The notes under the pieces: generated by a model | The model's input: only the letters and a program-made list of their open reading frames with translations | Told to the model about the DNA's origin: nothing | The model's database searches: none | Translations under genes and position numbers: made by a program | Source of the DNA: Caulobacter sp. | Lineage (GTDB): Bacteria > Pseudomonadota > Alphaproteobacteria > Caulobacterales > Caulobacteraceae | Assembly: GCA_016125585.1 (NCBI GenBank) | Contig: WGLL01000005.1 | Location: 682,001-746,000 of the forward strand | Direction: 5' to 3' | Length of the DNA stretch: 64,000 nucleotides | In this document: positions 1-64,000 of the stretch, piece by piece | How the letters are laid out: the number at the start of each line of letters is the position of its first letter | Numbering within the stretch: the stretch's first letter is position 1

Positions 1-330
<330 letters not shown>

Positions 331-1596
331 GTGCGCGACGGTGGACGGATCGCCGCGGCCATTCAGGTCCTCGACGATATCGAATTGCGTCACAAGCCGG
401 TGCGGCAGGCGCTGAAGACCTGGAGCGACGGGGCGCGCTATGCGGGCTCCAAGGACCGGGCCTGGGTTTCCGGCCTGGTGCTGGATGTGCTGCGGCGCAA
501 CCGGTCGCTGGCGTTTCAGATGGGCGAGGAGAGCAACCGGGCGCGCTGCCTGGCGGCGCTCGGCCTCATCTGGGACTGGGACCTGGAGCGGATCGCCGAG
601 GCCTGCAAGGATCCGCATGGTCCGGCGCCGCTGACCGACGCCGAGATCAGGAGCCTGACATCGCCGGCCCCGCTGAAGGGCGCCAAGGCCGACATCCAGG
701 GCGACTATCCCGACTGGATCGAGGCCAGCATGGCCCGCACCTTCGGGCAGGATCGGGTCGCCGAGGGGCAGGCCTTCGCCCAGCGGGCCCCGGTGGACCT
801 GCGGGTCAACCGGCTGAAGAGCGATTCCTATGAGGTGTTGAAGGCCCTGGAAGGCATGGGGGCCGAGCCGGCCGGCATACTGCCTGACGCCCTGCGCATT
901 CCGGCCCCGGCGGCGGCCGAGCGGGCGGCGGCGGTGGAAATCCATCCCTCATTCGCCATGGGCTGGTTCGAGGTCCAGGACCTGGGCAGCCAGATGGCGG
1001 CGGCCTGCGCCGGCGATCTGAAGGGCCAGCAGGTGCTCGACTACTGCGCCGGGGGCGGGGGCAAGACCCTGGCCCTGGCGGCGGCGATGGGCAACAGCGG
1101 CAAGATCTACGCCTATGACAGCGACGCGCGGCGGATGACCGACATCATCCCGCGCGCGACGCGGGCCGGGGTGACCAACCTCGAGCTGCGCACGCCGCTG
1201 AACAAGGAGCCGCTGGCGGGCCTTGAGGAGACCATGGACCTGGTCTTCGTCGATGCGCCCTGCACCGGTTCCGGCACCTGGCGGCGGCATCCCGACGCCA
1301 AGTGGCGGCTGAGCCCGGACTCGCTGCAGCGGCGTCTCAACGAACAGCGCAAGGTGCTTGATCAGGCGAGTGTTTTCGTCAAGCCGGGCGGCCGGCTGAT
1401 CTATGTGACCTGCTCGATCTTCGCCGAGGAGAACGAGGACCAGCTCGCCGCCTTCCTGGAGCGCAACACCGCGTTCAAGGCCCGCAAGCTGGACGTTTTC
1501 CCTGACCATCTGACGCCGCAGGGCTGCCTGCGCCTGACCCCCCGCAAGGCCGGCACGGACGGCTTCTTCGCGGCCCTGCTGGAACGAAAGCCATGA
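331..1596 (+). CDS. rsmB: RsmB-type 16S rRNA (cytosine-5) methyltransferase
   Basis: A 421-residue protein starting at GTG 331, directly after the guaB stop. The N-terminal ~130 residues are a helical NusB-like RNA-binding region. The SAM-binding motif [15 protein letters not shown] lies near residue 232. The two cysteines of RNA m5C methyltransferases are in [12 protein letters not shown] (Cys311) and [11 protein letters not shown] (Cys361, the expected nucleophile). Length is close to the E. coli protein (429). It is expected to methylate a cytosine in 16S rRNA (C967 in E. coli). The stop overlaps the guaA start by four bases (ATGA), which suggests translational coupling. RsmB is the best call, but another member of the NOL1/NOP2/sun family cannot be excluded. 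Confidence 0.85.
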
Positions 1597-3143
1597 ACCA
1601 CCAGTCCGTTCTCATTGTCGATTTCGGCAGCCAGGTGACCCAGCTGATCGCCCGCCGAGTTCGCGAGAGCGGCGTCTATTGCGAGATCCATCCCTACGAC
1701 AAGGCGGCCGAGGCGCTGGCGACGCTCAAGCCCGCGGCGATCATCCTGTCGGGGGGGCCTGCCAGCACCACCGAGGCCGAAAGCCCCCGCGCCGACAGCG
1801 TCCTGTTCGAGGCGGGGCTTCCGATGCTGGGCATCTGCTATGGCGAGCAGACCATCTGCGCCGAGCTGGGCGGCAAGGTCGAGGCCGGCCACCATCGCGA
1901 GTTCGGCCGGGCCGAGATCGAGATCCGCAAGGACAGCGCCCTGTTCCAGGGCATCGGCGCCATCGGCCATCGCGAGCCGGTGTGGATGAGCCATGGTGAC
2001 CGGGTCACCGCCCTGCCGCCCGGCTTCGAGGTGATCGCGGTCAGCGATGGCGCGCCCTTCGCCGCCATCGCCGACGAGGCGCGCAAGATCTATGCGGTGC
2101 AGTTCCACCCCGAGGTGGTCCACACCCCGCGCGGCAAGACCCTGCTGTGGAACTTCACCCATCTGATCGCCGGCCTGACCGGCGACTGGACCATGGCCCG
2201 GTTCAAGGACGAGGCTGTGGCCCGCATCCGCGATCAGGTGGGCAAGGGCCGGGTGATCTGCGGTCTGTCGGGCGGGGTCGACAGCTCGGTGGCGGCGGTG
2301 CTGATCCATGAGGCGATCGGCGACCAGCTGACCTGCGTCTATGTCGACACCGGCCTGATGCGGTCGGGCGAGAGCGACCAGGTCGTCTCTCTGTTCAGAA
2401 ACCACTACAACATTCCGCTGATCCACGTTGATGCGTCGAAGGAATTTCTCGGCGGGCTGGCCGGCGTCAGCGACCCGGAGACCAAGCGCAAGGTGATCGG
2501 CAAGCTGTTCATCGACGTCTTCGACGCCGAGAGCAGCAAGATCGAGGGGGCCGAGTTCCTGGCCCAGGGGACGCTGTATCCCGACGTCGTCGAAAGCGTC
2601 TCGGCCCGGGGCGGTCCCAGCGCGGTGATCAAGAGCCACCACAATGTCGGGGGCCTGCCCGACTACATGAAGCTGAAGCTGGTCGAGCCGCTGCGCGAGC
2701 TGTTCAAGGACGAGGTTCGGGCGCTGGGCGTCGAGCTGGGCCTGCACCCCGATTTCGTCGGCCGCCATCCCTTCCCGGGCCCGGGCCTGGCCATCCGCAT
2801 CCCCGGCGAGATCACGCCCGAGAAGGTCACGGTGCTGCAGCAGGCCGACGCCATCTATCTGGACGAGATCCGCAAGGCCGGCCTCTATGACGAGATCTGG
2901 CAGGCCTTCGCCGTACTGCTGCCGGTCAAGACGGTCGGGGTGATGGGCGACGCCCGCACCTATGAGAACGTCCTGGCCCTGCGCGCGGTGACCTCCACGG
3001 ACGGCATGACCGCCGACTTCTATGAATTCCCCTGGGCGGTGCTGGGCAAGACCGCGACCCGGATCATCAACGAGGTGCGGGGCGTCAACCGGGTGGTCTA
3101 CGACGTGACCTCGAAGCCGCCTGGGACGATCGAGTGGGAATAA
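1593..3143 (+). CDS. guaA: GMP synthase (glutamine-hydrolysing)
   Basis: A 516-residue protein that converts XMP to GMP using glutamine and ATP. The N-terminal class I amidotransferase has its nucleophile in [12 protein letters not shown] (Cys82) and the His/Glu pair in VQFHPEV. The ATP pyrophosphatase loop SGGVDSS begins at residue 226. The C-terminal dimerisation domain ends with the canonical [11 protein letters not shown], so the gene is intact. The mobile-element integrase gene lies 291 bases downstream in the same orientation. The 3' end of guaA is a known integration target for genomic islands, so an attachment core is expected at or just after the stop. I cannot delimit it without the other end of the element. 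Confidence 0.97.
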
Positions 3144-3434
3144 TTCGGGCCTTTCGCGACCTTTCGAGATCGCTTCCGAATATGCCTGTAAGCCACTGAC
3201 AAAAAAGTGAATTCTGTCGATACCTTTCGGAGCCTTTCGGAGGGTCTCGAATGCGTGATGCCGTCATATCTGACGGTATCGCCCCCCGTTGCCCATCCGG
3301 ACTCCTCCCCATACCGTCATCTCACAGGCGGCGGCCTGACGGTATGGGATCGCTATCAAGTCGTTGATTTGTAAGCAGAAACTGTCACCGAAAATCGCCA
3401 AAACCGCCTGACGGTATATTGGAGTGATCTGGCG
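3144..3434. promoter_or_regulatory. Left end of the element: presumed attL and integrase control region
   Basis: This gap between guaA and the integrase gene holds two sets of short repeats. CCTTTCG occurs at 3150, 3160, 3223 and 3233, in two pairs each spaced ten bases apart. TGACGGTAT occurs at 3271, 3337 and 3409, with reverse copies at 3258 (one mismatch) and 3311. The copies at 3308-3319 and 3337-3348 form a perfect 12-base inverted repeat, CCCATACCGTCA/TGACGGTATGGG. Such clusters are typical of integrase arm sites or a repressor's operators. Which role applies is inference, and the crossover core is not identified. Confidence 0.5.
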
Positions 3435-4688
3435 ATGCTTACCGACGGTGCCTTGAAGAATCTTCGTCCAAAATCAAAGACTTACAAATGTACCGACAGG
3501 GACGGTCTGTACGTCTGCGTTTCGCCCGGCGGCGGGATCTCCTTCCGCTACGACTATCGCTTCAGCGGCCGCCGCGAGACCGTGACGCTGGGCGTCTACG
3601 GGCCGGCCGGCCTGTCCTTGGCCAAGGCGCGGGAGAAACTGATCGATGCCAAGCGCCTGATCGCCGAGGGCGTTTCGCCGGCCTTGGAGAAGCAGCGCAC
3701 CAAGCGCCGCCTGAAGGAGGCGCACAGCTTCGCCCACGTCGCGCAGGGGTGGATGGACAAGGCGCCGATGGCCGACAGCACGCGCAACATGCGGCGGTCG
3801 ATCTTCAATCGCGAAGTGCTGCCGCAATGGCGTAGTCGGCTGCTCAGCGAGATCACTCCGGACGACATCAGGGCGCACTGCAAGACCATCGTCGATCGCG
3901 GCGCGCCCGCGACGGCGATCCACGTCCGCGACATCGTCAAGCAAATCTACGCCTACGCCATCCTGCATGGCGAGAAGATCGACAACCCGGCCGACGGCGT
4001 TGGGCCGGCCTCAATCGCCACCTTCCGGCCCCGGGACCGATCCCTGTCGCCGACCGAGATCCGCATCATGCTGGGCCTGCTTGGGGACGTCGCCACCCTT
4101 CCGACGATCCGCCTCGGCCTGAAGTTCGTCCTTCTGAGCATGGTCAGGAAGAGCGAGCTGCAGGACGGGATCTGGCCCGAGGTCGATTTCGACAACGCGG
4201 TCTGGTCGATCCCGGCGGCGCGGATGAAGCGGTCGCGGCCTCACAACGTCTATCTCTCGACCCAGATGCTGGACATCCTGATCGCGCTGAAGACCTGCGC
4301 GGGGAACTCGCGCTACATCTTGCCGTCGCGCTACGACGCCGATGCGCCGATGTCTCGGGCGACCTTCAACCGGGTGACCACGGCGATCGCCGAACGGGCA
4401 CGGGAGAAGGGCCTGCCCCTGGAGCCCTTCACCGTTCACGACCTGCGGCGGACGGCCTCGACGCTGCTGCACGAGATGGGCTTCAACTCCGACTGGATCG
4501 AGAAATGCCTCGCCCATGAGGAACGCTCGTCCCGCGGCGTCTACAACAAGGCCGAGTTCGAGGCGCAGCGGCGCCACATGGCCCAGGAATGGTCCAACGC
4601 CGTCGAGGCCTGGGAGGAGGGCCGGCCCTACACGCCGGTTCTGGTCATCCCGGAAACGGCCGGTCCTCGCTTCGATCCGCGGCTCTGA
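3435..4688 (+). CDS. int: Tyrosine-type site-specific integrase (P4/DUF4102 family)
   Basis: A 417-residue integrase starting at ATG 3435. The N-terminal ~100 residues match the DUF4102 arm-binding domain of P4-like integrases, followed by a SAM-like core-binding region. The catalytic set is visible: Arg238 (SMVRKSEL), His335-x-x-Arg338 (HDLRRTAS), His361 (LAHEERSS) and the nucleophile Tyr370 (GVYNKAEF). It should insert the element at the adjacent guaA 3' end and excise it with a directionality factor; the AlpA-type gene at 7931 is a candidate. The last 14 codons and following bases are repeated in diverged form at 7930-7983, beyond a three-gene cargo. Confidence 0.93.
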   Translation: MLTDGALKNLRPKSKTYKCTDRDGLYVCVSPGGGISFRYDYRFSGRRETVTLGVYGPAGLSLAKAREKLIDAKRLIAEGVSPALEKQRTKRRLKEAHSFAHVAQGWMDKAPMADSTRNMRRSIFNREVLPQWRSRLLSEITPDDIRAHCKTIVDRGAPATAIHVRDIVKQIYAYAILHGEKIDNPADGVGPASIATFRPRDRSLSPTEIRIMLGLLGDVATLPTIRLGLKFVLLSMVRKSELQDGIWPEVDFDNAVWSIPAARMKRSRPHNVYLSTQMLDILIALKTCAGNSRYILPSRYDADAPMSRATFNRVTTAIAERAREKGLPLEPFTVHDLRRTASTLLHEMGFNSDWIEKCLAHEERSSRGVYNKAEFEAQRRHMAQEWSNAVEAWEEGRPYTPVLVIPETAGPRFDPRL

Positions 4689-4918
4689 CCGGCTGGGAGC
4701 GGCGCTATTGGACGCCGTCGAGGAGTTGCCCCTGATCGCGCGGAAATTCTGTAACGTCTACATCAACGGATGTCCGCTCCTGATGCGTTCGGGCTTTCAG
4801 AGGGCTGCTTCCGACCGGAGGCTGGCTGGGCCGATGCGAAAACACCACAAGCGAGATTTCACTTGACGTGAGATGACAAATTCGGGAATCCTCTTGCATA
4901 TCGAGAGCAGGAGCGCCC
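4689..4918. other. Gap between integrase and first cargo gene
   Basis: About 230 bases without a convincing gene. The first ten bases after the integrase stop still match the second integrase end at 7975-7983. The rest has lower GC than the flanking genes and presumably carries the promoter of the 4919 gene. I see no strong terminator hairpin. Confidence 0.4.
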
Positions 4919-5590
4919 GTGTCTATCTTCCAAGGCCAACTCGAAGCTGCGTTCCCACCGTCGACAGACGCCACCGTGATCTTGGGCGTTCAACAGGGGG
5001 TGTTGCTGGCCAATGCTGCCGTCGAGAACGAACTGTTTCTCTCCACCCCTGTGGGCCGCGATCTGAGGGGCCACCTGCGGCGGGCGGCCGTCCTGTTTCG
5101 CATCCATGAACTCTGCAAGGCAGGGGATCTGCCCTTCGTCTCCTCGATCGACCGCATGCCGCGCGGCGGGGGCCATTGGGTCGAGCTCCACTCCGGCAAC
5201 TTCCGTGCCCACATCTGTCGCACCGATGGACCGGCCGCCTTCCCGGAGGATACGCCCACCCGTCAAGGCCAACGACACTCCAACCAGCTGGACCTCTTCG
5301 CGGACAACGTGGTGCTGCTACCTGGCGCCCAAGATCTGGCGAACTGCTACGCTTGGCTAACCTTCGGCATCGAGGGCCCGGCCTTGGGTCACATCTGCTG
5401 GGCGATGCCCAAGGCGACACGCGACGAGTGGCTCGCCAGGATCAACGTAATTGAACGCGCTGCGCGCAACGCTATGCCGGCGAAGGAGCCGGAGGCTCCG
5501 ACAGCCGCCATGCGCCTGCGCTTCCGCGACCACATTGAGGAATCGCTGCAGAAGGGCGAGGACAGCGGCAACGCCAAGACGATCGAGTGA
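4919..5590 (+). CDS. Unknown protein, 223 aa, coupled to an ImmA/IrrE-family gene
   Basis: Starts at GTG 4919 after a GGAGCG ribosome-binding-like stretch. I do not recognise the family. It is soluble-looking, with no signal peptide or membrane segment. Visible features are a hydrophobic region with LTFGIEGPALGHICWAMP near residues 146-164 and a charged C-terminus. The stop overlaps the start of the next gene (GTGA at 5587-5590), so the two are probably translated together and may act as partners. XRE-ImmA/IrrE proteins are often encoded beside a short partner in toxin-antitoxin or phage-response modules. That role here is inference from neighbourhood only. Confidence 0.7.
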   Translation: MSIFQGQLEAAFPPSTDATVILGVQQGVLLANAAVENELFLSTPVGRDLRGHLRRAAVLFRIHELCKAGDLPFVSSIDRMPRGGGHWVELHSGNFRAHICRTDGPAAFPEDTPTRQGQRHSNQLDLFADNVVLLPGAQDLANCYAWLTFGIEGPALGHICWAMPKATRDEWLARINVIERAARNAMPAKEPEAPTAAMRLRFRDHIEESLQKGEDSGNAKTIE

Positions 5591-6732
5591 GTAGCATGAG
5601 TAGCGGTTTGGGGACCGAACGGCAGACCGCCAAGCCTATCCCGGAAAGAATCCGGGAGGCTCGGGAAGCCCGCGGCTATAGCGCGGAAAGCTTTGCCGAA
5701 CGTCTGGGCGTCACGCGTCAGGCCGTCGCCCAATACGAAACAGGCCAAGCCTCTCCCAGCGGAGAGGTGATGAGGAAGATCGTGGCAGAGACCGCCCAAC
5801 CCGTGGCGTTCTTTACGACGATGCCCCCTCGCGCGGGTGAACCCAAGTCGCCGTTCTTCCGTAGCCTCAAACGAATGGAGCAGCAGCAGCGCAAACGTAT
5901 CATTCGCCGCCTGCAATGGGCGGGTGATATCACTACTATGATCGGCCAGTTCATCGACCTGCCGCAGCTTAGCCTGCCGACCGTGTGGTTCGACGCCGAT
6001 CGAGATGACGTCGAAGAGATCGAGGCCGCCGCCGAGGCTCTTCGAGATCACTGGAACCTCGGACGCGGCCCCATTCGCGACCTCGCAGAGGTGCTTGAAC
6101 GACATGGCGTCATCTTGGTCCGCGAGCGCGTAGACTGCTTGGACATGGACGCTGTCAGTTGTTGGATTGGAGGCCGTGCCTTCGTCCTTCTTTCCGCTGA
6201 GGTCACGAGCGGCCCGCGGGACAAGTTCAACCTGGCTCACGAGCTAGGACACCTGGTCATGCATTCGGACGTCGAAATCACCTCGGAGAATCTGGATCGG
6301 ATCGAACGCCAGGCCAACCGCTTCGCTAGTGCATTCTTGATGCCAGCCGAGTCGTTCAGTCGAGAGGTGCTGGGAACGTCGATCGATTACTTCTTGGCGC
6401 TCAAAGAGCGATGGGGAGTGGCGATCGCCGCTATGGCGTACCGTTGCCGCGATTTGAACATCCTCTCTGAGAACCAGTTCTCCTACATCTTCCGCCAGAT
6501 GAACGCCCGGAAAATCCGGAAGGTCGAACCTCTCGACGACCGCTTCCCGGTGGCGAAGCCCAACGTGCTGCAACAGGGAATCGAGATGCTTGTGGAGCAT
6601 GGTGTGTTCACACGCGATCAGATCGAAAGCTCGCTTTCGATGAATATGTCGGATGTAGAAACGCTCTCCGGCGTTGAGCCTGGCTACTTGGATCGTCGGG
6701 TCGTCAAACTGAGCTTTTCCAGTTCGCAATAG
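5587..6732 (+). CDS. XRE-family regulator fused to an ImmA/IrrE metallopeptidase
   Basis: A 381-residue protein. The N-terminus carries a Cro/C1 helix-turn-helix at about residues 17-70 (ESFAERLGVTRQAVAQYETG). The C-terminal half is a COG2856 (ImmA/IrrE) zinc peptidase with HELGH at residues 218-222 and the downstream helix RQANRFASAFLMP. ImmA of ICEBs1 cleaves the ImmR repressor, and IrrE/DdrO controls the DNA damage response. This fusion therefore could sense a signal and regulate its own operon or the element. ATG 5596 is an alternative start, but GTG 5587 overlaps the preceding stop. It belongs to the cargo block between integrase and the alpA-type gene. Confidence 0.88.
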   Translation: MSSMSSGLGTERQTAKPIPERIREAREARGYSAESFAERLGVTRQAVAQYETGQASPSGEVMRKIVAETAQPVAFFTTMPPRAGEPKSPFFRSLKRMEQQQRKRIIRRLQWAGDITTMIGQFIDLPQLSLPTVWFDADRDDVEEIEAAAEALRDHWNLGRGPIRDLAEVLERHGVILVRERVDCLDMDAVSCWIGGRAFVLLSAEVTSGPRDKFNLAHELGHLVMHSDVEITSENLDRIERQANRFASAFLMPAESFSREVLGTSIDYFLALKERWGVAIAAMAYRCRDLNILSENQFSYIFRQMNARKIRKVEPLDDRFPVAKPNVLQQGIEMLVEHGVFTRDQIESSLSMNMSDVETLSGVEPGYLDRRVVKLSFSSSQ

Positions 6733-6844
6733 TGGCACCCTCACCGAGCCGACGTTCGATACAACTTCGTGACTGCGGCAGCCGAGTATCAATGACGGTC
6801 GGCATATCCGTACTAGCGCGTTCTAGATTTGAGGCAGGTAGGCG

Positions 6845-7912
6845 ATGCCAGTGATCTCATTCGCCGACGCGATCGCGGACTCGGCGCATTTCTCGAAGCG
6901 TCACCTGCTGCTCGGCAATGGCTTCAGCATCGCCTGCCGAGCTGACATCTTCCACTATGGGTCACTTTTCGCCCAAGCCGACTTCTCCGCCGCCCCGGAG
7001 GTCGTCGCTGTCTTCGAAGCGCTTGAGACTCAGGATTTTGAAGCTGCGATCCGAGCTCTTGAGAGCGCATCTACGATCCTCCCGTCCTATCTCCCGGGTG
7101 ACGGGGACACCGTGGCCAAAATGTTAGGTCACGTGGAAACCTTGAAGGAGATCCTGGTTCAAACGATCGCCGGCAACCACCCCCACATCCCTTCCGACAT
7201 TCCGGACAAGAAGTTCTGGGCCTGCCGCCAGTTTCTGGCGCACTTCCTCGCCGGGGACAAATCTGGCTGCATCTTCACGCTGAACTACGACCTGCTTCTC
7301 TACTGGACGCTCATGCACGAGGACATGCCGTTCGGCGAGCCCGTGGCGCTGTCTACCAACGACGGGTTCGGAAATGATGAGGACGCCCCCGACGCGGACT
7401 ACGTGGTCTGGCAGGGAGAAACGAACGCACACAGCGCGTGCGTGATGTTTCTCCATGGCGCCTTGCATCTGTTCGACTCTGGGAAGGATCTGCTGAAGTA
7501 CACGTGGGTTAGAAAGGGCGTGCTCCTGCTCGATCAGGCACGGGACGCCCTAGCGAACAACTCCTATCCGCTGTTCGTGGCCGAAGGCACCAGCGCTCAG
7601 AAGAAAGCGAAGATTCGGCACAACGCCTACCTCTACCAAGGCTTCAAGCAGTTCACTGCCAATGTGCTGCAGGGCAAACATTGCATGTTCATCTTTGGCC
7701 ACTCGCTCGCAGAGAACGACGACCATATCCTGAACCGTATTGGTCGGGGGCGGTGCAGCAGGATTTACGTGGGGATTTTTGGCGATCCGGAAAGCGATTG
7801 GAACCAGAGAATTATGGCACGGGCCCAAGGGCTCGCCGATCTCAGGCACGAGCGATGGCCGTTGGATGTCGCCTTCTACGACGCGGCCTCAGCCAACGTG
7901 TGGGGCCCCTAG
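6845..7912 (+). CDS. DUF4917 family protein (SIR2-like fold), candidate defence effector
   Basis: A 355-residue protein starting at ATG 6845 with GAGGCAGGTAGGCG upstream. LLLGNGFSIAC near residue 21 resembles the Rossmann nucleotide-binding loop of SIR2-like and DUF4917 proteins. FTLNYDLLLYW (~140) and MFLHGALHLF (~200) are the family's other signatures, followed by MFIFGHSLAENDDHIL (~281). SIR2-like proteins in several anti-phage systems consume NAD or use it as a signal; whether this one does is unknown. It lies 112 bases after the XRE-ImmA/IrrE gene in the same orientation, and the three genes form one compact cargo unit. Confidence 0.75.
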   Translation: MPVISFADAIADSAHFSKRHLLLGNGFSIACRADIFHYGSLFAQADFSAAPEVVAVFEALETQDFEAAIRALESASTILPSYLPGDGDTVAKMLGHVETLKEILVQTIAGNHPHIPSDIPDKKFWACRQFLAHFLAGDKSGCIFTLNYDLLLYWTLMHEDMPFGEPVALSTNDGFGNDEDAPDADYVVWQGETNAHSACVMFLHGALHLFDSGKDLLKYTWVRKGVLLLDQARDALANNSYPLFVAEGTSAQKKAKIRHNAYLYQGFKQFTANVLQGKHCMFIFGHSLAENDDHILNRIGRGRCSRIYVGIFGDPESDWNQRIMARAQGLADLRHERWPLDVAFYDAASANVWGP

Positions 7913-7929
7913 GTCTGCACCCCGGCATA

Positions 7930-7983
7930 GTCATCCCGAAAACGACCGGGGCCCGCTTCCATCCTCGGGTCTGACCGGCCGGG
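7930..7983 (+). pseudogene. Remnant copy of the integrase 3' end
   Basis: These 54 bases align without gaps to 4644-4697, the last codons of the integrase gene plus nine bases after its stop, with 45 of 54 identical. The frame reads VIPKTTGARFHPRV-stop against VIPETAGPRFDPRL-stop in the integrase. No integrase body precedes it here. The simplest reading is that the integrase once ended here, next to the convergent alpA-type gene, and that a segment carrying a new integrase end plus the 4.9-7.9 kb cargo was inserted or exchanged. It overlaps the 3' end of the alpA-type gene on the other strand. Confidence 0.7.
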
Positions 7984-8221
7984 TCCGGCGTCTGTGGACG
8001 TCCGGCGGTGTGGCGCGGGCGATGGGACTGGCGCGGCGCAAGGCTAGCCAGGCCTCGACCTCGGCGAGATCCCAGACCACGCACCGCGGCGTCAGCAGGA
8101 ACCGCCGCGGGAATTGGCCACGCCGTTCCATCTCCCAGATCGTGCTGTCGGCGAGCGGCACCATTTGGCGCAACTCCGGCTTCTTGATCGTGCGTTTCAG
8201 GGGCGGCTGAACCTGGGCCAT
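7931..8221 (-). CDS. AlpA-type helix-turn-helix regulator / excisionase candidate
   Basis: A 96-residue basic protein. The N-terminal ~65 residues match the AlpA/MerR-like family: KPELRQMVPLADSTIWEMER is the helix-turn-helix, followed by GQFPRRFLLTPRCVVWDLAE and EVEAWLA. AlpA proteins in integrative elements activate the integrase gene or act as excisionases. The C-terminal ~30 residues are Pro/Arg-rich and probably not conserved, since they lie over the integrase-end remnant. It is transcribed towards the integrase cargo block. Function as recombination directionality factor is inferred from position. Confidence 0.85.
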   Translation of the reverse strand: MAQVQPPLKRTIKKPELRQMVPLADSTIWEMERRGQFPRRFLLTPRCVVWDLAEVEAWLALRRASPIARATPPDVHRRRTRPVRPEDGSGPRSFSG

Positions 8222-8354
8222 CGGTTGTCTCCACTCGTTTGTGGAATCGAAATCGAAAGGCGGCGAACGAGAAACCCGGAAACGAACGGTCGAGAAATTC
8301 CGAAGCGTGGGTGGTCAGGGCCGCTATCCGGCCCCGCGCGACAGCTCAGCGTGC

Positions 8355-8555
8355 CTAAGGCTCAAGCTTCTCGACAGCCACCCAACGGCCGGCGCGCTTC
8401 TCGACCACGAACCGCGCGGCCTTCTCGTCAAAATGCGGCACATCTCCGTCCCTGAACCAGATCCAAGGTCGTGACCGGGTCCCCGGACGGACAAAATAGG
8501 AGCGGGTCTGCCCGACCGTCTGCCACTCGATCAGGACTGTTTTCCGGTAAGGCAT
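8355..8555 (-). CDS. Small unknown protein, 66 aa
   Basis: Starts at ATG 8555 (a TTG at 8567 would add four residues). The sequence has a compact beta-rich look: MPYRKTVLIEWQTVGQTRSY, then FVRPGTRSRPWIWF and a basic VVEKRAGRWVAVEKLEP end. I do not recognise it. It sits between the alpA-type and 127-residue genes on the same strand, where integrative elements often carry small accessory genes. Coding status rests on orientation and composition only. Confidence 0.5.
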   Translation of the reverse strand: MPYRKTVLIEWQTVGQTRSYFVRPGTRSRPWIWFRDGDVPHFDEKAARFVVEKRAGRWVAVEKLEP

Positions 8556-8625
8556 GGGTGCGAACAAAGAGCGAACATATGGCGCGCGTCAATCCCTCCG
8601 AACGCGATCCGCAGGGCCGGCCGCC

Positions 8626-9009
8626 TCATCCGGTCTGGATGTCGTCGATCATGGCCAGCATCTCCTGGAGCTTCTCCCGGGCCGCCGAGAGCTTTCGCGC
8701 GGCGACCAGGTCCTGGCGGTCAGCCAGACGCAGAACAGCCTCCAGGACTTCGTCGGAATGGCGGATCAGGATCACCAGGTTCTCGCCGCTGGGCGCGTTT
8801 TTGGCTTCGAACCAGTTCCGGACGGCGCGCTCATTGGCGCGCGTCAGCCGGACCACCTTCTTCACCGCGCCCGGGGTCCCGCCGAACTCGCGTCGCAGCG
8901 CGTCGGCGATGGCCTCGGCGAAGCTTGGCTCCGGCTCCGGAGCCGTCCGCTGAAGAAAACTTCTTCCGGATTCCGACCGAACTTTTCGGTCCTTCTGCGT
9001 AGGCGACAT
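8626..9009 (-). CDS. Unknown protein, 127 aa, predicted DNA-binding helical protein
   Basis: Starts at ATG 9009. The middle region EAIADALRREFGG...VVRLTRANERAVRNWFEAKN resembles a YdaS-like helix-turn-helix, followed by a leucine-rich segment that could form a coiled coil (VAARKLSAAREKLQEMLAMI). The first ~25 residues are charged and probably disordered. It is divergent from the serine recombinase gene, with only 77 bases between starts, so it could control that operon. Family membership is my inference; no precise name is assigned. Confidence 0.6.
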   Translation of the reverse strand: MSPTQKDRKVRSESGRSFLQRTAPEPEPSFAEAIADALRREFGGTPGAVKKVVRLTRANERAVRNWFEAKNAPSGENLVILIRHSDEVLEAVLRLADRQDLVAARKLSAAREKLQEMLAMIDDIQTG

Positions 9010-9086
9010 TCAGCGCCTCTCCCCCGTAGATGTCGCGACGCCGCCGCTTGATGGAGGTGAGACGTTTGGAGGAAGGGGAACCCCTA

Positions 9087-10652
9087 ATGAGCCGTTGGGA
9101 GTCCAGTCCGAACGTCACCGACGGCGTCCCTGTACGCGCGGCGCAATACGTCCGCATGTCGACCGAGCATCAGAAATACTCGACCGAGAACCAGGCCGAC
9201 ATCATCCAGGCCTACGCCGAGCAGCGCGGCTTCGAGATCGTCCGGACCTACGCCGATCAGGGCAAGAGCGGCCTCAGGATCGACGGCCGCGAGGCGCTCA
9301 AGCAGTTGCTCGCCGACGTCCAGGCGGGGCGCGCCGACTACAAGGTCATCCTGGTCTACGACGTGAGCCGGTGGGGCCGCTTCCAGGACGCCGACGAGAG
9401 CGCCTACTACGAGTACCTGTGCCGCGAGGCCGGGATCAGCGTCCACTATTGCGCCGAGCAGTTCGAGAACGACGGCAGCCTCACCGCCACCATCATCAAG
9501 GGCATGAAGCGGGCCATGGCCGGCGAGTACAGCCGCGAGCTGTCGGCCAAGGTCTTCACCGGCCAGTGTCGCCTGATCGGTCTGGGCTACCGCCAGGGCG
9601 GGCCGGCCGGGTTCGGCCTGCGCCGTCAGCTCGTCGACGAGCAGCGCCGACCCAAGGCGCTGCTCGACCGGGGCGAACACAAGAGCCTGCAGACCGATCG
9701 CGTCATCCTGACCGCCGGCCCGCAGGAGGAGATCGATGTCGTGCAGCGGATCTACCGGATGTTCGTACTGCAGCGACGCTCCGAGCGGGAGATCGCCGTC
9801 CTGCTCAACGGCGAAGGCGTCTTCACCGACCTCGACCGGCCCTGGACGCGCGGAACGGTGCACCAGGTCCTGACCAACGAGAAGTACATCGGCAACAACG
9901 TCTACAATCGCGTCTCCTTCAAACTGAAGAAGAAGCGGGTGCTCAACGCGCCCGACATGTGGGTGCGGGCGGACGGCGTGTTCGACGGCATCGTCGATCC
10001 GGAGTTCTTCGCCGCCGCCCAGCGGATCATCGCCGACCGGACCCGCCGGTTTACGGACGAGCAGCTGCTGGATCGGTTGACGCTTCTCCTTGGTGAGAAA
10101 GGCTGCCTCTCCGGGCTGCTCATCGACGAGGTCGAGGACATGCCGTCGAGCTCAACCTACCGCCAGCGCTTCGGGACGCTTCTTCGAGCCTATGCGCTGG
10201 TCGGCTATTCGCCGGACCGCGACTACCGGTTCCTCGAGACCAACCGCGTCCTTCGCGCGCTTCACCCCGAGGTGGTCGCCAGGACCATCGCCCAGATCGA
10301 GCATCTGGGCGGCTCGGTGGTCGTCGACCCGGCCACTGATCTGCTCACGGTGAACCAGGAGTTCAGCGTCTCGGTCACCGTCATCCGCTGTTCGAGGACC
10401 TCCGCCGGGGGACTGCGCTGGAAGGTGCGGCTGGATTCCAGCCTCAAGCCGGACATCACCATCGCCGTGCGTATGGACGCGGACAACACGGAGGTGCGGG
10501 ACTACTACCTTCTTCCCTGGCTCGACGTCGGGCCGATGGGCAAGGTACGCATGACTGAGGCGAACGGCCTCTTCCTCGACGCCTTCCGCTTCGACGGTCT
10601 TGAACCTTTCTTCGACCTCACCCGGCGCGCCGCGATCCGTGTGGCGGCATGA
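9087..10652 (+). CDS. Large serine recombinase without a zinc ribbon
   Basis: A 521-residue protein. ATG 9087 follows GAGGAAGGGGAA and is preferred to an upstream ATG at 9030. The resolvase domain has the catalytic serine in YVRMSTEHQKYS (Ser25) and the pocket motif YDVSRWGRF. The recombinase domain with RGTVHQVLTNEKYIGNNVYN follows. The usual CxxC...CxxC zinc ribbon of large serine recombinases is absent; about 200 residues of unrecognised C-terminal sequence replace it. The stop overlaps the next gene by four bases (ATGA), linking it to two ParB-like genes. It may move a nested element or invert DNA, but no sites for it were found. Confidence 0.85.
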   Translation: MSRWESSPNVTDGVPVRAAQYVRMSTEHQKYSTENQADIIQAYAEQRGFEIVRTYADQGKSGLRIDGREALKQLLADVQAGRADYKVILVYDVSRWGRFQDADESAYYEYLCREAGISVHYCAEQFENDGSLTATIIKGMKRAMAGEYSRELSAKVFTGQCRLIGLGYRQGGPAGFGLRRQLVDEQRRPKALLDRGEHKSLQTDRVILTAGPQEEIDVVQRIYRMFVLQRRSEREIAVLLNGEGVFTDLDRPWTRGTVHQVLTNEKYIGNNVYNRVSFKLKKKRVLNAPDMWVRADGVFDGIVDPEFFAAAQRIIADRTRRFTDEQLLDRLTLLLGEKGCLSGLLIDEVEDMPSSSTYRQRFGTLLRAYALVGYSPDRDYRFLETNRVLRALHPEVVARTIAQIEHLGGSVVVDPATDLLTVNQEFSVSVTVIRCSRTSAGGLRWKVRLDSSLKPDITIAVRMDADNTEVRDYYLLPWLDVGPMGKVRMTEANGLFLDAFRFDGLEPFFDLTRRAAIRVAA

Positions 10653-11530
10653 CCGACGCCGTGCCTGAAATCCGCAACATCCCGGTGGCGGCGATCACGG
10701 TGTTGAACCCGCGCACCCGCAACAAACGGGTGTTCCAGGAACTGGTCACCAGCATCGCCAACCTCGGCCTGAAAAAGCCGATCACCGTCAGCGCCCGACC
10801 GGACGGTGGCTACGATCTGATCTGCGGGCAGGGGCGGCTGGAGGCCTTCGTGGCGCTCGGGCAGAGCGACATCCCCGCGGTGGTCACCGAGGCCTCCGAG
10901 GAAGACTGTTTCGTCATGAGCCTGGTCGAGAACCTCGCCCGGCGTCAACACCGGCCGCTGGAGCTGGTCAAGGAGATCGGGGCCCTGAAGGACCGGGGAT
11001 ATTCGACCCAGGAGATCGCGACCAAGACGGACTTCAGCGCCGAATATATCTGGGCGATCTGCTTCCTGCTCGACAATGGCGAGGACCGTCTGATCGCGGC
11101 CGTCGAGCGCGGCGTCATCCCCCATACCGTCGCCATGGAGATCGCCAAGGCCGGCGACCGCGAGGTCCAGGAAGCCCTGGCGGAGGCCTATGAGCGCAAG
11201 GCCTTGCCGGGCAACCAGGTGCTGGCGATCCGCAAGATCATCGAACAGCGCAAGACGAGCGGCAAGGCGGGACGGTCCGGGGCGAGGGAAGGCGGGGGGC
11301 CTCGTGTCCGGGTGACGGCCGACGCCCTCGTGCGGGCTTACCGCAAGGAGACGGACCGGCAGAAGCTCCTCGTCAAGAAGGCGGCCCTGACCCAGAGCCG
11401 GCTGGTCTTCGTCGTCAACGCCCTGCGCCGCCTGCTCGACGACGACCACTTCGTCACCCTGCTGCGCGCCGAGTCCATGCACACCCTGCCGCGCCCGCTC
11501 GCCGAGCGGCTCGGCGCCGCGGGCCGCTAG
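10649..11530 (+). CDS. ParB/RepB-like protein, first of a pair
   Basis: A 293-residue protein. The N-terminal ParB-like domain (residues ~8-100) includes NPRTRNKRVFQELVTSI, the box LICGQGRLEAF, and SLVENLARRQHRP. A KorB-like helix-turn-helix follows (YSTQEIATKTDFSAEYIWAI). The C-terminus resembles the RepB partition-protein C-terminal region. It overlaps the serine recombinase gene by four bases and is followed, one base after its stop, by a second related gene. Neither has a ParA partner here, so plasmid-type partition is unlikely. A role in assisting or regulating the recombinase is inference. Confidence 0.8.
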   Translation: MTDAVPEIRNIPVAAITVLNPRTRNKRVFQELVTSIANLGLKKPITVSARPDGGYDLICGQGRLEAFVALGQSDIPAVVTEASEEDCFVMSLVENLARRQHRPLELVKEIGALKDRGYSTQEIATKTDFSAEYIWAICFLLDNGEDRLIAAVERGVIPHTVAMEIAKAGDREVQEALAEAYERKALPGNQVLAIRKIIEQRKTSGKAGRSGAREGGGPRVRVTADALVRAYRKETDRQKLLVKKAALTQSRLVFVVNALRRLLDDDHFVTLLRAESMHTLPRPLAERLGAAGR

Positions 11531-11531
11531 C

Positions 11532-12452
11532 ATGAGCGGGACCGTGAGGGCGGCGTTCGAGACCCGCCTCGAGACCATCCGCCTTTCGGACATTCTCCCA
11601 TTGCGGCGGCTCGCCGACGAGGTCATCCGCTCGGTCAAGTATCGCCGGATCGCCCGGTCGGTCGCCGAGGTCGGGGTCATCGAGCCGCTCGTGGTGGCGC
11701 GGCCCAAATCGCCCGGGGCCTGGATGCTGCTTGACGGGCATGTCCGGCTGGCGGTCCTGAAGGACCTCGGCGAGACCGAGACGCGCTGCCTGGTCGCCGA
11801 TGACGATGAGGCCTTCACCTATAACCGGCGGGTCAACCGGCTCGCGACCATCCAGGAGCACTACATGATCGTCCGCGCCCTTGAGCGCGGGGTGTCCGAG
11901 GAGAAGCTGGCCAAAGCCCTCGACGTGGACGTCAAGGCGATCAAGCGTCGCCGCAGCCTCCTGGAAGGCGTCGCCCCCGAGGTCATCGAGCTGCTGAAGA
12001 ATCACACGGTCAATCCGGTGACCTTCGACGTGCTTCGCAAGATGCGGCCGATGCGACAGGTGGAGGCGGCCGAACTGATGCTGTCGGCGAACAACTTCAC
12101 CTCCGCCTACGCCAAGGCGCTGCTGGCAGCGACCCGTCAGGCCGACCTCGTGCGCCAGGACAAACCCAAGCGCGTCGGCGGCATGACCTCCGATCAGATG
12201 GCGCGCATGGAGCGGGAGATGGCGTCCCTGACGCAGGACTTCCGGGCGATCGAGGCCTCCTATGGGGACGATGTCCTGCATCTGGTCGTCGCCAGCGGCT
12301 ACCTCAATCGCCTGTTGAGCAACGCCCACATCGAGCGCCACCTGACCACCCGGCATCCTGAGCTGGTCGATGAGTTTCGGGCGATCATCAGCGCCGCCTC
12401 GCTCGACGACGCCGGGGACCTGGGAAGGGCCGGCGATCAGGTCTCCCCTTGA
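11532..12452 (+). CDS. RepB C-terminal-domain ParB-like protein, second of a pair
   Basis: A 306-residue protein beginning one base after the stop of its neighbour. ParB-like features include LRRLADEVIRSVKYRRIARS, VGVIEPLVVARP and the box MLLDGHVRLAVLKDLGE. The helix-turn-helix region is GVSEEKLAKALDVDVKAIKR. The C-terminal part (PMRQVEAAELMLSANNFTSA onward) matches the RepB partition C-terminal domain. It is paralogous to the preceding protein and ends the three-gene recombinase operon. Paired ParB-like proteins with a serine recombinase recur in alphaproteobacterial mobile elements, to my knowledge without an assigned mechanism. Confidence 0.8.
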   Translation: MSGTVRAAFETRLETIRLSDILPLRRLADEVIRSVKYRRIARSVAEVGVIEPLVVARPKSPGAWMLLDGHVRLAVLKDLGETETRCLVADDDEAFTYNRRVNRLATIQEHYMIVRALERGVSEEKLAKALDVDVKAIKRRRSLLEGVAPEVIELLKNHTVNPVTFDVLRKMRPMRQVEAAELMLSANNFTSAYAKALLAATRQADLVRQDKPKRVGGMTSDQMARMEREMASLTQDFRAIEASYGDDVLHLVVASGYLNRLLSNAHIERHLTTRHPELVDEFRAIISAASLDDAGDLGRAGDQVSP

Positions 12453-12572
12453 TCGCCTCGACTGGTCGGCCTGCAGCCAGGACCAGCGGCGCGCCGACGA
12501 TACCCCGAAATCCGTCAGGACCTAGGGCCGCGAACAGCCGGGTCGAGGTTCACAGCAGAGGCCTCCGAAACC

Positions 12573-13451
12573 TCAAAGTAGAAGATCGAGTGGAAGGTCC
12601 GCGATATCCTTAAGCCTGCCGCCGCCGATCATCATGTCGAGCTTCTTGCTTTGCTCCGACTCATCCAGTCCGAGCGACAGGTTGAGCGCGCTGTTGGCTT
12701 CGACCAGTTCCGGTAGGGCGACGTGATAAACGCAGTCGAAATCGCCCGTTCCGAGAGCGACGGATGCAATGCGGCTGGGCAGCGGTTCGGCCGTCACCAC
12801 AACGATGTGGGGTGCTCGGCCGCGTCGATTGCGCAAGAGGTTCAGCGCTTCGAGCCGCGAGTTCTGCGAACGGTCGGACCGTATGGTCTGTTTGCACGAA
12901 ATACTGGCGTGCAACATCGGCTTGGCTGACGCCCGCAATGCGGCGAGCGAGGCGATTTCGGAATCCACCAGCCGGCCGGTTCTGTTGATTTCATCGTCCG
13001 TAAGTGTGCGACGCTCGATCACGACATCCGGCTTGATCAGGTAATCGCCGCCGAATGCGAGACGGACGTGCTTGTCCTTCTTCGCGATCATCTCCAGCGT
13101 CTGGAGATGCCCGTATTGGGCGTAGAGCCATATCGGCTTCAGGCGCGCGGTCGAGAGACCGGCCGGCGCGATTGCTGCCATCGCCTCCAAAGCGTTGCCG
13201 AGAAACGCCTCGACCGCCTTCTCGAACAGTTTGCCGCCCGTCTGCGGAGAGACGTCCACGCTTTCGGCCTCGGCTTTCAAATCCTCCAGAATCCGACGAC
13301 CGAGATAGGTCGACGCGACGCTCGAGCCGTCGGCGATATTCGCCTTTCCGTTCGCCTTGAAGCGAAGGGCGCCGCTCTTGAGCAGGTCGGCGTGGAACGC
13401 GGTGCGGATCTCGCCCAGGATGGCGAACGGGGCGGGAATCGGCGTCGTCAC
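12573..13451 (-). CDS. NgoMIV-like type II restriction endonuclease
   Basis: A 292-residue protein. The match to the NgoMIV family is strong: SISCKQTIRSDRSQ, then LEALNLLRNRRGRAPHIVVV and ALGTGDFDCVYH are family signatures. Catalytic residues fall where expected: Asp142 (KPDVV), Ser185-Cys-Lys187, and Glu201. NgoMIV cuts GCCGGC as a tetramer and leaves 5' overhangs. That this enzyme has the same specificity is inference. It starts at GTG 13451, overlapping the stop of the DUF2971 gene by four bases, and is the last gene of a seven-gene leftward operon. The likely protecting methyltransferase is at 21650-22699, outside the operon. Confidence 0.9.
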   Translation of the reverse strand: MTTPIPAPFAILGEIRTAFHADLLKSGALRFKANGKANIADGSSVASTYLGRRILEDLKAEAESVDVSPQTGGKLFEKAVEAFLGNALEAMAAIAPAGLSTARLKPIWLYAQYGHLQTLEMIAKKDKHVRLAFGGDYLIKPDVVIERRTLTDDEINRTGRLVDSEIASLAALRASAKPMLHASISCKQTIRSDRSQNSRLEALNLLRNRRGRAPHIVVVTAEPLPSRIASVALGTGDFDCVYHVALPELVEANSALNLSLGLDESEQSKKLDMMIGGGRLKDIADLPLDLLL

Positions 13452-14119
13452 AGGCCCGCCCGCGCCGGGTGGCGGCGTCCGATCCGGACAGGCGCCGCAG
13501 TCAGGCCGCGACCGGAGATCCGGACGTCAGCGGCCGAGATGTCGCGTCTTTCACAGGCGTCCAGGATTTCTTCCCGGAGACCCGGGTCGATGCGATGACC
13601 AAGAAGCACGCGCGAGACCTGGCGGTGCATTCGGAAGCTTTCAACGCGCGCAAGCAGGCGTATCTCCTGTTCGTGCCTCCAGGCGGAATGCTTCGACAGA
13701 AGAACCATCGTCGCCGCTCGCCTCGGGTCCCAGCCGGCCGCCGGCGCGAACGCGGGTGTCCGTCTGTAGTCGACCCTGGCCAGGATACAGTCTCGAGCGA
13801 TGAGATCGTCGTCGTCGTAGATGGCGTCCAGACCGGGCAGTTCGAACTCGATGGCGACACCTCGAAAGTCCGAGGCATAGTAAGCCCACAGCGGCGGAAA
13901 GTCCCAGCGGCCCGCCAGGGAACAGACCCGGTAGCCGAGCTTGAACGCGATGACCGCGCTGACCCAATCGTCGGCCTGACCGGCCGGCCGACGAAACATG
14001 CCTTCCATCGGATCGTTGAGTTCCCGCCAGTCCGCACACCAGACGGTGTCGGTCCTGATGATCTCCAACAGGCGATCGGGATGCTCGACCCCCCGAAACT
14101 TGTAGGCGAGGAAGCTCAT
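13448..14119 (-). CDS. DUF2971 family protein
   Basis: A 223-residue protein starting at ATG 14119. MSFLAYKFRGVEHPDRLLEI, the ELNDPMEG motif (residues ~35-42) and the C-terminal HEQEIRLLARV match DUF2971, a family of unknown function often found among defence genes. It starts one base after the stop of the 273-residue gene, and its own stop overlaps the endonuclease start, so it is embedded in the restriction operon. It could be an additional effector or regulator; nothing visible shows a catalytic mechanism. Confidence 0.8.
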   Translation of the reverse strand: MSFLAYKFRGVEHPDRLLEIIRTDTVWCADWRELNDPMEGMFRRPAGQADDWVSAVIAFKLGYRVCSLAGRWDFPPLWAYYASDFRGVAIEFELPGLDAIYDDDDLIARDCILARVDYRRTPAFAPAAGWDPRRAATMVLLSKHSAWRHEQEIRLLARVESFRMHRQVSRVLLGHRIDPGLREEILDACERRDISAADVRISGRGLTAAPVRIGRRHPARAGL

Positions 14120-14120
14120 C

Positions 14121-14942
14121 TCAAAGAGCCCAATTCTTCGATTCCGGAAGGCGCGTGCCGAGCAGGTACAGCCCGCTGTGGACGTCGAGCAGGCTCCAAT
14201 CGGGGAGCCCTTGGCGGATTTCGGCGAACAAGCCGTTGTTGATCGCAATGTGGCCCAGATCCGGTCCGGCCTCTTCGGCCTCCGCCCCCACCGGGGCCTG
14301 ACCCGTAAGACCTGCATCCGCCATCAGCCGAAGGCCGTTCAGGATGGGCCCTCCGATCGGAAGAAGTACCTCGGGCTCCGTCAAGGTTGCGGCGAGGTCG
14401 GGCTGGGCGAACAGCGCCACCATGAAGACGGCCGTGGCATTCCATCCTCCGATATAGCCAGGCTTGTCGGCGACGACGTATCTGAGCCATCGGTCCTGGC
14501 TTCTCTTCAGGCCCGCGAAACTTGAGGGGAGGGTGCCCGCCATGGCGGTACGCTCGAACAGGTGGCGCCCTCCGCGCAACGATTCTTCGATAGCGACGGG
14601 ACCTTTCTCGTAGTGAAACTCTCTTGCGGTCGCGAGATCCTCGTCGTTCCAATCCTCGAGGAGGTTCACGACGGCTTCGACGTAGGTCTCCTCAAGGCGT
14701 GAGAAACGTCCCCAGGCCAAGGCGAGCGCATAGCTGACATGCCACGGCTCACGGTCGGGAAAGGCTGCCAGATATTCCGCCACCTCGGTATAGGCCCCCT
14801 GGTTGAGGTGCTTCCCCTGTTCACGGAGCATGCCGAGGGTCTTGCCGCGAACAGGGCCGCCGCGGACGCCGCCCCCTTTCTCGCAGAGCGCGTTGAAGGC
14901 GACTTGGGCGCTGTTGAGCGGTTTTGCGATCGGCGCCTTCAT
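14121..14942 (-). CDS. Unknown protein of the restriction operon, 273 aa
   Basis: ATG 14942 overlaps the preceding stop by four bases (ATGA), so it is preferred to ATG 14960. The product is soluble and largely helical. Recognisable landmarks are LREQGKHLNQGAYTEVAEYL near residue 41 and AYALALAWGRFSRLEE-like aromatic/charged helices around residue 80. I do not recognise a family or catalytic motif. Its position between a 128-residue protein and DUF2971, with tight coupling on both sides, says it is expressed as part of the same locus. Confidence 0.7.
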   Translation of the reverse strand: MKAPIAKPLNSAQVAFNALCEKGGGVRGGPVRGKTLGMLREQGKHLNQGAYTEVAEYLAAFPDREPWHVSYALALAWGRFSRLEETYVEAVVNLLEDWNDEDLATAREFHYEKGPVAIEESLRGGRHLFERTAMAGTLPSSFAGLKRSQDRWLRYVVADKPGYIGGWNATAVFMVALFAQPDLAATLTEPEVLLPIGGPILNGLRLMADAGLTGQAPVGAEAEEAGPDLGHIAINNGLFAEIRQGLPDWSLLDVHSGLYLLGTRLPESKNWAL

Positions 14943-15325
14943 CTGCGACCGGCTCCCCATTGCGCATGAACCCGGTGAAGCTCGGTCACCCAGCAGGCGA
15001 GCAGATCGGACGCGTCGCGCCCCAGGTGTTGAGCCAGTTCGAAGAAGCCCTTTCCCGGCTGCATGTCGCCGAGCTTGTGCACGACGATGACCGACAGCAT
15101 CCCCCGGCCCACGGCGTCCTCATCGATCGATATCTCGCCCAGAAGGTGGAACAGGCGGGCGTCAAAGGCGTCGAGGCGCACCGTGGTCATGGCCGACACC
15201 AGCTCTGAATAGGGGATCATCCCCCGCAGTCGCGCTCGCGCGATCATGAGGTCGCGCGCCTCTGCCTTGGCGGCATTCCACTGCGGCGTCGAAAAGCCGT
15301 GATCGAAGTCAGGCCCGCCCCACAT
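14939..15325 (-). CDS. Unknown protein of the restriction operon, 128 aa
   Basis: Starts at ATG 15325 (GTG 15328 is possible). It begins MWGGPDFDHGFSTPQWNAAK and contains the conserved-looking GRGMLSVIVVHKLGDMQPGK near residues 77-96. These look like real family signatures, but I cannot name the family. A resemblance to small alpha/beta nuclease-associated proteins is possible and unproven. It starts ~35 bases after the Z1 gene stop and overlaps the 273-residue gene by four bases, so it links the Z1 subgroup to the endonuclease subgroup in one operon. Confidence 0.7.
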   Translation of the reverse strand: MWGGPDFDHGFSTPQWNAAKAEARDLMIARARLRGMIPYSELVSAMTTVRLDAFDARLFHLLGEISIDEDAVGRGMLSVIVVHKLGDMQPGKGFFELAQHLGRDASDLLACWVTELHRVHAQWGAGRR

Positions 15326-15360
15326 CACGCCCCCCCTTTTGCAAAGCGCTCAACGCGAAC

Positions 15361-18249
15361 TCAGGCGTCATCGTCGTTATCCACGAAGACGATGGCCTCA
15401 GGCGGCATCGCCGCCTGCCGCACCTTGAAGCCCATGGTGCGCCGCATGCCGTTTTTCGGAAACAGCAGGGTGAAGCCGATGTTGAACGGCGGTTTGGCCG
15501 TCGTGCCCTTGGGGGCGTCAGTGATCGGATAAAGGATCATCACCGCCGTTCGCGGCGTGGTCAGCGCCGCCAGGGCGTCGTCCGCGTCCGAGAGCACGGT
15601 CTTTCCCGTGATGTGTTCGGCGAAGGCCCGGTGAACGGGGTCGTTATAGGTGTTGAACCGGTTCGTCGCTTCCAGATGGCGGGAGCGGAACACAACGTCG
15701 AGGTCGGCGCCCGCGAGTTGAAAGACACCCCTCGGGTTCTTGATCTTCGGACTGAGGATCAGCCATTGATCGATCTCCGGATCACCCGTCTTGCCCTTCA
15801 GAAACTCCAGAGGCAGCCGATGGGGGTTCCCGAGTCGCGCGTCCGCCGTGTTGGGGTTGTACCAGCGATAGGCTTCGAGAAAGGCGATCACCTTGTCGGG
15901 GGAGGCCGGCGTGATCACCGCGTTCAACGTGCGAAGAGAGCCCTTAACCCGCGCCGTGATTGAGCGCTCGGCGGCCGATGAGTCTGACACCATGGCGTTC
16001 ACGGCCGTGATGTTTCGTTTGAGTTCCGTCTCATCGGTCGGCGCGAACGTCGATTCCGCCAACTCCCCGCCGAAGTTCCGGAAGGTGACTACGGCGTTTC
16101 GCATCTTGTTCGCCGAGGTCGGGCGCAGCATGTGCACGGGAACCAGGGGAGGGACCCGGGCGGGCGTCATCTCAGGGTCCTCGGCGTAGCGCTCCAACTC
16201 CTGCCGGAAAACCTCTTCGTCCCGGCAGATGGCGCCGAAGGCTTCGTAAAGGTTGACCGTCTTCTTCGACGACTTCGGGCCGTCGCGCTCCTCCGTTCCG
16301 ATGAACAAGCGCACCAGATCCTTGTAGCCGCGGCGGAACCCGAACCACCGACCCATCTGCATGAGAGTGTCGGAGGCCCCGGCGCGCCGGCGGTAGTAAC
16401 TGACGGTCAGGCCTTCAACCGTGTATCCGCGTGAGAGCTTCGCACCCCCCACCAGAACCTTCCAGATCGAGCCCCGATCGAAGTCGGGCGTGTCGGCCTT
16501 GTGGTCGTTGTTGACGATGATGACCGCTTCGGCGGGTTCTCCGATCCGGCTCAAACATTCTCCGACGTACGGCAGGAGGGCCGCGAAATCGTCCGGCATG
16601 GGCAGGCCGGCGCCGCGCCGTTCATAGACCCTGCGGAAGTCTTCCTCGAACAGGACGGCCAGGCGATCCAGTCCGTCACCCCCGTTGTAGCCGCTCGCCG
16701 CGAACTGCTTGCGGATCAGGGCCGCCAAGGTCTTGTGATCGGCCTGAAGCTGGGAGACGTGGGCCAGCATCGTATGGTGACGGTACTTCAGGCTCTGATC
16801 CTGCGCCCCCCGGTAGAGCTTGATCGCGCCGGAGAGCACGAAGGTGTCGATCGCCTTCGCGAGATTCTCAGGCTTGTCGTCCTCGCCCTTTACGGGGCGG
16901 ACAAAATCTTCCTCGTTTGGGCCGGTTTCGTCGAAGGGTTTGTCCAGATCGTAGAAGTCCGAGACGCCCATATAGCCGTCCGGGCGCGGCAGCGAGATCA
17001 GGAAATCCTTCGGAAAGATATCCTCTTCGGCGGCCGGATCGACCAGCACGTTGGCCGACGGCGTCGCGGTGTATCCGATATACTGTGCCCGCGGCAGCAT
17101 GGTGAGCAGAGCGACGGTGGCCTTGTTGGTGGCGGTCCGCTCCTGGATGATCCCGGCGGGTGTGGCCTTCGCCACATTGATCGAGGCCTGATCGCTTTCG
17201 TCGTCGATGATCAGGACCGGAACCTGGTCCAACGAGACCCCCAACTTGCCTCGCGCGACCGCCCTGAGATCGTTGGCGAGCTTGTTGAGGATCTTGCTGT
17301 TCTTTTTGACGACCGCTATCCGGGTGGTGGCCGGATAGAGGTTGTCGGGGGCCCAGAAGGGCTGATCCATTTCGCGACCCTCGAACTTCAGCGCCTCCCG
17401 CCCGTACTTGAGGCCCTGGTAATCGGCATCCGGTCCGGTCAGCCGGTACCAGTCGAAGGCGCCGAGCGTGCTCGGACGGCCGCCATGAGAGACGAAGTCG
17501 TCGTAGTCCGGATCATTGATGTACTCGTCGGCGAGAAGTTCGCGACCGATGAGTTCCTTGTCGATCCGACGCTGCGTTTGCGAGCGCAGCACATCGAGGA
17601 TGCCGCCCATCACGATGATGAGCTTGTAGCCGGCGTCCGCCGCTTTCGCCAGGACCCCCGTAAAGTTCGCGGTCTTGCCGCTCTGCACGTAGCCGACGAC
17701 GAGTCCCTTGGACTGATAGGCCGCCTCGGCCGTCGGATCGGCCAGCCGCTCGACGACGCTCGTGGTGCTGTCGTCAAGCTGCGTGAGGCTGTCGTCGATC
17801 CATCCCTGATTCTTGAGCTGCTCGACGTAGTGCGGCCAGTAGAAGGCCCGAGCCTCGCGCACTTCCGGCGAATACCAGCGGGTGTGCTCGGTCGCGATCA
17901 CCGTCGCGCGCTCAAGCGGGTGAAAAGGCAGCCGGTCGTCGCAGAGCGCGATCCAATCCGTCGAAAGCGAGAGCTTGGCGTAGATCGCCTCTCGCCGTTC
18001 GGCGGTATTGCGCTCGGTGTCGCCGGCCCAGGAGCCCTCCTCGTTGTCCCATTGCCCGAGCTTGCGCCGAAGCACGCCAAGAGCGTCGTCACCGGGGTTC
18101 GTCGTCTTCAGGTGGGCGAGCAGTCCGGCGGCGCTGAAATCGTCCGCATTGTCGACGATGGTCGACGCGGCGAAATCGAGCGTCGCCTCAAACGCGCGCG
18201 GTCCTCGCGTCATGGCGTTGAGAGCGCTGTTGAGGACGTCGAACATCAT
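15361..18249 (-). CDS. Z1 domain protein (P-loop helicase-like ATPase of restriction loci)
   Basis: A 962-residue protein. The Walker A loop GYVQSGKTANF lies near residues 184-194, the DEAD-box-like Walker B is VLIIDDESDQAS, and YIGYTATPSANV corresponds to helicase motif III. The Z1 signature follows: LVGGAKLSRGYTVEGLTVSY and DTLMQMGRWFGFR. Z1 proteins were described in operons with MORC/MutL-type GHKL ATPases and nucleases in restriction systems (Iyer, Abhiman and Aravind). It probably translocates on or remodels DNA. ATG 18249 overlaps the stop of the PD-(D/E)XK gene, and the GHKL gene is next upstream. Confidence 0.9.
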   Translation of the reverse strand: MMFDVLNSALNAMTRGPRAFEATLDFAASTIVDNADDFSAAGLLAHLKTTNPGDDALGVLRRKLGQWDNEEGSWAGDTERNTAERREAIYAKLSLSTDWIALCDDRLPFHPLERATVIATEHTRWYSPEVREARAFYWPHYVEQLKNQGWIDDSLTQLDDSTTSVVERLADPTAEAAYQSKGLVVGYVQSGKTANFTGVLAKAADAGYKLIIVMGGILDVLRSQTQRRIDKELIGRELLADEYINDPDYDDFVSHGGRPSTLGAFDWYRLTGPDADYQGLKYGREALKFEGREMDQPFWAPDNLYPATTRIAVVKKNSKILNKLANDLRAVARGKLGVSLDQVPVLIIDDESDQASINVAKATPAGIIQERTATNKATVALLTMLPRAQYIGYTATPSANVLVDPAAEEDIFPKDFLISLPRPDGYMGVSDFYDLDKPFDETGPNEEDFVRPVKGEDDKPENLAKAIDTFVLSGAIKLYRGAQDQSLKYRHHTMLAHVSQLQADHKTLAALIRKQFAASGYNGGDGLDRLAVLFEEDFRRVYERRGAGLPMPDDFAALLPYVGECLSRIGEPAEAVIIVNNDHKADTPDFDRGSIWKVLVGGAKLSRGYTVEGLTVSYYRRRAGASDTLMQMGRWFGFRRGYKDLVRLFIGTEERDGPKSSKKTVNLYEAFGAICRDEEVFRQELERYAEDPEMTPARVPPLVPVHMLRPTSANKMRNAVVTFRNFGGELAESTFAPTDETELKRNITAVNAMVSDSSAAERSITARVKGSLRTLNAVITPASPDKVIAFLEAYRWYNPNTADARLGNPHRLPLEFLKGKTGDPEIDQWLILSPKIKNPRGVFQLAGADLDVVFRSRHLEATNRFNTYNDPVHRAFAEHITGKTVLSDADDALAALTTPRTAVMILYPITDAPKGTTAKPPFNIGFTLLFPKNGMRRTMGFKVRQAAMPPEAIVFVDNDDDA

Positions 18250-19256
18250 ACTGGAGCTCCGGGCGCGGCGGGCACGACTTCAAGAAAGGCGGGCGACCCG
18301 TCCGGGGCGCCCAGGTCCGTCAGATCGACTTGGTAGGTGGCGTTGCGGATCAGCTGCGGCGCGAAGCGCGACGGAAGCGTCGACAGCGCGTCGGCGACCA
18401 GCCGGGGACAGCCGTCGACGACCGGGACGAGCACGGGAGGCGTTCTGAGCCGTCTGCGCCGAGGATAGAGGGCTGCGTCCTCGCCGCGGTACCCGACCCT
18501 GTCGAGAAGCGCCGCGAAGTCCAGGACCGCGGATCCGGGAAGTCGCGCGCGGACCGCCGCGACGGCCTGCTCAAGGGTCTGACCGCCGCTTCCTCCATCC
18601 GCAAGCTGCAGGGAGACCACGAACAGTCGGCAATCGGGACTGGGGTCGAGCTGGCCCAATCCGTTGATCGTATGGACCCGCTCGGCGCTCGAGGTCGTCT
18701 TGACCTCGAACTCCGTCGCGCCGACCCGAAAATCGTGCGCCTCGCGCAGCGGGCCTGTCCACGACGAAAGAGGCGCGGGCGGCGCCCCCTGCAGCAGGCG
18801 GTGGAGGAACCACAGCTCGCCGAAGAGCCCGGCCTGCTGCTCTTCGGAGAGGAGCTGGGGGCGGCGGAGGAGGGCGTCCCAGCGTGCGACCGCTTCGGCG
18901 AGGGCCGCGGCGGGCGCATGTCCCGCGATCACGTCCGCCGCGACCTCCGAAACGAGGCGGAAGAAGTTGGGGTAGAGTGCGCGGCTCTCGGTCGAGACCT
19001 CCATGTGACGAAGGCCGCCGACGGAGATGTCGGCGGTGCGGATTTCCTGCATGGGGGGAGCGACCGCGGCGGGCGCATCCGCGCCCAATCGAATGCGCAA
19101 CCCCAGCCTGGAAGCCCCGGCGTCGATGAAGACATGGACGGCGGGCTCGCTGCGAACCACGAAGGTGCGCGGGACGCCGTCCACGATGTAGTCGCGGTCG
19201 AACGCATCCCAGTCAGGGAGCAGGCTGGCGTCGATCGGCATTGCGGACGAGCTCAT
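18246..19256 (-). CDS. PD-(D/E)XK motif protein (DUF4420)
   Basis: A 336-residue protein. The nuclease core is visible: AHDFRVGATEFEVKTTSS, where Glu-x-Lys near residue 180 is the D/E-x-K half of the active site. LFGELWFLHRLL, about 40 residues earlier, supplies the helix with the leading Glu. This matches DUF4420 proteins that accompany Z1 and GHKL ATPases. It overlaps both neighbours by four bases (ATGA), giving a coupled GHKL ATPase / nuclease / Z1 trio. It is probably a DNA-cleaving subunit additional to the NgoMIV-like enzyme. Confidence 0.87.
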   Translation of the reverse strand: MSSSAMPIDASLLPDWDAFDRDYIVDGVPRTFVVRSEPAVHVFIDAGASRLGLRIRLGADAPAAVAPPMQEIRTADISVGGLRHMEVSTESRALYPNFFRLVSEVAADVIAGHAPAAALAEAVARWDALLRRPQLLSEEQQAGLFGELWFLHRLLQGAPPAPLSSWTGPLREAHDFRVGATEFEVKTTSSAERVHTINGLGQLDPSPDCRLFVVSLQLADGGSGGQTLEQAVAAVRARLPGSAVLDFAALLDRVGYRGEDAALYPRRRRLRTPPVLVPVVDGCPRLVADALSTLPSRFAPQLIRNATYQVDLTDLGAPDGSPAFLEVVPAAPGAPV

Positions 19257-20743
19257 TTCTTCAAGGAGTCCAGCAGGAGGGCGTTGCAGATTTCCAGCTG
19301 CTCGCGCCGTTTGGCGGAAAACCGCAATCGTTCGAAGTCCGCCCTGAACAGCAGAAAGAGCAGCATCTTGATCAACGGCGCATCCGCGCCAGAGGCCGGG
19401 GCCTCTCCAAGGATCGTTCGTCGATGATCCCGGTTCAAGATCACCCGCGTCTCGGTGAGGTCGAGGTCGAACACCTGATCCGCCGGGAGCGGCCCCCAGA
19501 CGAAGTCGAGCTCCTCATGAGGCCCGTCCTTGGCGAGCCGCTTCACCGCCGCCTTCCTGACGCCGCTCGGCAGACCGGCGCCGGGCGTCAACGGCGGACT
19601 GGACGGGCCCCGTTGCGCGCGACGGGCCGCGAGGTGGGCGGCCCGGGCCGCGTCGAGGTAGTCCCCGAACGACAGTCCCTCGCTGGTCGCCTGCAGGAAG
19701 GCCTGAGCTTGGCCGGCGGTGACCTGCAGGCCCGATTTCTGAACGTTCACGGCGATACGGTCGGTCGGGAGCTCTACCGCCACCCGGGCCTCGGTGAGGT
19801 CGGAATCCTGGTCGTTGCGAACAACGCCGTTCCAACCTCCGGCCTGGATCAGGCGATTGTTCCTGTAGAAGTAGAAGCCCTGAAAAGGGCCGCCCGCCCG
19901 GCTGCCGAGCAGGAACCCGTCCGCCTGGAGGCCCGAGGGCCAGACGTGAGCTTCAAGGTCGATCATGCCGACACCCGGAAGGTCGGCCGAGAAGGTCTTC
20001 GGATAGCCCTTCAGGCCGGAACAGGGATAGCCGAACGGATTTCTGGCGCGAACCGTTCGAGGCAGCGCCAACGCTCGCTTCTCGTGACGTACGATAACCG
20101 AGATCGTCAGCGCCTCCGCTTCGAGAAAGCGGTGGAACACCAGGCCGAGGTGGGTCTCGAGCCGCGCGAGCGTCGTGCTGAGAAATGTGTCCAGGTCATC
20201 GTCGCCGCCGCCGACGCCCAGTCGGGTCAGGCGATCCCAAACGACCAGCGTCCCGGTAGCCGGCGCCTTTCCGCGCAGGCAGTTTTCCGTGAATGCGACC
20301 GCCGCTCCCCTCGGATCGAGGATCTCGCAGGTCCAGCCCTTGTCGATCTCTTCAACCGACCAGCGAGCGGCCACGGTCTCGCCGCCGCGCCGGCTGACCA
20401 CGGTCAGGGTCTCGCACTGACTGAAGGAGGCTGACTTCAGGCCCAGGCCGAAGGTCCCGAGATCGTCCGCCTCGTGGTCGATGCGTCCGGCGAACTGCAT
20501 GCCCAGCTTCAGGCCGTCGGCATTCATGCCGCCGCCGTCATCGGCGATCAGGACCGAGGTGATCTGGGTGTCGTTGCGCAAGAAGGTGATTTCGACCCGC
20601 CGCGCGTTCGCGTCGATCGAGTTGTCGATCAGATCGGCCAACGCCTCGGGAAGATCGTAACCGATCCGGGAGAGCGCCCGAATTGTCCCGCCGCCCTCCG
20701 GCGCGAGTTTGACGCGGTCGACAGCCGCCAAATCCACCAGCAT
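19253..20743 (-). CDS. GHKL ATPase (MORC/Hsp90-like) of the restriction locus
   Basis: A 496-residue protein starting at ATG 20743. The Bergerat ATP-binding fold is clear: N-box EALADLIDNSIDAN (residues 33-46), DDGGGM (68-73), and GTFGLGLKSASFS. A second, S5-like domain follows. These are features of MORC-type ATPases linked to Z1 and PD-(D/E)XK genes. ATP-driven dimerisation on DNA would fit, as for MutL and MORC. It is the first gene of a seven-gene leftward operon and is divergent from the winged-helix gene at 20849, with 105 bases for a shared control region. Confidence 0.9.
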   Translation of the reverse strand: MLVDLAAVDRVKLAPEGGGTIRALSRIGYDLPEALADLIDNSIDANARRVEITFLRNDTQITSVLIADDGGGMNADGLKLGMQFAGRIDHEADDLGTFGLGLKSASFSQCETLTVVSRRGGETVAARWSVEEIDKGWTCEILDPRGAAVAFTENCLRGKAPATGTLVVWDRLTRLGVGGGDDDLDTFLSTTLARLETHLGLVFHRFLEAEALTISVIVRHEKRALALPRTVRARNPFGYPCSGLKGYPKTFSADLPGVGMIDLEAHVWPSGLQADGFLLGSRAGGPFQGFYFYRNNRLIQAGGWNGVVRNDQDSDLTEARVAVELPTDRIAVNVQKSGLQVTAGQAQAFLQATSEGLSFGDYLDAARAAHLAARRAQRGPSSPPLTPGAGLPSGVRKAAVKRLAKDGPHEELDFVWGPLPADQVFDLDLTETRVILNRDHRRTILGEAPASGADAPLIKMLLFLLFRADFERLRFSAKRREQLEICNALLLDSLKK

Positions 20744-20848
20744 GGGTTTCCTGACTCTTCTTGTTGTCCAAGCGCTACAGTTGCCGCCGCTCTTGCGCAA
20801 CCGGAGGCTCTGTCTGGCGCTCCCGCAACGCGTCGGTTATCCCGGACC
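20744..20848. promoter_or_regulatory. Divergent promoter region of the restriction locus
   Basis: These 105 bases separate the leftward GHKL-nuclease-Z1 operon from the rightward winged-helix / methyltransferase genes and must hold promoters for both. I see no clean palindrome. The 20849 product is a winged-helix protein and so a candidate regulator of this region. Confidence 0.5.
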
Positions 20849-21565
20849 ATGGCCCGTCGTTCCCAGACCTCCGATCCAGAAGCCCTGCGCGCCAAGCTCG
20901 TCGAGCTTCTGCAGGATCTTCCCGACCGGTTGAGGCACGGCAACGTCGGAGAGCAGGTGGCCGAGCTCGTGAACGTGCACCACCATCTGCGCGACCTCGG
21001 CGCCTCCATCGGAGCGACCTTGGCACCGGAGGACGCCGGATCGGGGCGTGCAAGGCTGATCGCCTATCTCAGGGCCCAGGTCGGGCGCATCGTCCACACG
21101 GACGAACTGATGATCGTGGCGGGGTTCGGCGACTATCCTCGACGGATACGAGAGCTTCGGACCCAGCACGGGTGGCCGATCATTTCCGGCCTGGCCGTAC
21201 GGGATATGCGACGTATGGCGACCGCCTCGCCGAAGGGCGGATCCCGCGCGCCCAAACCGAGTTCTATGGCCCCCGAGGAATATCTCCTGATCGAAGATCG
21301 TCAGGACCGTGACGCGGTCCGCCGCTGGGGTCTCGCGGGAAGTATGCGTGACGCGGGCGAACCGGTCAGAGATATCGTCGCCCGTTACTTCGACGCGTCG
21401 CCCGATGCCCGCGTCACGGCGGAAGAGCTTCGCTATGTCGCGGGGAACAGCAGTGCTTGGACGGACGCTGTGACCGAATTAGTCGCAGGCGGTCGTCAAA
21501 TCGACGGTGCGGACCTGACGGGTCGGCTCGCGCCCGTCGGAATCTTCATCGGCAGGACAACATAG
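20849..21565 (+). CDS. Winged-helix protein, HNH-less paralogue of the 22704 gene
   Basis: A 238-residue protein starting at ATG 20849. It contains two winged-helix-like units: ELMIVAGFGDYPRRIRELRT followed by HGWPI (residues ~88-112), and a degenerate one around EELRYVAGNSSAWTDAVTEL. Both align with the 22704 protein, including the N-terminal helical region and EYLLIEDRQDRDAVRRW against HYLLVSTEQDRDSAHRW, but this copy ends where the other continues into HNH. It may be a DNA-binding regulator, or an assembly partner of the HNH protein. It lies 84 bases before the methyltransferase start. Confidence 0.75.
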   Translation: MARRSQTSDPEALRAKLVELLQDLPDRLRHGNVGEQVAELVNVHHHLRDLGASIGATLAPEDAGSGRARLIAYLRAQVGRIVHTDELMIVAGFGDYPRRIRELRTQHGWPIISGLAVRDMRRMATASPKGGSRAPKPSSMAPEEYLLIEDRQDRDAVRRWGLAGSMRDAGEPVRDIVARYFDASPDARVTAEELRYVAGNSSAWTDAVTELVAGGRQIDGADLTGRLAPVGIFIGRTT

Positions 21566-21649
21566 GCGCGGTTTCGCCGTTTGCGGCCTCGGGTCCGAAC
21601 CTTCGGTTGGACTCGTGCGTCGAATCGATTTTCGAGGCAGAATTACACC

Positions 21650-22699
21650 ATGGCCTATCGTCTCATTGACCTATTCTCCGGCGCCGGCGGCATGTCGCTC
21701 GGGTTCCGTGAGGAAGGCATCGATCCCGTTCTCGCGCTCGACAACGACGCTGCCGCCGTGGCGACGCACAAGGCCAATTTCGATGGCGAGGCCTACTGCG
21801 CCAACATCGAGGAGTGGCTGGAAACCGCCGACGTCCCGCAAGCCGACGTCGTCATCGGGGGGCCGCCCTGTCAGGGCTTCAGCCTCCTGAACAAGAAGCG
21901 CGACGGAGACAGCCGCCGGGCTCTTTGGGAACCCTACCTGGAGATCGCCAACCGATCCGGCGCGCGCGTCTTCATCATGGAGAACGTGGCCGAACTGTTT
22001 CGCTCTCCCGAACTCGACGACATACGGGCAAAGGCGGAGGAGTTCGGCTTCGCCACCAAAGCCGCCATCGTCAACGCGGCCGACTACGGTGCGCCCCAGA
22101 CCCGGCGGCGCACGATCGTCGTCGGCTGGCGCCGGATCGCCGAACCTGATTTCCCTCCGCGGCCGACGCACGCGGATCCCGGCAAGAAACTGAATCTGCC
22201 GCCTTGGCGAACCGTCCGTCAGGCCATCGGAGATCTCCCGGCGCCGGTCGGCACGGAGATGGGAACCAAGGCGCCGCTGGATCTGCATTTCGGACGAACG
22301 CCGACCGACCGCAGCATCGCCCGATACAAGTCTGTGCCGCTGGGCGGAAACCGCTTCGATCTGCAGCGCAATGCACCCGAGCTGACGCCCGATTGCTGGA
22401 TCCGAAAGACCTCCGGCGGCACCGACCTGTTCGGCCGGCTTTGGTGGGATCGGCCGTCGGTGACGATCCGAACGGAGTTCTTCAAACCGGAAAAAGGACG
22501 TTACCTTCACCCGGACCAGCACAGACCGATCACTCACCGGGAGGCGGCGCGGATCATGGGCTTCCCTGACGACTTCCGTTTCGTCGGCACAAAAACCCAG
22601 ATCGCCAAGCAGATCGGCAATGCCGTGCCGCCCGCTCTGGCGGCTGCGCTGGGTCGGATGGTTATGCGCATGCTGGATCCGCTGGCGATGAGCGCCTGA
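21650..22699 (+). CDS. DNA (cytosine-5) methyltransferase
   Basis: A 349-residue protein starting at ATG 21650. All main C5-methyltransferase motifs are present: LIDLFSGAGGMSLGF (I), GGPPCQGFSLLNK (IV) with catalytic Cys74, FIMENVAELF (VI), QTRRRTIVVGWR (VIII), and QIGNAVPPALA (X). It is the likely cognate protector for the NgoMIV-like endonuclease, since M.NgoMIV is also a C5 enzyme. The two genes lie on opposite strands, 8 kb apart, with the GHKL/Z1 set between them. A Vsr gene downstream agrees with C5 methylation. Target sequence is not readable from the protein by eye. Confidence 0.92.
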   Translation: MAYRLIDLFSGAGGMSLGFREEGIDPVLALDNDAAAVATHKANFDGEAYCANIEEWLETADVPQADVVIGGPPCQGFSLLNKKRDGDSRRALWEPYLEIANRSGARVFIMENVAELFRSPELDDIRAKAEEFGFATKAAIVNAADYGAPQTRRRTIVVGWRRIAEPDFPPRPTHADPGKKLNLPPWRTVRQAIGDLPAPVGTEMGTKAPLDLHFGRTPTDRSIARYKSVPLGGNRFDLQRNAPELTPDCWIRKTSGGTDLFGRLWWDRPSVTIRTEFFKPEKGRYLHPDQHRPITHREAARIMGFPDDFRFVGTKTQIAKQIGNAVPPALAAALGRMVMRMLDPLAMSA

Positions 22700-22703
22700 C
22701 ATC

Positions 22704-23687
22704 TTGACCGACGCACGGTTCCCCGGTTCGTCGGATCGCTCCGCCGAGGTCGCCAGGCTCAAGGCGATGCTCGACGCCTTCGCCGAGCGGCTGGCCGACG
22801 CCGACCTTCGCGATCAGGTGCGCAGCCTTGTCCCGGTCTTTCATGAGCTTCGGCAACTCGGCTGCAGCCTGTTGCCCGAGGATCCCGGTTCGGCGCGCGG
22901 GCGGATCATCGCCTATCTGCTCCGCTACCCGATGACCCTGATCGACGGGGACGAACTGCTGGTGATTTCCGGCATCGGCGAGTGGGCGCGCCGCGTCCGC
23001 GAGCTCAGAGTGCAGTTCGGCTGGTGGATCTACACCGGCGTGACTTTGCGCGAACTCGCCGAAGACAATCCGGACGCCGCCGTCGAGTTGAGCGACCGGC
23101 TTGGTGTGCCGATCGACCAGATCCGCCCGGACCATTATCTGCTGGTCAGCACTGAGCAGGATCGGGATTCAGCTCACCGCTGGAACGTGCTGAACGGAAT
23201 CCGCAAACAGCGCATGGGCGTGAAGGCCAAGGTGCTGGCCTATCTGCGCGCCAATGTCGGAAAGCCCGTGACCCTGGAAGAGCTTCGCTATCTCGCGGGC
23301 GACAAGAGCGAGTGGGCGAGACGGGTTCGCGAACTCCGGACCGAGGAGGGGTGGCCGATCTTCACCCGGATGCAGGGACGCCCGGACCTCCCCGTCGGCA
23401 GCTATGTGCTGGACGAGGACAAACAGGCGCCCGAGCATGATCGGCAGATTCCGGACGACGTCCGCATCGAGGTTCTCGAGCGCGACGGCTTCGCCTGTCG
23501 TCAGTGCGGCTGGACGCGCGATCAGCTTCGACCTGAGGATCCCCGCAAGTTCCTCGAGCTGCACCACATCGAGCACCATCGGGACGGAGGCCCCAATACA
23601 ACGGAGAACCTCGTGACCCTGTGCAACGTTCACCACGACCAAGTGCATGCCGGAAGACTGATCGCGCCTGTGCCGCCGGCCGCCTGA
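22704..23687 (+). CDS. Winged-helix protein with C-terminal HNH endonuclease domain
   Basis: A 327-residue protein starting at TTG 22704, four bases after the methyltransferase stop; the start is supported by alignment of its N-terminus with the 20849 paralogue. Two winged-helix repeats are clear: IGEWARRVRELRVQFGWWIY and KSEWARRVRELRTEEGWPIF. The HNH domain (~residues 258-320) has FACRQCGW, LELHHIEHHRDGG and TLCNVHH, giving a zinc-bound beta-beta-alpha-metal site. It is probably a modification-dependent or accessory nuclease of the locus. The stop lies in a perfect GC-rich hairpin. Confidence 0.83.
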   Translation: MTDARFPGSSDRSAEVARLKAMLDAFAERLADADLRDQVRSLVPVFHELRQLGCSLLPEDPGSARGRIIAYLLRYPMTLIDGDELLVISGIGEWARRVRELRVQFGWWIYTGVTLRELAEDNPDAAVELSDRLGVPIDQIRPDHYLLVSTEQDRDSAHRWNVLNGIRKQRMGVKAKVLAYLRANVGKPVTLEELRYLAGDKSEWARRVRELRTEEGWPIFTRMQGRPDLPVGSYVLDEDKQAPEHDRQIPDDVRIEVLERDGFACRQCGWTRDQLRPEDPRKFLELHHIEHHRDGGPNTTENLVTLCNVHHDQVHAGRLIAPVPPAA

Positions 23688-23700
23688 AGCGGCGGCCGGC
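23675..23700 (+). terminator. GC-rich hairpin at the end of the HNH gene
   Basis: A perfect 10-base stem, GCCGGCCGCC at 23675-23684 with GGCGGCCGGC at 23691-23700, around a six-base loop that contains the stop codon. There is no long T run, so Rho-independent termination is uncertain. It may instead protect the message. The arms contain GCCGGC, the NgoMIV target. Confidence 0.45.
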
Positions 23701-23727
23701 CTTACGGGAGGCCGCATAGGCGCTCTG

Positions 23728-24129
23728 ATGGACAAGATTGATCCGGCTCGCCGCAGCGCCAACATGGCCAAGGTCCGCGGCAAGAATACCGGGCCGGAGC
23801 TGAAGGTGCGCCGCGTCGCCCACGGCATGGGCCTGAGGTTCCGCCTGCATCGCAAGGACCTGCCGGGGCGACCGGACCTTGTCTTTCCGCGGCATCGATT
23901 GGTGGTCTTTGTGCACGGCTGCTTCTGGCATCGGCATGAGGGCTGCCGACGCGCCACCATGCCCGCCACGAGAACCGACTTCTGGCAGGCGAAGTTCGAC
24001 GCGACCGTTTCGCGGGATGCCCGTCAGATCGCGGCGCTCGAGGCGTCGGGATGGCGGGTGCTCACCCTCTGGGAATGCGACCTGAAAGACGATGAGATCG
24101 CCGCGAGGCTTCGAGAAGTCACCGCCTGA
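23728..24129 (+). CDS. vsr: Very short patch repair endonuclease (Vsr)
   Basis: A 133-residue protein starting at ATG 23728. It contains ANMAKVRGKNTGPELKVRR, catalytic Asp50 in GRPDLVF, the HGCFWHRHEGC segment (residues 63-73) that holds the conserved histidines and zinc ligands, and the C-terminal VLTLWECDLK. Vsr nicks DNA at T:G mismatches made by deamination of 5-methylcytosine and directs repair. It therefore fits the C5 methyltransferase of this locus. It is the last rightward gene of the restriction locus and converges on an HNH gene. Confidence 0.92.
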   Translation: MDKIDPARRSANMAKVRGKNTGPELKVRRVAHGMGLRFRLHRKDLPGRPDLVFPRHRLVVFVHGCFWHRHEGCRRATMPATRTDFWQAKFDATVSRDARQIAALEASGWRVLTLWECDLKDDEIAARLREVTA

Positions 24130-24164
24130 ACCGGGCGACCGTCCCTATAGGTCTGCCGGGCCCG

Positions 24165-24929
24165 TCAGGTCGTCGGATAGGCCCGGTGGTAGAGCGGGGA
24201 GACGAGCTCCGATCCGTCGGATTTGGCGCTGTTGCAGCCCTGGCAGAGCAGTTGCATGTTGGAGATGTCGTTAGCGCCCCCCTTCGCCAGCGGCACAATG
24301 TGATCAAAGCGTTCCCGCTCGACGGGCGAGACGATGCGATCGACGGCCTTTCTGCAGGATCGGCATTCGCCTTGATCGCGGTGGTAGATCGCGTCCTTCA
24401 CATATTGCGGCACGGTCACGCGTCGAAGACGGCCCCGCGAGAACACTTCGTCATCATCATGGCCCTCGGCCCAATCAACGATGAACCCTGCGGTCAGGTC
24501 GTTGAACCGTTGGAGGAAGGCCAGGTCGCGAAAGAGAATATGGAAGATCTCGTCGATCAGGTTCCGGAAGGCGTCGTCATAACCCGGGTCGTCTCGAGCC
24601 CGACCGAGACCTTCGATATCGTCCTTCTCGACACCCGCAATGAGATGCTCGAGCCGGCTGTGGAGGATGAAATCGTAGATAGCGTAGGCGCCGTTCTCGG
24701 CGGGACTCTCGAAGAAAAGTTCGGTGAGCACATCCTCGATGAAGGCGTGAAGATTCGAGAAGCGCGGAAACGGCCTGCACAGGTTTTCGGTCGCCGCGTC
24801 CCCCAGGAGGTCGTTGATCCGGCGCAGGAACGCGTCCGAGTGGCCGACCACATTGTAGACCACGTGCGCGAAGTAATACGGCGAGAAGCCGTTGGCCGCG
24901 TAGTAGTGGCTCTCAAGTTTCCCGCGCAT
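24165..24929 (-). CDS. HNH endonuclease family protein, 254 aa
   Basis: ATG 24929 (MRGKLESHYYAANGFSPYYF) is the likely start; longer upstream openings look non-coding. The first ~180 residues are helical and unrecognised. The C-terminal HNH domain has GECRSCRK, FDHIVPLAKGG and LLCQGCNSAKSD, i.e. two CxxC pairs with the catalytic His and Asn. It converges on vsr with 35 bases between stops. It could be a further nuclease of the restriction locus or an independent defence gene; position alone does not decide. Confidence 0.8.
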   Translation of the reverse strand: MRGKLESHYYAANGFSPYYFAHVVYNVVGHSDAFLRRINDLLGDAATENLCRPFPRFSNLHAFIEDVLTELFFESPAENGAYAIYDFILHSRLEHLIAGVEKDDIEGLGRARDDPGYDDAFRNLIDEIFHILFRDLAFLQRFNDLTAGFIVDWAEGHDDDEVFSRGRLRRVTVPQYVKDAIYHRDQGECRSCRKAVDRIVSPVERERFDHIVPLAKGGANDISNMQLLCQGCNSAKSDGSELVSPLYHRAYPTT

Positions 24930-25216
24930 GTGCAGACCATATCCGCACGCCGCCCCAGTGTCTCGAGCGGTAAGGGCTAAGGGCTCCGCCCTCGCGCAGG
25001 CCAGGGTAAAGCGGCTTCGCCGCCGGACCGGCCGGTCTCCCCGACCTTCCGCGCCGGCGAGGAGGATCAGCATCGTCATGGCCGTCAGGCTTGTGCAGGC
25101 CGGGCGATCCCCCTCCGGCCGGTCCGCCCTGGCCTTTGCTACCCCGGTCTCGCCGACGGGCAGGGTTTCAGGCGCGCGCCTCGCGTGCCTGCAACCCATG
25201 CCCAAAGGAGGCAGAC
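24930..25216. other. Gap before parB
   Basis: 287 GC-rich bases without a convincing gene. It holds divergent promoters for the HNH gene and parB. The only clear signal is a strong ribosome-binding site, AAAGGAGG at 25204-25211, before the parB start. Several short GC palindromes occur but none stands out. Confidence 0.4.
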
Positions 25217-27229
25217 ATGACTGCTCAACCCATCGAAACCGTCGTCCCCGCGCCGCAGCACGGCGCGGAGATCAGCGTGCCGCTGAACCGGCTCAAGGCC
25301 TCGCCGAAGAACGCGAGGAAGACCCCGCACGCGCCCGCGACCATCGAGGCGCTCGCTGCGTCCATCAAGGCCAAGGGGGTGTTGCAGCCGCCCGTGGTCG
25401 AGATCGAGCGGAACGGGGAGGGCGCGCCGACCGGCGCCTACCTCGTCACCATCGGCGAGGGGCGCCGTCAGGCGCTCCGGCTGCTGGCCAAGCGCAAGCA
25501 GATCAAGCGGACCCACCCGGTGCGGGTCATCGTGGACGCCGACAACGACGCCCACGAGATCAGCCTCGACGAGAACGTCACCCGCGAGGCCATGCATCCC
25601 GCCGATCAGCTCGAGGCCTTCCGGCGGCTGGCCGAGGAGCGGGGCTACGGGCCGGAGGAGATCGCCGCCCGCTTTGGCGTCTCGGCCCATGTCGTGCGCC
25701 AGCGGCTGCGGCTCGGCGCGGTCGCCCCGGACCTGATCGCCGCCTATCGCGGCGGCGGCGTCACCCTGGACCAACTTATGGCCTTCGCGGTCAGCGAAGA
25801 TCATGAGCGCCAGCGGCAGGTGTTCGACCAGATCGGGCCGCATACGCCCGCCTACGCCATCCGCCGCGCCATGACGGAGGCCAAGGTTCAGGTCGAGGAC
25901 CGGCGGGTCCGGTTCGTCGGCGTCGAGGCCTACGCCGAGGCGGGCGGAGCGGTGCTGCGCGACCTCTTCACCGAGGACGGCGGCGGCTGGCTGGAGGACG
26001 TGGTCCTGCTCGACCAGCTGGTCGCCGACAAGCTGGCCGGTCTGGCCGAAGAGGTCCGGACGCAGGAGGGCTGGAAGTGGGCGCAGGCCCATCCCGACTT
26101 CCCGCACGGCCTCGGCTTGGGCCGGGTCTATCCAGAGGCGGTCGCGCGGTCGGAGGAGGACGTGGCGGCGGTCGCCGCCCTGTCGGAGGAGTATGACCGG
26201 CTCGTTTCGGAGACGGACGCCGCCGAGATGCTGCCGCCCGAGGTCGACGCCCGGCTGGAGGAAATCGACAAGGCCTTGCAGGCCTTAGGCCCGGACTTCG
26301 CCTATCGGCCCGACGATCTGGCTCGGGCGGGCGTGATCGTCACCCTCGGCCATGACGGCGTGGCCCGCTTCGAGCGCGGTCTTGTCAGGCTGGAGGACGC
26401 CTTGCCGGAGCCGGAGGAGACGGCGCAGGCCGACGCCGAAGGCGGCGGCGAGGCGGAGGACGACGCCCCCGTCGGCGACACGGCGGGCGCCGAACCGGGC
26501 GCGGACGAGGGGCTGGCGCCGCTCTCTGAGAAGCTGGTGCTCGACCTGACGGCGCATCGCACGGCGGGCCTGCGCGATGCGCTGGCGGCGGATGCGAACA
26601 TGGCCCTCGTGGTGGTGGTCCACGCCTTCGCCCTGCAGGTCTTCTATCCGCCTTATGACCAGCCGACCGTGTTGCAGGTCCGGCTGGGCGTCATGGGGCT
26701 GGAGCGGTATGCGCCCGGCGTCGGCGAAGGCCCCGCCGGACGGCGCATCGCCGAACGTGGCGAGGCGTGGGCGGCGCGCCTGCCCAACGCGGCGCGCGAC
26801 CTCTGGGCAGCGCTGGCGGCCATGCCGCCCTCGGACCTGCTGGACCTGCTGGCGCATTGCGCCTCGCTGGCGGTCAACGCCGTCCGCGACCCGCACGACC
26901 GCAGGCCGGGCGCGTGGGGCCATGCCGAGGTGTTGGCGACGGCGCTCGGGCTGGATATGACCACGATGTGGACGGCGACCGCCGCGTCCTACTTCGGCCG
27001 GGTGTCCAAGGCGCGGGTGCTGGAGGCGGTGACGGAAGGCGTCGGCCAGTCCGACGCCGACCGGATCGCCGGGATGAAGAAGGCGGACATGGCCGAGGCG
27101 GCGGAGACGCTGATCGCCGGGAAGGGTTGGCTGCCGCCGCTGTTGCGGACGGCCGTGCCTGAGCCGGAGACGCCGCACGGTGACGCTTCGACGTCGGATG
27201 ACGACGCCTATTCGTTCGCGGCGGAATAG
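25217..27229 (+). CDS. Large ParB-family protein of the element backbone
   Basis: A 670-residue protein starting at ATG 25217, six bases after AAAGGAGG. The ParB-like domain has SPKNARKTPH (box-I region), TIGEGRRQALRLLAKRK, DENVTREAMHPADQLEAF and a helix-turn-helix (GPEEIAARFGVSAHVVRQRL). The remaining ~450 residues are acidic and helical, with an Asp/Glu-rich linker near residues 400-440. ParB proteins of this size, with no ParA next to them, are core genes of many alphaproteobacterial integrative elements and plasmids. A role in element maintenance or gene control is inferred. A terminator follows directly. Confidence 0.87.
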   Translation: MTAQPIETVVPAPQHGAEISVPLNRLKASPKNARKTPHAPATIEALAASIKAKGVLQPPVVEIERNGEGAPTGAYLVTIGEGRRQALRLLAKRKQIKRTHPVRVIVDADNDAHEISLDENVTREAMHPADQLEAFRRLAEERGYGPEEIAARFGVSAHVVRQRLRLGAVAPDLIAAYRGGGVTLDQLMAFAVSEDHERQRQVFDQIGPHTPAYAIRRAMTEAKVQVEDRRVRFVGVEAYAEAGGAVLRDLFTEDGGGWLEDVVLLDQLVADKLAGLAEEVRTQEGWKWAQAHPDFPHGLGLGRVYPEAVARSEEDVAAVAALSEEYDRLVSETDAAEMLPPEVDARLEEIDKALQALGPDFAYRPDDLARAGVIVTLGHDGVARFERGLVRLEDALPEPEETAQADAEGGGEAEDDAPVGDTAGAEPGADEGLAPLSEKLVLDLTAHRTAGLRDALAADANMALVVVVHAFALQVFYPPYDQPTVLQVRLGVMGLERYAPGVGEGPAGRRIAERGEAWAARLPNAARDLWAALAAMPPSDLLDLLAHCASLAVNAVRDPHDRRPGAWGHAEVLATALGLDMTTMWTATAASYFGRVSKARVLEAVTEGVGQSDADRIAGMKKADMAEAAETLIAGKGWLPPLLRTAVPEPETPHGDASTSDDDAYSFAAE

Positions 27230-27256
27230 CGAGAGGGAGAGGCAGAAGGAAAACTC

Positions 27257-27290
27257 GGCCGCGCACCCTTTGGGGTGCGCGGCCTTTCAT
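27257..27290 (+). terminator. Rho-independent-type terminator after parB
   Basis: A perfect 12-base stem, GGCCGCGCACCC at 27257-27268 with GGGTGCGCGGCC at 27273-27284, a four-base loop and a short T stretch (TTTCATT). It lies 28 bases after the parB stop and separates the backbone gene from the defence cargo that follows. Confidence 0.75.
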
Positions 27291-27350
27291 TGTATCGAGG
27301 CCCATCCATGGACCGTCGCCAGCATGTGCAGGCTGGGCTAGGTCAAGGTC

Positions 27351-28961
27351 ATGGACGAGACTCCGAAAATCGATCTGCCGCTCGACGGCGTGCTCGATGA
27401 GGCTTCTGCGAAGGAGCTGTTCGACACGCTGATGGGGCTGCCTGCTCCCGAGACCGTCGCCGCTTCGGAGGCGATCAACCGGCTCGGGCTCCTTGTCGAT
27501 CTGTCAGACGATTTTGATAGTGCGGCCGGCAATGATCGCGCGCTCGCCTGGGCCGAAGTCATCAACGGGTGGGAACTGACCGACGGGGATCGCGTCCTGC
27601 TTCACTACTTCTGGGCCAATGCCTGGGCGGGTCGTCAGCACCGTCTTCATCACGATCTAAATGCGGTTTGGGCATGGGAGCAACTTGAGGTCTCGCAGCA
27701 GATCCTCAATCTCAGAATGGCCCTCGGTAGCCCGGCCTTCCATTCGCTGGAGAAGGTTCGCCAGTGCCAGATTCTCACCAATCTCGCCAATCAGCTGAAT
27801 ACGACCGGCCGGTTCGTCGAAGCGCTCGAATTCTGGGCCAAGGCGCTCGCCATCGATCCGCACTTCTGGATGGCGCAGGGCAATCGCGCCTACGCCCTGA
27901 TGCACTATGCTCGCTGTCTTTATGACGACGGCCATCGAGGCGTGTTCTTCGTAGCGGCTCGGGACGGGTTTGTTGACGCTGTCGCGAATGAGCGGACGTT
28001 CGACCCAGGCGGTCACCCCCACGCTGCGGCGCAGTTCGCAGCGATGCAGGCCGATCTCGACGCCGGACTCGATATCGAAGGTCTCAGGGCGGATATCGAC
28101 CTGAAAGGGCACTCGCTCGGTCGAGGCAAGACCGAGGTCGCCTATCGCCGCTGGGCGCTGCGCGAGCGACTCTTCCTCAATCCACTCAACGATCTCGGGG
28201 CCGATCCGATCGCGGCCAACGATGTCTTGAATCTTCCAACCTTTCGACTGCCGATCCATGAGCCGCCGGAGGTCGTCGGCCTCTACAATCAGATGAAACA
28301 GGAGTTCGCTTCGGCTCGCTGGCTTCTTTACGAAGCGCTCCAGGACAGCGGGCCTCACTTGTCCGATCGCGGCGTGCTCCTGCTCAATACCTTGGACTAT
28401 CCGGCCTACTCGCTGGCGGTCGAGAAGCTGAAGTTCGCCTTCCGGGCGGCCTATTCGATCTTCGACAAGATCGGCTTTTTCCTGAACCACTACCTCCAGC
28501 TTGGCGAGAAGCCCGGCGCCATCGATTTCAAACGCGTGTGGAAGCAGAAGGATGGAACGATCCGTCCCGCCTTCGCGGGCACCCGAAACCTGCCATTTCG
28601 AGGTCTCTATTGGCTCAGCAAGGACCTGTTCGAAGAGAGGGGCGACATTCTTGAGCCCGATGTCCGCGCGCTAAAGAATCTGCGCAATCACCTCGAACAC
28701 CGCTACGTGAAAGTGCACGACATGACGCCGACGCCTCGCCCCGGCGTTGTGGGAGACATTTTCACCGACACCCTCGCCCTATCAATCGGTCGCAGCGACT
28801 TTCAGGCCAAGACGCTGCGAGTACTCAAGCTGGCCCGTGCGGCTCTCACCTACCTGTCATTGGGGATGCACATGGAGGAGATCCGTCGTGAGGGTGCAGA
28901 CTCCCACACGGTCGCCGGACCGATGTTCTTCACTACCGTTCGTGACGATTGGAAGTGGTGA
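27351..28961 (+). CDS. LA2681-like HEPN protein with TPR-like N-terminus
   Basis: A 536-residue protein starting at ATG 27351. The middle has TPR-like repeats (TNLANQLNTTGRFVEALEFW, ALAIDPHFWMAQGNRAYAL). The C-terminal HEPN domain carries the R-x4-H motif in LRNHLEHRY at residues ~445-450. Both features match the LA2681-type HEPN family. HEPN proteins are commonly RNases in toxin or abortive-infection systems. It is the first gene of the 27-39 kb cargo and is separated from parB by a terminator, so it presumably has its own promoter. Confidence 0.75.
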   Translation: MDETPKIDLPLDGVLDEASAKELFDTLMGLPAPETVAASEAINRLGLLVDLSDDFDSAAGNDRALAWAEVINGWELTDGDRVLLHYFWANAWAGRQHRLHHDLNAVWAWEQLEVSQQILNLRMALGSPAFHSLEKVRQCQILTNLANQLNTTGRFVEALEFWAKALAIDPHFWMAQGNRAYALMHYARCLYDDGHRGVFFVAARDGFVDAVANERTFDPGGHPHAAAQFAAMQADLDAGLDIEGLRADIDLKGHSLGRGKTEVAYRRWALRERLFLNPLNDLGADPIAANDVLNLPTFRLPIHEPPEVVGLYNQMKQEFASARWLLYEALQDSGPHLSDRGVLLLNTLDYPAYSLAVEKLKFAFRAAYSIFDKIGFFLNHYLQLGEKPGAIDFKRVWKQKDGTIRPAFAGTRNLPFRGLYWLSKDLFEERGDILEPDVRALKNLRNHLEHRYVKVHDMTPTPRPGVVGDIFTDTLALSIGRSDFQAKTLRVLKLARAALTYLSLGMHMEEIRREGADSHTVAGPMFFTTVRDDWKW

Positions 28962-29103
28962 TGGTCTGCCAGAACCCCCGCTCGTTGCCTAAGCGGCGCG
29001 GGGTAGGCGGCCGAGTTCCGATTGATGCCTAGGGTTGCGGTGTAGGCAGCAGCTTGGTCAAAGTCGCCACCGGTGCAGACGCGCTGACGGGGGACATATA
29101 CAG

Positions 29104-30006
29104 ATGCATAGCACGCCACCGTTCGACACGTTTCAGACGAGGTACAGAGCGACTGCGCCCCTGACGAAGATTGCTGGTCCGCAACTCCAGCAATTCTTCA
29201 ACAGCGCTGCGGTCTTCGTGACCTCCGACATCCTATCGGGCCTGATCTCGTCGTTCGATGCGGTGAAGTACGACACGGTCAATGAGGTCATTGCTACGGC
29301 TCACCGCCAAACAGCCATGGAACTGGGGCGGCCGGCGCTCTTTCGAATGACGCAGCAGATTCTCGAATGGAACACCTGCTTCATCGACGACGTCGGCCAC
29401 TATTTGGTTGGCGGGCGGAACGATGCCGCTGACCGGCTTTCTTTTCTCGAATACCTGCTCTTCTACATCTCGACACAGAATCGAGGCCACTGGTCAGCGG
29501 TCGAGGACCGCATAGGTCGTTTCCTTCAGGCCGCCTCAATCCCGCTGCGATACCGGAATCTTCAGTTCCAGCCGCTGGACGACGAACGTTTGCTGACCGA
29601 GGTCACAGAGCCGTTCTGGCAGACCGTCGAGGATGCCCATTGGAAGACAGTCCGGACCGATATGGAGCAAGCCTTTAGGCAGCGAGATGGGGGCGGACCC
29701 AATGCGGCTCTCTTTGCGGCGAAGGCTCTCGAGAGCGCCATCAAGATCATCAGCGACGACCGCGGTTTTACCACAGGGAGGGAAAAAGGGGCGGCAGCTT
29801 TCGTCGACAATCTGGTGAGCGCTCGCAATGGCCGGCTCATCGCGCCCTGGGAAGGGGACATGATGAAGCGGCTCTTTTCGGATGTCCGGAACCCGGAGGC
29901 CCACGGCGCCGGCAGCAATCCTCAGCCGGAACTCGACACGCATCAGGTCGCCTGGGTCATCGAGTTCTGCATGATTTCGATAAAAGGGCTGATTGCGCGT
30001 GCGTGA
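29104..30006 (+). CDS. AbiJ-like abortive infection protein (HEPN)
   Basis: A 300-residue protein; ATG 29104 is the likely start. The C-terminal half resembles the Abi-like C-terminal/AbiJ region: ALFAAKALESAIKIISDDRG, then MKRLFSDVRNPEAHGAG, where Arg262-x4-His267 is a HEPN active-site motif. N-terminal ~150 residues are helical and unassigned. AbiJ of Lactococcus blocks phage growth through host death or dormancy. The gene overlaps the 5' end of the SNase lipoprotein gene by a few bases, an unusual coupling. Confidence 0.7.
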   Translation: MHSTPPFDTFQTRYRATAPLTKIAGPQLQQFFNSAAVFVTSDILSGLISSFDAVKYDTVNEVIATAHRQTAMELGRPALFRMTQQILEWNTCFIDDVGHYLVGGRNDAADRLSFLEYLLFYISTQNRGHWSAVEDRIGRFLQAASIPLRYRNLQFQPLDDERLLTEVTEPFWQTVEDAHWKTVRTDMEQAFRQRDGGGPNAALFAAKALESAIKIISDDRGFTTGREKGAAAFVDNLVSARNGRLIAPWEGDMMKRLFSDVRNPEAHGAGSNPQPELDTHQVAWVIEFCMISIKGLIARA

Positions 30007-30508
30007 GAGACCGATAGCGAGACTATTTGCATGCGTTGGGTTGGCGCTTGGGTTGGGTGCCTGCGGGCCGGTGGCCCCGTCGATTGAAGGCCGTGCCTCG
30101 GTCATCGACGGCGACACGCTGGATATCCATGGACGCCGCATCCGACTGTGGGGCGTCGATGCGCCCGAAGGTCGTCAGGATTGCCAGGTCGATGGCCGCG
30201 CCTATCGGTGTGGTCAGCTTGCCGCCAATCGGCTGGATCAGCGTCTCCAGGGGAAAGTGGTGTCCTGCTTCGAGAAGGACATCGACCGTTATGATCGCAT
30301 GATCGCGCAATGCGACGTCGACGGAGAAGACGTGGGCGGCTGGCTCGTTCGGCAGGGCCTGGCGGTCCGTTACGCACGTTACGCCGGCACGGCCTATTTG
30401 ATCGAAGAGGCGGCGGCCCGCCGCGACCAGGCTGGCGTCTGGGCTGGGACCTTCGAGCAGCCGGAAGATTGGCGTCGGGAGGACCGCGATGCCCGTTCGG
30501 GAGATTGA
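29999..30508 (+). CDS. Thermonuclease (SNase-like) lipoprotein
   Basis: About 169 residues from GTG 29999 (TTG 29993 also possible). The N-terminus is a lipoprotein signal, FACVGLALGLGACGP, with the lipobox cysteine in LGAC, so the product should be anchored in the periplasm. The SNase core shows SVIDGDTLDIHGRRIRLWGV, DAPEGRQDC and DRYDRMIAQC, with the conserved Asp, Arg and Glu residues. It begins inside the end of the AbiJ-like gene and its last 20 bases overlap the next gene. It may degrade incoming DNA or serve nutrition; the coupling to defence genes is suggestive only. Confidence 0.85.
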   Translation: MRERPIARLFACVGLALGLGACGPVAPSIEGRASVIDGDTLDIHGRRIRLWGVDAPEGRQDCQVDGRAYRCGQLAANRLDQRLQGKVVSCFEKDIDRYDRMIAQCDVDGEDVGGWLVRQGLAVRYARYAGTAYLIEEAAARRDQAGVWAGTFEQPEDWRREDRDARSGD

Positions 30509-31862
30509 GGAGCGGCGCTTTAACGCGCTCGCTGGCTACACCCGCGATCCCCGGCTCGTGGCGATCGTGCAGGAGTACGCCTGGTTCGAGACGGATGATG
30601 GTCGGGTTGTGGGCATGCTCACTTGGGACAGGGTCGATCGGGACTTTGGCTGGATCGCGCTTGGTCGCGACGAACGGGGACAACTCCGGGCCATCGACGT
30701 CAACAGTTCCCTGACCACCACCGGAGAGGCCCGCAGCGAACTCGTCGCGGCGATGGAACGCTGGCAGGCCGGGCCCGATGTGGACATGCACCAGGGCGAG
30801 GACGATGGGCCGCCCGTCGACTTCTTCGCGCCGATAACCCCGGAAGCTGATCAGCATCCCATCTTCCGGGTGCTGCGAACTGATCCCCGCTACTCTCCAG
30901 CTCGAGAGCTCATCGCCGCCATGATGCGTTATCATCGCGACGTCGATGGTAACTTCATCCAGCAGTTTCAGACCGTTGCGTTCGATGCCCGCCTCTGGGA
31001 GCTTTATCTCTTTGCCACCTTCACGGAACTGGGCTTCGTTCAGGTCGGGGAGGGATCCGCGCCCGACTTCATCCTGGCTGGCCTGCGGGGCGGCTTTGGG
31101 GTCGAAGCCACGACCGCCAATCCACCACAGGGAGGCGCCGCTCTTCCCGAACTGAACGCCGACACGCTCAGCGACTACATCGGCAACTACGTGCCGATAA
31201 AACTAGCTCGGCCGCTCAAGAAGAAGCTTCGCAAGCCAGAGCCCTATTGGGCGGCGCCCGGAATGGAGGGCTTGCCGTTCGCCATCGCGCTGCAGGACTT
31301 TCACGCCCCCGGGTCGATGCGCATGATCGTACCGGCGGCGACAGAGTATGTGTTCGGCGTGCGCCATTCGATGGAGGACGGCCAGCGCCGGATCGAATGG
31401 ATCAACAAGCACAGCCAGGGAGCTCTCGAGGAGGCTAGCGGCTTCTTTCGCTTTCCCAACGCCGAGAACGTCAGCGCCGTGATCGTCAATCCTCAGGGTA
31501 CGTTGGTGAAGTTCAATCGCATGGGCCTTCTGGCGGGCTTTGGTGATCCGAGAGTGCGCATGGTTCGGACAGGCGTCCGCCGCCATGACGGCGACCTTGA
31601 CCCACGGCCGCGCCCCTTCACCGACCAGGTACACGAGCCGGGCTATGCCGAGACTTGGGTCGAAGGGATGGTGGTGCTGCACAACCCGGCGGCACGCATA
31701 CGGTTGGATCGAGACCTTATCCGAGGGGCGACCCACGAGTTTCTCCAACCCGATGGGCGCATCATGTCGGGATTGCCCGATGAGCCCCCGCCGTATTTCT
31801 CGCAGACGTACGTCATGCTCGACGGCGATGACCTCGAGCAGGCCGATGTCCAGAGCGACTAG
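30489..31862 (+). CDS. Unknown protein with a PD-(D/E)XK-like core, 457 aa
   Basis: Starts at ATG 30489, overlapping the SNase gene by 20 bases. Residues ~165-215 read RLWELYLFATFTELGFVQV, then SAPDFILAG and GFGVEATTAN. The order helix with Glu, then P-D, then a strand with E-x-T resembles a PD-(D/E)XK fold in which the usual Lys is replaced. Proteins like this are sometimes labelled glycosaminoglycan attachment proteins, a name without functional meaning in bacteria. The remaining sequence is unassigned. Nuclease-like ancestry is my inference, with moderate support. Confidence 0.6.
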   Translation: MPVREIEERRFNALAGYTRDPRLVAIVQEYAWFETDDGRVVGMLTWDRVDRDFGWIALGRDERGQLRAIDVNSSLTTTGEARSELVAAMERWQAGPDVDMHQGEDDGPPVDFFAPITPEADQHPIFRVLRTDPRYSPARELIAAMMRYHRDVDGNFIQQFQTVAFDARLWELYLFATFTELGFVQVGEGSAPDFILAGLRGGFGVEATTANPPQGGAALPELNADTLSDYIGNYVPIKLARPLKKKLRKPEPYWAAPGMEGLPFAIALQDFHAPGSMRMIVPAATEYVFGVRHSMEDGQRRIEWINKHSQGALEEASGFFRFPNAENVSAVIVNPQGTLVKFNRMGLLAGFGDPRVRMVRTGVRRHDGDLDPRPRPFTDQVHEPGYAETWVEGMVVLHNPAARIRLDRDLIRGATHEFLQPDGRIMSGLPDEPPPYFSQTYVMLDGDDLEQADVQSD

Positions 31863-31935
31863 GGACGGAATCCGCCGGTACGACCGAATCTGACGATGGT
31901 GCCGGCTAGACTTTCCTTTTTGGGACGCTTGCTGA

Positions 31936-33450
31936 ATGCTGCCTACCACCATCGTCATTCCAGATTTCAGCGCGGCATCCGACGAGATGCTCGAGGCGGC
32001 CTTGCCGCGGCTGGACGGTGCCTGGAGCGCCCAGACCAAGGCGATGCTTCGGGCGTTTGGGTTGCAGCGTCTCGACCTCAACCACAATTGGGCGGGCACG
32101 CCACGCGCATGGTTCTGTCCCGCGTGTCGGCGGCTCAAATCGCATCTCCCGCGCCCGACGCCGGCCGGGGTTCTCATCTGCCATTTGGAATGGCACCACG
32201 ATCATCTGAGGGATTACGGCAAGCGCGAACTCCGCAAGCGGTCGCCGATGCCGACCGAGCCGAAAGATCGGGCGGGGTTCTTTCGCGCCGTGGATGCATG
32301 CAAGGACATCACGGCCCGCTTCTTCACCACCCTCATATGCAAGGATTGCAATGCCGCCGAGGGGTTGGCGAAGGCGTCCCTGAAGGGAATCGTCCATCCA
32401 GACTTCAGCTTCTCGCCGACGGAAATCCAGCGGTTCATCACCGTGCGGCCGAACACGCCGCATGATGTCGATTTCGATGCGGCCAAAGCGGTATGGGAAG
32501 AAGTCGCCGAGGACGTCGCGGACCGTGTCGCATTTGTCGATATTCTGAGCCGCAGGGTCGCGGACGGTCGTCATCGGACCCAAGGGGCACCGCCAGACTT
32601 CCATCGCGGCTATGGACTGGGCGAAGTGATGGTCAACATCGCCCAAAGTCAGGGCGTTTCGGCGGGAAGGGTCTTCGCTCTGACGTCGGCCCTGACCGCT
32701 CGATCTGCTCGTTCGGACGGGTTTGGCAGTTCGCTCAAGGCAAAGGTGCGACCGGCGCGCACGCCGAACGCGTCGGATCTGGAGGCGTTCACAGTCTCCC
32801 AGGAGTCCGATTCTCCGTGGCGCCGGGTTCTCCAAACGTGGCGCTGCGAGGCCTGTGCGCGTGATCGGTCGGAGGTGCTGCGGATATCCAACGCAGGGCG
32901 GTGGTCCGGTCGGCTCCACAGGCACGCCGTTTTTGATGTGGAGGAGAATCCCGACGCGCGGTGGTGGCGAAATGGTTGGACGGATTCGGGCGTGACCGTG
33001 TTCGATCACCGATGGGTCTATATCTGCCAGGACTGCCGCCTGATCATCACAGATGCCAAGAAGAGCGGCGCGGACCTCTCGGACTATTGCCTCACGATCG
33101 ACGACCTGGCCGCCGTGCTGACCGACGTTCAGGCCAACCGCCGACATGAGGTCGACCTCGTTGCGGCTGCCGCCCGCGCAGACGACAACCTCGCCCTCGC
33201 CGATGCGGTTGGCGACTACTTCCGCCATCGCAGCCACGTCGTGGGTCTGGCCTATCGGCTAAAGCATCTTACCCAAGGTCTGCGACTGCCGGAGGCGGTC
33301 GCGATGGAATATCTCCTGGAGGATCTGGAGGCGGAGCACCTGATGGAGGAGCAGAAGGCGGACTATCTATCCTGGCTCCTGCGGGAGGCCGACCGGTTCC
33401 AGAAGAGCGATGTCGAGATGCGCCAACAGCTTTTTGAGGCAGAAGACTGA
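31936..33450 (+). CDS. Protein with two HNH/treble-clef-like zinc modules, 504 aa
   Basis: Starts at ATG 31936. The first module (residues ~60-140) has WFCPACRR, then HLEWHHDHLRDYG, then LICKDCNAAEG; CxxC, the histidine cluster and CxxCN fit an HNH nuclease. The second module (~300-375) has WRCEACARD, RLHRHAVFDV and VYICQDCRLII, the same cysteine/histidine pattern without the terminal Asn, so it may be structural. The C-terminus is helical. I do not recognise a named family. It lies in the defence block, tightly spaced with its neighbours. Confidence 0.65.
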   Translation: MLPTTIVIPDFSAASDEMLEAALPRLDGAWSAQTKAMLRAFGLQRLDLNHNWAGTPRAWFCPACRRLKSHLPRPTPAGVLICHLEWHHDHLRDYGKRELRKRSPMPTEPKDRAGFFRAVDACKDITARFFTTLICKDCNAAEGLAKASLKGIVHPDFSFSPTEIQRFITVRPNTPHDVDFDAAKAVWEEVAEDVADRVAFVDILSRRVADGRHRTQGAPPDFHRGYGLGEVMVNIAQSQGVSAGRVFALTSALTARSARSDGFGSSLKAKVRPARTPNASDLEAFTVSQESDSPWRRVLQTWRCEACARDRSEVLRISNAGRWSGRLHRHAVFDVEENPDARWWRNGWTDSGVTVFDHRWVYICQDCRLIITDAKKSGADLSDYCLTIDDLAAVLTDVQANRRHEVDLVAAAARADDNLALADAVGDYFRHRSHVVGLAYRLKHLTQGLRLPEAVAMEYLLEDLEAEHLMEEQKADYLSWLLREADRFQKSDVEMRQQLFEAED

Positions 33451-33504
33451 ATACGGGGCGCTGACAGCCTTGCTGTTGCACGCGCCATCGGTGAGACTCC
33501 CGTG

Positions 33505-34413
33505 ATGAATTCTCGTCTTGATCATCTTCCATCAGCGAAGCGCCACGAACTTCAGCATGTCGCTGAGATTCTGCGCACCTCCTTCGCCGAGGCGATCTCG
33601 ACCCGTCGTGCGCCGCGTCTGAAGGACGGCAAGCTCCTCAAGATCATCCTGTTCGGGTCGTATGCCCGCGGCGATTGGGTCGAGGACCCGATCGGGCGCT
33701 ACTTCTCCGATTTCGATCTGCTGGTCGTTGTCGACCACGAGGATCTGGTCGAGGACGAATTCTGGAGCGGCGCGGTCGAGCGCATTCTGGAGGAGACCGC
33801 GTCCGGCGAACGCCTGCGGACGCCGGTCACCTTCATCGTTCACAGCCTTGACGACGTAAACGAGCAGCTTAGGCGGGGGCGGTATTTCTTCGCTGATATC
33901 GCTCGAGATGGAGTCGTCCTTCTCGACACACCGATAGCCAAGCTTGAGAAGCCTGGGCAGATCTCGCCCGCAGTGGCACTGTCAGAGGCGGAAGCCCACT
34001 ATTCTGATTGGCTAGCCACTGCGGAAGGGTTTCGGGACACCGCTTCCTACTCGCGCAGTAAAGGGCGTTCGAAGGAGGCTGCGTTCCTTCTCCATCAGGC
34101 TACCGAGCGCCTCTATCATTGTGTCCTGTTGGTGCGGACCCTTTACAGCCCGAAGTCCCACAACATCGTCTTCCTCCGTCGTCGTTGCGAGGAGCTGGAC
34201 GCTCGCCTGGCTGCCGCTTGGCCACAGGAGGACAAGTTTCAACGCCGCTGCTTCGAACTCCTGCGCGCCGCCTATGTGAAGGCCCGCTACTCGCCCCACT
34301 ACCGGATCACCGACGCAGAGCTGACTTGGCTGAACGAGCGCATCCGAGTCCTGCGCGATCTAGTGAAAACGACCTGCGAGGAGCGTCTCGCCGAACTGGC
34401 GCGGCAGGCCTGA
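33505..34413 (+). CDS. Nucleotidyltransferase-HEPN fusion protein (MNT-HEPN)
   Basis: A 302-residue protein; ATG 33505 is preferred over GTG 33502. The N-terminal MNT domain has ILFGSYARGDW (Gly51-Ser52) and SDFDLLVVV, with Asp69 and Asp71 as metal ligands. The C-terminal HEPN domain (~160-290) has AAFLLHQATERLYHCVLLV and YVKARYSPHY. In two-gene MNT/HEPN toxin-antitoxin pairs the MNT enzyme adds nucleotides to the HEPN RNase to silence it; here both are in one chain. The stop overlaps the start of the 194-residue gene (TGATG), making it the first gene of a tight trio. Confidence 0.82.
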   Translation: MNSRLDHLPSAKRHELQHVAEILRTSFAEAISTRRAPRLKDGKLLKIILFGSYARGDWVEDPIGRYFSDFDLLVVVDHEDLVEDEFWSGAVERILEETASGERLRTPVTFIVHSLDDVNEQLRRGRYFFADIARDGVVLLDTPIAKLEKPGQISPAVALSEAEAHYSDWLATAEGFRDTASYSRSKGRSKEAAFLLHQATERLYHCVLLVRTLYSPKSHNIVFLRRRCEELDARLAAAWPQEDKFQRRCFELLRAAYVKARYSPHYRITDAELTWLNERIRVLRDLVKTTCEERLAELARQA

Positions 34414-34997
34414 TGCTGCCGACGTTTCCGAGGATTCAACAGCACCGAATGGAAGACAACCTCGCCATGGTGCAGCAGCTGGCGATGCGGATATCTCCAA
34501 TGCTGGGTATGATCGCGCGACATAACCAGTTCGAGGGGAGCGGTCACGCGATCGAACGCCACGATGACACCGTCAGCGAAACCGAAATGGCCTCCGTCAC
34601 CGGTGAAATCACCTTCTCAAGGGACATGCTGCTCACTGACTTTACGCCGGCCGAGCTGCTGAAGCGGTTGGCGGAGTTAGCGCAGCAGATGGCGCGGGGC
34701 ACGACCGAGAACTTCCTCTCCGAAATTAACAGGGCGACGGCCGCCGTAGGCAACCTCGTGGAAGGCGGCGGCAAACCGTTGTCGGAAGACCTGCTGATCG
34801 AGACCTATTCGAAGATGGAGCACACCTTCGATGCGAACGGTCAATGGCAACCGCCGACCCTGTTCACGGGTGGCGACACCACGGCGTTCCAGAAAATCCA
34901 ATCATCCGCCTCTTTCCAACGAAGGCTCGGCGACGTTCTGAGGCAGAAACGAGATGACTTCCGTCGTCGAGAGGCTGATCGAGTCCTGGCTGGATAG
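34413..34997 (+). CDS. Unknown protein between MNT-HEPN and nuclease genes, 194 aa
   Basis: ATG 34413 overlaps the preceding stop (TGATG), so the start is well supported. It is a soluble, mostly helical protein with DFTPAELLKRLAELAQQMAR near residue 73 and a charged C-terminus. I do not recognise it. It overlaps the following PD-(D/E)XK gene by 44 bases, so three genes are locked together in translation. Small middle proteins in such trios may be antitoxins or adaptors; that is inference only. Confidence 0.7.
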   Translation: MLPTFPRIQQHRMEDNLAMVQQLAMRISPMLGMIARHNQFEGSGHAIERHDDTVSETEMASVTGEITFSRDMLLTDFTPAELLKRLAELAQQMARGTTENFLSEINRATAAVGNLVEGGGKPLSEDLLIETYSKMEHTFDANGQWQPPTLFTGGDTTAFQKIQSSASFQRRLGDVLRQKRDDFRRREADRVLAG

Positions 34998-36600
34998 CCA
35001 GACCGAGCGCCGCTACCAGCCAGCGTTTATCCAGCTGTTGGTGTCGGAAGGCTGGACCGTCCTTCACAACACACGCCATTCGCCGATTGAGTTGGGCAAG
35101 GACGTCATCGCTCGTGACCCCGCTGGGGTCCTCCATTGCTTCCAGCTCAAGGGCAATCCGGGGACGCGTGTCACCAAGAGCGAGGCTCAGACATTGCTGC
35201 CGCAGGTCATCGAATTGATCGAGCTGGCGCCGTCCGACTTCTACCGAACCTCATTTGACGAACGGCATGTGGCGGTGTTCGTCACCAACGGCACGATCGA
35301 CGAAGAGGCCGAGGTCGTGTTCGCGAAGGCGGCGGCGCGGACCGCCAAGGAGACCTGCGCCGCGTCCTCGTTTGAGTTGCTTGGGCGCGGTGAACTGCTC
35401 GCCCGGTTCGTCAAGGCCGCGGGCCAAGTGTGGCCCACGACGGTCGAGGGCACGCGCCAGCTCTTGAACTTGATGGCCCAGGACGGACGGTCTCTGCCGG
35501 ATGCGAAGGTCATCGCCGAAGTCCTCGTGGCTACGGCGCCGTTGCCGGCGGCCGGCGCCTCCCAACCCGAACGGTCCGCGCACCTGAATGCCATGCTGCT
35601 GGTCGCGGAGATCGCCAAAGCTCCCTGGTATGCCGCCTCGAACCACTACGCCCTCTATCTCATAACCGTTCTGGCGGCGATGCACGGGCTTCGGTTCGCC
35701 GACCAGCCCGCGCGGGCTACGGCCGTCGCACATTATGCAAGCCTTGCGTTGGAGCACGCGCACGACCTGCTGACGGAGGCGCGTGCTGTCGGATTTAATC
35801 CGGCCAAGGTCTGGTCTGAGCAGGATACGCTCAGCGAGTTCGACATCATGTGGGAACGCGGTCGTCTGATCGGAGATGTCGCTGCCACCCTCCTGTTGGC
35901 GGAGGCGACGACCGATGGCGGTGAGCGGCGCTACGCCGCCGATGTTGTCCGAAAGACGTTTGAGGCGCCGATGTTCTGGGGCTTCGCGCCCGTACCGGCC
36001 TATATCGTTCGCTGGTGGGCCATGGCTCGGATAGATCCGACCCGCGGACCGGATCGGATGTTCGCGCAGGCCTTGGGCGCTATCATCGACGCCAGCCTGG
36101 GTCGAGCTGGGCGCGAGCCCCTAGCAGGGCCATACTACGGGTTTGTCGACGTCTGGGCTTGGATGAACGAGATCCGGTACGTCGGCGACGATGGCATCTT
36201 CGACGACAACTTCTCCCGTCGCGCCTGGTTCACGCGGGCGATGCTGCAGATGATCGCGAAGCGGAATTGGAAGCAGACGAGCAAGAGTCTTTGGCCTCCC
36301 TATTCCAGGGTCGTGCATGAGGAGCCTGATCTGCCGGCGGCGATGTTCTTTGACGCCCGGCTGGTGCGGGGGGAGGGGCGACTCCGGTCGTACACCTATC
36401 AGCGAAAGGAATGGGTCGAGTTGATCGCCGAAGCTGTCGATGAAACAGAAGGGGCGTTCCTAGAGCCACATCGTGACTTGGCTTGGTTGATTGCGGCCTA
36501 CGTCGCCTTGGTCCCATATCGGGCCTGGACCGGCGTACTTATGTGGCTTGACCATCGTCTGAACCAGACTTGGTATGCGCCGGGGCGAGTGGCGGTCTGA
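34954..36600 (+). CDS. Restriction endonuclease-like protein with large helical C-terminus
   Basis: A 548-residue protein starting at ATG 34954, inside the end of the 194-residue gene. The N-terminal PD-(D/E)XK core reads FIQLLVSEGWTVLHNTRHSP, then ELGKDVIARD (Asp50) and FQLKG (Gln64-x-Lys66), a Mrr/restriction-like active site with Gln in the acidic position. Residues ~170-548 are long helical sequence with many Trp residues and no recognised domain. It could be a nuclease effector with a sensor domain, coupled to the MNT-HEPN and 194-residue proteins. Confidence 0.75.
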   Translation: MTSVVERLIESWLDSQTERRYQPAFIQLLVSEGWTVLHNTRHSPIELGKDVIARDPAGVLHCFQLKGNPGTRVTKSEAQTLLPQVIELIELAPSDFYRTSFDERHVAVFVTNGTIDEEAEVVFAKAAARTAKETCAASSFELLGRGELLARFVKAAGQVWPTTVEGTRQLLNLMAQDGRSLPDAKVIAEVLVATAPLPAAGASQPERSAHLNAMLLVAEIAKAPWYAASNHYALYLITVLAAMHGLRFADQPARATAVAHYASLALEHAHDLLTEARAVGFNPAKVWSEQDTLSEFDIMWERGRLIGDVAATLLLAEATTDGGERRYAADVVRKTFEAPMFWGFAPVPAYIVRWWAMARIDPTRGPDRMFAQALGAIIDASLGRAGREPLAGPYYGFVDVWAWMNEIRYVGDDGIFDDNFSRRAWFTRAMLQMIAKRNWKQTSKSLWPPYSRVVHEEPDLPAAMFFDARLVRGEGRLRSYTYQRKEWVELIAEAVDETEGAFLEPHRDLAWLIAAYVALVPYRAWTGVLMWLDHRLNQTWYAPGRVAV

Positions 36601-36643
36601 TCCTGTCGTCCTCGACTAGGTATGAGCTTCTAGAAGGCCTGAC

Positions 36644-37615
36644 GTGGACTCTGCCAAGCAGCAAGTCGATCAGCATCTGATCGATCGCGATGGACAGGCG
36701 CTCCTGCGCCGTAAACTGCCTCGGCACTGGGTGCTGCGGGAGTATCCGCCGGACTACGGATTGGACTACGTCCTGGAGTTCTTCAGCGAGGGCAAGGCCG
36801 ACGAAAACGGGCGACTGCGCTATGAGACTCTCGGCGAGCATGTCTTCATTCAGCTGAAGACCGTCGCCGAGCCGACTTCTGCACCTCTTTCGTTGTTTGC
36901 GCGAGGCAATGTCGAGAAGACTGCTGAGACGCTCCGCCGGGACGAGCCTGCAGGCGAGGTGGAAACCTATCGTTTTTTGCTTGAGACGTCGGAGCTTGTG
37001 ACGATCGAGCGGATGGGCATTGGCGTACCGGTTCTGCTGGTGCTCGCCGACTTGCGGAACGAGCGCTGCTCATTCGTCTGCGTGAACGACTACATCGACA
37101 AAATCCTGATCCCACGGCACGCGGACTATCGCAGCAAGGCGAGCCGAACGATCCATGTGCCGGTTCGAAACGAGATTGGGTCTGATGCTGGTCAGATCGC
37201 GCTGCGCTGGTACGCGAAGCGACCGAAGCTGATGGCTGCTTTTCAGCGCTTTACCTTTCAGTTTTCGGAGCTCGGTTTCGCTTTTGATGGCGAGGGCTTC
37301 GACGACATGGCGCGTTATTTCCTCAGACGCATTCTTCCCTACGATTTCTGGGATGATGTGGAGATGTGGGAGCCCATCGCTTGGTGGGCCAAGGCGCTGA
37401 GGACCTATGACGCCGACGGGGCAATCACCTTGTTCAAGCCGGTGGATGGTGGCGCCCCGCCGGAACGAAACGCAGAGGAAGCGGAGTATTTCCGCAAGCT
37501 GAACATCTTGGAGCTATGGCGATCACTCTCGATCCTGCCGAAGCTCTATGAGGATGTTTGCCGCGAATGGTTCCTTCCCACTGCGCTCGGCGAAGCTGCT
37601 TCGGCGCCGCCCTAG
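36644..37615 (+). CDS. DUF4365 family protein (PD-(D/E)XK-like)
   Basis: A 323-residue protein starting at GTG 36644, 43 bases after the preceding stop. The N-terminal domain (residues ~5-140) matches DUF4365: DYGLDYVLEFF with the acidic residue near 39 and HVFIQLKTV with Gln70-x-Lys72, a PD-(D/E)XK arrangement. The C-terminal ~150 residues are unassigned. DUF4365 domains recur in defence islands, often fused to other effector domains. Its short spacing suggests co-transcription with the MNT-HEPN/nuclease trio, making a possible four-gene unit. Confidence 0.8.
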   Translation: MDSAKQQVDQHLIDRDGQALLRRKLPRHWVLREYPPDYGLDYVLEFFSEGKADENGRLRYETLGEHVFIQLKTVAEPTSAPLSLFARGNVEKTAETLRRDEPAGEVETYRFLLETSELVTIERMGIGVPVLLVLADLRNERCSFVCVNDYIDKILIPRHADYRSKASRTIHVPVRNEIGSDAGQIALRWYAKRPKLMAAFQRFTFQFSELGFAFDGEGFDDMARYFLRRILPYDFWDDVEMWEPIAWWAKALRTYDADGAITLFKPVDGGAPPERNAEEAEYFRKLNILELWRSLSILPKLYEDVCREWFLPTALGEAASAPP

Positions 37616-38976
37616 CGGCCGCCCTCGGCCGCGGTGGAGAGGCTATGTCGACGCCAAAGACCGTCGAAGAAGGTCCGCACTATCCCCTCGCTGTTGGGCC
37701 CCACCAGCTCATTCGCCCCAAAGCGGAAAACCTCGTAGCCCACCAACCGAAGCTCACGATCGGCCGCGACCATCTGCGAGTATCGGGGTAGGGAGGGGCC
37801 TGCGTCGTCGGAGAAATGCTGGGCGCCGTCGACTTCGAGAACCACCCTTTGGGCGTTCGGGAGCAGTAGCAGAAAATCCATACGCTGACGGAACATGCCG
37901 TCGCGATGGCGCAGATGCTTCACCACCGCCGGGTCGTAGTGGAGATAGACCTGTGGAATGAGCGCCGGCAGCGCCTCGTCGAGCGTCTTTCGGTAGAGTT
38001 TGAAGTAGGTCGTGAAGAGATTGCGCTCGCCGTCCGAGGCGAGCGAACGATGCAGTCGCCCGGCCAAACCCTTCGCGGACCGGTCGATGGAGGCGATCTC
38101 AAGTTTCGACCACCAGTCGACCAGCTCAGACCATCTCAGCCCGTCACGGCTGATCGGCCGATCATAGATGAGACAGCTGTCCGCATGCGACAGGACCACG
38201 ATGTCGTTGTTCACCGCGTCCCGAAATCCAATCTCGGGCTTGGGGCCGATTGAGGCGAAGATCAGGTTCTTCGGCGCGCCGGCCACGCCTTTGACGATGA
38301 GGACCAGTTTGTAGATCGGGTGGCCTGACTGCTCCGCGATCGGCTCCAGAGCGTAGCCGTCCGCCTTCAGGACAGCATTCAGCGTCGCCACCAGCTTGCG
38401 CTGCTCCGGCCCTCGTCGGCAAAGCGGATGCAACGCACCTTCCAGCAGGCGTCCGAACCGGTCGGTGGAGCACCCATAGGCGCCGATCTGATCGAACAGT
38501 TCCTCGACGTCCCAGTCGCCTGGATTGAGGACCATGTGCTGATGGATCTCATCCGCCAGCGTGCGTGTGTTACCTGCGGTGAGGAAGGAGAAGTCGAACG
38601 GTCCGGACAGCGGAAACAGCGCTTGGACAACGTTGACGGGGCTGCGCGCACCGGAAAGATCGTCGCCGAAGCAACGAGCGATATCGCGCCGCGTGATCTC
38701 GCTGATCTGGGGCTGAGCTTCTTCCAGGACGCGGAGACCGCGCTCCTCCAGGGAGTAGTCCCCGCTGTCGGCGCCAAGGTCGCGAAGGACCTCCGCCAGA
38801 CGCCGCCGGGATAGCGATTCAACAGATCGCCGGGCCCGCTCTCGCTTGCTGAGACCTTCATCGTAGTCGATGACCGTGATGCCGACGCGCCGCCCAAGCT
38901 CCGGCATGACGTCGTTGGTGGCTCTGGCCCGCAGAGTTTCGGCGATCAGGGCCTTGAGGTCGTCATCGGTGGTCAC
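37612..38976 (-). CDS. AbiJ-NTD3 domain protein with C-terminal nuclease-like domain
   Basis: A 454-residue protein starting at GTG 38976 and converging on the DUF4365 gene with four bases of overlap. Residues ~95-215 (ADEIHQHMVLNPGDWDVEEL, LEGALHPLCRRGPEQRKLV, LNAVLKADGYAL) match the AbiJ N-terminal domain 3. The C-terminal ~100 residues resemble DUF559/Vsr-type nucleases: MDFLLLLPNAQRVVLEVDG, then RYSQMVAADRELRLVGYEVF. This is a typical sensor-effector defence architecture. It closes the 27-39 kb cargo block. Confidence 0.75.
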   Translation of the reverse strand: MTTDDDLKALIAETLRARATNDVMPELGRRVGITVIDYDEGLSKRERARRSVESLSRRRLAEVLRDLGADSGDYSLEERGLRVLEEAQPQISEITRRDIARCFGDDLSGARSPVNVVQALFPLSGPFDFSFLTAGNTRTLADEIHQHMVLNPGDWDVEELFDQIGAYGCSTDRFGRLLEGALHPLCRRGPEQRKLVATLNAVLKADGYALEPIAEQSGHPIYKLVLIVKGVAGAPKNLIFASIGPKPEIGFRDAVNNDIVVLSHADSCLIYDRPISRDGLRWSELVDWWSKLEIASIDRSAKGLAGRLHRSLASDGERNLFTTYFKLYRKTLDEALPALIPQVYLHYDPAVVKHLRHRDGMFRQRMDFLLLLPNAQRVVLEVDGAQHFSDDAGPSLPRYSQMVAADRELRLVGYEVFRFGANELVGPNSEGIVRTFFDGLWRRHSLSTAAEGGR

Positions 38977-39367
38977 CGCTCAAGTCTAACAAGGCTAGCG
39001 CCAGTCGGTCGATGGGCGTGGGTCGCCAGGCCGCCTCCTGCTCTCCTTGGGCTTCGGTAGAGCGCTCTGGCTGCCGGCAGGGTTGGATGAAAACGCCGAG
39101 GCGGCCTGCGTCTCGTTACGCTTCTCGCCAGCCTGCGCGGCCTCTCTTGGCCTGATCTGACCGAAAGCCGGTCGGCTGTCGCAACCGGTCGCTCGGCTTT
39201 CTTCCCCGGCCTGTCGGCCTTCCTCGCGAAACAAGAAAGCCTCTCTCCCGGTCCTCCGCTGCGCTGCGGGGGCTCCCTGCGCTCGCCCTGCGGGCCGTCC
39301 GGCCTCCGGTCCGCCGATCGCCATCGAGGCCGCGGCAGGCGTGACCCGACAGCAAGGAGAGACTTCT
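38977..39367. other. Gap between cargo and DUF736 gene
   Basis: 391 bases without a convincing gene. It has an inverted repeat, GAAAGCCG (39163-39170) with CGGCTTTC (39194-39201), surrounding an ACCGGT palindrome. A highly GC-rich stretch of short imperfect repeats follows at 39260-39310. A ribosome-binding site AAGGAG lies before the DUF736 start. It marks the return from cargo to element backbone and may contain the leading-region promoter. Confidence 0.45.
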
Positions 39368-39664
39368 ATGGCCACCATCGGCACCTTCACCCAGCAAGCG
39401 GACGGCAGCTACAGCGGTTCGATCAAAACCCTCACCCTCAACGTCAAGGCGGCCCAGCTGCGGGCCAACGAGAAGACCGACGAGAAGGCCCCCGACTTCC
39501 GCATCTTCTCCGGTCAGACCGAGTTCGGCGCCGCCTGGAAGAAGACGTCCCGCGAGAACCGCGAATACCTGTCGGTCAAGCTCGACGATCCCAGCTTCCC
39601 CGCCCCGATCTACGCCTCCCTGGTCGAGATCGACGGCGGACACAGCCTGATCTGGTCCCGCTGA
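39368..39664 (+). CDS. DUF736 family protein
   Basis: A 98-residue protein starting at ATG 39368. [53 protein letters not shown] and [13 protein letters not shown] are the family's hallmarks; length is normal. DUF736 proteins are core genes of alphaproteobacterial plasmids and integrative elements, of unknown biochemical function. It lies just before ArdC on the side of oriT predicted to enter first, so an early role in the recipient is plausible. Confidence 0.92.
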
Positions 39665-39671
39665 CCGAGCC

Positions 39672-39695
39672 GCGGCGGCGCTGAGGCGCCGCCGC
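39672..39695 (+). terminator. Hairpin between DUF736 and ArdC genes
   Basis: A perfect 10-base stem, GCGGCGGCGC with GCGCCGCCGC, and a TGAG loop, eight bases after the DUF736 stop. It is followed by CCTTCCTC and not by a T run, so it may be a weak terminator or an RNA-stabilising structure that lowers ArdC expression relative to DUF736. Confidence 0.5.
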
Positions 39696-39729
39696 CCTTC
39701 CTCAAAACCCGTTTCATCCGGAGGCCGCC

Positions 39730-40608
39730 ATGTCGCGCCCCAACGAACCCGCTCGTCCGGACCTCTACAGCCGGATCACCGACAAGATCATCGCCCAGCT
39801 GGAGACGGGCGTTCGCCCCTGGACCCAGCCCTGGACATCGTCCGCCAGCGTCAGCCGGCCGCTCCGCCACAACGGCGAGGCCTACAGCGGCATCAACGTC
39901 CTTCTGCTCTGGTCCGAAGCCATGGCCCGTGGCTTTCAGGCCTCGACCTGGATGACCTTCCGCCAGGCGCTGGCCCTGGGCGCCCACGTCCGCAAGGGCG
40001 AGACCGGCGCCACCGTCGTCTACGCCAACACTCTGGCGCGCGCGGAGACCGACGACGCCGGCGAGGAACAGCTGCGCCGCATCCCGTTCCTGAAGGCCTA
40101 CACCGTCTTCAACGTCGAGCAGATCGAAGGCCTCGGCGAAGGCCATGCGCCGGAGCCCGCACCGTCCGTCAATCCGGACGCCCGGATCGCTCAGGTCGAG
40201 GCCTGGTTCGCGACGCTCGGCGTGGACGTTCGCCATGGCGGCGGCTCGGCTTTCTACGTCCCATCGATGGACCATGTGCAGATGCCGGCGTTCGAACAGT
40301 TCCGCGACGCACAAAGCTACTACGCCACCCTCGGCCACGAATGCGTGCACTGGACGGGTCATGCCGCTCGTCTCGGCCGCGACTTCAGCCGCTCGACCCA
40401 AGCCTACGCCCGCGAGGAGCTCGTCGCCGAACTCGGCGCCGCCTTCCTCTGCGCCGACCTCGGCCTGGCGCTCGAGCCGCGCGAGGACCACGCGGCCTAT
40501 CTCGACCACTGGCTCGAGGTGCTGCGCGGCGACAAGCGCTTCATCGTTTCAGCGGCGGCGCACGCCCAGCGCGGCGTGGCCTTCCTTCACCAGGCGTCAA
40601 CGGCCTGA
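39730..40608 (+). CDS. ardC: ArdC family antirestriction / zincin-like protein
   Basis: A 292-residue protein starting at ATG 39730. The N-terminal ssDNA-binding domain (DUF1738) has ITDKIIAQLETGVRPWTQPW and NGEAYSGINVLLLW. The C-terminal metallopeptidase-like domain has HECVH at residues 203-207 and YAREELVAELGAAFLCAD. ArdC of pSa binds single-stranded DNA and protects entering plasmid DNA. Its place next to the predicted oriT, in the region that should enter the recipient first, fits that role. It converges on a small leftward gene. Confidence 0.9.
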   Translation: MSRPNEPARPDLYSRITDKIIAQLETGVRPWTQPWTSSASVSRPLRHNGEAYSGINVLLLWSEAMARGFQASTWMTFRQALALGAHVRKGETGATVVYANTLARAETDDAGEEQLRRIPFLKAYTVFNVEQIEGLGEGHAPEPAPSVNPDARIAQVEAWFATLGVDVRHGGGSAFYVPSMDHVQMPAFEQFRDAQSYYATLGHECVHWTGHAARLGRDFSRSTQAYAREELVAELGAAFLCADLGLALEPREDHAAYLDHWLEVLRGDKRFIVSAAAHAQRGVAFLHQASTA

Positions 40609-40620
40609 ACCGCGACCGCC

Positions 40621-40962
40621 TCACCAGCCCAGGCCGAGCGCGACCGTGATCGCGTTCGGCCTGGCGCGTGTCAGCGCCGCTTCCAGAGCGGTGATGGCGG
40701 CCAGTGCGTCCTCCTGTTCGTCGGCCAGTCCGCTCATGATGAGCGCGACGTGATTGGCCTTGGTCAGCGTCGCATCCAGCGCGCGGTGAACGCCCTGGGC
40801 GGCGGCTTCGATCTCCGCATCCGGTTCGACCTTGCCGATGATCTCGGCGACGGCCCAAGCCGCGCGGCCCAACGGAACGCTGGGATCGGGGTGTTGGCCG
40901 GCTTCGCGAACGCCGTGGCGGGCGGTGGCGACAAGGTCGGCGAGGAGGGCGGGAAGGGGCAT
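40621..40962 (-). CDS. Unknown small protein near oriT, 113 aa
   Basis: ATG 40962 is the likely start; it ends 13 bases from the ardC stop, in convergent orientation. The product is alanine-rich and helical, with LADLVATARHGVREAG and ALAAITALEAALTRAR segments. I do not recognise it. It would be the first gene of the predicted leading region after oriT. Coding status rests on compact packing and the absence of a better alternative. Confidence 0.6.
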   Translation of the reverse strand: MPLPALLADLVATARHGVREAGQHPDPSVPLGRAAWAVAEIIGKVEPDAEIEAAAQGVHRALDATLTKANHVALIMSGLADEQEDALAAITALEAALTRARPNAITVALGLGW

Positions 40963-41030
40963 GGCTGGGGTCCTGGTGAGCCGCGACCGTAGCGTCACGA
41001 CGTCGGGCGCGAACAGGCCGTTTGGGGTGG

Positions 41031-41200
41031 CCGTGGCTTTTCTCCGCCCGGTTGGGGCGCCCTGCAGGGCGGCGGGCGAGCGGACGCTTTGCGGTCGCTG
41101 AGGGGAGGGCGGCGAGCACCGGAGACCTACGGGGCGAGGAGGTTCGCGGTCTAGGGCAGGATAGGCTTTGCGCCGGCAATGTCACACAGAGACCGCTCCC
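41031..41200 (-). other. Predicted oriT with P-type nick site on the minus strand
   Basis: On the minus strand, CCTATCCTGCCC at 41165-41154 is identical to the IncP (RP4) nick region core, CCTATCCTG^CCC. This puts the cut between 41157 and 41156. It lies directly upstream of the MobC-like and MOBP relaxase genes, where oriT is expected. A 14-base palindrome, CGCCCTGCAGGGCG, occurs nearby around 41070. With this polarity the strand would enter 5' end first towards lower coordinates, so the 113-residue gene, ardC and DUF736 lead and the relaxase trails. Confidence 0.7.
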
Positions 41201-41725
41201 TTGCCCCACTTCAGCGTCAGGCTCGACGACGATCTCGCCGCCCGGTTCGACGCCGTCGCCGCCGGCCGGGGCGGGCGCTCGCGGCTGCTGCGCCGGGTCA
41301 TCGAGGATGCGGCAGCGGCGGAGGCTGGCGGCCCGTCTGTCGCCCTTCGAGGCTGGCCGACGAGCGCCAAGCTGACCCTGCGATTGACCGAGACCGACCG
41401 TGCCGCCCTGGAGCGGGAGGCGCGGCGCGCGGGCCTCAGCCGGACCCAGTGGGCGGTCGCCCTGTTGCGCCGGCGCCTGCATGACCGGCCGCAGCTGACG
41501 CCGCCGTCGGCCCAGGCCTTCATCGGCGTGCAGCGCGAGCTGCGGCGCATCGGGGTCAACGTCAACCAGATCGCCCGCGCGCTCAACGCAGCGGTCCTGC
41601 CCGGCCGGGTGCTCGACCTGGAGATCGCGCAGATGGACGGCCTCGGCGATCAGATCCGCCATGAGCTGCGCGGCCTGCGCGCCGCCTTCGAGGGCGACCT
41701 CGGCTATTGGGACGCGGCGGCATGA
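41201..41725 (+). CDS. MobC-like relaxosome protein
   Basis: About 174 residues from TTG 41201 (PHFSVRLDDDLAARFDAVAA); TTG 41168 would add 11 residues but lies next to the nick site. Residues ~55-100 are ribbon-helix-helix-like (KLTLRLTETDRAALEREARR). The C-terminal helix LRRIGVNVNQIARALNAAVL is the MobC signature. MobC proteins bind oriT and help melt it for the relaxase. The stop overlaps the relaxase start by four bases (ATGA), giving a coupled mobC-relaxase pair. Confidence 0.82.
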   Translation: MPHFSVRLDDDLAARFDAVAAGRGGRSRLLRRVIEDAAAAEAGGPSVALRGWPTSAKLTLRLTETDRAALEREARRAGLSRTQWAVALLRRRLHDRPQLTPPSAQAFIGVQRELRRIGVNVNQIARALNAAVLPGRVLDLEIAQMDGLGDQIRHELRGLRAAFEGDLGYWDAAA

Positions 41726-42738
41726 GCGACTTCATCCAGGTGCGCGGCTTCGAGGAGGCGGTGCGCCCGCCGATCGATCCCAGGCGCGCCCGCATCACCG
41801 ACCGGACGGGGCCGGTGGGCGTCCGGTCGGGGGAGGCGTCGCCCGGCGCGCGGCTGGGGCGGATCGCGCGGCGCGTCCCCGAGGTGGTGGTCAAGATCAC
41901 CGGCCGCACCCGGGACGGCGGCCACCTCTCCAGCCACCTGCTCTACATTTCCCGCAACGGCGCCCTGCCGCTGGAGGGTCCGGACGGCGAGCGGCTGGAA
42001 GGGCGGGCCGCGGTCCGGATGTTGGCCGAGGACTGGATGGCGGAGGTGGCCGCCGAGCCGGGCCGGCGGCGCGACAGCAGCGTCAGCCTGTCGATCGTGC
42101 TCAGCATGCCGCCCGGGACGGAGGCGTTCCGGACCCAGGACGCCGCCCGCGACTTCGCCGCCCGCACCTTCGGGGGGACGCACCCCTACGTCTTCGCCTG
42201 CCACACCGACGAGCGCCATCCGCATGTGCACCTGACCGTCCGGATGTTGGGCGATGACGGCCGGCGCCTCAATCCGCGTAAGGCCGACCTGCAGCAGTGG
42301 CGCGAGACCTTCGCCGCCGCGCTGCGGGCGCGCGGGATCGAGGCCGAGGCGACGCCCCGGCGGGCGCGCGGCGTGGTGCGCAAGGCCGAGCGCACACCGC
42401 TGCGCAAGCTGCGCGACCGGTTCGAGGCGGGGACGGGGCCGCCGTCGGACCGGGATCGCGCCGCCTGGCGCGAGGCGATGGCGGAGGGCGCAACCGGGGC
42501 ATGGACCGAGGCCCTGCGTCAGCGGCAGGCGAAGGTCCGGCGCTACTATGTCGCCCAGGCCCTGGCGCTGCGGCGCTCGCCGTCGGCGGCCGACCAGGCT
42601 CTGGCGGGGGAGCTGGAGGCGTTCGTGAAGGCCATGCCGCCGGTGCGAACCCGCCAGGAGGCCTTGGAGCAGGCGATCGTCCGGCGCGGGAAGACGCGTC
42701 GCGACGAGGGGGCTGCCGGGCCGGAGCGCCGGCGATGA
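41722..42738 (+). CDS. MOBP-type relaxase / mobilisation nuclease
   Basis: A 338-residue protein starting at ATG 41722. The metal-binding motif III, HTDERHPHVH, lies at residues 161-170. SSHLLYISRNG near residue 75 provides the candidate tyrosine region and VSLSIVLSMPPG precedes. This is a VirD2-like relaxase that nicks oriT and pilots the strand to the VirD4 coupling protein. At 338 residues it lacks helicase or primase extensions. An LPD7-type protein that in other elements is fused to relaxases is encoded separately at 44426. It is followed by the AbiE pair. Confidence 0.88.
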   Translation: MSDFIQVRGFEEAVRPPIDPRRARITDRTGPVGVRSGEASPGARLGRIARRVPEVVVKITGRTRDGGHLSSHLLYISRNGALPLEGPDGERLEGRAAVRMLAEDWMAEVAAEPGRRRDSSVSLSIVLSMPPGTEAFRTQDAARDFAARTFGGTHPYVFACHTDERHPHVHLTVRMLGDDGRRLNPRKADLQQWRETFAAALRARGIEAEATPRRARGVVRKAERTPLRKLRDRFEAGTGPPSDRDRAAWREAMAEGATGAWTEALRQRQAKVRRYYVAQALALRRSPSAADQALAGELEAFVKAMPPVRTRQEALEQAIVRRGKTRRDEGAAGPERRR

Positions 42739-42759
42739 CGGGCAGGGCGCGGGCCTTTC

Positions 42760-42795
42760 TTGAATATTGTCAGAAACTCCTCTATGTTTCTGACA
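42760..42795 (+). promoter_or_regulatory. AbiE promoter with palindromic operator
   Basis: A perfect 10-base inverted repeat, TGTCAGAAAC at 42768-42777 and GTTTCTGACA at 42786-42795, with an eight-base spacer. It overlaps a good promoter: TTGAAT at 42760-42765, 17 bases, TATGTT at 42783-42788. AbiEi antitoxins are known to bind inverted repeats in their own promoter, so autorepression is likely here. Confidence 0.75.
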
Positions 42796-42806
42796 GGAGA
42801 CCTGCC

Positions 42807-43403
42807 GTGCAAGCCCTCGCCGAACAGATCATGGAACGCGCCCAGGCGCTCCCCGAAGGCGCGCCGATCGCCGCCAAGGCGCTGCTGCACCTGGGCAGCC
42901 GCGCGGCTGTGGACCAGGCGCTGTCGCGACTGGTGCGCGCCGGCCGGCTGCTGCGCGCCGGCCGCGGCCTCTATGTCCGTCCGCTGGAAAGCCGCTTCGG
43001 GGTTCGGCCGCCCGCCGTCGAGAAGGTGGTGCAGGCGGTCGGGGCGCAACGCGGCGAGGTGATCGCCGCCAACGGGGCGGCGGCGGCGAACGCCCTGGGT
43101 CTGACGACCCAGGTGCCGATCCGCATGGTCTATCTGACCAGCGGGCCCAATCGCACCCTTAGCGTGGGTAAGCAGACCGTCGAGTTCAAGCACGCGCCGC
43201 CCTGGCAGCTCCTGCTCGCCGGCCGTCCCGCCGGGGAGGCGGTTCGCGCGCTCGTCTGGCTTGGGCCCGAGAAGGCCGAGTCTGCCCTGGAAGTCCTCAA
43301 GCGCAAGCTGGGCCCCTCGGCCTTCGGCGAACTGGTGGCGGTGGGGCCGCGCCTGCCGACCTGGTTGGCCCGGTCCGTCAGCCAGTCGGCGGCGCATGGC
43401 TGA
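42807..43403 (+). CDS. abiEi: AbiEi antitoxin (DUF6088 family)
   Basis: A 198-residue protein. GTG 42807 is chosen because it follows AGGAG and lies just downstream of the promoter/operator; ATG 42735 would overlap the relaxase end and run through that operator. The N-terminal winged helix (VQALAEQIMERAQALPEGAP, then LLHLGSRAAVDQALSRLVRA and GRLLRAGRGLYVRP) should bind the operator. The C-terminal part has the DUF6088 motif MVYLTSGPNRTL. It neutralises the AbiEii toxin and represses the operon. Confidence 0.85.
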   Translation: MQALAEQIMERAQALPEGAPIAAKALLHLGSRAAVDQALSRLVRAGRLLRAGRGLYVRPLESRFGVRPPAVEKVVQAVGAQRGEVIAANGAAAANALGLTTQVPIRMVYLTSGPNRTLSVGKQTVEFKHAPPWQLLLAGRPAGEAVRALVWLGPEKAESALEVLKRKLGPSAFGELVAVGPRLPTWLARSVSQSAAHG

Positions 43404-44421
43404 GCTCTTCCTGCGCCTGTCCGAGGCGGAGCGGCGCGACGCCCTGGGCGTGGCCGCCGAGGCCTCTGGCCGCCCGGCCCACCTGCTGGAGAAGGACGTC
43501 TGGGTCGTCTGGGGCCTGCAGGCCCTGTTCGAGGCGTCGTTCGGGGAGCACCTCGTCTTCAAGGGCGGCACCTCCCTGTCCAAGGCCTATGACGTCATCC
43601 AGCGCTTCTCCGAGGATGTTGATCTCACCTACGACATCCGGCGGCTACTGCCGGCCCTGGCCAAGGCCGGGCAGGACCCCCTGCCCGCCAGTCGCGCCGA
43701 GGAGAGGCGTTGGTCCGACGAGGTTCGGCGGCACCTGCCCGAATGGGTCGAGGCGCAGGTCCGTCCGGCGCTGGAGGCGCGCCTGGCCGCCGACGGGATC
43801 GCCGCGACCGTGCGCGTCGAGGACGCCAAGGCCTTCATCGACTATGCGCCGACCCGGACCGGCACGGGCTATGTCTCGCCCAGCGTGATGCTGGAGTTCG
43901 GCGCGCGGGCGACTGGCGAGCCGAGCGCGCCGAGGCCGGTGGCCTGCGACGCCGCCCCGCACCTGGTCGGGCTGGTCTTTCCCGCCGCGACGCCGCGGGT
44001 GATGGCGGCCGAACGGACCTTCTGGGAAAAGGCCACAGCGGCGCACGTCTACTGTGCGCAGGGGCGTCTGCGCGGCGACCGTTTCTCCCGGCATTGGCAC
44101 GATCTGGCGCGGCTCGACGCCGCCGGCTTCGCCGCCACGGCGATCACTGATCGGGGACTGGCGACGGCGGTGGCGCGCCACAAGGCGATGTTCTTCCGTG
44201 AGACGGCCGACGGCCAGGTCATCCACTACGGCCAGGCCGTTTCAGGTGGACTGCGCCTGAAGCCGGAGGGGGCCTCGCTGGAGGCCTTGGGCGAGGACTA
44301 TCGCCGGATGATCGAGGATGGCCTGCTCCAGGAGAACGCCGAGCCTTTTGAGGCCTTGATGGACACCTGCGCCGACCTGGCGGCCCGGGCCAACTCCGCG
44401 GCCGCGCCGGTCGACGACTGA
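43396..44421 (+). CDS. abiEii: AbiEii nucleotidyltransferase toxin
   Basis: A 341-residue protein whose ATG overlaps the end of the antitoxin gene by eight bases. The nucleotidyltransferase core has VFKGGTSLSKAYDVI (Gly57-Lys63) and EDVDLTYDI with Asp74 and Asp76. AbiEii/MenT-type toxins modify tRNA acceptor ends and stop translation. In an integrative element such a pair can both block phage and select for retention of the element. It converges on the leftward transfer operon, four bases from the LPD7 gene stop. Confidence 0.87.
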   Translation: MAELFLRLSEAERRDALGVAAEASGRPAHLLEKDVWVVWGLQALFEASFGEHLVFKGGTSLSKAYDVIQRFSEDVDLTYDIRRLLPALAKAGQDPLPASRAEERRWSDEVRRHLPEWVEAQVRPALEARLAADGIAATVRVEDAKAFIDYAPTRTGTGYVSPSVMLEFGARATGEPSAPRPVACDAAPHLVGLVFPAATPRVMAAERTFWEKATAAHVYCAQGRLRGDRFSRHWHDLARLDAAGFAATAITDRGLATAVARHKAMFFRETADGQVIHYGQAVSGGLRLKPEGASLEALGEDYRRMIEDGLLQENAEPFEALMDTCADLAARANSAAAPVDD

Positions 44422-44425
44422 GCCC

Positions 44426-45103
44426 CTACCGGTCGCGGTCCCGGCGCCGCCCGGGGTCGATCCGGACCGGGCCGGGCGGTTCGGAGCGGCTTCGGACCGG
44501 CGCCTTTCGCTCGAGATGTTCGGCGGCGCGACTCCAGGCCCGGGCGAGCAGGCGGGCCCGCGCCTCCGGATCGCCGATCAGGCCGCGGACGACGACGGCG
44601 GCGCGCCGCAGGCGGTCCTCCAGATCGGCCGCGCGCAGAGGCGCCGGGTCGTCTGGCGCGCGGCCGGTCCGCCGATCCCGGGCCCTGGCGGGCTGGCCGG
44701 CGGCCTGCCGGTCGCGCTCGCCCGGCCGATGGCCCTTCACGGTGATGTCCAGAGCCTGGGCCTGGATCCAGACCTCGCGCTTGAAGGCGGCGTCGCCCTG
44801 CACCCGGACTTCCGTCCAGCCGCGATGGCGGGCGATCTTCAGCAGATCGGCGACGACGTCGGGATAGGCTTGGGCGGCGACCAGGGCGCGACCGGCGTCC
44901 CGGAACGCCGGCTCGGCCGCGCGATGGTCGCGGAAGAAGCGCTCGGCGCGTCCGCGCCGGTCGTGCTCGATCAGATAACGGTCGAGGAGCGTGGGCGGCA
45001 GATCGCCCTTGAGCCGCGACACGGCGGCCGGCTGGCCTGACGGCGCCAGCCGGTTCGGCGCGGGATCGGTTGGTGTTTTGTCGGGACGGGACGGGGCCCT
45101 CAT
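44426..45103 (-). CDS. LPD7-domain protein, stand-alone
   Basis: A 225-residue protein starting at ATG 45103 and overlapping the VirD4 stop by four bases. Residues ~30-130 match the large polyvalent-protein-associated domain 7: LPPTLLDRYLIEHDRRGRAE, then DLLKIARHRGWTEVRVQGDA and FKREVWIQAQALDI. In many elements this domain is fused to the relaxase; here it is separate and the last gene of the transfer operon. The C-terminus is Arg-rich and probably disordered. It may bind DNA in the relaxosome. Confidence 0.75.
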   Translation of the reverse strand: MRAPSRPDKTPTDPAPNRLAPSGQPAAVSRLKGDLPPTLLDRYLIEHDRRGRAERFFRDHRAAEPAFRDAGRALVAAQAYPDVVADLLKIARHRGWTEVRVQGDAAFKREVWIQAQALDITVKGHRPGERDRQAAGQPARARDRRTGRAPDDPAPLRAADLEDRLRRAAVVVRGLIGDPEARARLLARAWSRAAEHLERKAPVRSRSEPPGPVRIDPGRRRDRDR

Positions 45104-46962
45104 GGTTCGCGCTCCGGGTGGACGGGCGGGACGGCCGCATCGACCATCCGGTCCAGCCAGTCGCCCACCTCTTCCTCGGTGGCGCCGGCCCGCGGCGGCG
45201 GCACGCCCTCCTCGGCGAAGGCGCGGACGATGGCGTCGAACTCCAGCGGCCGGGGCGCGTCATCCTCATGAGGCGCGACCAGGTCGCTCTCGACCGGCTC
45301 GCCCGGCGACGGGCGGGGGGCGACCGGGATTTCCGGCGGGGGGCGCTGGCGGTCGGTGAAGGCCCTCTCGCGATAGTAGACGATCTTGCGCCCGCGGGTA
45401 GGCGGCAGGCCGGCCTTGAGGACCAGCAGGGCGTCGGCGGGTAGCTGCATCAGCTCCTGCGGCAGCATCAGCGACCGGCGCTGATCCGAGGCGGTGGTGC
45501 TGCGCCGCCCGGGACTGAGGCCGGTCGGCCGGCTGCGGCTGCGGGCGCTGTAGGTGTAGGACCCGAGCCGTTCGCTGAGGTCCTGGGCGACCTTCAACTC
45601 CTTGGGCGCGAAGACCACCTCGACCCCGCAGTTGGTCAGGATCTCCTCGGTGACGTCCGGCCCGTAGAGGGCGCGCAGCTGCGAGGGGCTCTGGATCACC
45701 GGCAACAGCCGCAGCCCATAGCCGGCGACGAAGGAGAAGGCGTGGGCCAGCACGGGCGCGGGGCCCAGCCGGGCGAACTCGTCGAGCAGCACCAGCACCG
45801 GCCGGTCGCGGGGGCCGGGGAGAGCGCGGCTGCTGAGGTCGACCAGCTGCTGGAACAGCAGGCTGTAGAGCGGCGCCACCCGCTGCATATTGTCCGGCGT
45901 TGCGCCCAGATAGAGCGACACCCCGCCCCGGCGCAGGGCGCGCAGGTCGAAGTCGCTGGCGGCGGTGGCGGCGTCGACCGCCGGGTTCAGCCACAGGCCC
46001 ATCCGCGTGGTGATCGTCTGGCGGATCGAGGCGAAGGTGTTTTCGCTGGAGGCGCAGAAGTCGGTGAGCGCCGCGGCGCAGGGCCCCGACAGCGGCCGGC
46101 CGTCGCGCCGGCGCGCCGCGATCAGGGCCGGGAAGCGCGCGCGCGGATCGCCCCGGGTCAGCTGGCGGAAGATCTCGCCGAGCGTGAAGGGCAGGTCCGG
46201 GGTTTCGGCGACATAGGCGCCGACGCCGATGAAGCCGACGCGGGCCGCCTCCGCCCAGAACGGATCGGCATGGTCGTGGCCCGGGAACAGCATGACCGCC
46301 ATGCGCTGCAGTTCGTCGAGGACCGCGCCGGGCTGTTCGCGATCGACATGGTCGAGGGGATTGAACCGGGCGGTGCGACCGTCGCGCGCCAGCGGGTCGA
46401 ACAGCAGCACGGTCTGGCCGGCGGCGGCGCGAGAGCCGGCGGTGGCGGCGAAATTCTCGCGCTTGATGTCGAGCACCACCACCGAGCCCGGCCAGGCCAG
46501 CAGGTTGGGGATGACCACGCCGACACCCTTGCCGGTGCGGGTGGGCGCGTAGAGCATGACGTGCTCGGGCCCGCCCGAGATCAGCAGGCCGCTGCCGGCG
46601 CGGCCCAGCAGGATGCCCTGGCGCGCCCGAAGGCCGGCGGCGCGCTGTTCGCCCGGGGTCGACCAGCGGGCGGCGCCGTGCAGCGGCCGGCGGCGGTTGA
46701 TGACCACAGCGACCCCGACGACCAGCAGCAGCAGGCCGTGGGCGCTGGCGGCGATGCGCAGCCAGCGCAGCACCTGCGGGTCCTCGCGGTAGTACCAGAA
46801 CCAGGCCGGCGCGCGGGTGAGATCGACGTCCGCCTCCAGCCGGCCGAGGCCGGCGAGGGCGACGAGCGCCGTACCGACGGCGGCGGTCGCCAGCAGCGCC
46901 AGGAGGGCGGCGACGATCAGGGCGACCCTAGTCGCCGGGCTGGCGCTTTCGAGCCGGCTCAT
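45100..46962 (-). CDS. virD4: VirD4/TraG-type coupling protein
   Basis: A 620-residue inner-membrane ATPase that hands relaxase-bound DNA to the secretion channel. Two N-terminal membrane segments are visible (LIVAALLALLATAAVGTALV and HGLLLLVVGVAVVI). Walker A is YAPTRTGKGVGVV (residues ~137-148) and Walker B is LVLLDEFARLG (~390). The C-terminal ~80 residues are acidic. It overlaps virB11 by 35 bases, an unusually long overlap for this operon, which supports strong coupling. Confidence 0.92.
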   Translation of the reverse strand: MSRLESASPATRVALIVAALLALLATAAVGTALVALAGLGRLEADVDLTRAPAWFWYYREDPQVLRWLRIAASAHGLLLLVVGVAVVINRRRPLHGAARWSTPGEQRAAGLRARQGILLGRAGSGLLISGGPEHVMLYAPTRTGKGVGVVIPNLLAWPGSVVVLDIKRENFAATAGSRAAAGQTVLLFDPLARDGRTARFNPLDHVDREQPGAVLDELQRMAVMLFPGHDHADPFWAEAARVGFIGVGAYVAETPDLPFTLGEIFRQLTRGDPRARFPALIAARRRDGRPLSGPCAAALTDFCASSENTFASIRQTITTRMGLWLNPAVDAATAASDFDLRALRRGGVSLYLGATPDNMQRVAPLYSLLFQQLVDLSSRALPGPRDRPVLVLLDEFARLGPAPVLAHAFSFVAGYGLRLLPVIQSPSQLRALYGPDVTEEILTNCGVEVVFAPKELKVAQDLSERLGSYTYSARSRSRPTGLSPGRRSTTASDQRRSLMLPQELMQLPADALLVLKAGLPPTRGRKIVYYRERAFTDRQRPPPEIPVAPRPSPGEPVESDLVAPHEDDAPRPLEFDAIVRAFAEEGVPPPRAGATEEEVGDWLDRMVDAAVPPVHPEREP

Positions 46963-47935
46963 GCCAGACCTCCGTCAGCCGAAAGACGCCGTCGACCTTC
47001 TTCATCTGCACGACCACGTCGATCAACAGGTGCAGCAGGACGCGGATGTCGTCGCGTGGCAGATCGCGCCCGCCTTCGGACTCGCGGACCAGCAGGGTCA
47101 GCTGCTCGAAGGCGAGGGCGGCGGAATCGGCGTGCACCGTGGTGATCGAGCCGGGATGGCCGGAATTGACGTTGCGCAGGTAGAAGAAGGCGGTCCCGTC
47201 GCGCAGCTCCTGCAGCAGAATGCGGTCGGGCCGCATGCGCAGGGCGCTTTCCAGCAGCGCCTTGGCGGTGACCTTGGCCAGGCCCTGACCGTCCTTGGAA
47301 TAGATCAGGTGGACGACGTTGCGGTGCGGCACGACCAGCTCGCGGGTGTCCTCGATGGTCAGCAACCGCTCCTGGTCGGGGATCAACGCCACCAGGGCCT
47401 TGGCGAAGGTGGTCTTGCCTGAGCCGGTCGCGCCCGAGATCAGGATATTGCGCCGGGACCGCACGGCCAGGGCGAAGAAGCCCGCCCAGTCCGCGGCCTC
47501 GCGCCGCCGCACCAGCTCGGCGTCGGTCCCGTCCTGGTCGCCGCTCCGCGCCGACGCCACCTGATCGAACAGGCCGGCGGCCTGGAAATCGGCCAGCCCC
47601 AGCTGGCGCCGTGAGGGCTTGCGAATGGTCAGGGAGACCGCGCCGGCCGGGGTCGCCGGCGGCAGGACGATCTGGCAGCGCTCGTCGCCGGGCAGCACGG
47701 TGGAGCAGATCGGCCGTTCCTCGCCGACGTCCTGCTTGGTGAAGGCCGCCGCCGCGGTGGCCAGGGTGCGCAGCCACGCCTCGGTGAGCTGCGGCGCCTC
47801 GTGCCAGACCCAGTGGCCGGCGTGCTCGACTCCCACCTCGCCGGGCCGGTTGATGACCACCTCGGTGACGTCGTCCGGCTCGAGGAAGACGCGGATCGGC
47901 GCCAGGTAGTGGTCGAGGACGGCGGTGTCGTCCAT
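46928..47935 (-). CDS. virB11: VirB11/TrbB-type secretion ATPase
   Basis: A 335-residue hexameric ATPase of the type IV secretion system, starting at ATG 47935. Walker A is ISGATGSGKTTFAKAL (residues ~167-182). The His box GHPGSITTVHA and Asp box LTIEDTRELV are present. It overlaps virB10 by one base (TGATG) and virD4 by 35. It should switch the VirB4/VirD4 machinery between pilus assembly and DNA transfer. Confidence 0.93.
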   Translation of the reverse strand: MDDTAVLDHYLAPIRVFLEPDDVTEVVINRPGEVGVEHAGHWVWHEAPQLTEAWLRTLATAAAAFTKQDVGEERPICSTVLPGDERCQIVLPPATPAGAVSLTIRKPSRRQLGLADFQAAGLFDQVASARSGDQDGTDAELVRRREAADWAGFFALAVRSRRNILISGATGSGKTTFAKALVALIPDQERLLTIEDTRELVVPHRNVVHLIYSKDGQGLAKVTAKALLESALRMRPDRILLQELRDGTAFFYLRNVNSGHPGSITTVHADSAALAFEQLTLLVRESEGGRDLPRDDIRVLLHLLIDVVVQMKKVDGVFRLTEVWHEPARKRQPGD

Positions 47936-49050
47936 CAGCGGGCCCGCAGCCGGTAGACGCCGGCGAAGTCGAGATCCTGGGCCACGAAGATCGACACCTC
48001 CGCCCCCTGCGCCTTGCGCAGGGTCGGCGGGATGCCGATCGAGCCCTGCAGGGCGATGCCGGCGGCGTCGGAGGGCAGTCGGGTCGCGCCGCTCGCGCCG
48101 TCCTCGCCGAGGACGGCCTGGACGCCGTCGTCGACGACCGAGAGCAGCAGGGCGCCGCCGAAGCGTTGCCAGAAATGGGTGTCGACGTCGCCGTCGAAGC
48201 CAGCCCGCCCCAGCGCGTCGGCCGCCGGCGAGGCCAGGGTGACGGTGACGCCGGTCGGGGTCACCGCCCGGGTCCACAGCACGAAGAGACGGCCCTGGCC
48301 CTGCTGCAGGCCGCCGCGGTATTCGCCCAGCACCCGGGTGCCGCGCTCCATCAGCACCACGGCGCCGTTGTCGGAATAGATGTCCTTGGGGACGACGCAG
48401 CTGACGTAGCCGGGCGTCGAACTGTCCATCGCCGTCTGCAGGACGCAGGGCAGGGCGGCGCCGGCGACCAGCAGCAGGTTGCGGTCGGGCAGCCGGTCGG
48501 CCCGCGCCCGGGCGACCGGGCCCGCCTGGCGCAAGGCGTCGAGCGACGTAGGCGGCGCGGCTGGCGCTGTCGGGACCGAAGCCGCCCCCACGGAGGCCGG
48601 CGCCGACAGGGCCGGGCGGCTGTAGGCCAGCACCGGCGCCCGCTGGGCGCTCTCCAGCAGCGTGCGTCGCGCATCGGCCGGGGCGGGGCCGGCCCCGGCG
48701 GCGCGGGGCTCCAGCGCCGGGACCTCGGGACCCGGCTCGCTCCCGAGACCGGGGGCGAGCGGGTCAGTGGCGGCGTCGACCAGCCGCGGCGAGGGCTCGC
48801 GCCGCGCCGGCTCGAACGGGACCAGCTGCCGGGCCGGCGCGTCGGCGTCGGCCGGCCGCTCGGCGGCGCCGTCGCGGTCCCAGGTGGCCAGCAGGAACAC
48901 GCCGCAGCCGGCGGCCAGGGCCGCCAGGCTGATCCAGCGTCGCTGACCGCCGAAACGGCCGGCGATCGGCGAGATCGCCCGGTCCGCCTCCGCCGGAGCG
49001 GTTCTGGCCGGGCCTTCGTCGGCCGGGGTTTTGGGGCTTTCGGCGGTCAT
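47935..49050 (-). CDS. virB10: VirB10-type channel protein
   Basis: A 371-residue protein starting at ATG 49050. One membrane segment, WISLAALAAGCGVFLLATW (residues ~38-56), is followed by a long Pro/Ala-rich periplasmic linker and the C-terminal beta-barrel domain with VVPKDIYSDNGAVVLMERGT and GGALLLSVVDDG. VirB10 spans both membranes and forms the core complex with VirB7 and VirB9. It overlaps virB9 by four bases. Confidence 0.92.
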   Translation of the reverse strand: MTAESPKTPADEGPARTAPAEADRAISPIAGRFGGQRRWISLAALAAGCGVFLLATWDRDGAAERPADADAPARQLVPFEPARREPSPRLVDAATDPLAPGLGSEPGPEVPALEPRAAGAGPAPADARRTLLESAQRAPVLAYSRPALSAPASVGAASVPTAPAAPPTSLDALRQAGPVARARADRLPDRNLLLVAGAALPCVLQTAMDSSTPGYVSCVVPKDIYSDNGAVVLMERGTRVLGEYRGGLQQGQGRLFVLWTRAVTPTGVTVTLASPAADALGRAGFDGDVDTHFWQRFGGALLLSVVDDGVQAVLGEDGASGATRLPSDAAGIALQGSIGIPPTLRKAQGAEVSIFVAQDLDFAGVYRLRAR

Positions 49051-49874
49051 GGGCGGCCTCCCGCGGGAGCGCGCTCGACCTGCGGCGAGGCGGTGGCGGT
49101 CTCGCCGCCGACGCCTCTGGGGTCGAACGCCTCGTTGTAGATGCACAGCACCTGGCGTCCGCGTCGCAGACGAAGGCCGCGCTCGACGCCGTGGATGACG
49201 ACGTAGTCGCCGCGCACATCGAACGGGACCAGCCGCTCGCTGCCGTCCTCGGCGACGGCGAAGATGGCCGGCACCGCCTGGGCGCCGGGGAAGCGCAGCA
49301 CCGTGAAGCGGCCGTTGTCGGAGACCTCGCTGGGCTGCAGGTCGGCCGAGCCCTGGACGGAATAGGCGAGATTGCGCGGGCCTTCGGCCGCGCCCTGCTG
49401 CAGGGCGAGGCCGACCAGGCGGGTCTCGACCGCGACGGCGGCCGCCTCCACCGCCCGCAGGGCCCGCGCCTGTTCGTCAGCCGGGTAGCGGAAGCGGATC
49501 TGGTAGGCGGGCGTCCGGCCGCGTGCCTCGCCGGCGGCGAGCTCGAAGGCGTAGTGCCGGGACTGGCCGCCGCGGTCGGTCACGACCAGCAGGTTGGTGG
49601 CCTGATGCCGCTCCCGGGGCTTGAGGAACAGCACCGAACCCTCGGCGGCGACTTCCCAGGCGACGCTGTCGCCGACCGCCACATGGCGGATGGTCTCGTC
49701 GGGCGCGAACACCACCTGGGTGGCCGTGCGATAGGCCCCGACGACCCGATAGATGGCGTCGGGATCGTAGTCGATGACGCGGATGCGCGGGTCGGCGGGA
49801 TCGCCCGCGAGGGCGGCGGCGGGCGCCCCGAACACGGCCAGGGCCATGACGAGGGCAGGCAGCAGACGGTTCAT
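49047..49874 (-). CDS. virB9: VirB9/TrbG-type core complex protein
   Basis: A 275-residue protein with a cleavable signal peptide (LLPALVMALAVFGAPAAALA). It has the VirB9 features QVVFAPDETIRHVAVGDS, LFLKPRERHQATNLLVVTD and RRGRQVLCIYNEAFD. It forms the outer ring of the transfer channel with VirB7 and VirB10. The start overlaps the virB8 stop by four bases. Confidence 0.92.
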   Translation of the reverse strand: MNRLLPALVMALAVFGAPAAALAGDPADPRIRVIDYDPDAIYRVVGAYRTATQVVFAPDETIRHVAVGDSVAWEVAAEGSVLFLKPRERHQATNLLVVTDRGGQSRHYAFELAAGEARGRTPAYQIRFRYPADEQARALRAVEAAAVAVETRLVGLALQQGAAEGPRNLAYSVQGSADLQPSEVSDNGRFTVLRFPGAQAVPAIFAVAEDGSERLVPFDVRGDYVVIHGVERGLRLRRGRQVLCIYNEAFDPRGVGGETATASPQVERAPAGGRP

Positions 49875-50554
49875 CGGATGACCTCCGGATCGGCACGGTA
49901 CGAGATGACCTGGAAGCCGAGCGGATTGCGCAGGCGGTCGGCCTCGGACATCGGCGCGCGGGTGTAGGTGAAGGCGATGGTGGCGATCCAGTCGTTCTCG
50001 ACGACCTGCTGCGCCCGTCGCTCGACGCGGTGGAAGCGCACGTTGGCGACGCCGTCGTTGATGAAACCGATCGCGCGGATGGAGACCACCGCCTCGGCTT
50101 CCGGTCCGTACAGGTTCTGCGGGCTCTGCGGGTTGGAGCCGCGGTAGAGGTCGGCCCAGCGCCGCTGCTCGGCGCCGCCCGACAGGATCGAGACCAGGCG
50201 GAAGCTGTCCTCGGCCGCCGCGTCGAGATAGCCCTCGCGGGCCCGCACGTATTGGGCCAGGAAGAATTTGCTGATCGCCTCGTCATAGGTGGCCGGGCCT
50301 TCGCCACCGCCAAGGCCGCGGACCACGTCCACGGCCCCCGTCGCCTGGTCGACGCGGATCACGAACGGTTCGGTGGTCTTCAGCGGCGTCAGCGCCGCCA
50401 CGGCAGCGACGGAAATCGTCGCCAGGGCCGCCGCCGCCGCGGCCGCCGTCCAGGCCAGGCGGCGCGAGCGCAGGGCTTCGGCCAGACGGTCCTGGTCCCA
50501 GCGCCGGGCCTCGGCGAAATAGGCCTTCAGATCAGGGGCGGGAACGCCGGTCAT
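49871..50554 (-). CDS. virB8: VirB8-type assembly factor
   Basis: A 227-residue protein starting at ATG 50554. A cytoplasmic N-terminus is followed by one membrane segment (LAWTAAAAAAALATISVAAV) and a periplasmic NTF2-like domain with ISKFFLAQYVRAREGY and IATIAFTYTRAPM. It nucleates the inner-membrane part of the secretion channel. It overlaps both neighbours by four bases. Confidence 0.9.
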   Translation of the reverse strand: MTGVPAPDLKAYFAEARRWDQDRLAEALRSRRLAWTAAAAAAALATISVAAVAALTPLKTTEPFVIRVDQATGAVDVVRGLGGGEGPATYDEAISKFFLAQYVRAREGYLDAAAEDSFRLVSILSGGAEQRRWADLYRGSNPQSPQNLYGPEAEAVVSIRAIGFINDGVANVRFHRVERRAQQVVENDWIATIAFTYTRAPMSEADRLRNPLGFQVISYRADPEVIR

Positions 50555-50760
50555 GCGCAGCCTCCGCCGGACGGGGGTGCGGCCTCGGAAGTCTGCGGCT
50601 GCGGCGGCGGCGCCGGGGCGGCGATCAGCGTCGAGCCGTGCGGATTGGCCGGCCAGCGATGGCGGCCGTCGCAGATCGGGGCGTTGCCGCCGCCGAGGCT
50701 GGCGCACCCTGTCAGGCTCGCGGCGGCGGCGACGAGCATCAGAAGGCGGGGGAGGGTCAT
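50551..50760 (-). CDS. Small lipoprotein in the VirB7 position
   Basis: A 69-residue protein starting at ATG 50760 with a lipoprotein signal, LMLVAAAASLTGCASLGG, and a Pro-rich tail (APAPPPQPQTSEAAPP). Its location between virB6 and virB8 and its size match VirB7, which anchors the core complex in the outer membrane. Sequence identity is too low for a firm family call, so this is by position and signal. Confidence 0.75.
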   Translation of the reverse strand: MTLPRLLMLVAAAASLTGCASLGGGNAPICDGRHRWPANPHGSTLIAAPAPPPQPQTSEAAPPSGGGCA

Positions 50761-51683
50761 GAGCGGGCTCCGGTGGGTCGAATGGATCCGCCGCCGCGCG
50801 GCGGCTGCCGGCCTGCTTCCTGCGGTCCGAGGGCGCGGCCCGAACCGCTGGTTCCGAGCGCGGCGGCGTTGGCGAAGTCGGCCAGGCCGGCGCTGGCGCC
50901 GCCGGCGATCCCCGCGGCGATGGCCGGGGTCTGCAGGAAGAAGATCGCGCCGAGCAGGCACAGGGCGATGAAGATCAGGCCGCCGATCATCGGGTCGCCG
51001 CCCTCGATCGCGCCCCACTGGTCGCGCACGAGGGCCAGGACCAGCTGGAAGATGACGATGATCAGGGCGAACAGGACCAGGTAGTTCACCGCCTGGCTCA
51101 GCCAGCCGAAGAAGAAGCGGCGGGTGGCGTCGAACAGGGCGCAGGCGATGAAGATCGGTCCGAGCGTGACCAGCAGGGCCAGGGCCAGCTTGGCGACCAG
51201 CACCACGCCGAAGCCGAGCGCCGCAGCCAGGGCGCCGATGATGAACACCGCCGCCGAAACCACATAGGGCGCGGGATTGAAGGCGGAGGCGTCGCGGCTG
51301 ATCTTTTCGCCGAGGTAGGCCGCATAGGCGAAAAACTGGTCGAAGGCGGCCCCGACGCTGGGCGTTCCGGCCCCGCTGATCGCCTGGGTCAGGGCGTTGG
51401 GCAGGTCGGTGAACAGGGGCCGGGTGACGAAGTCGCCATAGGCGGCGGTGGTGGCCAGCAGGTAGATGAAGACCAGCTTGATGCCGCGGATCGCGAAATC
51501 CATGATCGGTTCGCTGATCGCGCCGCGGAAGATGGCGTAGCCGTAGAGCACGATGTAGAGCACCAGCGCGACGCGCAGCGGCCCCTCCACCTGGACGATC
51601 ACCGACGACAGCCGGTCGCCGAGGAAGTCGTTCAGCCGCGCGTCGATGAAGTCGTAGCTTGGCTCGAAGACCCGGAACTGCAT
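50757..51683 (-). CDS. virB6: VirB6/TrbL-type membrane protein
   Basis: A 308-residue polytopic membrane protein starting at ATG 51683. At least five hydrophobic segments are visible, e.g. VALVLYIVLYGYAIF, VVSAAVFIIGALAAALGFGV and LVLFALIIVIFQLVLALV. It matches the VirB6 family, which lines the inner-membrane passage. It overlaps the lipoprotein gene by four bases and starts 13 bases after the EexN-like gene. Confidence 0.88.
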   Translation of the reverse strand: MQFRVFEPSYDFIDARLNDFLGDRLSSVIVQVEGPLRVALVLYIVLYGYAIFRGAISEPIMDFAIRGIKLVFIYLLATTAAYGDFVTRPLFTDLPNALTQAISGAGTPSVGAAFDQFFAYAAYLGEKISRDASAFNPAPYVVSAAVFIIGALAAALGFGVVLVAKLALALLVTLGPIFIACALFDATRRFFFGWLSQAVNYLVLFALIIVIFQLVLALVRDQWGAIEGGDPMIGGLIFIALCLLGAIFFLQTPAIAAGIAGGASAGLADFANAAALGTSGSGRALGPQEAGRQPPRGGGSIRPTGARS

Positions 51684-51696
51684 GGGCGCTTCTCCC

Positions 51697-51909
51697 TCAG
51701 AAGGCCCGCCGATAGGCGGCCATGCGCTCGCGCCGGCCCGCCTCGGCCAGACCGGCCCGGGCGGCCGCGCAGTCGCCGCGCCGGGCGCCGGCGTCGCAGG
51801 CGGCCACGACCGCGCGGGCCGCGGCCGGATCGACGGCGAAGGCCTCCGCCGTTCGCGGCGGCGGCGAGCAGGCGGCCAGAACCAGACCGGCGAGCAGGGC
51901 GGCCCTCAC
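51697..51909 (-). CDS. EexN-like entry exclusion lipoprotein
   Basis: A 70-residue protein starting at GTG 51909, which overlaps the virB5 stop (GTGA). It has a lipobox, LLAGLVLAACSPP, and two cysteines in the mature part spaced as in EexN (VVAACDAGARRGDCAAARAG). EexN-type lipoproteins stop a cell carrying the element from taking in another copy. The call rests on position between virB5 and virB6, signal and cysteine pattern. Confidence 0.7.
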   Translation of the reverse strand: MRAALLAGLVLAACSPPPRTAEAFAVDPAAARAVVAACDAGARRGDCAAARAGLAEAGRRERMAAYRRAF

Positions 51910-52631
51910 CGGAAGGCCCGCTCGTAGACGCTCATGCGCGCGGCGCGGGCGGCCTCGGCCTGTTCGCGGGCGCGCTGCTCTTCCAGCCGCGCCTCGGCCG
52001 CCTGCATCAGGGCCAGGCCCTGCAGCCGCACCTGTTCGTTCTGGATCAGCGCCTGCTCGGCGGCCAGGCGGGCGTCGAGATCCATCACCGCCCGGGCGTT
52101 GGGAGCCGTATCCAGCGCCCGGCGCAGGGTCTCCAGACCCTCCAGCCGCGCGTCGGCGGCCTGGCCGACCGCTTCGCCGAGGGCGAGGTCGCGGGCCGTC
52201 CGCAGGCCCGAGCGCTCGAGACTGTCGCGGTAGTAGGCCTCGGCCGGCCCGGTCTCGCCGGCCGGCGGCGCGTAGAGCCGGGTCTCGCGGCGGATGGCCT
52301 CGGCCCGCTCGGCCAGGGCGCCCAGGGCCGAGAGGTCGCCGTCGGCGGCGGCGCGCAGGGCGGCCATGTCCGGCAGCGGATTGCGGACCTCCGGCAGGCC
52401 GAGCTGGCCGGCCAGGGCGTTGACGTCCGACAGCTGGTTGAGGCTGTCGAACAACTCGTCGCCCTGTTCGATCTGTTTCTTCAGCGCCTCCAGCTGCTGC
52501 AGGGCCGTGAGGGCGTCCTCGATCATCCTGGCGTAGGCCATCGGGTCGTAGACGATCTCCTGCGCCTGCGCCGGGACACCGGTCAGGACGATCAGGGCGG
52601 CGCCGGCGGCGCCGAGGAGTCGGGTCTTCAT
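51906..52631 (-). CDS. virB5: VirB5/TrbJ-type minor pilus protein
   Basis: A 241-residue protein; ATG 52631 is preferred because it begins a clean signal peptide (MKTRLLGAAGAALIVLTGVP) and overlaps the virB4 stop by four bases. The mature part is helical and coiled-coil-like (ALTALQQLEALKKQIEQGDE and LAAEQALIQNEQVRLQGLAL), as in VirB5/TrbJ pilus-tip proteins. Confidence 0.87.
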   Translation of the reverse strand: MKTRLLGAAGAALIVLTGVPAQAQEIVYDPMAYARMIEDALTALQQLEALKKQIEQGDELFDSLNQLSDVNALAGQLGLPEVRNPLPDMAALRAAADGDLSALGALAERAEAIRRETRLYAPPAGETGPAEAYYRDSLERSGLRTARDLALGEAVGQAADARLEGLETLRRALDTAPNARAVMDLDARLAAEQALIQNEQVRLQGLALMQAAEARLEEQRAREQAEAARAARMSVYERAFR

Positions 52632-55003
52632 GGGAACCTCCGTTGGGCATGAAAGGGGTCGCGCCACTGCGCGTAGTCGTCGCCATGCTCAGCGCGCAGG
52701 CGGTCGAGCAGGGCCACCGTCTCGCTGCGGCCCGACAGGATGGCCAGTTCGTCGTCCAGGCCCGTCAGGTCGAGTTCGACGACGACGCTGTCGTGACCTT
52801 GCTTGACCAAGAAGCGATGCGACTCCGGGGTCAGGGCGTCGCGGATCAGCCGGAACTCCTCGCCGGTCAGGCCGAAGCCCTCGACGTAGTCGCGCGCCTG
52901 GCCGTGCGGGTTGGGCAGGAAGATTTTGGTGGCGCACTGCTCGAGGATGGCGTGGGCGATCGGCGAACGCAGGGCGTCGGCCGGCGACTGGGTGCCGAAC
53001 ACCATCAGGGCGTTCTGCTTGCGCCAGGTCTTCAGCCCGTCCTGGGCGAGGTCGGTGAAGGCCGGATCGCCGAGCACCTTCCAGAACTCGTCGATGTCCA
53101 GCACCAGCCGGCGGCCGTCGACCCGTTCGGCGATGCGGTGGAACAGATAGAGCATGACCGGGGTGCGGATTTCGGCGTGATCGAGCACCTGGGTCAGGTC
53201 GAAACCGGCGAAGCGGGTCTCCAGCGACAGGGCGTCCTCGTCGTTGTCGAGCACCCAGCCGAGCGGGCCCTCCCGGGTCCAGCGCTCCAGCCGCGCGCCG
53301 ACGCCGCCGCCGTCGGCCTGGCCCAGCACGCTGCGCAGGGCGGTCAGGGAGCGACGTTCGCGCGGCAAGGCTTCGAGCGCCGCCACGCCGTCGTCGATGG
53401 CCCGCGCCTGCACCACCGTCAGGGGATCGCCGTCCCGCGCCACCAGGGCCCGGACCAGCTTGACCAGGAAGGCGCGGTTGCCAGGCCCCGGCGCGAGGGC
53501 CTTGAACGGGGCGAAGCCGGTCGGCTCGCCGTTGCGCAGGGTCAGATAGGTTCCGCCGCAGGCGCGCACGAAGAGTTCGGCGCCCCGGTCCTTGTCGACG
53601 AACAGCTGCTGGGCCCCGAGCCGTTCCAGCTGGGCCAGCATGAAGTTCTGGACCACGGTCTTGCCCGAGCCGGAGGGGCCGCAGATGAAGGTGTGGCCGA
53701 GGTCGCCGACATGGAAGTTGAACCAGAAGGGCGAGCCGGCCGTGGTCCTCAGCAGGGCCACCGCCGGTCCCCAGTGGTTGCCGCGGGCCTTGCCGACCGG
53801 ATGGGCGTGGAAGGGCGCCAAGGCCGCGAAGTTTCGCGAGGTGATGGCCGCCGGGCGCGTGCGCCGGGCGAACGCCCCGGGGAACTGCGCCCAGAAGGCC
53901 GCTTCCAGGCCGAGGTCCTCGCGCGCCACCACCAGGCCGGAATCGGCCAGCAGGGCGCGGGCCTTGGACAGGTGGTCGGCGAGCTCGCCGGGTCCGGCTC
54001 CATAGACCAGCACCGAGGCCTGGTGCTCGCCCATCACGAAACGGTTGCTGACCAAGTCGTCGAGGGCGTCGGACAGGCCTTCGATCTGCGAGGCGGCCCG
54101 GTCGCGCGCCGAGACCATCTGGTTCTGCTTGCGCTCCATCACCGCCCGGGCCGAGGCCTTGGACAGGAAGGCGAAGGACTGGCTGATCACGAAGGCAAAG
54201 GGCGCGCTCAGCAGCGCGTCCCACAGGCCCGGGCGGGTCGAAGCCGGATATTCCTTAACCGCCAGGACGCCGGCGTAGCGGGCGTCGCCGACATCGCGCA
54301 GTTCCAGGCTCTCGCGGCCGAAGATTGCCCGCACCGCATAGACCGCCGAGCCCAGGTGGCCGCGGACGACGGGCACGCGGCTCGGACGGCCGGTCAGGAT
54401 CAGTCGCATGGCCTCCATCGGCTCGGAGAACCACAGGCCGCCGCGCGCATAGAGGCCGAGCGGCCGGGGCGCGTAGCGGGCCAGATACTGGGCGAGGTCC
54501 CGCCCGGCCTCCTGCAGCCGCTTGGCCGCCTCGGGCTCGACCTCGACGCCGGCCCGCCGGGCCGCCTTCAGCCGGCCCATCATCGCTGAGGCGCGGTCGC
54601 CGGTCGCCCGGCCGGGGTGCAGGACCAGGCTCACGAAGAGGTCGTTGACGAACATCCGCCGGCCGACGAGACGGGCCTCATAGGCGGCGTTCAGGTCGCG
54701 GGCGAAGGCGGAGCGGAACCCGGTCGCCGGCTCGGCCGCGACCTCGCGCCGGACGACGTGGTGCCACACCGCCAGGCGATCGTCGGCGAGGTTGCGCCAG
54801 GTTTGGTTCAGCTTGACGTGCCAGTCGTTGAGGTCGCGCGCGTCCGCCGTCTCGAAGGCGGCGCCAGCGAGCTGGAAGCAGAGCATCAGGGCGCCGCTGT
54901 CGAGGGCCACCACCTGGTCGTCGACATGGCGCGCGAACGGCATATTGGCGCGGACATCCGCTTCGCGCCGCAGCCGGGCCGGGGAGACGCGCGCCTCAGC
55001 CAC
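52628..55003 (-). CDS. virB4: VirB4-type secretion ATPase
   Basis: A 791-residue protein starting at GTG 55003. Walker A is CGPSGSGKTVVQNFML (residues ~438-453) and Walker B is LVLDIDEFWKVLGD. The N-terminal CagE/TrbE-VirB domain includes MPFARHVDDQVVALDSGALM. It powers pilus assembly and substrate transfer. It begins seven bases before the virB3 stop is reached on the other side, i.e. just after virB3. Length is normal for the family. Confidence 0.93.
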   Translation of the reverse strand: MAEARVSPARLRREADVRANMPFARHVDDQVVALDSGALMLCFQLAGAAFETADARDLNDWHVKLNQTWRNLADDRLAVWHHVVRREVAAEPATGFRSAFARDLNAAYEARLVGRRMFVNDLFVSLVLHPGRATGDRASAMMGRLKAARRAGVEVEPEAAKRLQEAGRDLAQYLARYAPRPLGLYARGGLWFSEPMEAMRLILTGRPSRVPVVRGHLGSAVYAVRAIFGRESLELRDVGDARYAGVLAVKEYPASTRPGLWDALLSAPFAFVISQSFAFLSKASARAVMERKQNQMVSARDRAASQIEGLSDALDDLVSNRFVMGEHQASVLVYGAGPGELADHLSKARALLADSGLVVAREDLGLEAAFWAQFPGAFARRTRPAAITSRNFAALAPFHAHPVGKARGNHWGPAVALLRTTAGSPFWFNFHVGDLGHTFICGPSGSGKTVVQNFMLAQLERLGAQQLFVDKDRGAELFVRACGGTYLTLRNGEPTGFAPFKALAPGPGNRAFLVKLVRALVARDGDPLTVVQARAIDDGVAALEALPRERRSLTALRSVLGQADGGGVGARLERWTREGPLGWVLDNDEDALSLETRFAGFDLTQVLDHAEIRTPVMLYLFHRIAERVDGRRLVLDIDEFWKVLGDPAFTDLAQDGLKTWRKQNALMVFGTQSPADALRSPIAHAILEQCATKIFLPNPHGQARDYVEGFGLTGEEFRLIRDALTPESHRFLVKQGHDSVVVELDLTGLDDELAILSGRSETVALLDRLRAEHGDDYAQWRDPFHAQRRFP

Positions 55004-55331
55004 GGGCCAACTCCCCCGCGCGGTAGCGGCGGACCAGGGGCAGGGGCGTGGGCGAGCTGCCGCCCCATAGCCCGCCGTTGCGGGAGCGCCCTTTGGTGTC
55101 GACATAGACCAGCAACAGCCGGAAGGCGTTGTGATCGACCTTGCAGATGCCACGGAAGACCAGGTGGAGGACGGGGGCGATCAGCAGGTAGAGCAGGCTG
55201 CCGCCCACCAGGAACACCAGGCCCGAGACGATGACGTTGACGCCCATTGCCTCCATCGGCACGCCCAGAACCATGGCCGGGCGGGTGCAGGCCAGGAACA
55301 GCGGGTCCTCGATCAAGCGCTCTTCAGCCAT
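54996..55331 (-). CDS. virB3: VirB3-type protein
   Basis: A 111-residue protein starting at ATG 55331. It has LIEDPLFLACTRPAMVLGVP, the family's N-terminal signature, and two membrane segments (VNVIVSGLVFLVGGSLLYLL and APVLHLVFRGI). VirB3 works with VirB4 in the inner membrane. Its stop overlaps the virB4 start region, and its own start overlaps the end of the small membrane protein gene. Confidence 0.9.
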   Translation of the reverse strand: MAEERLIEDPLFLACTRPAMVLGVPMEAMGVNVIVSGLVFLVGGSLLYLLIAPVLHLVFRGICKVDHNAFRLLLVYVDTKGRSRNGGLWGGSSPTPLPLVRRYRAGELARG

Positions 55332-55497
55332 GACCGGCCCCCAGCAGCGCAGGCAGGCTCCAGGCCGCCAGGCCGAGCGCGCCGCCAGCCACGGCCTGGG
55401 CGAAGCGCGGGAGCGAGATCAGTCGCAGGGCCAGCATCAGGCTCAGGGCACCCAGCAGCACGACGGCGGTCAGGAGAAGATCGACCGGCGCGCCCAT
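55324..55497 (-). CDS. Small membrane protein between virB2 and virB3, 57 aa
   Basis: ATG 55497 overlaps the virB2 stop by one base (TGATG). The whole product is hydrophobic, with two predicted membrane segments: DLLLTAVVLLGALSLMLALR and AVAGGALGLAAWSLPALL. I do not know a named family. Tight coupling on both sides makes it a real gene of the transfer operon. It could be an accessory to VirB3, or a second pilin-like protein. Confidence 0.7.
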   Translation of the reverse strand: MGAPVDLLLTAVVLLGALSLMLALRLISLPRFAQAVAGGALGLAAWSLPALLGAGHG

Positions 55498-55799
55498 CAG
55501 CCGCCCCCGGTGATCAGGTTGACGATCTCGGCGGCGCCGAAGACGACGATGATGCCGAGGATGACGATGGCGGCCCGGCGCAGGTCGAACAGGCCGAACA
55601 TCCACAGGATGCCGACCACCACCACCGCCAGCACCGCCAGCAGGCGGGCGGTGTTGCCGGTCAGCATGTCGACGACGTTCTGCAGCAGTCCTTCGACATT
55701 GGCCTGGGCGAAGGCCGGCTCGGCGAGGATCGCGACGCTGGCCAGGGCGATGGCGCCGGCGGCGCCGGTTTGGCGCGCGCGGGAAACGCAGACGGTCAT
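55497..55799 (-). CDS. virB2: VirB2/TrbC-type pilin
   Basis: A 100-residue protein starting at ATG 55799. A long signal peptide (ALASVAILAEPAFAQA) is followed by two hydrophobic segments (LLAVLAVVVVGILWMFGLFD and AAIVILGIIVVFGAAEIV), the standard major pilin layout. It overlaps virB1 by four bases. Confidence 0.9.
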   Translation of the reverse strand: MTVCVSRARQTGAAGAIALASVAILAEPAFAQANVEGLLQNVVDMLTGNTARLLAVLAVVVVGILWMFGLFDLRRAAIVILGIIVVFGAAEIVNLITGGG

Positions 55800-56440
55800 G
55801 GGAGAACTCTCCAGGGCTCGGACGAGACCGACGCGAAGGCGAGGGTCGAACTGAAACGGGCGCGGGCGAACACATCCCAGGCCGGCGGTGGGGGCGGCTC
55901 GGCCGCAGGCATCGCGGACGCCGGAGGCGACGGCTCTGGCGAGGGGCCGGGCGTCGCGAGGGCGAGGCGGAGGGCGGCGCGTTCGACGCGGGCCACATAG
56001 CCGTTGCGCACACCCCGTTCGGGATGACCGGTGTTGTAGCGGGACAGCGCCGTCCGGAGCGCGATCTGACGGTCGAGCGGGCTGGCCGAGGCGGGCCGGT
56101 ATCCCGCCTGCAGCACCCGGCCGGCGGCGGTCAGATTGCGGCAGGGATCGAAGGCGTCCTCGACCGACAGCCCCAGCCAGCCGAGATTGTCGCTGTTGAT
56201 CTGGGCGACGCCGAGATCGAGGTTGGCGCCGTCGGCGAGCAGGGCGCGCGCCGTCCGGGCGGCCTCGGCCGCGTCGCGTGGGGTGCGGACCGGCCGGGGT
56301 CCGCGATTGACGCCGATGGCGAGCGGATCGAACCGGCTCTCCGCATAGGCGATGGTGGCGAGGGTCTGCGGCGCCACCTGCGGCGCGCAGGCCTGGGCGA
56401 TGCTGAGGATGAGGCCGAGGTCCAGCAAGGCGAACTCCAT
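55796..56440 (-). CDS. virB1: VirB1-type lytic transglycosylase
   Basis: A 214-residue protein starting at ATG 56440. The SLT domain has its catalytic Glu34 in TIAYAESRFDPLAIGVN, then LDLGVAQINSDNLGWLGL and LSRYNTGHPERG. The C-terminus is Pro-rich. It opens the peptidoglycan for the secretion channel. It is the first virB gene after the regulators and has a control region shared in sequence with the luxR-type gene upstream. Confidence 0.9.
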   Translation of the reverse strand: MEFALLDLGLILSIAQACAPQVAPQTLATIAYAESRFDPLAIGVNRGPRPVRTPRDAAEAARTARALLADGANLDLGVAQINSDNLGWLGLSVEDAFDPCRNLTAAGRVLQAGYRPASASPLDRQIALRTALSRYNTGHPERGVRNGYVARVERAALRLALATPGPSPEPSPPASAMPAAEPPPPPAWDVFARARFSSTLAFASVSSEPWRVLP

Positions 56441-56446
56441 GTCTGG

Positions 56447-56510
56447 CGTTCAGCAAACCGTTCCCGACCTGCTCGCGCGACCCGCCAGCGGCCCGTGGGA
56501 AATCTACGGT
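56447..56510 (-). promoter_or_regulatory. Repeated control element upstream of virB1
   Basis: The plus-strand blocks TTCAGCAAACCG (56449-56460), CGCCAG, GCCCGT (56491-56496) and TCTACGGT (56503-56510) recur in the same order and nearly the same spacing upstream of the luxR-type gene. The distance between first and last blocks is 54 bases here and 56 there. It probably carries the transfer promoter and an activator or repressor site. Confidence 0.6.
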
Positions 56511-56770
56511 AGGAAGCTTCGGGTCTCCGGCGCCGCGCGCGCCTCGAGCGCCAGCCGGGCCACGGCCTGGACCCGGGTGCGCACGCCGAGCGTCCGGCAG
56601 GCCAGCATCAGATGCTCGTCGATGGTGCGGGGCGACAGGCCCATCCGTCGGCCGATCTCGGCGGAGGTGAGGCCCCGGGCGGCCAGCCGCAGGCAGTCAC
56701 GCTGTCGCTCGGAGAGACGATCGACGTCGCCAGAGAACGCCTGGCGGTTACTGGACGCATACGGGGCCAT
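56504..56770 (-). CDS. LuxR-type (GerE) helix-turn-helix regulator, 88 aa
   Basis: A short regulator starting at ATG 56770. Residues ~19-75 are a complete LuxR DNA-binding domain: LSERQRDCLRLAARGLTSAE, then IGRRMGLSPRTIDEHLMLAC. There is no signal-binding or receiver domain, so it resembles small stand-alone regulators such as TraR-controlled or GerE-like proteins. It sits at the head of the virB operon. The same control element lies upstream of both this gene and virB1, so it may control itself and transfer. Confidence 0.85.
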   Translation of the reverse strand: MAPYASSNRQAFSGDVDRLSERQRDCLRLAARGLTSAEIGRRMGLSPRTIDEHLMLACRTLGVRTRVQAVARLALEARAAPETRSFLP

Positions 56771-56773
56771 CGT

Positions 56774-56839
56774 TCTTCAGCAAACCGCACGCGGTCGCCC
56801 CGCCGCCAGTCCGTAGCCGGCCCGTCGGCGGTCTACGGT
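56774..56839 (-). promoter_or_regulatory. Repeated control element upstream of the luxR-type gene
   Basis: Second copy of the virB1 upstream element: TTCAGCAAACCG at 56776-56787, GCCCGT at 56820-56825 and TCTACGGT at 56832-56839. The GCCCGT to TCTACGGT distance is 12 bases in both copies. This copy overlaps the end of the XRE-type gene. Confidence 0.6.
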
Positions 56840-57339
56840 GTGTCGTCTCCGGTGGGGCCTTCCCCGTCGCCGTTCGCCGGCGATACCAGTCGGCGCAGCC
56901 GTTGCTCAAGCCAGGCGTCGGCGGCGCTGTCGCGGCGCACCGACTGCACCGCCAGGTCCTTCAGCGCCTTGGTGAAGGTGTTGATGATGGTCCGGGCGTC
57001 GAGCTCGGTGATCGCGTCGCCGACCTCCGCGTCGAACTCCTGGACGGCGACGGTGAAGATGGTCATCAGCTTGTTGTCGGCGCAGCGCAGGGCGAAGGCC
57101 GGCGAGCCCAGCGCCAAGGCGGCCATGATGGCATGCGGATCGCTGTCGGTGACCTCGGCGAAGCGGTGCACGCGCTCGAGATTGATGCGCCCGCCACCGG
57201 CTTCGAAATGTTCGTAGGACCGCAGCGCCATGTTCATCCCGCGCGCCACGTCCGCCGACTTCATCCGGCGGTGGGCGCGGATCAGGCGCAGGGCCGCGGA
57301 CAGGGTTTCATTCTGGGATTGGCGGTCGGCGCGCTCCAT
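56833..57339 (-). CDS. XRE-type transcriptional regulator, 168 aa
   Basis: ATG 57339 (MERADRQSQNETLSAALRLI) is the likely start. The helix-turn-helix is AHRRMKSADVARGMNMALRS followed by YEHFEAGGGRINLERVHRFA. The C-terminal ~90 residues form a helical domain of unknown role. It heads the regulator pair at the start of the transfer operon and probably represses transfer. It is divergent from the lasso peptide gene cluster. Confidence 0.8.
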   Translation of the reverse strand: MERADRQSQNETLSAALRLIRAHRRMKSADVARGMNMALRSYEHFEAGGGRINLERVHRFAEVTDSDPHAIMAALALGSPAFALRCADNKLMTIFTVAVQEFDAEVGDAITELDARTIINTFTKALKDLAVQSVRRDSAADAWLEQRLRRLVSPANGDGEGPTGDDTP

Positions 57340-57617
57340 GACCTCGACTTCACTCCTGTCGGCTGGGGCCGCCGAGACTACCGCCCTCGCACCCCTACTG
57401 GTTGAAAAATGCGGCGCCCGAGCCTCAAATGAAAGATGGCAAAGAAACGGTGTCGAAAACCTTGCGACATGACGCAAAGAACCTGCGGATACATCGCGAA
57501 AGCTTGCGGGCATTGGGGCTATACCGCATTCGCTGGGCGCGGGATCGGCCGCCGGCGAGGTCCGGCGCGAAAGGCGCGTCCTCCCGCCCTCGTCTCCCGC
57601 CGCGGGGAGCGGGCAAG

Positions 57618-58232
57618 GTGAAGGATCGCGATCCCTACCACAGCGCCCTCAACGCCCTGGCCGGTTTCGCCGCCGCGGGCCGGTTCGGTTGGGGCGAGCC
57701 GCTCGTCGCCACCGCTTTGGCCGAGGAGCTGCGCCTCAGCCCCACGCCGGTGCGCGAAGCCCTGGCGCGGCTGGCCGGGGAAGGGGTTCTCGAGCATCGG
57801 CCGGGCCGCGGATATTTTGCGCCAAGCCCGACGGCGTCCGACATCGCCGACCTCTACGAACTGCACCGCCGGCTGACTCACTGGGCGCTGGACGTCGCCC
57901 CGGGGGCCGCGGCGACCGCCATCGGGGAGCCGTCGGCTCCGGATCTGCGCCTCGAGATTCTCTACGCGACGATCGCGGCGTCGGCCGGCGCCGATATCCT
58001 GACCCGCGCCCACCGACGGGTCATGCTCCAGCTCCGCCCCATCCGCGCGGTCGAGGCGGCGGTGCGACCGGCCGAGATCGAGCAGATCGCCCGGCAGGAG
58101 CGGTTGCTGGCGGCGGGCCGCGTCGCCGAGCTACGGGCCGAGGTGGACGCCTATCACGAAGGCCGCCGGCTCGCCGCGCCCGCGGTGTTCGCAGTCATGC
58201 GGCGGTCGGGTCAAAGTATAGAGCGAATATAG
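57618..58232 (+). CDS. GntR-type regulator of the lasso peptide cluster
   Basis: About 204 residues from GTG 57618 (MKDRDPYHSALNALAGFAAA). An open frame extends upstream to TTG 57402 but looks non-coding. The winged helix is LVATALAEELRLSPTPVREA followed by LARLAGEGVLEHRPGRGYFA, typical of GntR/FadR-type proteins; the C-terminal helical domain is short and divergent. It lies 71 bases before the precursor gene on the same strand and is the likely cluster regulator. Confidence 0.78.
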   Translation: MKDRDPYHSALNALAGFAAAGRFGWGEPLVATALAEELRLSPTPVREALARLAGEGVLEHRPGRGYFAPSPTASDIADLYELHRRLTHWALDVAPGAAATAIGEPSAPDLRLEILYATIAASAGADILTRAHRRVMLQLRPIRAVEAAVRPAEIEQIARQERLLAAGRVAELRAEVDAYHEGRRLAAPAVFAVMRRSGQSIERI

Positions 58233-58242
58233 TTTAAAAATA
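58218..58242 (+). promoter_or_regulatory. AT-rich promoter candidate for the lasso precursor
   Basis: An AT-rich patch in GC-rich surroundings. TATAGT at 58228-58233 could be a -10 box, overlapping the stop of the GntR-type gene. No convincing -35 box is visible at the standard distance, so an activator may be needed. Confidence 0.35.
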
Positions 58243-58303
58243 GGACTGGGCGCGCGCCGACTGTGCGGGCGGGGCATTCCGTCCCGTCCAAGGAGGTTCC
58301 ACC

Positions 58304-58531
58304 ATGAACACCCAGACCTCGCCGCGCCTTATCGGGCTCGGCTCCGCTCGGCGCCACACCCGCGCCGATTCCCACATCGGCGACATGGAGCTGATCCCGG
58401 TCCGTCTCTATGAGCCGACCGGCGTCCGCGCCGACGTCGTCCGGCTGGGCTCGGCCGAACAGGCCACCCGCGCCGACTCCCCCACCGGCGATTTCGAACT
58501 GATTCCGGTGCGGCTCTGGCAGCAGGGCTGA
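58304..58531 (+). CDS. Lasso peptide precursor with two leader-core units
   Basis: A 75-residue peptide starting at ATG 58304, with AAGGAGG just upstream. Residues 7-20 (PRLIGLGSARRHTR) fit the leader pattern P-x-L-x-x-L-G-x-A-x-x-x-T-x, with Thr at -2. That predicts core 1 from Ala21: ADSHIGDMELIPVRLYEPTG. LGSA-x-x-x-TRADS then recurs at residue 48, with core 2 from Ala57: ADSPTGDFELIPVRLWQQG, to the C-terminus. The two 24-residue blocks 12-35 and 48-71 are identical at 18 positions. Asp7 or Glu9 of each core could close the ring onto Ala1. A B protein, C synthetase and isopeptidase follow. Confidence 0.8.
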   Translation: MNTQTSPRLIGLGSARRHTRADSHIGDMELIPVRLYEPTGVRADVVRLGSAEQATRADSPTGDFELIPVRLWQQG

Positions 58532-58537
58532 AGGCCA

Positions 58538-58561
58538 GGGCGCCGGCTCCGGCCGGCGCCC
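58538..58561 (+). terminator. Hairpin between precursor and B gene
   Basis: A perfect 10-base stem, GGGCGCCGGC at 58538-58547 with GCCGGCGCCC at 58552-58561, and a TCCG loop, six bases after the precursor stop. Such hairpins after lasso precursor genes are thought to stabilise the precursor message or attenuate the downstream enzymes. There is no T run. Confidence 0.6.
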
Positions 58562-58586
58562 ACCGCCTCCGACTGGACCCCCGCCG

Positions 58587-59216
58587 ATGACCCGCTACCT
58601 CAAACCGGACGTCCACGCCGTCGCCATCGGGGACGACCTGGCGGTGCTCGACATCGCCGACGACGCCTACCTGTGTCTGCCGGGCGGCGCGGCGGTCCTG
58701 ATCGGCGGAGGCGGGATTGCGCCCGGTCCGATGGCCGAGGCGCTGGGCGAGGCCGGGCTGCTGTCGGCCGAGCCGCCGCCCGGGACAAGGGCATCGCCGC
58801 CGTCGCCTGCAAGATCGATCATCCATGAGCCCCGCGCCGAACCGGCGGGGCCGCGGGCGCTGCTCGCCGCCGCCGGCGTCGTGGCCGACCTTCGCAAGGC
58901 GCGGGCCGGGCAGGGGCTTGCTCCCTATCTGGCCCTTGCCGAGACCCGGGCCGGCCTGTCGCGCGATCCGGAGGCGGTTCTGGCGGCGGCGCGGTTGTTC
59001 TGGAAGCTCAGCCCCTGGCTCCCGGTTGAAGGGGAATGCCTGCCGCGCTCGGCGATGTTGATCGCCTTCCTGCGCCGCCGCGGCCTGGCCGCCGACTGGG
59101 TGTTCGGCGTGCGCCTCTGGCCGTTCAACGCCCATTGCTGGGTCCAGGCCGGCGACGTCTGTCTCAACGACGATGTCGAGCGGCTCTGGGCCTATACGCC
59201 GATCTACTGCCGATGA
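58587..59216 (+). CDS. Lasso peptide B protein (leader-binding domain fused to leader peptidase)
   Basis: A 209-residue protein starting at ATG 58587. The N-terminal ~80 residues are a PqqD-like leader-recognition domain (DVHAVAIGDDLAVLDIADDA). The C-terminal transglutaminase-like cysteine protease has Cys in LPVEGECLPRSAML, His in PFNAHCWVQ and Asp in VCLNDDV. B removes the leader so that C can form the macrolactam. The fused B1-B2 form is normal in Proteobacteria. It overlaps the C gene by four bases (ATGA). Confidence 0.9.
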   Translation: MTRYLKPDVHAVAIGDDLAVLDIADDAYLCLPGGAAVLIGGGGIAPGPMAEALGEAGLLSAEPPPGTRASPPSPARSIIHEPRAEPAGPRALLAAAGVVADLRKARAGQGLAPYLALAETRAGLSRDPEAVLAAARLFWKLSPWLPVEGECLPRSAMLIAFLRRRGLAADWVFGVRLWPFNAHCWVQAGDVCLNDDVERLWAYTPIYCR

Positions 59217-61159
59217 AGGTCCCCGGTCCCGCCGACAACGGCTATCTGGTTATCGACCGGCGACGCGCTGGCGAAGGCGACCGCCGGGCGATCGACCGGG
59301 TCCTGGCCGCCCTAGAACGGAATGGCTGGCGGCCGTTTGGTCCGGTCGAGGATATCTGCGTCCTGCTCGCGCCGCGCTCGCACTTCGCCGTCCGCCAGGT
59401 CGGACGGCAGCACTTCCTGATCGGCGACTGGCGGGGGCCCGATGGTCCCTTGTCGACCGTGATCGCGCGCAGCACCGGCCCAGCCGACCTGGCCCGGGTC
59501 GCGGTCGCGTCGGGCTGGGGCCGCTACATCCTGGTCTGGCGGGACGACGAGGGACGCCTCGCCCTGCTGCGCGATCCCACCGGCGCCCTCGACTGTGTCT
59601 GGTGGCGCCATGGCGGGGCGGTGATCGCCGCCCGCGAACCGCCGCGTCTGGTTGACGCCCTGCTGCCGGCCGACCTGGCCATCGACTGGCCGGTGCTGGG
59701 CGAGATCGCCAGGGCGCCCGAACTGCTCGGCGACCGGCTGGCCCTGCGCGGCCTGACCGCCGTCAATCCGGGCGCGATCAGCGTCATCGGCGAGACGGCG
59801 GAGGCCACGGCCGTCTGGCGGCCGGCGAGCTTTTGCCGGTCCGGGCGGGGCTGGGACGAGAGCCATGAGGGCCTGGTCGCGGTGGTAGACGCGACCGTGG
59901 CGGCCCTCGTCGCGCCGCATCGCCGGCTCGCGGCCGAACTCTCAGGCGGGCTGGACTCGGCCATCGCTGCCGCCAGTCTCAAGGCGTCCGGGCACGCCGG
60001 GCGCGCCGGCTTCCTCAACTTCCATGGCGACTGGCGCGAGGGCGACGAGCGGCCCTACGCCATGGCGGCGGCGTCGCAGCTGGGTCTGGACCTGACCACG
60101 GTGCGCAAGCCGGTCGAGGCGATCACCCTGGCGCAGCTCAATCCGCTGGGCGACAGCGTCCGGCCCGCTCTGCAGGGCGTCGATGTCGCCTATGACGCCG
60201 AAGTCGCCGGGCGGATGCGCCGGCGCCGGGCGACCGGGCTGCTCACCGGCCAGGGCGGCGACGCGGTGTTCTTCCAGGCTCCCGATCCGGCCGTGGTCGT
60301 CGACCGTCGCCGCCGGGAGGGCTTGGCGGGCCTGTCGCCGGCCTTCATCGCCGCCGTGGCGCGCTGGACCCGGCACTCGGCCTGGACGGTGCTCGGCTAC
60401 GCCCTCGGCGGCCCGTCGGGCGAGCGGGCGGCCTCCGGGACGCGCCGCCATCCCTGGCTGGAGGAGGTTGACGACCTGCCGCCGGCCAAGGCCGGGCAAC
60501 TGCGGCAGTTCGTCAACGCCCAGCTGTTCTGGGGAGATTGCCTGCGCGCCCGCGCGGGCGACCTGCTGCACCCCTTCCTCAGCCAGCCGGTGGCTGAGCA
60601 CTGCCTGGCCATTCCGGCCGACCGGCTGATCGCCGGGGTGCGGGACCGGGGTCTGGCACGGCAGGCCTTCGCGCCCCGCCTGCCGTCGATGATCGTCGAG
60701 CGCCGCAGCAAGGGCGACCTCAGCCATTTCTACGGCCAGGTGACGCGCGCCAGCCTGCCGACCCTGACGCCGCTGCTGCTCGACGGGCTGCAGGCCGCCC
60801 ACGGCCTGCTCGACCGCAAGGCGCTCGAGGCGGATCTGACGGAAGCCCGTCTGATCTGGAGCCCCGGCTACAACCGGCTACTGGTCAGCGCCGTGCTGGA
60901 GGTCTGGGCCCGGCGCTGGCAGGCGCGGATCGCCGACATCCGCCGGGCGCACATGGCGGTCGAGCCAGTCGAGGATGCGGGTGTGCAGGTCGCGCAGGTT
61001 GGCCGGGCTGACGAAGACATGACCCTCGCCGGCGTAGGTGACCAGCGCCGCCTCCCGGCCGAGCCGGTAGAGGGCGCCGAACAGCACATCGGCGCCGGCC
61101 GGATCGAGGTCGCCTTCGATGAGCAGCGTCGGCGTGCGGATCTGGCTCGCGACGTATAG
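59213..61159 (+). CDS. Lasso peptide macrolactam synthetase (C protein, asparagine synthase-like)
   Basis: A 648-residue protein starting at ATG 59213. The N-terminal region resembles a glutaminase domain without the usual N-terminal Cys, as in other C proteins. The ATP-binding loop LAAELSGGLDSAIAAA places SGGLDS at residues 244-249; LLTGQGGDAVFF and SPGYNRLL follow. It activates the ring Asp/Glu as an AMP ester and joins it to the core N-terminus. Homology appears to end near residue 580; the last ~68 residues are read through the 3' end of the convergent isopeptidase gene, giving a 282-base antisense overlap. Confidence 0.88.
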   Translation: MKVPGPADNGYLVIDRRRAGEGDRRAIDRVLAALERNGWRPFGPVEDICVLLAPRSHFAVRQVGRQHFLIGDWRGPDGPLSTVIARSTGPADLARVAVASGWGRYILVWRDDEGRLALLRDPTGALDCVWWRHGGAVIAAREPPRLVDALLPADLAIDWPVLGEIARAPELLGDRLALRGLTAVNPGAISVIGETAEATAVWRPASFCRSGRGWDESHEGLVAVVDATVAALVAPHRRLAAELSGGLDSAIAAASLKASGHAGRAGFLNFHGDWREGDERPYAMAAASQLGLDLTTVRKPVEAITLAQLNPLGDSVRPALQGVDVAYDAEVAGRMRRRRATGLLTGQGGDAVFFQAPDPAVVVDRRRREGLAGLSPAFIAAVARWTRHSAWTVLGYALGGPSGERAASGTRRHPWLEEVDDLPPAKAGQLRQFVNAQLFWGDCLRARAGDLLHPFLSQPVAEHCLAIPADRLIAGVRDRGLARQAFAPRLPSMIVERRSKGDLSHFYGQVTRASLPTLTPLLLDGLQAAHGLLDRKALEADLTEARLIWSPGYNRLLVSAVLEVWARRWQARIADIRRAHMAVEPVEDAGVQVAQVGRADEDMTLAGVGDQRRLPAEPVEGAEQHIGAGRIEVAFDEQRRRADLARDV

Positions 61160-63331
61160 CGGGCTGCCCGTGACATAGGCCTGGGGTTGATCGAGCAACG
61201 AGGCGCCGATCGCGCCTTGGCCGGTCTCGGCCCAGCCGACCAAGGCGTTGATCGGCACGCCGTCGTCGGGCGAGACCAGGAAATGCGGCGGCAGCGCATA
61301 GATCCGCGACAGGTCGGCGTAGCCGGCCGCCGCCACCACCGCCCGGAACCGGTCGCTCTGCGACGCCGCCAGCAGTACCCCGTAGCCGCCGTAGCTGTGG
61401 CCGACCAGGCCGACCCGGGCCGGGTCGACGGGGGCCTGGACAGCGGCGGCGTCGACGATCGTCCCGATCCGCTCCGCCAGGTCGTCAAGCTGCGGACCGG
61501 CGCCGGCGGGCCGTGGCAGGCTCGGCACGAGGACGGCGTAGCCGGCGGCGGCCAGCACGGCCGGATTGATGTGCAGGCGTTCGCCGCCCGGCCGCAGCCA
61601 GGCCGGGGCGGAGGCGTAGGCGGCGCCGGGATAGACGATCACGACCACCGGGAGCCGGTCGCCCGGCGCGGCGCCGGGCGGCAGCAGCAACCAGCTGGTC
61701 AGGGCCTGACCCTCGGGGCCCGTATGGGCGATCGGGGTGATCGTCCCCCAGGCCAGGGCGTCGAAGGCGGCGTTGACCGTCCCCAAGGGGTGGATGCCAT
61801 CCAGCGCGTGCAGCCGCAGGCTCATTGACCCGCCCGACGTCCGCCGCTGGGCGATCAGATAGTCCCGCGTCGGGCTAACCGCGACCAGGGTTTCGTCGGC
61901 CGACAGCGGCGCGGGGCAGGTCCGCGCCGCCGGGGCGGACAGGCGGCTCACGCAGCCGTCCGGACCGACCAGGCCGCGCCGGCCCCGCTGGACGCCGTCC
62001 GGGTTCCAGCCTTGCCGGCTGCCGCCGTCCGCCGCCCGTTCGCGGTCCCAAAGCCGGCCGGGCAGGGCGGGCGCGGTCGGGTCGGCGGCGAAGGGGCGCA
62101 GGCCGTCGGCGCGTTCGATCCAGGTGCGTCCGCTGACCTCGAGCAAGGTTTCGCGCGGCTCGACGACCGGGACCGAGACGGACGCCGGGCCGCCGCGAAG
62201 CCAGACCCTGTCGCCTGCGGCGGTGCGGACCTGCGCCACCGGTTGTCCCGCGCTCCAGCCGGCGCGGGCGATGGGGATCCTGCCGACCTCGGCGTCCAGC
62301 CAGGGGCGCGCCTCGCCGAGCCGGAGTGGTTCGGCCGCTCCGCGACGAGCGAGAGTCCAGAACCGGCCGTCTGCCCACTCGCCGCCGGCGTCGCGGGCGA
62401 AGGCGATCAGCCGACGGGAGTCGGGCGACCAGGACAGCAGGTGCGAGAGGAAGTCCTGGTCGGGCAGGGGCTCGACGGCCGCGCCCCGGTCGAGGTCGAC
62501 CAGAAGCAGGCGACGCCGCCGGCTCGGCGTGCCGACGTCGACCGGCGTCTCCCCGCCGGCCTGCAGGTCCTCGGCGTTGAGCAGGGCCGCGACGGCGCCG
62601 CCGTCCGGGGAGAGCTCCAGGTCGAAAAGCTCGCCGCGCGCCAGCACCCGCTCCTCGTCGCGGGCGAGATCGAAGAGGACCAGTCGCGCCGCGGCCGACC
62701 GGTCGCGGCTGTCGCGCGCCGCGCCGCTGGGAATGACCACGGCGGACGGCGCGTGGCCGGCCGCGAAGGCCCGCCACAGCCCCGTCTTGCGGGCTTCGGT
62801 CTGGGCGCCGAGGCGGAACACCAGGGGCAGGTCGCCGTCCGGACGGGCGATCGCCACCAGCTGCGTCTCCGAGCGCCAGGCGACGGTGCGGCCCAGTTCG
62901 GTGAACTCCGGCGTCAGCGGCAGCCAGCGCACCTCGCCGGTGGCCAGGGTCATGACGCCCAGGGTGCGGGCGGTCTCGCGCAGACGGACGACCAGCATCT
63001 GCTCGCCGCTGGGCGAGAAGGGGCCGGAGACGTAGCCGCTGGCGTGGCCCGGGTCCTCCAGCCGGCGCACGAGGTCCCCGGCCGGCGTGTGGACCTCTAG
63101 CCCGCTGAGCAGGTGCGAGGTCATCAGCCCGAAGCGGTAGGTCGCCGCCGATGACCAGGCGGCCCGGCGCTCGACCACGATCCAGCGCCCGTCCGGGCTG
63201 ATCCGCACCGACCCCAGGCTTTCCTGGCCCAGCAGGGCCTCGAGGGTGACCGGCGCCCGCGCCTGGCCCATGACCGGGACCGCCGTCGCCAGCAGCGCGA
63301 CGGCCAACCCGCAACCCACTATGCGGCGCAT
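60878..63331 (-). CDS. Lasso peptide isopeptidase, AtxE-like (S9 prolyl oligopeptidase fold)
   Basis: An 817-residue protein; ATG 63331 overlaps the receptor stop (TGATG), GTG 63334 is also possible. A signal peptide (GLAVALLATAVPVMGQA) sends it to the periplasm. A beta-propeller-like region is followed by a C-terminal hydrolase with Ser in GLVGHSYGGYG, Asp in EGDLDPAGAD and His in GEGHVFVSP. AtxE2-type enzymes open the lasso's isopeptide bond, probably after import through the TonB receptor. About 20 residues extend past the usual end, inside the C gene overlap. Lasso context supports isopeptidase over a general S9 peptidase. Confidence 0.82.
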   Translation of the reverse strand: MRRIVGCGLAVALLATAVPVMGQARAPVTLEALLGQESLGSVRISPDGRWIVVERRAAWSSAATYRFGLMTSHLLSGLEVHTPAGDLVRRLEDPGHASGYVSGPFSPSGEQMLVVRLRETARTLGVMTLATGEVRWLPLTPEFTELGRTVAWRSETQLVAIARPDGDLPLVFRLGAQTEARKTGLWRAFAAGHAPSAVVIPSGAARDSRDRSAAARLVLFDLARDEERVLARGELFDLELSPDGGAVAALLNAEDLQAGGETPVDVGTPSRRRRLLLVDLDRGAAVEPLPDQDFLSHLLSWSPDSRRLIAFARDAGGEWADGRFWTLARRGAAEPLRLGEARPWLDAEVGRIPIARAGWSAGQPVAQVRTAAGDRVWLRGGPASVSVPVVEPRETLLEVSGRTWIERADGLRPFAADPTAPALPGRLWDRERAADGGSRQGWNPDGVQRGRRGLVGPDGCVSRLSAPAARTCPAPLSADETLVAVSPTRDYLIAQRRTSGGSMSLRLHALDGIHPLGTVNAAFDALAWGTITPIAHTGPEGQALTSWLLLPPGAAPGDRLPVVVIVYPGAAYASAPAWLRPGGERLHINPAVLAAAGYAVLVPSLPRPAGAGPQLDDLAERIGTIVDAAAVQAPVDPARVGLVGHSYGGYGVLLAASQSDRFRAVVAAAGYADLSRIYALPPHFLVSPDDGVPINALVGWAETGQGAIGASLLDQPQAYVTGSPLYVASQIRTPTLLIEGDLDPAGADVLFGALYRLGREAALVTYAGEGHVFVSPANLRDLHTRILDWLDRHVRPADVGDPRLPAPGPDLQHGADQ

Positions 63332-64000
63332 CACCAGGCCCGGGTCAGCTGCAGCGAGATGAAGCGGCCGATGACGTTGGTGTTGGCCGCGTCGTAGCCG
63401 ATGCCCTCGGGGGCGTTGTAGAAGGGCGGGTCGCGGTCGAAGGCGTTCTGGACGTTGAGCGCAATGGTCGTGCCCTGCAACGGGCCGGACTGCGGTTCAT
63501 AGCGGACCTGCAGGTCCAGGGTGACCCAAGCGTCGATCCGGGCGCCGGCCAGGTCTTCGTAGCCATCGACATAGTTGACCGAGGAGGACAGGCCCCAGTC
63601 GCCGCGCGACCAGGCCACCGTGCCCCGGCCGCGCAGCCCGACCGGATAGTTGGGACGGTTACGCAGAGACACGGCCGCCGACTTGGGCGTGGCCTGGCTG
63701 TCGAACCGGCCGAGATATGAGAAGGCCAGGTTCAGGTCGAAGGCGTTGGCCCCGACCTCGAAATCGTAGCCGGCGCTGACGTCCACGCCCTCGACCTCGA
63801 CGCGGGCAGTGTTGACGTAGCGGGCGTCGACGATCGCGCCATAGGACGTCGCTGGAAAGGCGTCGGCGAAGCCGGTGGTCGGCAGGTCGAGGATGGCCTG
63901 GACGGCGGCCCGGTCGTCGGCGTTGTTGAGCGGATCGACCAGCTGGATGAACGGCGACAGGGCCGGGTCGGTCAGGGCCGTGAGGATGTTCTCGAAGGTC
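63331..64000 (-). CDS. TonB-dependent receptor, C-terminal part (runs off window)
   Basis: The frame is open from the window end to a stop at 63331. It shows the C-terminal beta-barrel strands of a TonB-dependent receptor: VEVEGVDVSAGYDFEVGANA, FDLNLAFSYLGRF, and IALNVQNAFDRDPPFYNAPE, ending in the aromatic FISLQLTRAW required for outer membrane insertion. It overlaps the isopeptidase start by one base. In astexin- and caulosegnin-type clusters such a receptor is encoded with the isopeptidase and probably imports the lasso peptide. Confidence 0.88.
   Translation of the reverse strand, partial: TFENILTALTDPALSPFIQLVDPLNNADDRAAVQAILDLPTTGFADAFPATSYGAIVDARYVNTARVEVEGVDVSAGYDFEVGANAFDLNLAFSYLGRFDSQATPKSAAVSLRNRPNYPVGLRGRGTVAWSRGDWGLSSSVNYVDGYEDLAGARIDAWVTLDLQVRYEPQSGPLQGTTIALNVQNAFDRDPPFYNAPEGIGYDAANTNVIGRFISLQLTRAW

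Follow-up and report, generated by a model that had tools for sequence, protein, structure and literature searches.

The lasso precursor gene of the window (the whole stretch of DNA that was analysed, 64,000 nucleotides) encodes two complete leader-core units in a single chain, which by sequence makes it multi-core (two or more complete cores per chain). We consider it probable that this chain is a polyprotein-like lasso precursor of the order leader-core-leader-core, both cores of which would be matured by one B protein and one C protein. Our reading builds on the observed repeat, its conservation, the constraint on the cores, the gene cluster, and a series of relatives in which the units stand in one gene or in many.

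The tandem precursor and its gene cluster

The ATG-started open reading frame at 58304-58531 (+ strand) gives the 75-residue product MNTQTSPRLIGLGSARRHTRADSHIGDMELIPVRLYEPTGVRADVVRLGSAEQATRADSPTGDFELIPVRLWQQG. As the sequence-only reading had claimed, residues 12-35 and 48-71 form a repeated block, with 18 of 24 residues identical and the units 36 residues apart. This was confirmed by self-alignment of the precursor, which scored 89, whereas 2000 shuffled versions scored 18 on average and no higher than 34, and a chance origin of the repeat was thereby ruled out. The DNA of the gene shows a 108-nt period, with a 53-nt stretch of 81% identity. Both units carry LGSAxxxTR/A (the slash marks the predicted cut), with Thr at position -2, a small residue 1, Asp or Glu at core positions 7-9, and Glu at core position 9; the earlier statement that each unit has an LGxA...T motif ahead of an Ala as residue 1 was thus borne out. 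The parts of the precursor were assigned as follows:

58290..58296, + strand: Shine-Dalgarno sequence AAGGAGG of the precursor gene (read by eye)
58304..58531, + strand: lasso precursor A, 75 aa, two leader-core units (ORF and repeat analysis)
58304..58363, + strand: leader 1, residues 1-20, ending in LGSARRHTR (G, A, T and R of the motif invariant in 21 chosen units)
58364..58411, + strand: core 1, residues 21-36 (Ala1, Glu9, Tyr16), predicted 9-residue ring (unit comparison, pN/pS)
58412..58444, + strand: linker, residues 37-47 (homologue alignment)
58445..58471, + strand: leader 2 motif LGSAEQATR, residues 48-56 (invariant in six sequences, the window and five homologues)
58472..58528, + strand: core 2, residues 57-75 (Ala1, Glu9, Trp16; homologue and unit comparison)

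The linker comprises the core 1 tail, which blends into the upstream portion of leader 2; the linker varies in sequence and length, and its spacing is not equal between the groups of relatives described below. The window precursor had no match at E<=1 among the curated NCBIfam lasso precursor families, and none of these models exceeded its cut-off on the precursors of six relatives (best NF033521, 17.8 bits vs 19).

The genes around the precursor are the following:

57402..58232, + strand: regulator of the GntR family, ahead of the precursor (start codon uncertain; PF00392 GntR, 40.9 bits)
58587..59216, + strand: B, an N-terminal RRE-like part and a B2 leader peptidase (NF033537, 76 bits, cut-off 33; PF13471, 78 bits)
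59213..61159, + strand: C, lasso cyclase of the asparagine-synthase type (PF00733, 80.4 bits, cut-off 21)
60878..63334, - strand: S9 peptidase with a signal-like N terminus (by eye), candidate lasso isopeptidase (PF00326, 65.4 bits)
63331..64000, - strand: 3' end of a TonB-dependent receptor gene that runs out of the window (same-contig extension, Pfam)

A gene for a B2-type peptidase adjoining the precursor and an asparagine-synthase-like C, both features of lasso clusters, are thus present. The gene order is that of the isopeptidase type, in that a GntR gene precedes A, while a TonB receptor gene and sigma/anti-sigma genes follow the S9 gene. Past the window, the same contig carries the rest of the TonB-dependent receptor, then FecR and then an ECF sigma factor (Pfam; at 9332-12298, 12385-13374 and 13382-14065, respectively, in the coordinates of L116). 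GntR-like ORFs were also seen upstream of the precursors in L005, L120 and L124, by eye and without a domain scan.

For the N terminus of B, the AlphaFold model was of low confidence (mean pLDDT 54.5), and its three best PDB matches were chains of TbiB1 (E 0.26-0.31), headed by the lasso RRE TbiB1 with its leader (5v1u, prob 0.89, E 0.26); no PDB entry matched the model at E<=0.001. A search for a PqqD-type Pfam domain in B gave no match at E<=1, and neither did B match the PDB when searched by sequence. Judging from the structural model, the N terminus of B is probably an RRE. A match to C was found in 34/34 loci examined, and C of the window scored under the cut-offs of the dedicated NCBIfam cyclase models (69.5 of 300 and 30.6 of 525). 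Likewise, the S9 protein reached 75.9 bits with the Atxe2-type isopeptidase model NF033523, under its cut-off of 400.

The C and S9 genes converge and overlap by 282 nt (60878-61159), so that the last 282 nt of C are antisense to S9. At L097, the last ~60 residues of C have their match antisense to S9 at a distance of about 2 kb, so the overlap may have given rise to the C-terminal extension of C as a by-product.

Fused and separate-gene relatives

A scan of genome contigs yielded five full-length homologues with 79-96% identity, of which four come from records named Brevundimonas and the fifth from a Caulobacterales MAG. Conservation of the C-terminal unit alone, which had been named beforehand as speaking against two tandem units, was not what we observed, as both units are present in 5/5. 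Together with the retention of Glu9, L/Q10 and an aromatic residue 16 in internal units, this makes two tandem leader-core units the right description. The sequence-only reading had also asked for single- and double-unit precursors among relatives, and both were found, in addition to three-unit forms.

When 390 genomes from the window's family were searched with a profile, 37 matched, and reading of the loci revealed fused precursors in 22 of the 390. Two units are encoded in 14 genomes (G000, G122, G164, G169, G198, G223, G150, G156, G175, G129, G211, G192, G226 and G245; G198, G164, G223, G122 and G169 are loci L003-L007), three units in 7 (G199, G218, G143, G184, G186, G187 and G206), and one gene is interrupted. 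B and C genes lie downstream of the fused precursor in 22/22. All but one of the fused genomes (21/22) belong to genus group g6, presumably Brevundimonas; the window genome falls in a different genus group, g1, and is the sole strong match among 75 genomes there, 57 of which match at E<=1, with a best E value of 0.017 beside the window genome. Since homologues are frequent in another genus group, a one-genome oddity was ruled out.

Two loci carry interruptions. In G123 (L113), a two-unit gene has its first leader out of frame and its unit 2 open, for which natural loss of unit 1 and sequence error are both possible; the S9 match at this locus is in two pieces. In L003 (Brevundimonas sp. A19_0), 332 nt, not a multiple of three, are absent from the cyclase gene at about 7540, with the precursor intact; the gap is either a true loss or an assembly error, and other loci hold intact copies.

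We also found a separate-gene form, in which single units occupy two or three consecutive genes of ~40 codons before B (for example, G137, G210, G142, G139, G209, G177, G230, G145, G125, G179 and G181). A mixed form is present in G245, whose two-unit gene precedes a one-unit gene in which the leader has diverged. At L104 (2423-2865), the two-unit precursor is followed by a one-unit third gene with the leader LCGNIRQATR, rather than LGxAxxxTR, and the core ASDFGDRTELVPPYGY. Weak unit matches at the corresponding place in G192 and G226 suggest that the mixed two-unit plus one-unit form may occur there as well.

An alignment of 21 hand-chosen units showed G, A, Thr(-2), Arg(-1) and Glu9 to be invariant. 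In the 21 fused precursors that are intact, 19/19 distinct internal and 13/13 distinct terminal units have Glu9, L/Q10 and an aromatic residue at position 16, while Thr(-2), Arg(-1) and Ala1, found in 32/32 distinct units, are partly set by the search pattern, which required Thr-Arg and then Ala or Gly. An earlier pattern had required an acid at 7-9; these filters lost none of the 24 genomes with E<1e-8 (the 21 intact fused ones, G123 and two single-unit clusters). Since Glu9 occurs in all distinct units, a 9-residue Ala1-Glu9 ring is predicted for all of them, and ring closure at Asp7 was rejected, as Glu9 alone is universal. Position 16 is Tyr in 19/19 distinct internal units and Trp in 10/13 distinct terminal units.

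In a tree of 44 cyclases (22 from fused loci, 12 from single-unit loci and ten further lasso cyclases), the rows of the 22 fused loci fell into one clade (100/99), apart from the rest. This first tree included joined pieces and the columns of the C/S9 overlap; a second tree without both gave the fused clade again (100/99; 100% of 200 bootstrap trees), its long branches meeting in the outgroup. The three-unit forms stand on two separate branches and have middle cores that are alike at 10/16 positions; two gains and repeated losses of the middle unit are both possible.

Comparison of the cores, with one representative per group, showed that in groups II, III, IV and VI first cores resemble first cores (9-13/16) and last cores resemble last cores (10-15/16) more than first cores resemble last ones (4-6/16), so that these groups have maintained two parallel core lineages. 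Group V cores belong to neither lineage (4-7/16 with other groups). In the window's group, core 1 shares 12/16 residues with its own last core and 5-7/16 with other first cores, which suggests that a later copy event may have taken place between its cores. Because of this likeness and the position of group V outside both lineages, distinct products are not evident in every group.

We further looked for the fused trait in the wider set of lasso clusters. NF033537 matched in 176/390 family genomes, and 110 B2 loci were subjected to a repeat test: 30 delivered, five of them of the known fused clade, and 80 hand-picked among the matches listed, the choice omitting known fused and some contig-edge loci. 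B2 was re-found in 104/110. Among the best 25 of 607 upstream ORFs by self-similarity, precursor-like repeats occurred in five loci, all of the known clade; other high-scoring ORFs were dismissed by eye as Arg/Pro-rich or out-of-frame, and weaker repeats may escape this test. Of 385 genomes sampled from the class, only the window genome (G000) had convincing units, with 4 other weak matches, and a search of plasmids gave no match. As far as sampled, the fused trait looks like one invention inside the family.

Across the 12 kb surrounding the precursor, identity is 91-93% with L003 and about 91% with L004, as against 85% and 87%, respectively, over a 1665-nt segment of rpoB; L005, L006 and L007 show the reverse, with about 74-80% for the 12-kb region and 83-86% for rpoB. 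From such identities, it is plausible that the lone occurrence in g1 arose by inter-genus transfer on a conjugative element.

Upstream, a conjugation module (41707-55153 of the window) adjoins the lasso cluster. The following genes were assigned by Pfam, and more VirB genes were seen by eye:

41707-42738: relaxase
45103-46962: VirD4-type
52631-55153: VirB4-type

An ArdC-type antirestriction gene and an AbiEii nucleotidyltransferase gene (type IV toxin-antitoxin) lie near the conjugation genes, within 39730-44421, and synteny with L003-L007 holds from about 52.3 kb of the window on.

Proposed processing of the chain

For leader binding, the two cuts, the two cyclisations and the trimming, we propose the following course. 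The RRE part of B would bind the LGxA-type motif of each unit, and B2 would cut after Thr-Arg in each, at R20/A21 and R56/A57. C would then link Glu9 to the newly exposed amine of Ala1 and so close a 9-residue ring, in which the tail would be held close to aromatic residue 16; excerpts of PMC10368454 support the roles of Thr(-2), RRE and B2. Since closure of core 2 requires a free Ala57 amine, the R56/A57 cut would also separate the units, and core 1 would be freed with leader 2 as its C-terminal tail, ending at R56 until it is trimmed, probably by housekeeping carboxypeptidases. A second protease is not required, because the R56/A57 cut by B already parts the units, and B is the obvious cytosolic endoprotease. 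The extra cleavage after core 1 that the sequence-only reading had called for is thus not needed for separation, whereas trimming of the core 1 tail is still expected.

According to passages of a 2026 review (PMC13352647), astexin-1, pandonodin and others tolerate tail extension well, even with fusion proteins, although such extension typically brings a significant drop in product, and endogenous carboxypeptidases trim tails. The pandonodin tail is 18 residues long. As these passages describe tail extensions as tolerated, a core 1 bearing the leader 2 tail appears feasible. For the window strain, the calculated monoisotopic lasso masses are 2110.05 for core 2 (19 aa), 1809.91 and 2194.07 for core 1 ending at its residue 16 or 20, and 3903.01 for core 1 with leader 2 (36 aa); for Brevundimonas alba DSM 4736 (L006), which has a two-unit precursor, the corresponding values are 2178.05, 1757.87, 2142.03 and 3907.03. 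Several observations count against a polyprotein, namely the drop in product on tail extension; G123, with its first leader out of frame and unit 2 open; the copy-like core 1 of the window's group and the position of group V outside both core lineages; the low confidence of the model behind the RRE assignment; and L003, with its cyclase gene interrupted despite an intact precursor.

Alternatively, core 2 alone might be matured, with unit 1 acting as a lengthened leader or as a decoy, holding on to B and C before being degraded. Core 2 does sit at the usual C-terminal position, and G123 has kept unit 2 open behind a broken first leader. However, a leader or decoy needs no Glu9, yet this residue is kept in every distinct internal unit; first cores have their own lineage in groups II, III, IV and VI, and relatives encode such units as stand-alone genes. 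Furthermore, in eight tree pairs without a common branch, pN/pS was 0.17 for internal cores (28 silent and 16 nonsynonymous differences) and 0.31 for terminal cores (12.7 silent and 12.3 nonsynonymous), with 0.22 for leaders, 0.21 for linkers, 0.97 for the residues ahead of leader 1, and 6 nonsynonymous but 0 silent differences in the tail behind residue 16. Another choice of pairs, two of the eight on a common branch, gave 0.16 for internal and 0.17 for terminal cores, and all within-group pairs, which are non-independent, gave 0.25 and 0.22. Internal cores are constrained at least as much as terminal ones, on small counts, and a degenerating first core was not supported by the low internal-core pN/pS, again with small numbers. 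The suggestion that the first unit is a decoy or degenerate copy is thus disfavoured, and we regard maturation of core 2 alone as unlikely.

The fate of core 1 could also differ from that in the polyprotein reading. It might mature into a lasso of 36 residues (21-56), with the working leader of the next unit as its tail; by retaining the enzyme for that unit, the tail could let one precursor be processed stepwise, ring by ring, like an assembly line. To such an arrangement we give rather little credence.

Both cores might instead be matured for dosage, the repeat giving two near-equal lassos per transcript and not two different products. This would suit the window's group, in which the cores are alike as after copying (12/16 vs 5-7/16 with other first cores), and L005 and L007, which show one L-to-Q change in both units. 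Across the representatives of groups II-VI, first and last cores within a precursor share only 4-6/16 residues, so that dosage is no general reason for the repeat, and we hold it to be quite improbable.

A separate endoprotease, rather than B, might free core 1 by cutting the linker behind Tyr16, a residue which is constant in internal units, as against mostly Trp in terminal ones, and might mark a cut site. Against this, the linker varies in sequence and length, and in 19/22 fused loci C and S9 either overlap or are no more than about 250 nt apart, leaving no space for a protease gene between them, and no further protease gene was seen there; of the exceptions, L097 has the two genes about 2 kb apart, and L005 and L096 lack an S9 match in the stretch examined. 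A dedicated protease of this kind is very doubtful.

Finally, a decaying or unexpressed unit, the repeat being a relic of gene duplication, is highly improbable, for although L003 has a cyclase gene put out of frame by its 332-nt gap and L113 a broken first leader with the S9 match in two pieces, pN/pS values of 0.17-0.31 put both cores, the leaders and the linker well below 1, apparent freedom from constraint is confined to the stretch ahead of leader 1 and the terminal tail, and the fused cyclases form one old clade. We therefore retain the polyprotein-like precursor as the preferred reading.

Relation to known lasso and multi-core systems

Relatives that range from separate genes to fusions of two and three units, together with a matching enzyme clade, make the processing questions testable. 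They raise the questions of how long a chain a lasso cyclase threads through a ring in nature and whether one enzyme pair can work along a chain, and they provide natural enzymes with which several lassos could be produced from one transcript. In passages of PMC10349150, the repeat-aware core finder of a mining tool is described as enabled for cyanobacterial YcaO clusters and plants only; with this limitation, tandem lasso precursors could be misread.

The window cluster can be compared with three kinds of known systems. The first are the isopeptidase-type proteobacterial lasso clusters, which we take to be those of the astexin, benenodin and caulonodin type. The order GntR-A-B-C-S9 peptidase-TonB receptor-FecR/sigma (excerpts of PMC9266682) and a leader with Thr(-2) are common to both, whereas the present clade has two or three full leader-core units per precursor gene, and the S9 protein here is far under the cut-off of the Atxe2 model. 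The second is the caulosegnin cluster of Caulobacter segnis, in which several lasso cores are likewise processed by the same biosynthetic enzymes (passages of PMC13352647), but from three separate precursor peptides instead of one fused chain.

The third are the multi-core RiPPs of other classes, and the resemblance to these lies in the architecture of the precursor. Cyanobactins, PsnA2-type graspetides and pheganomycin are such systems. Their precursors likewise hold several cores each (excerpts of PMC9484694), and repeated leader/follower patterns are described for cyanobactin and plant precursors in parts of PMC10349150. They differ in chemistry; in the present precursor, each core is preceded by its own complete leader, and ring closure involves the core's N-terminal amine, which forces separation of the units. 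Lasso precursors generally consist of one leader and one C-terminal core, according to passages of PMC13352647, and we found no multi-core lasso precursor in the open-access literature, a scope outside which most subscription journals fall and which was seen in part. With caulosegnin cores known from separate precursors and multi-core precursors known from other RiPPs, what appears to be new is the leader-core tandem within the lasso class.
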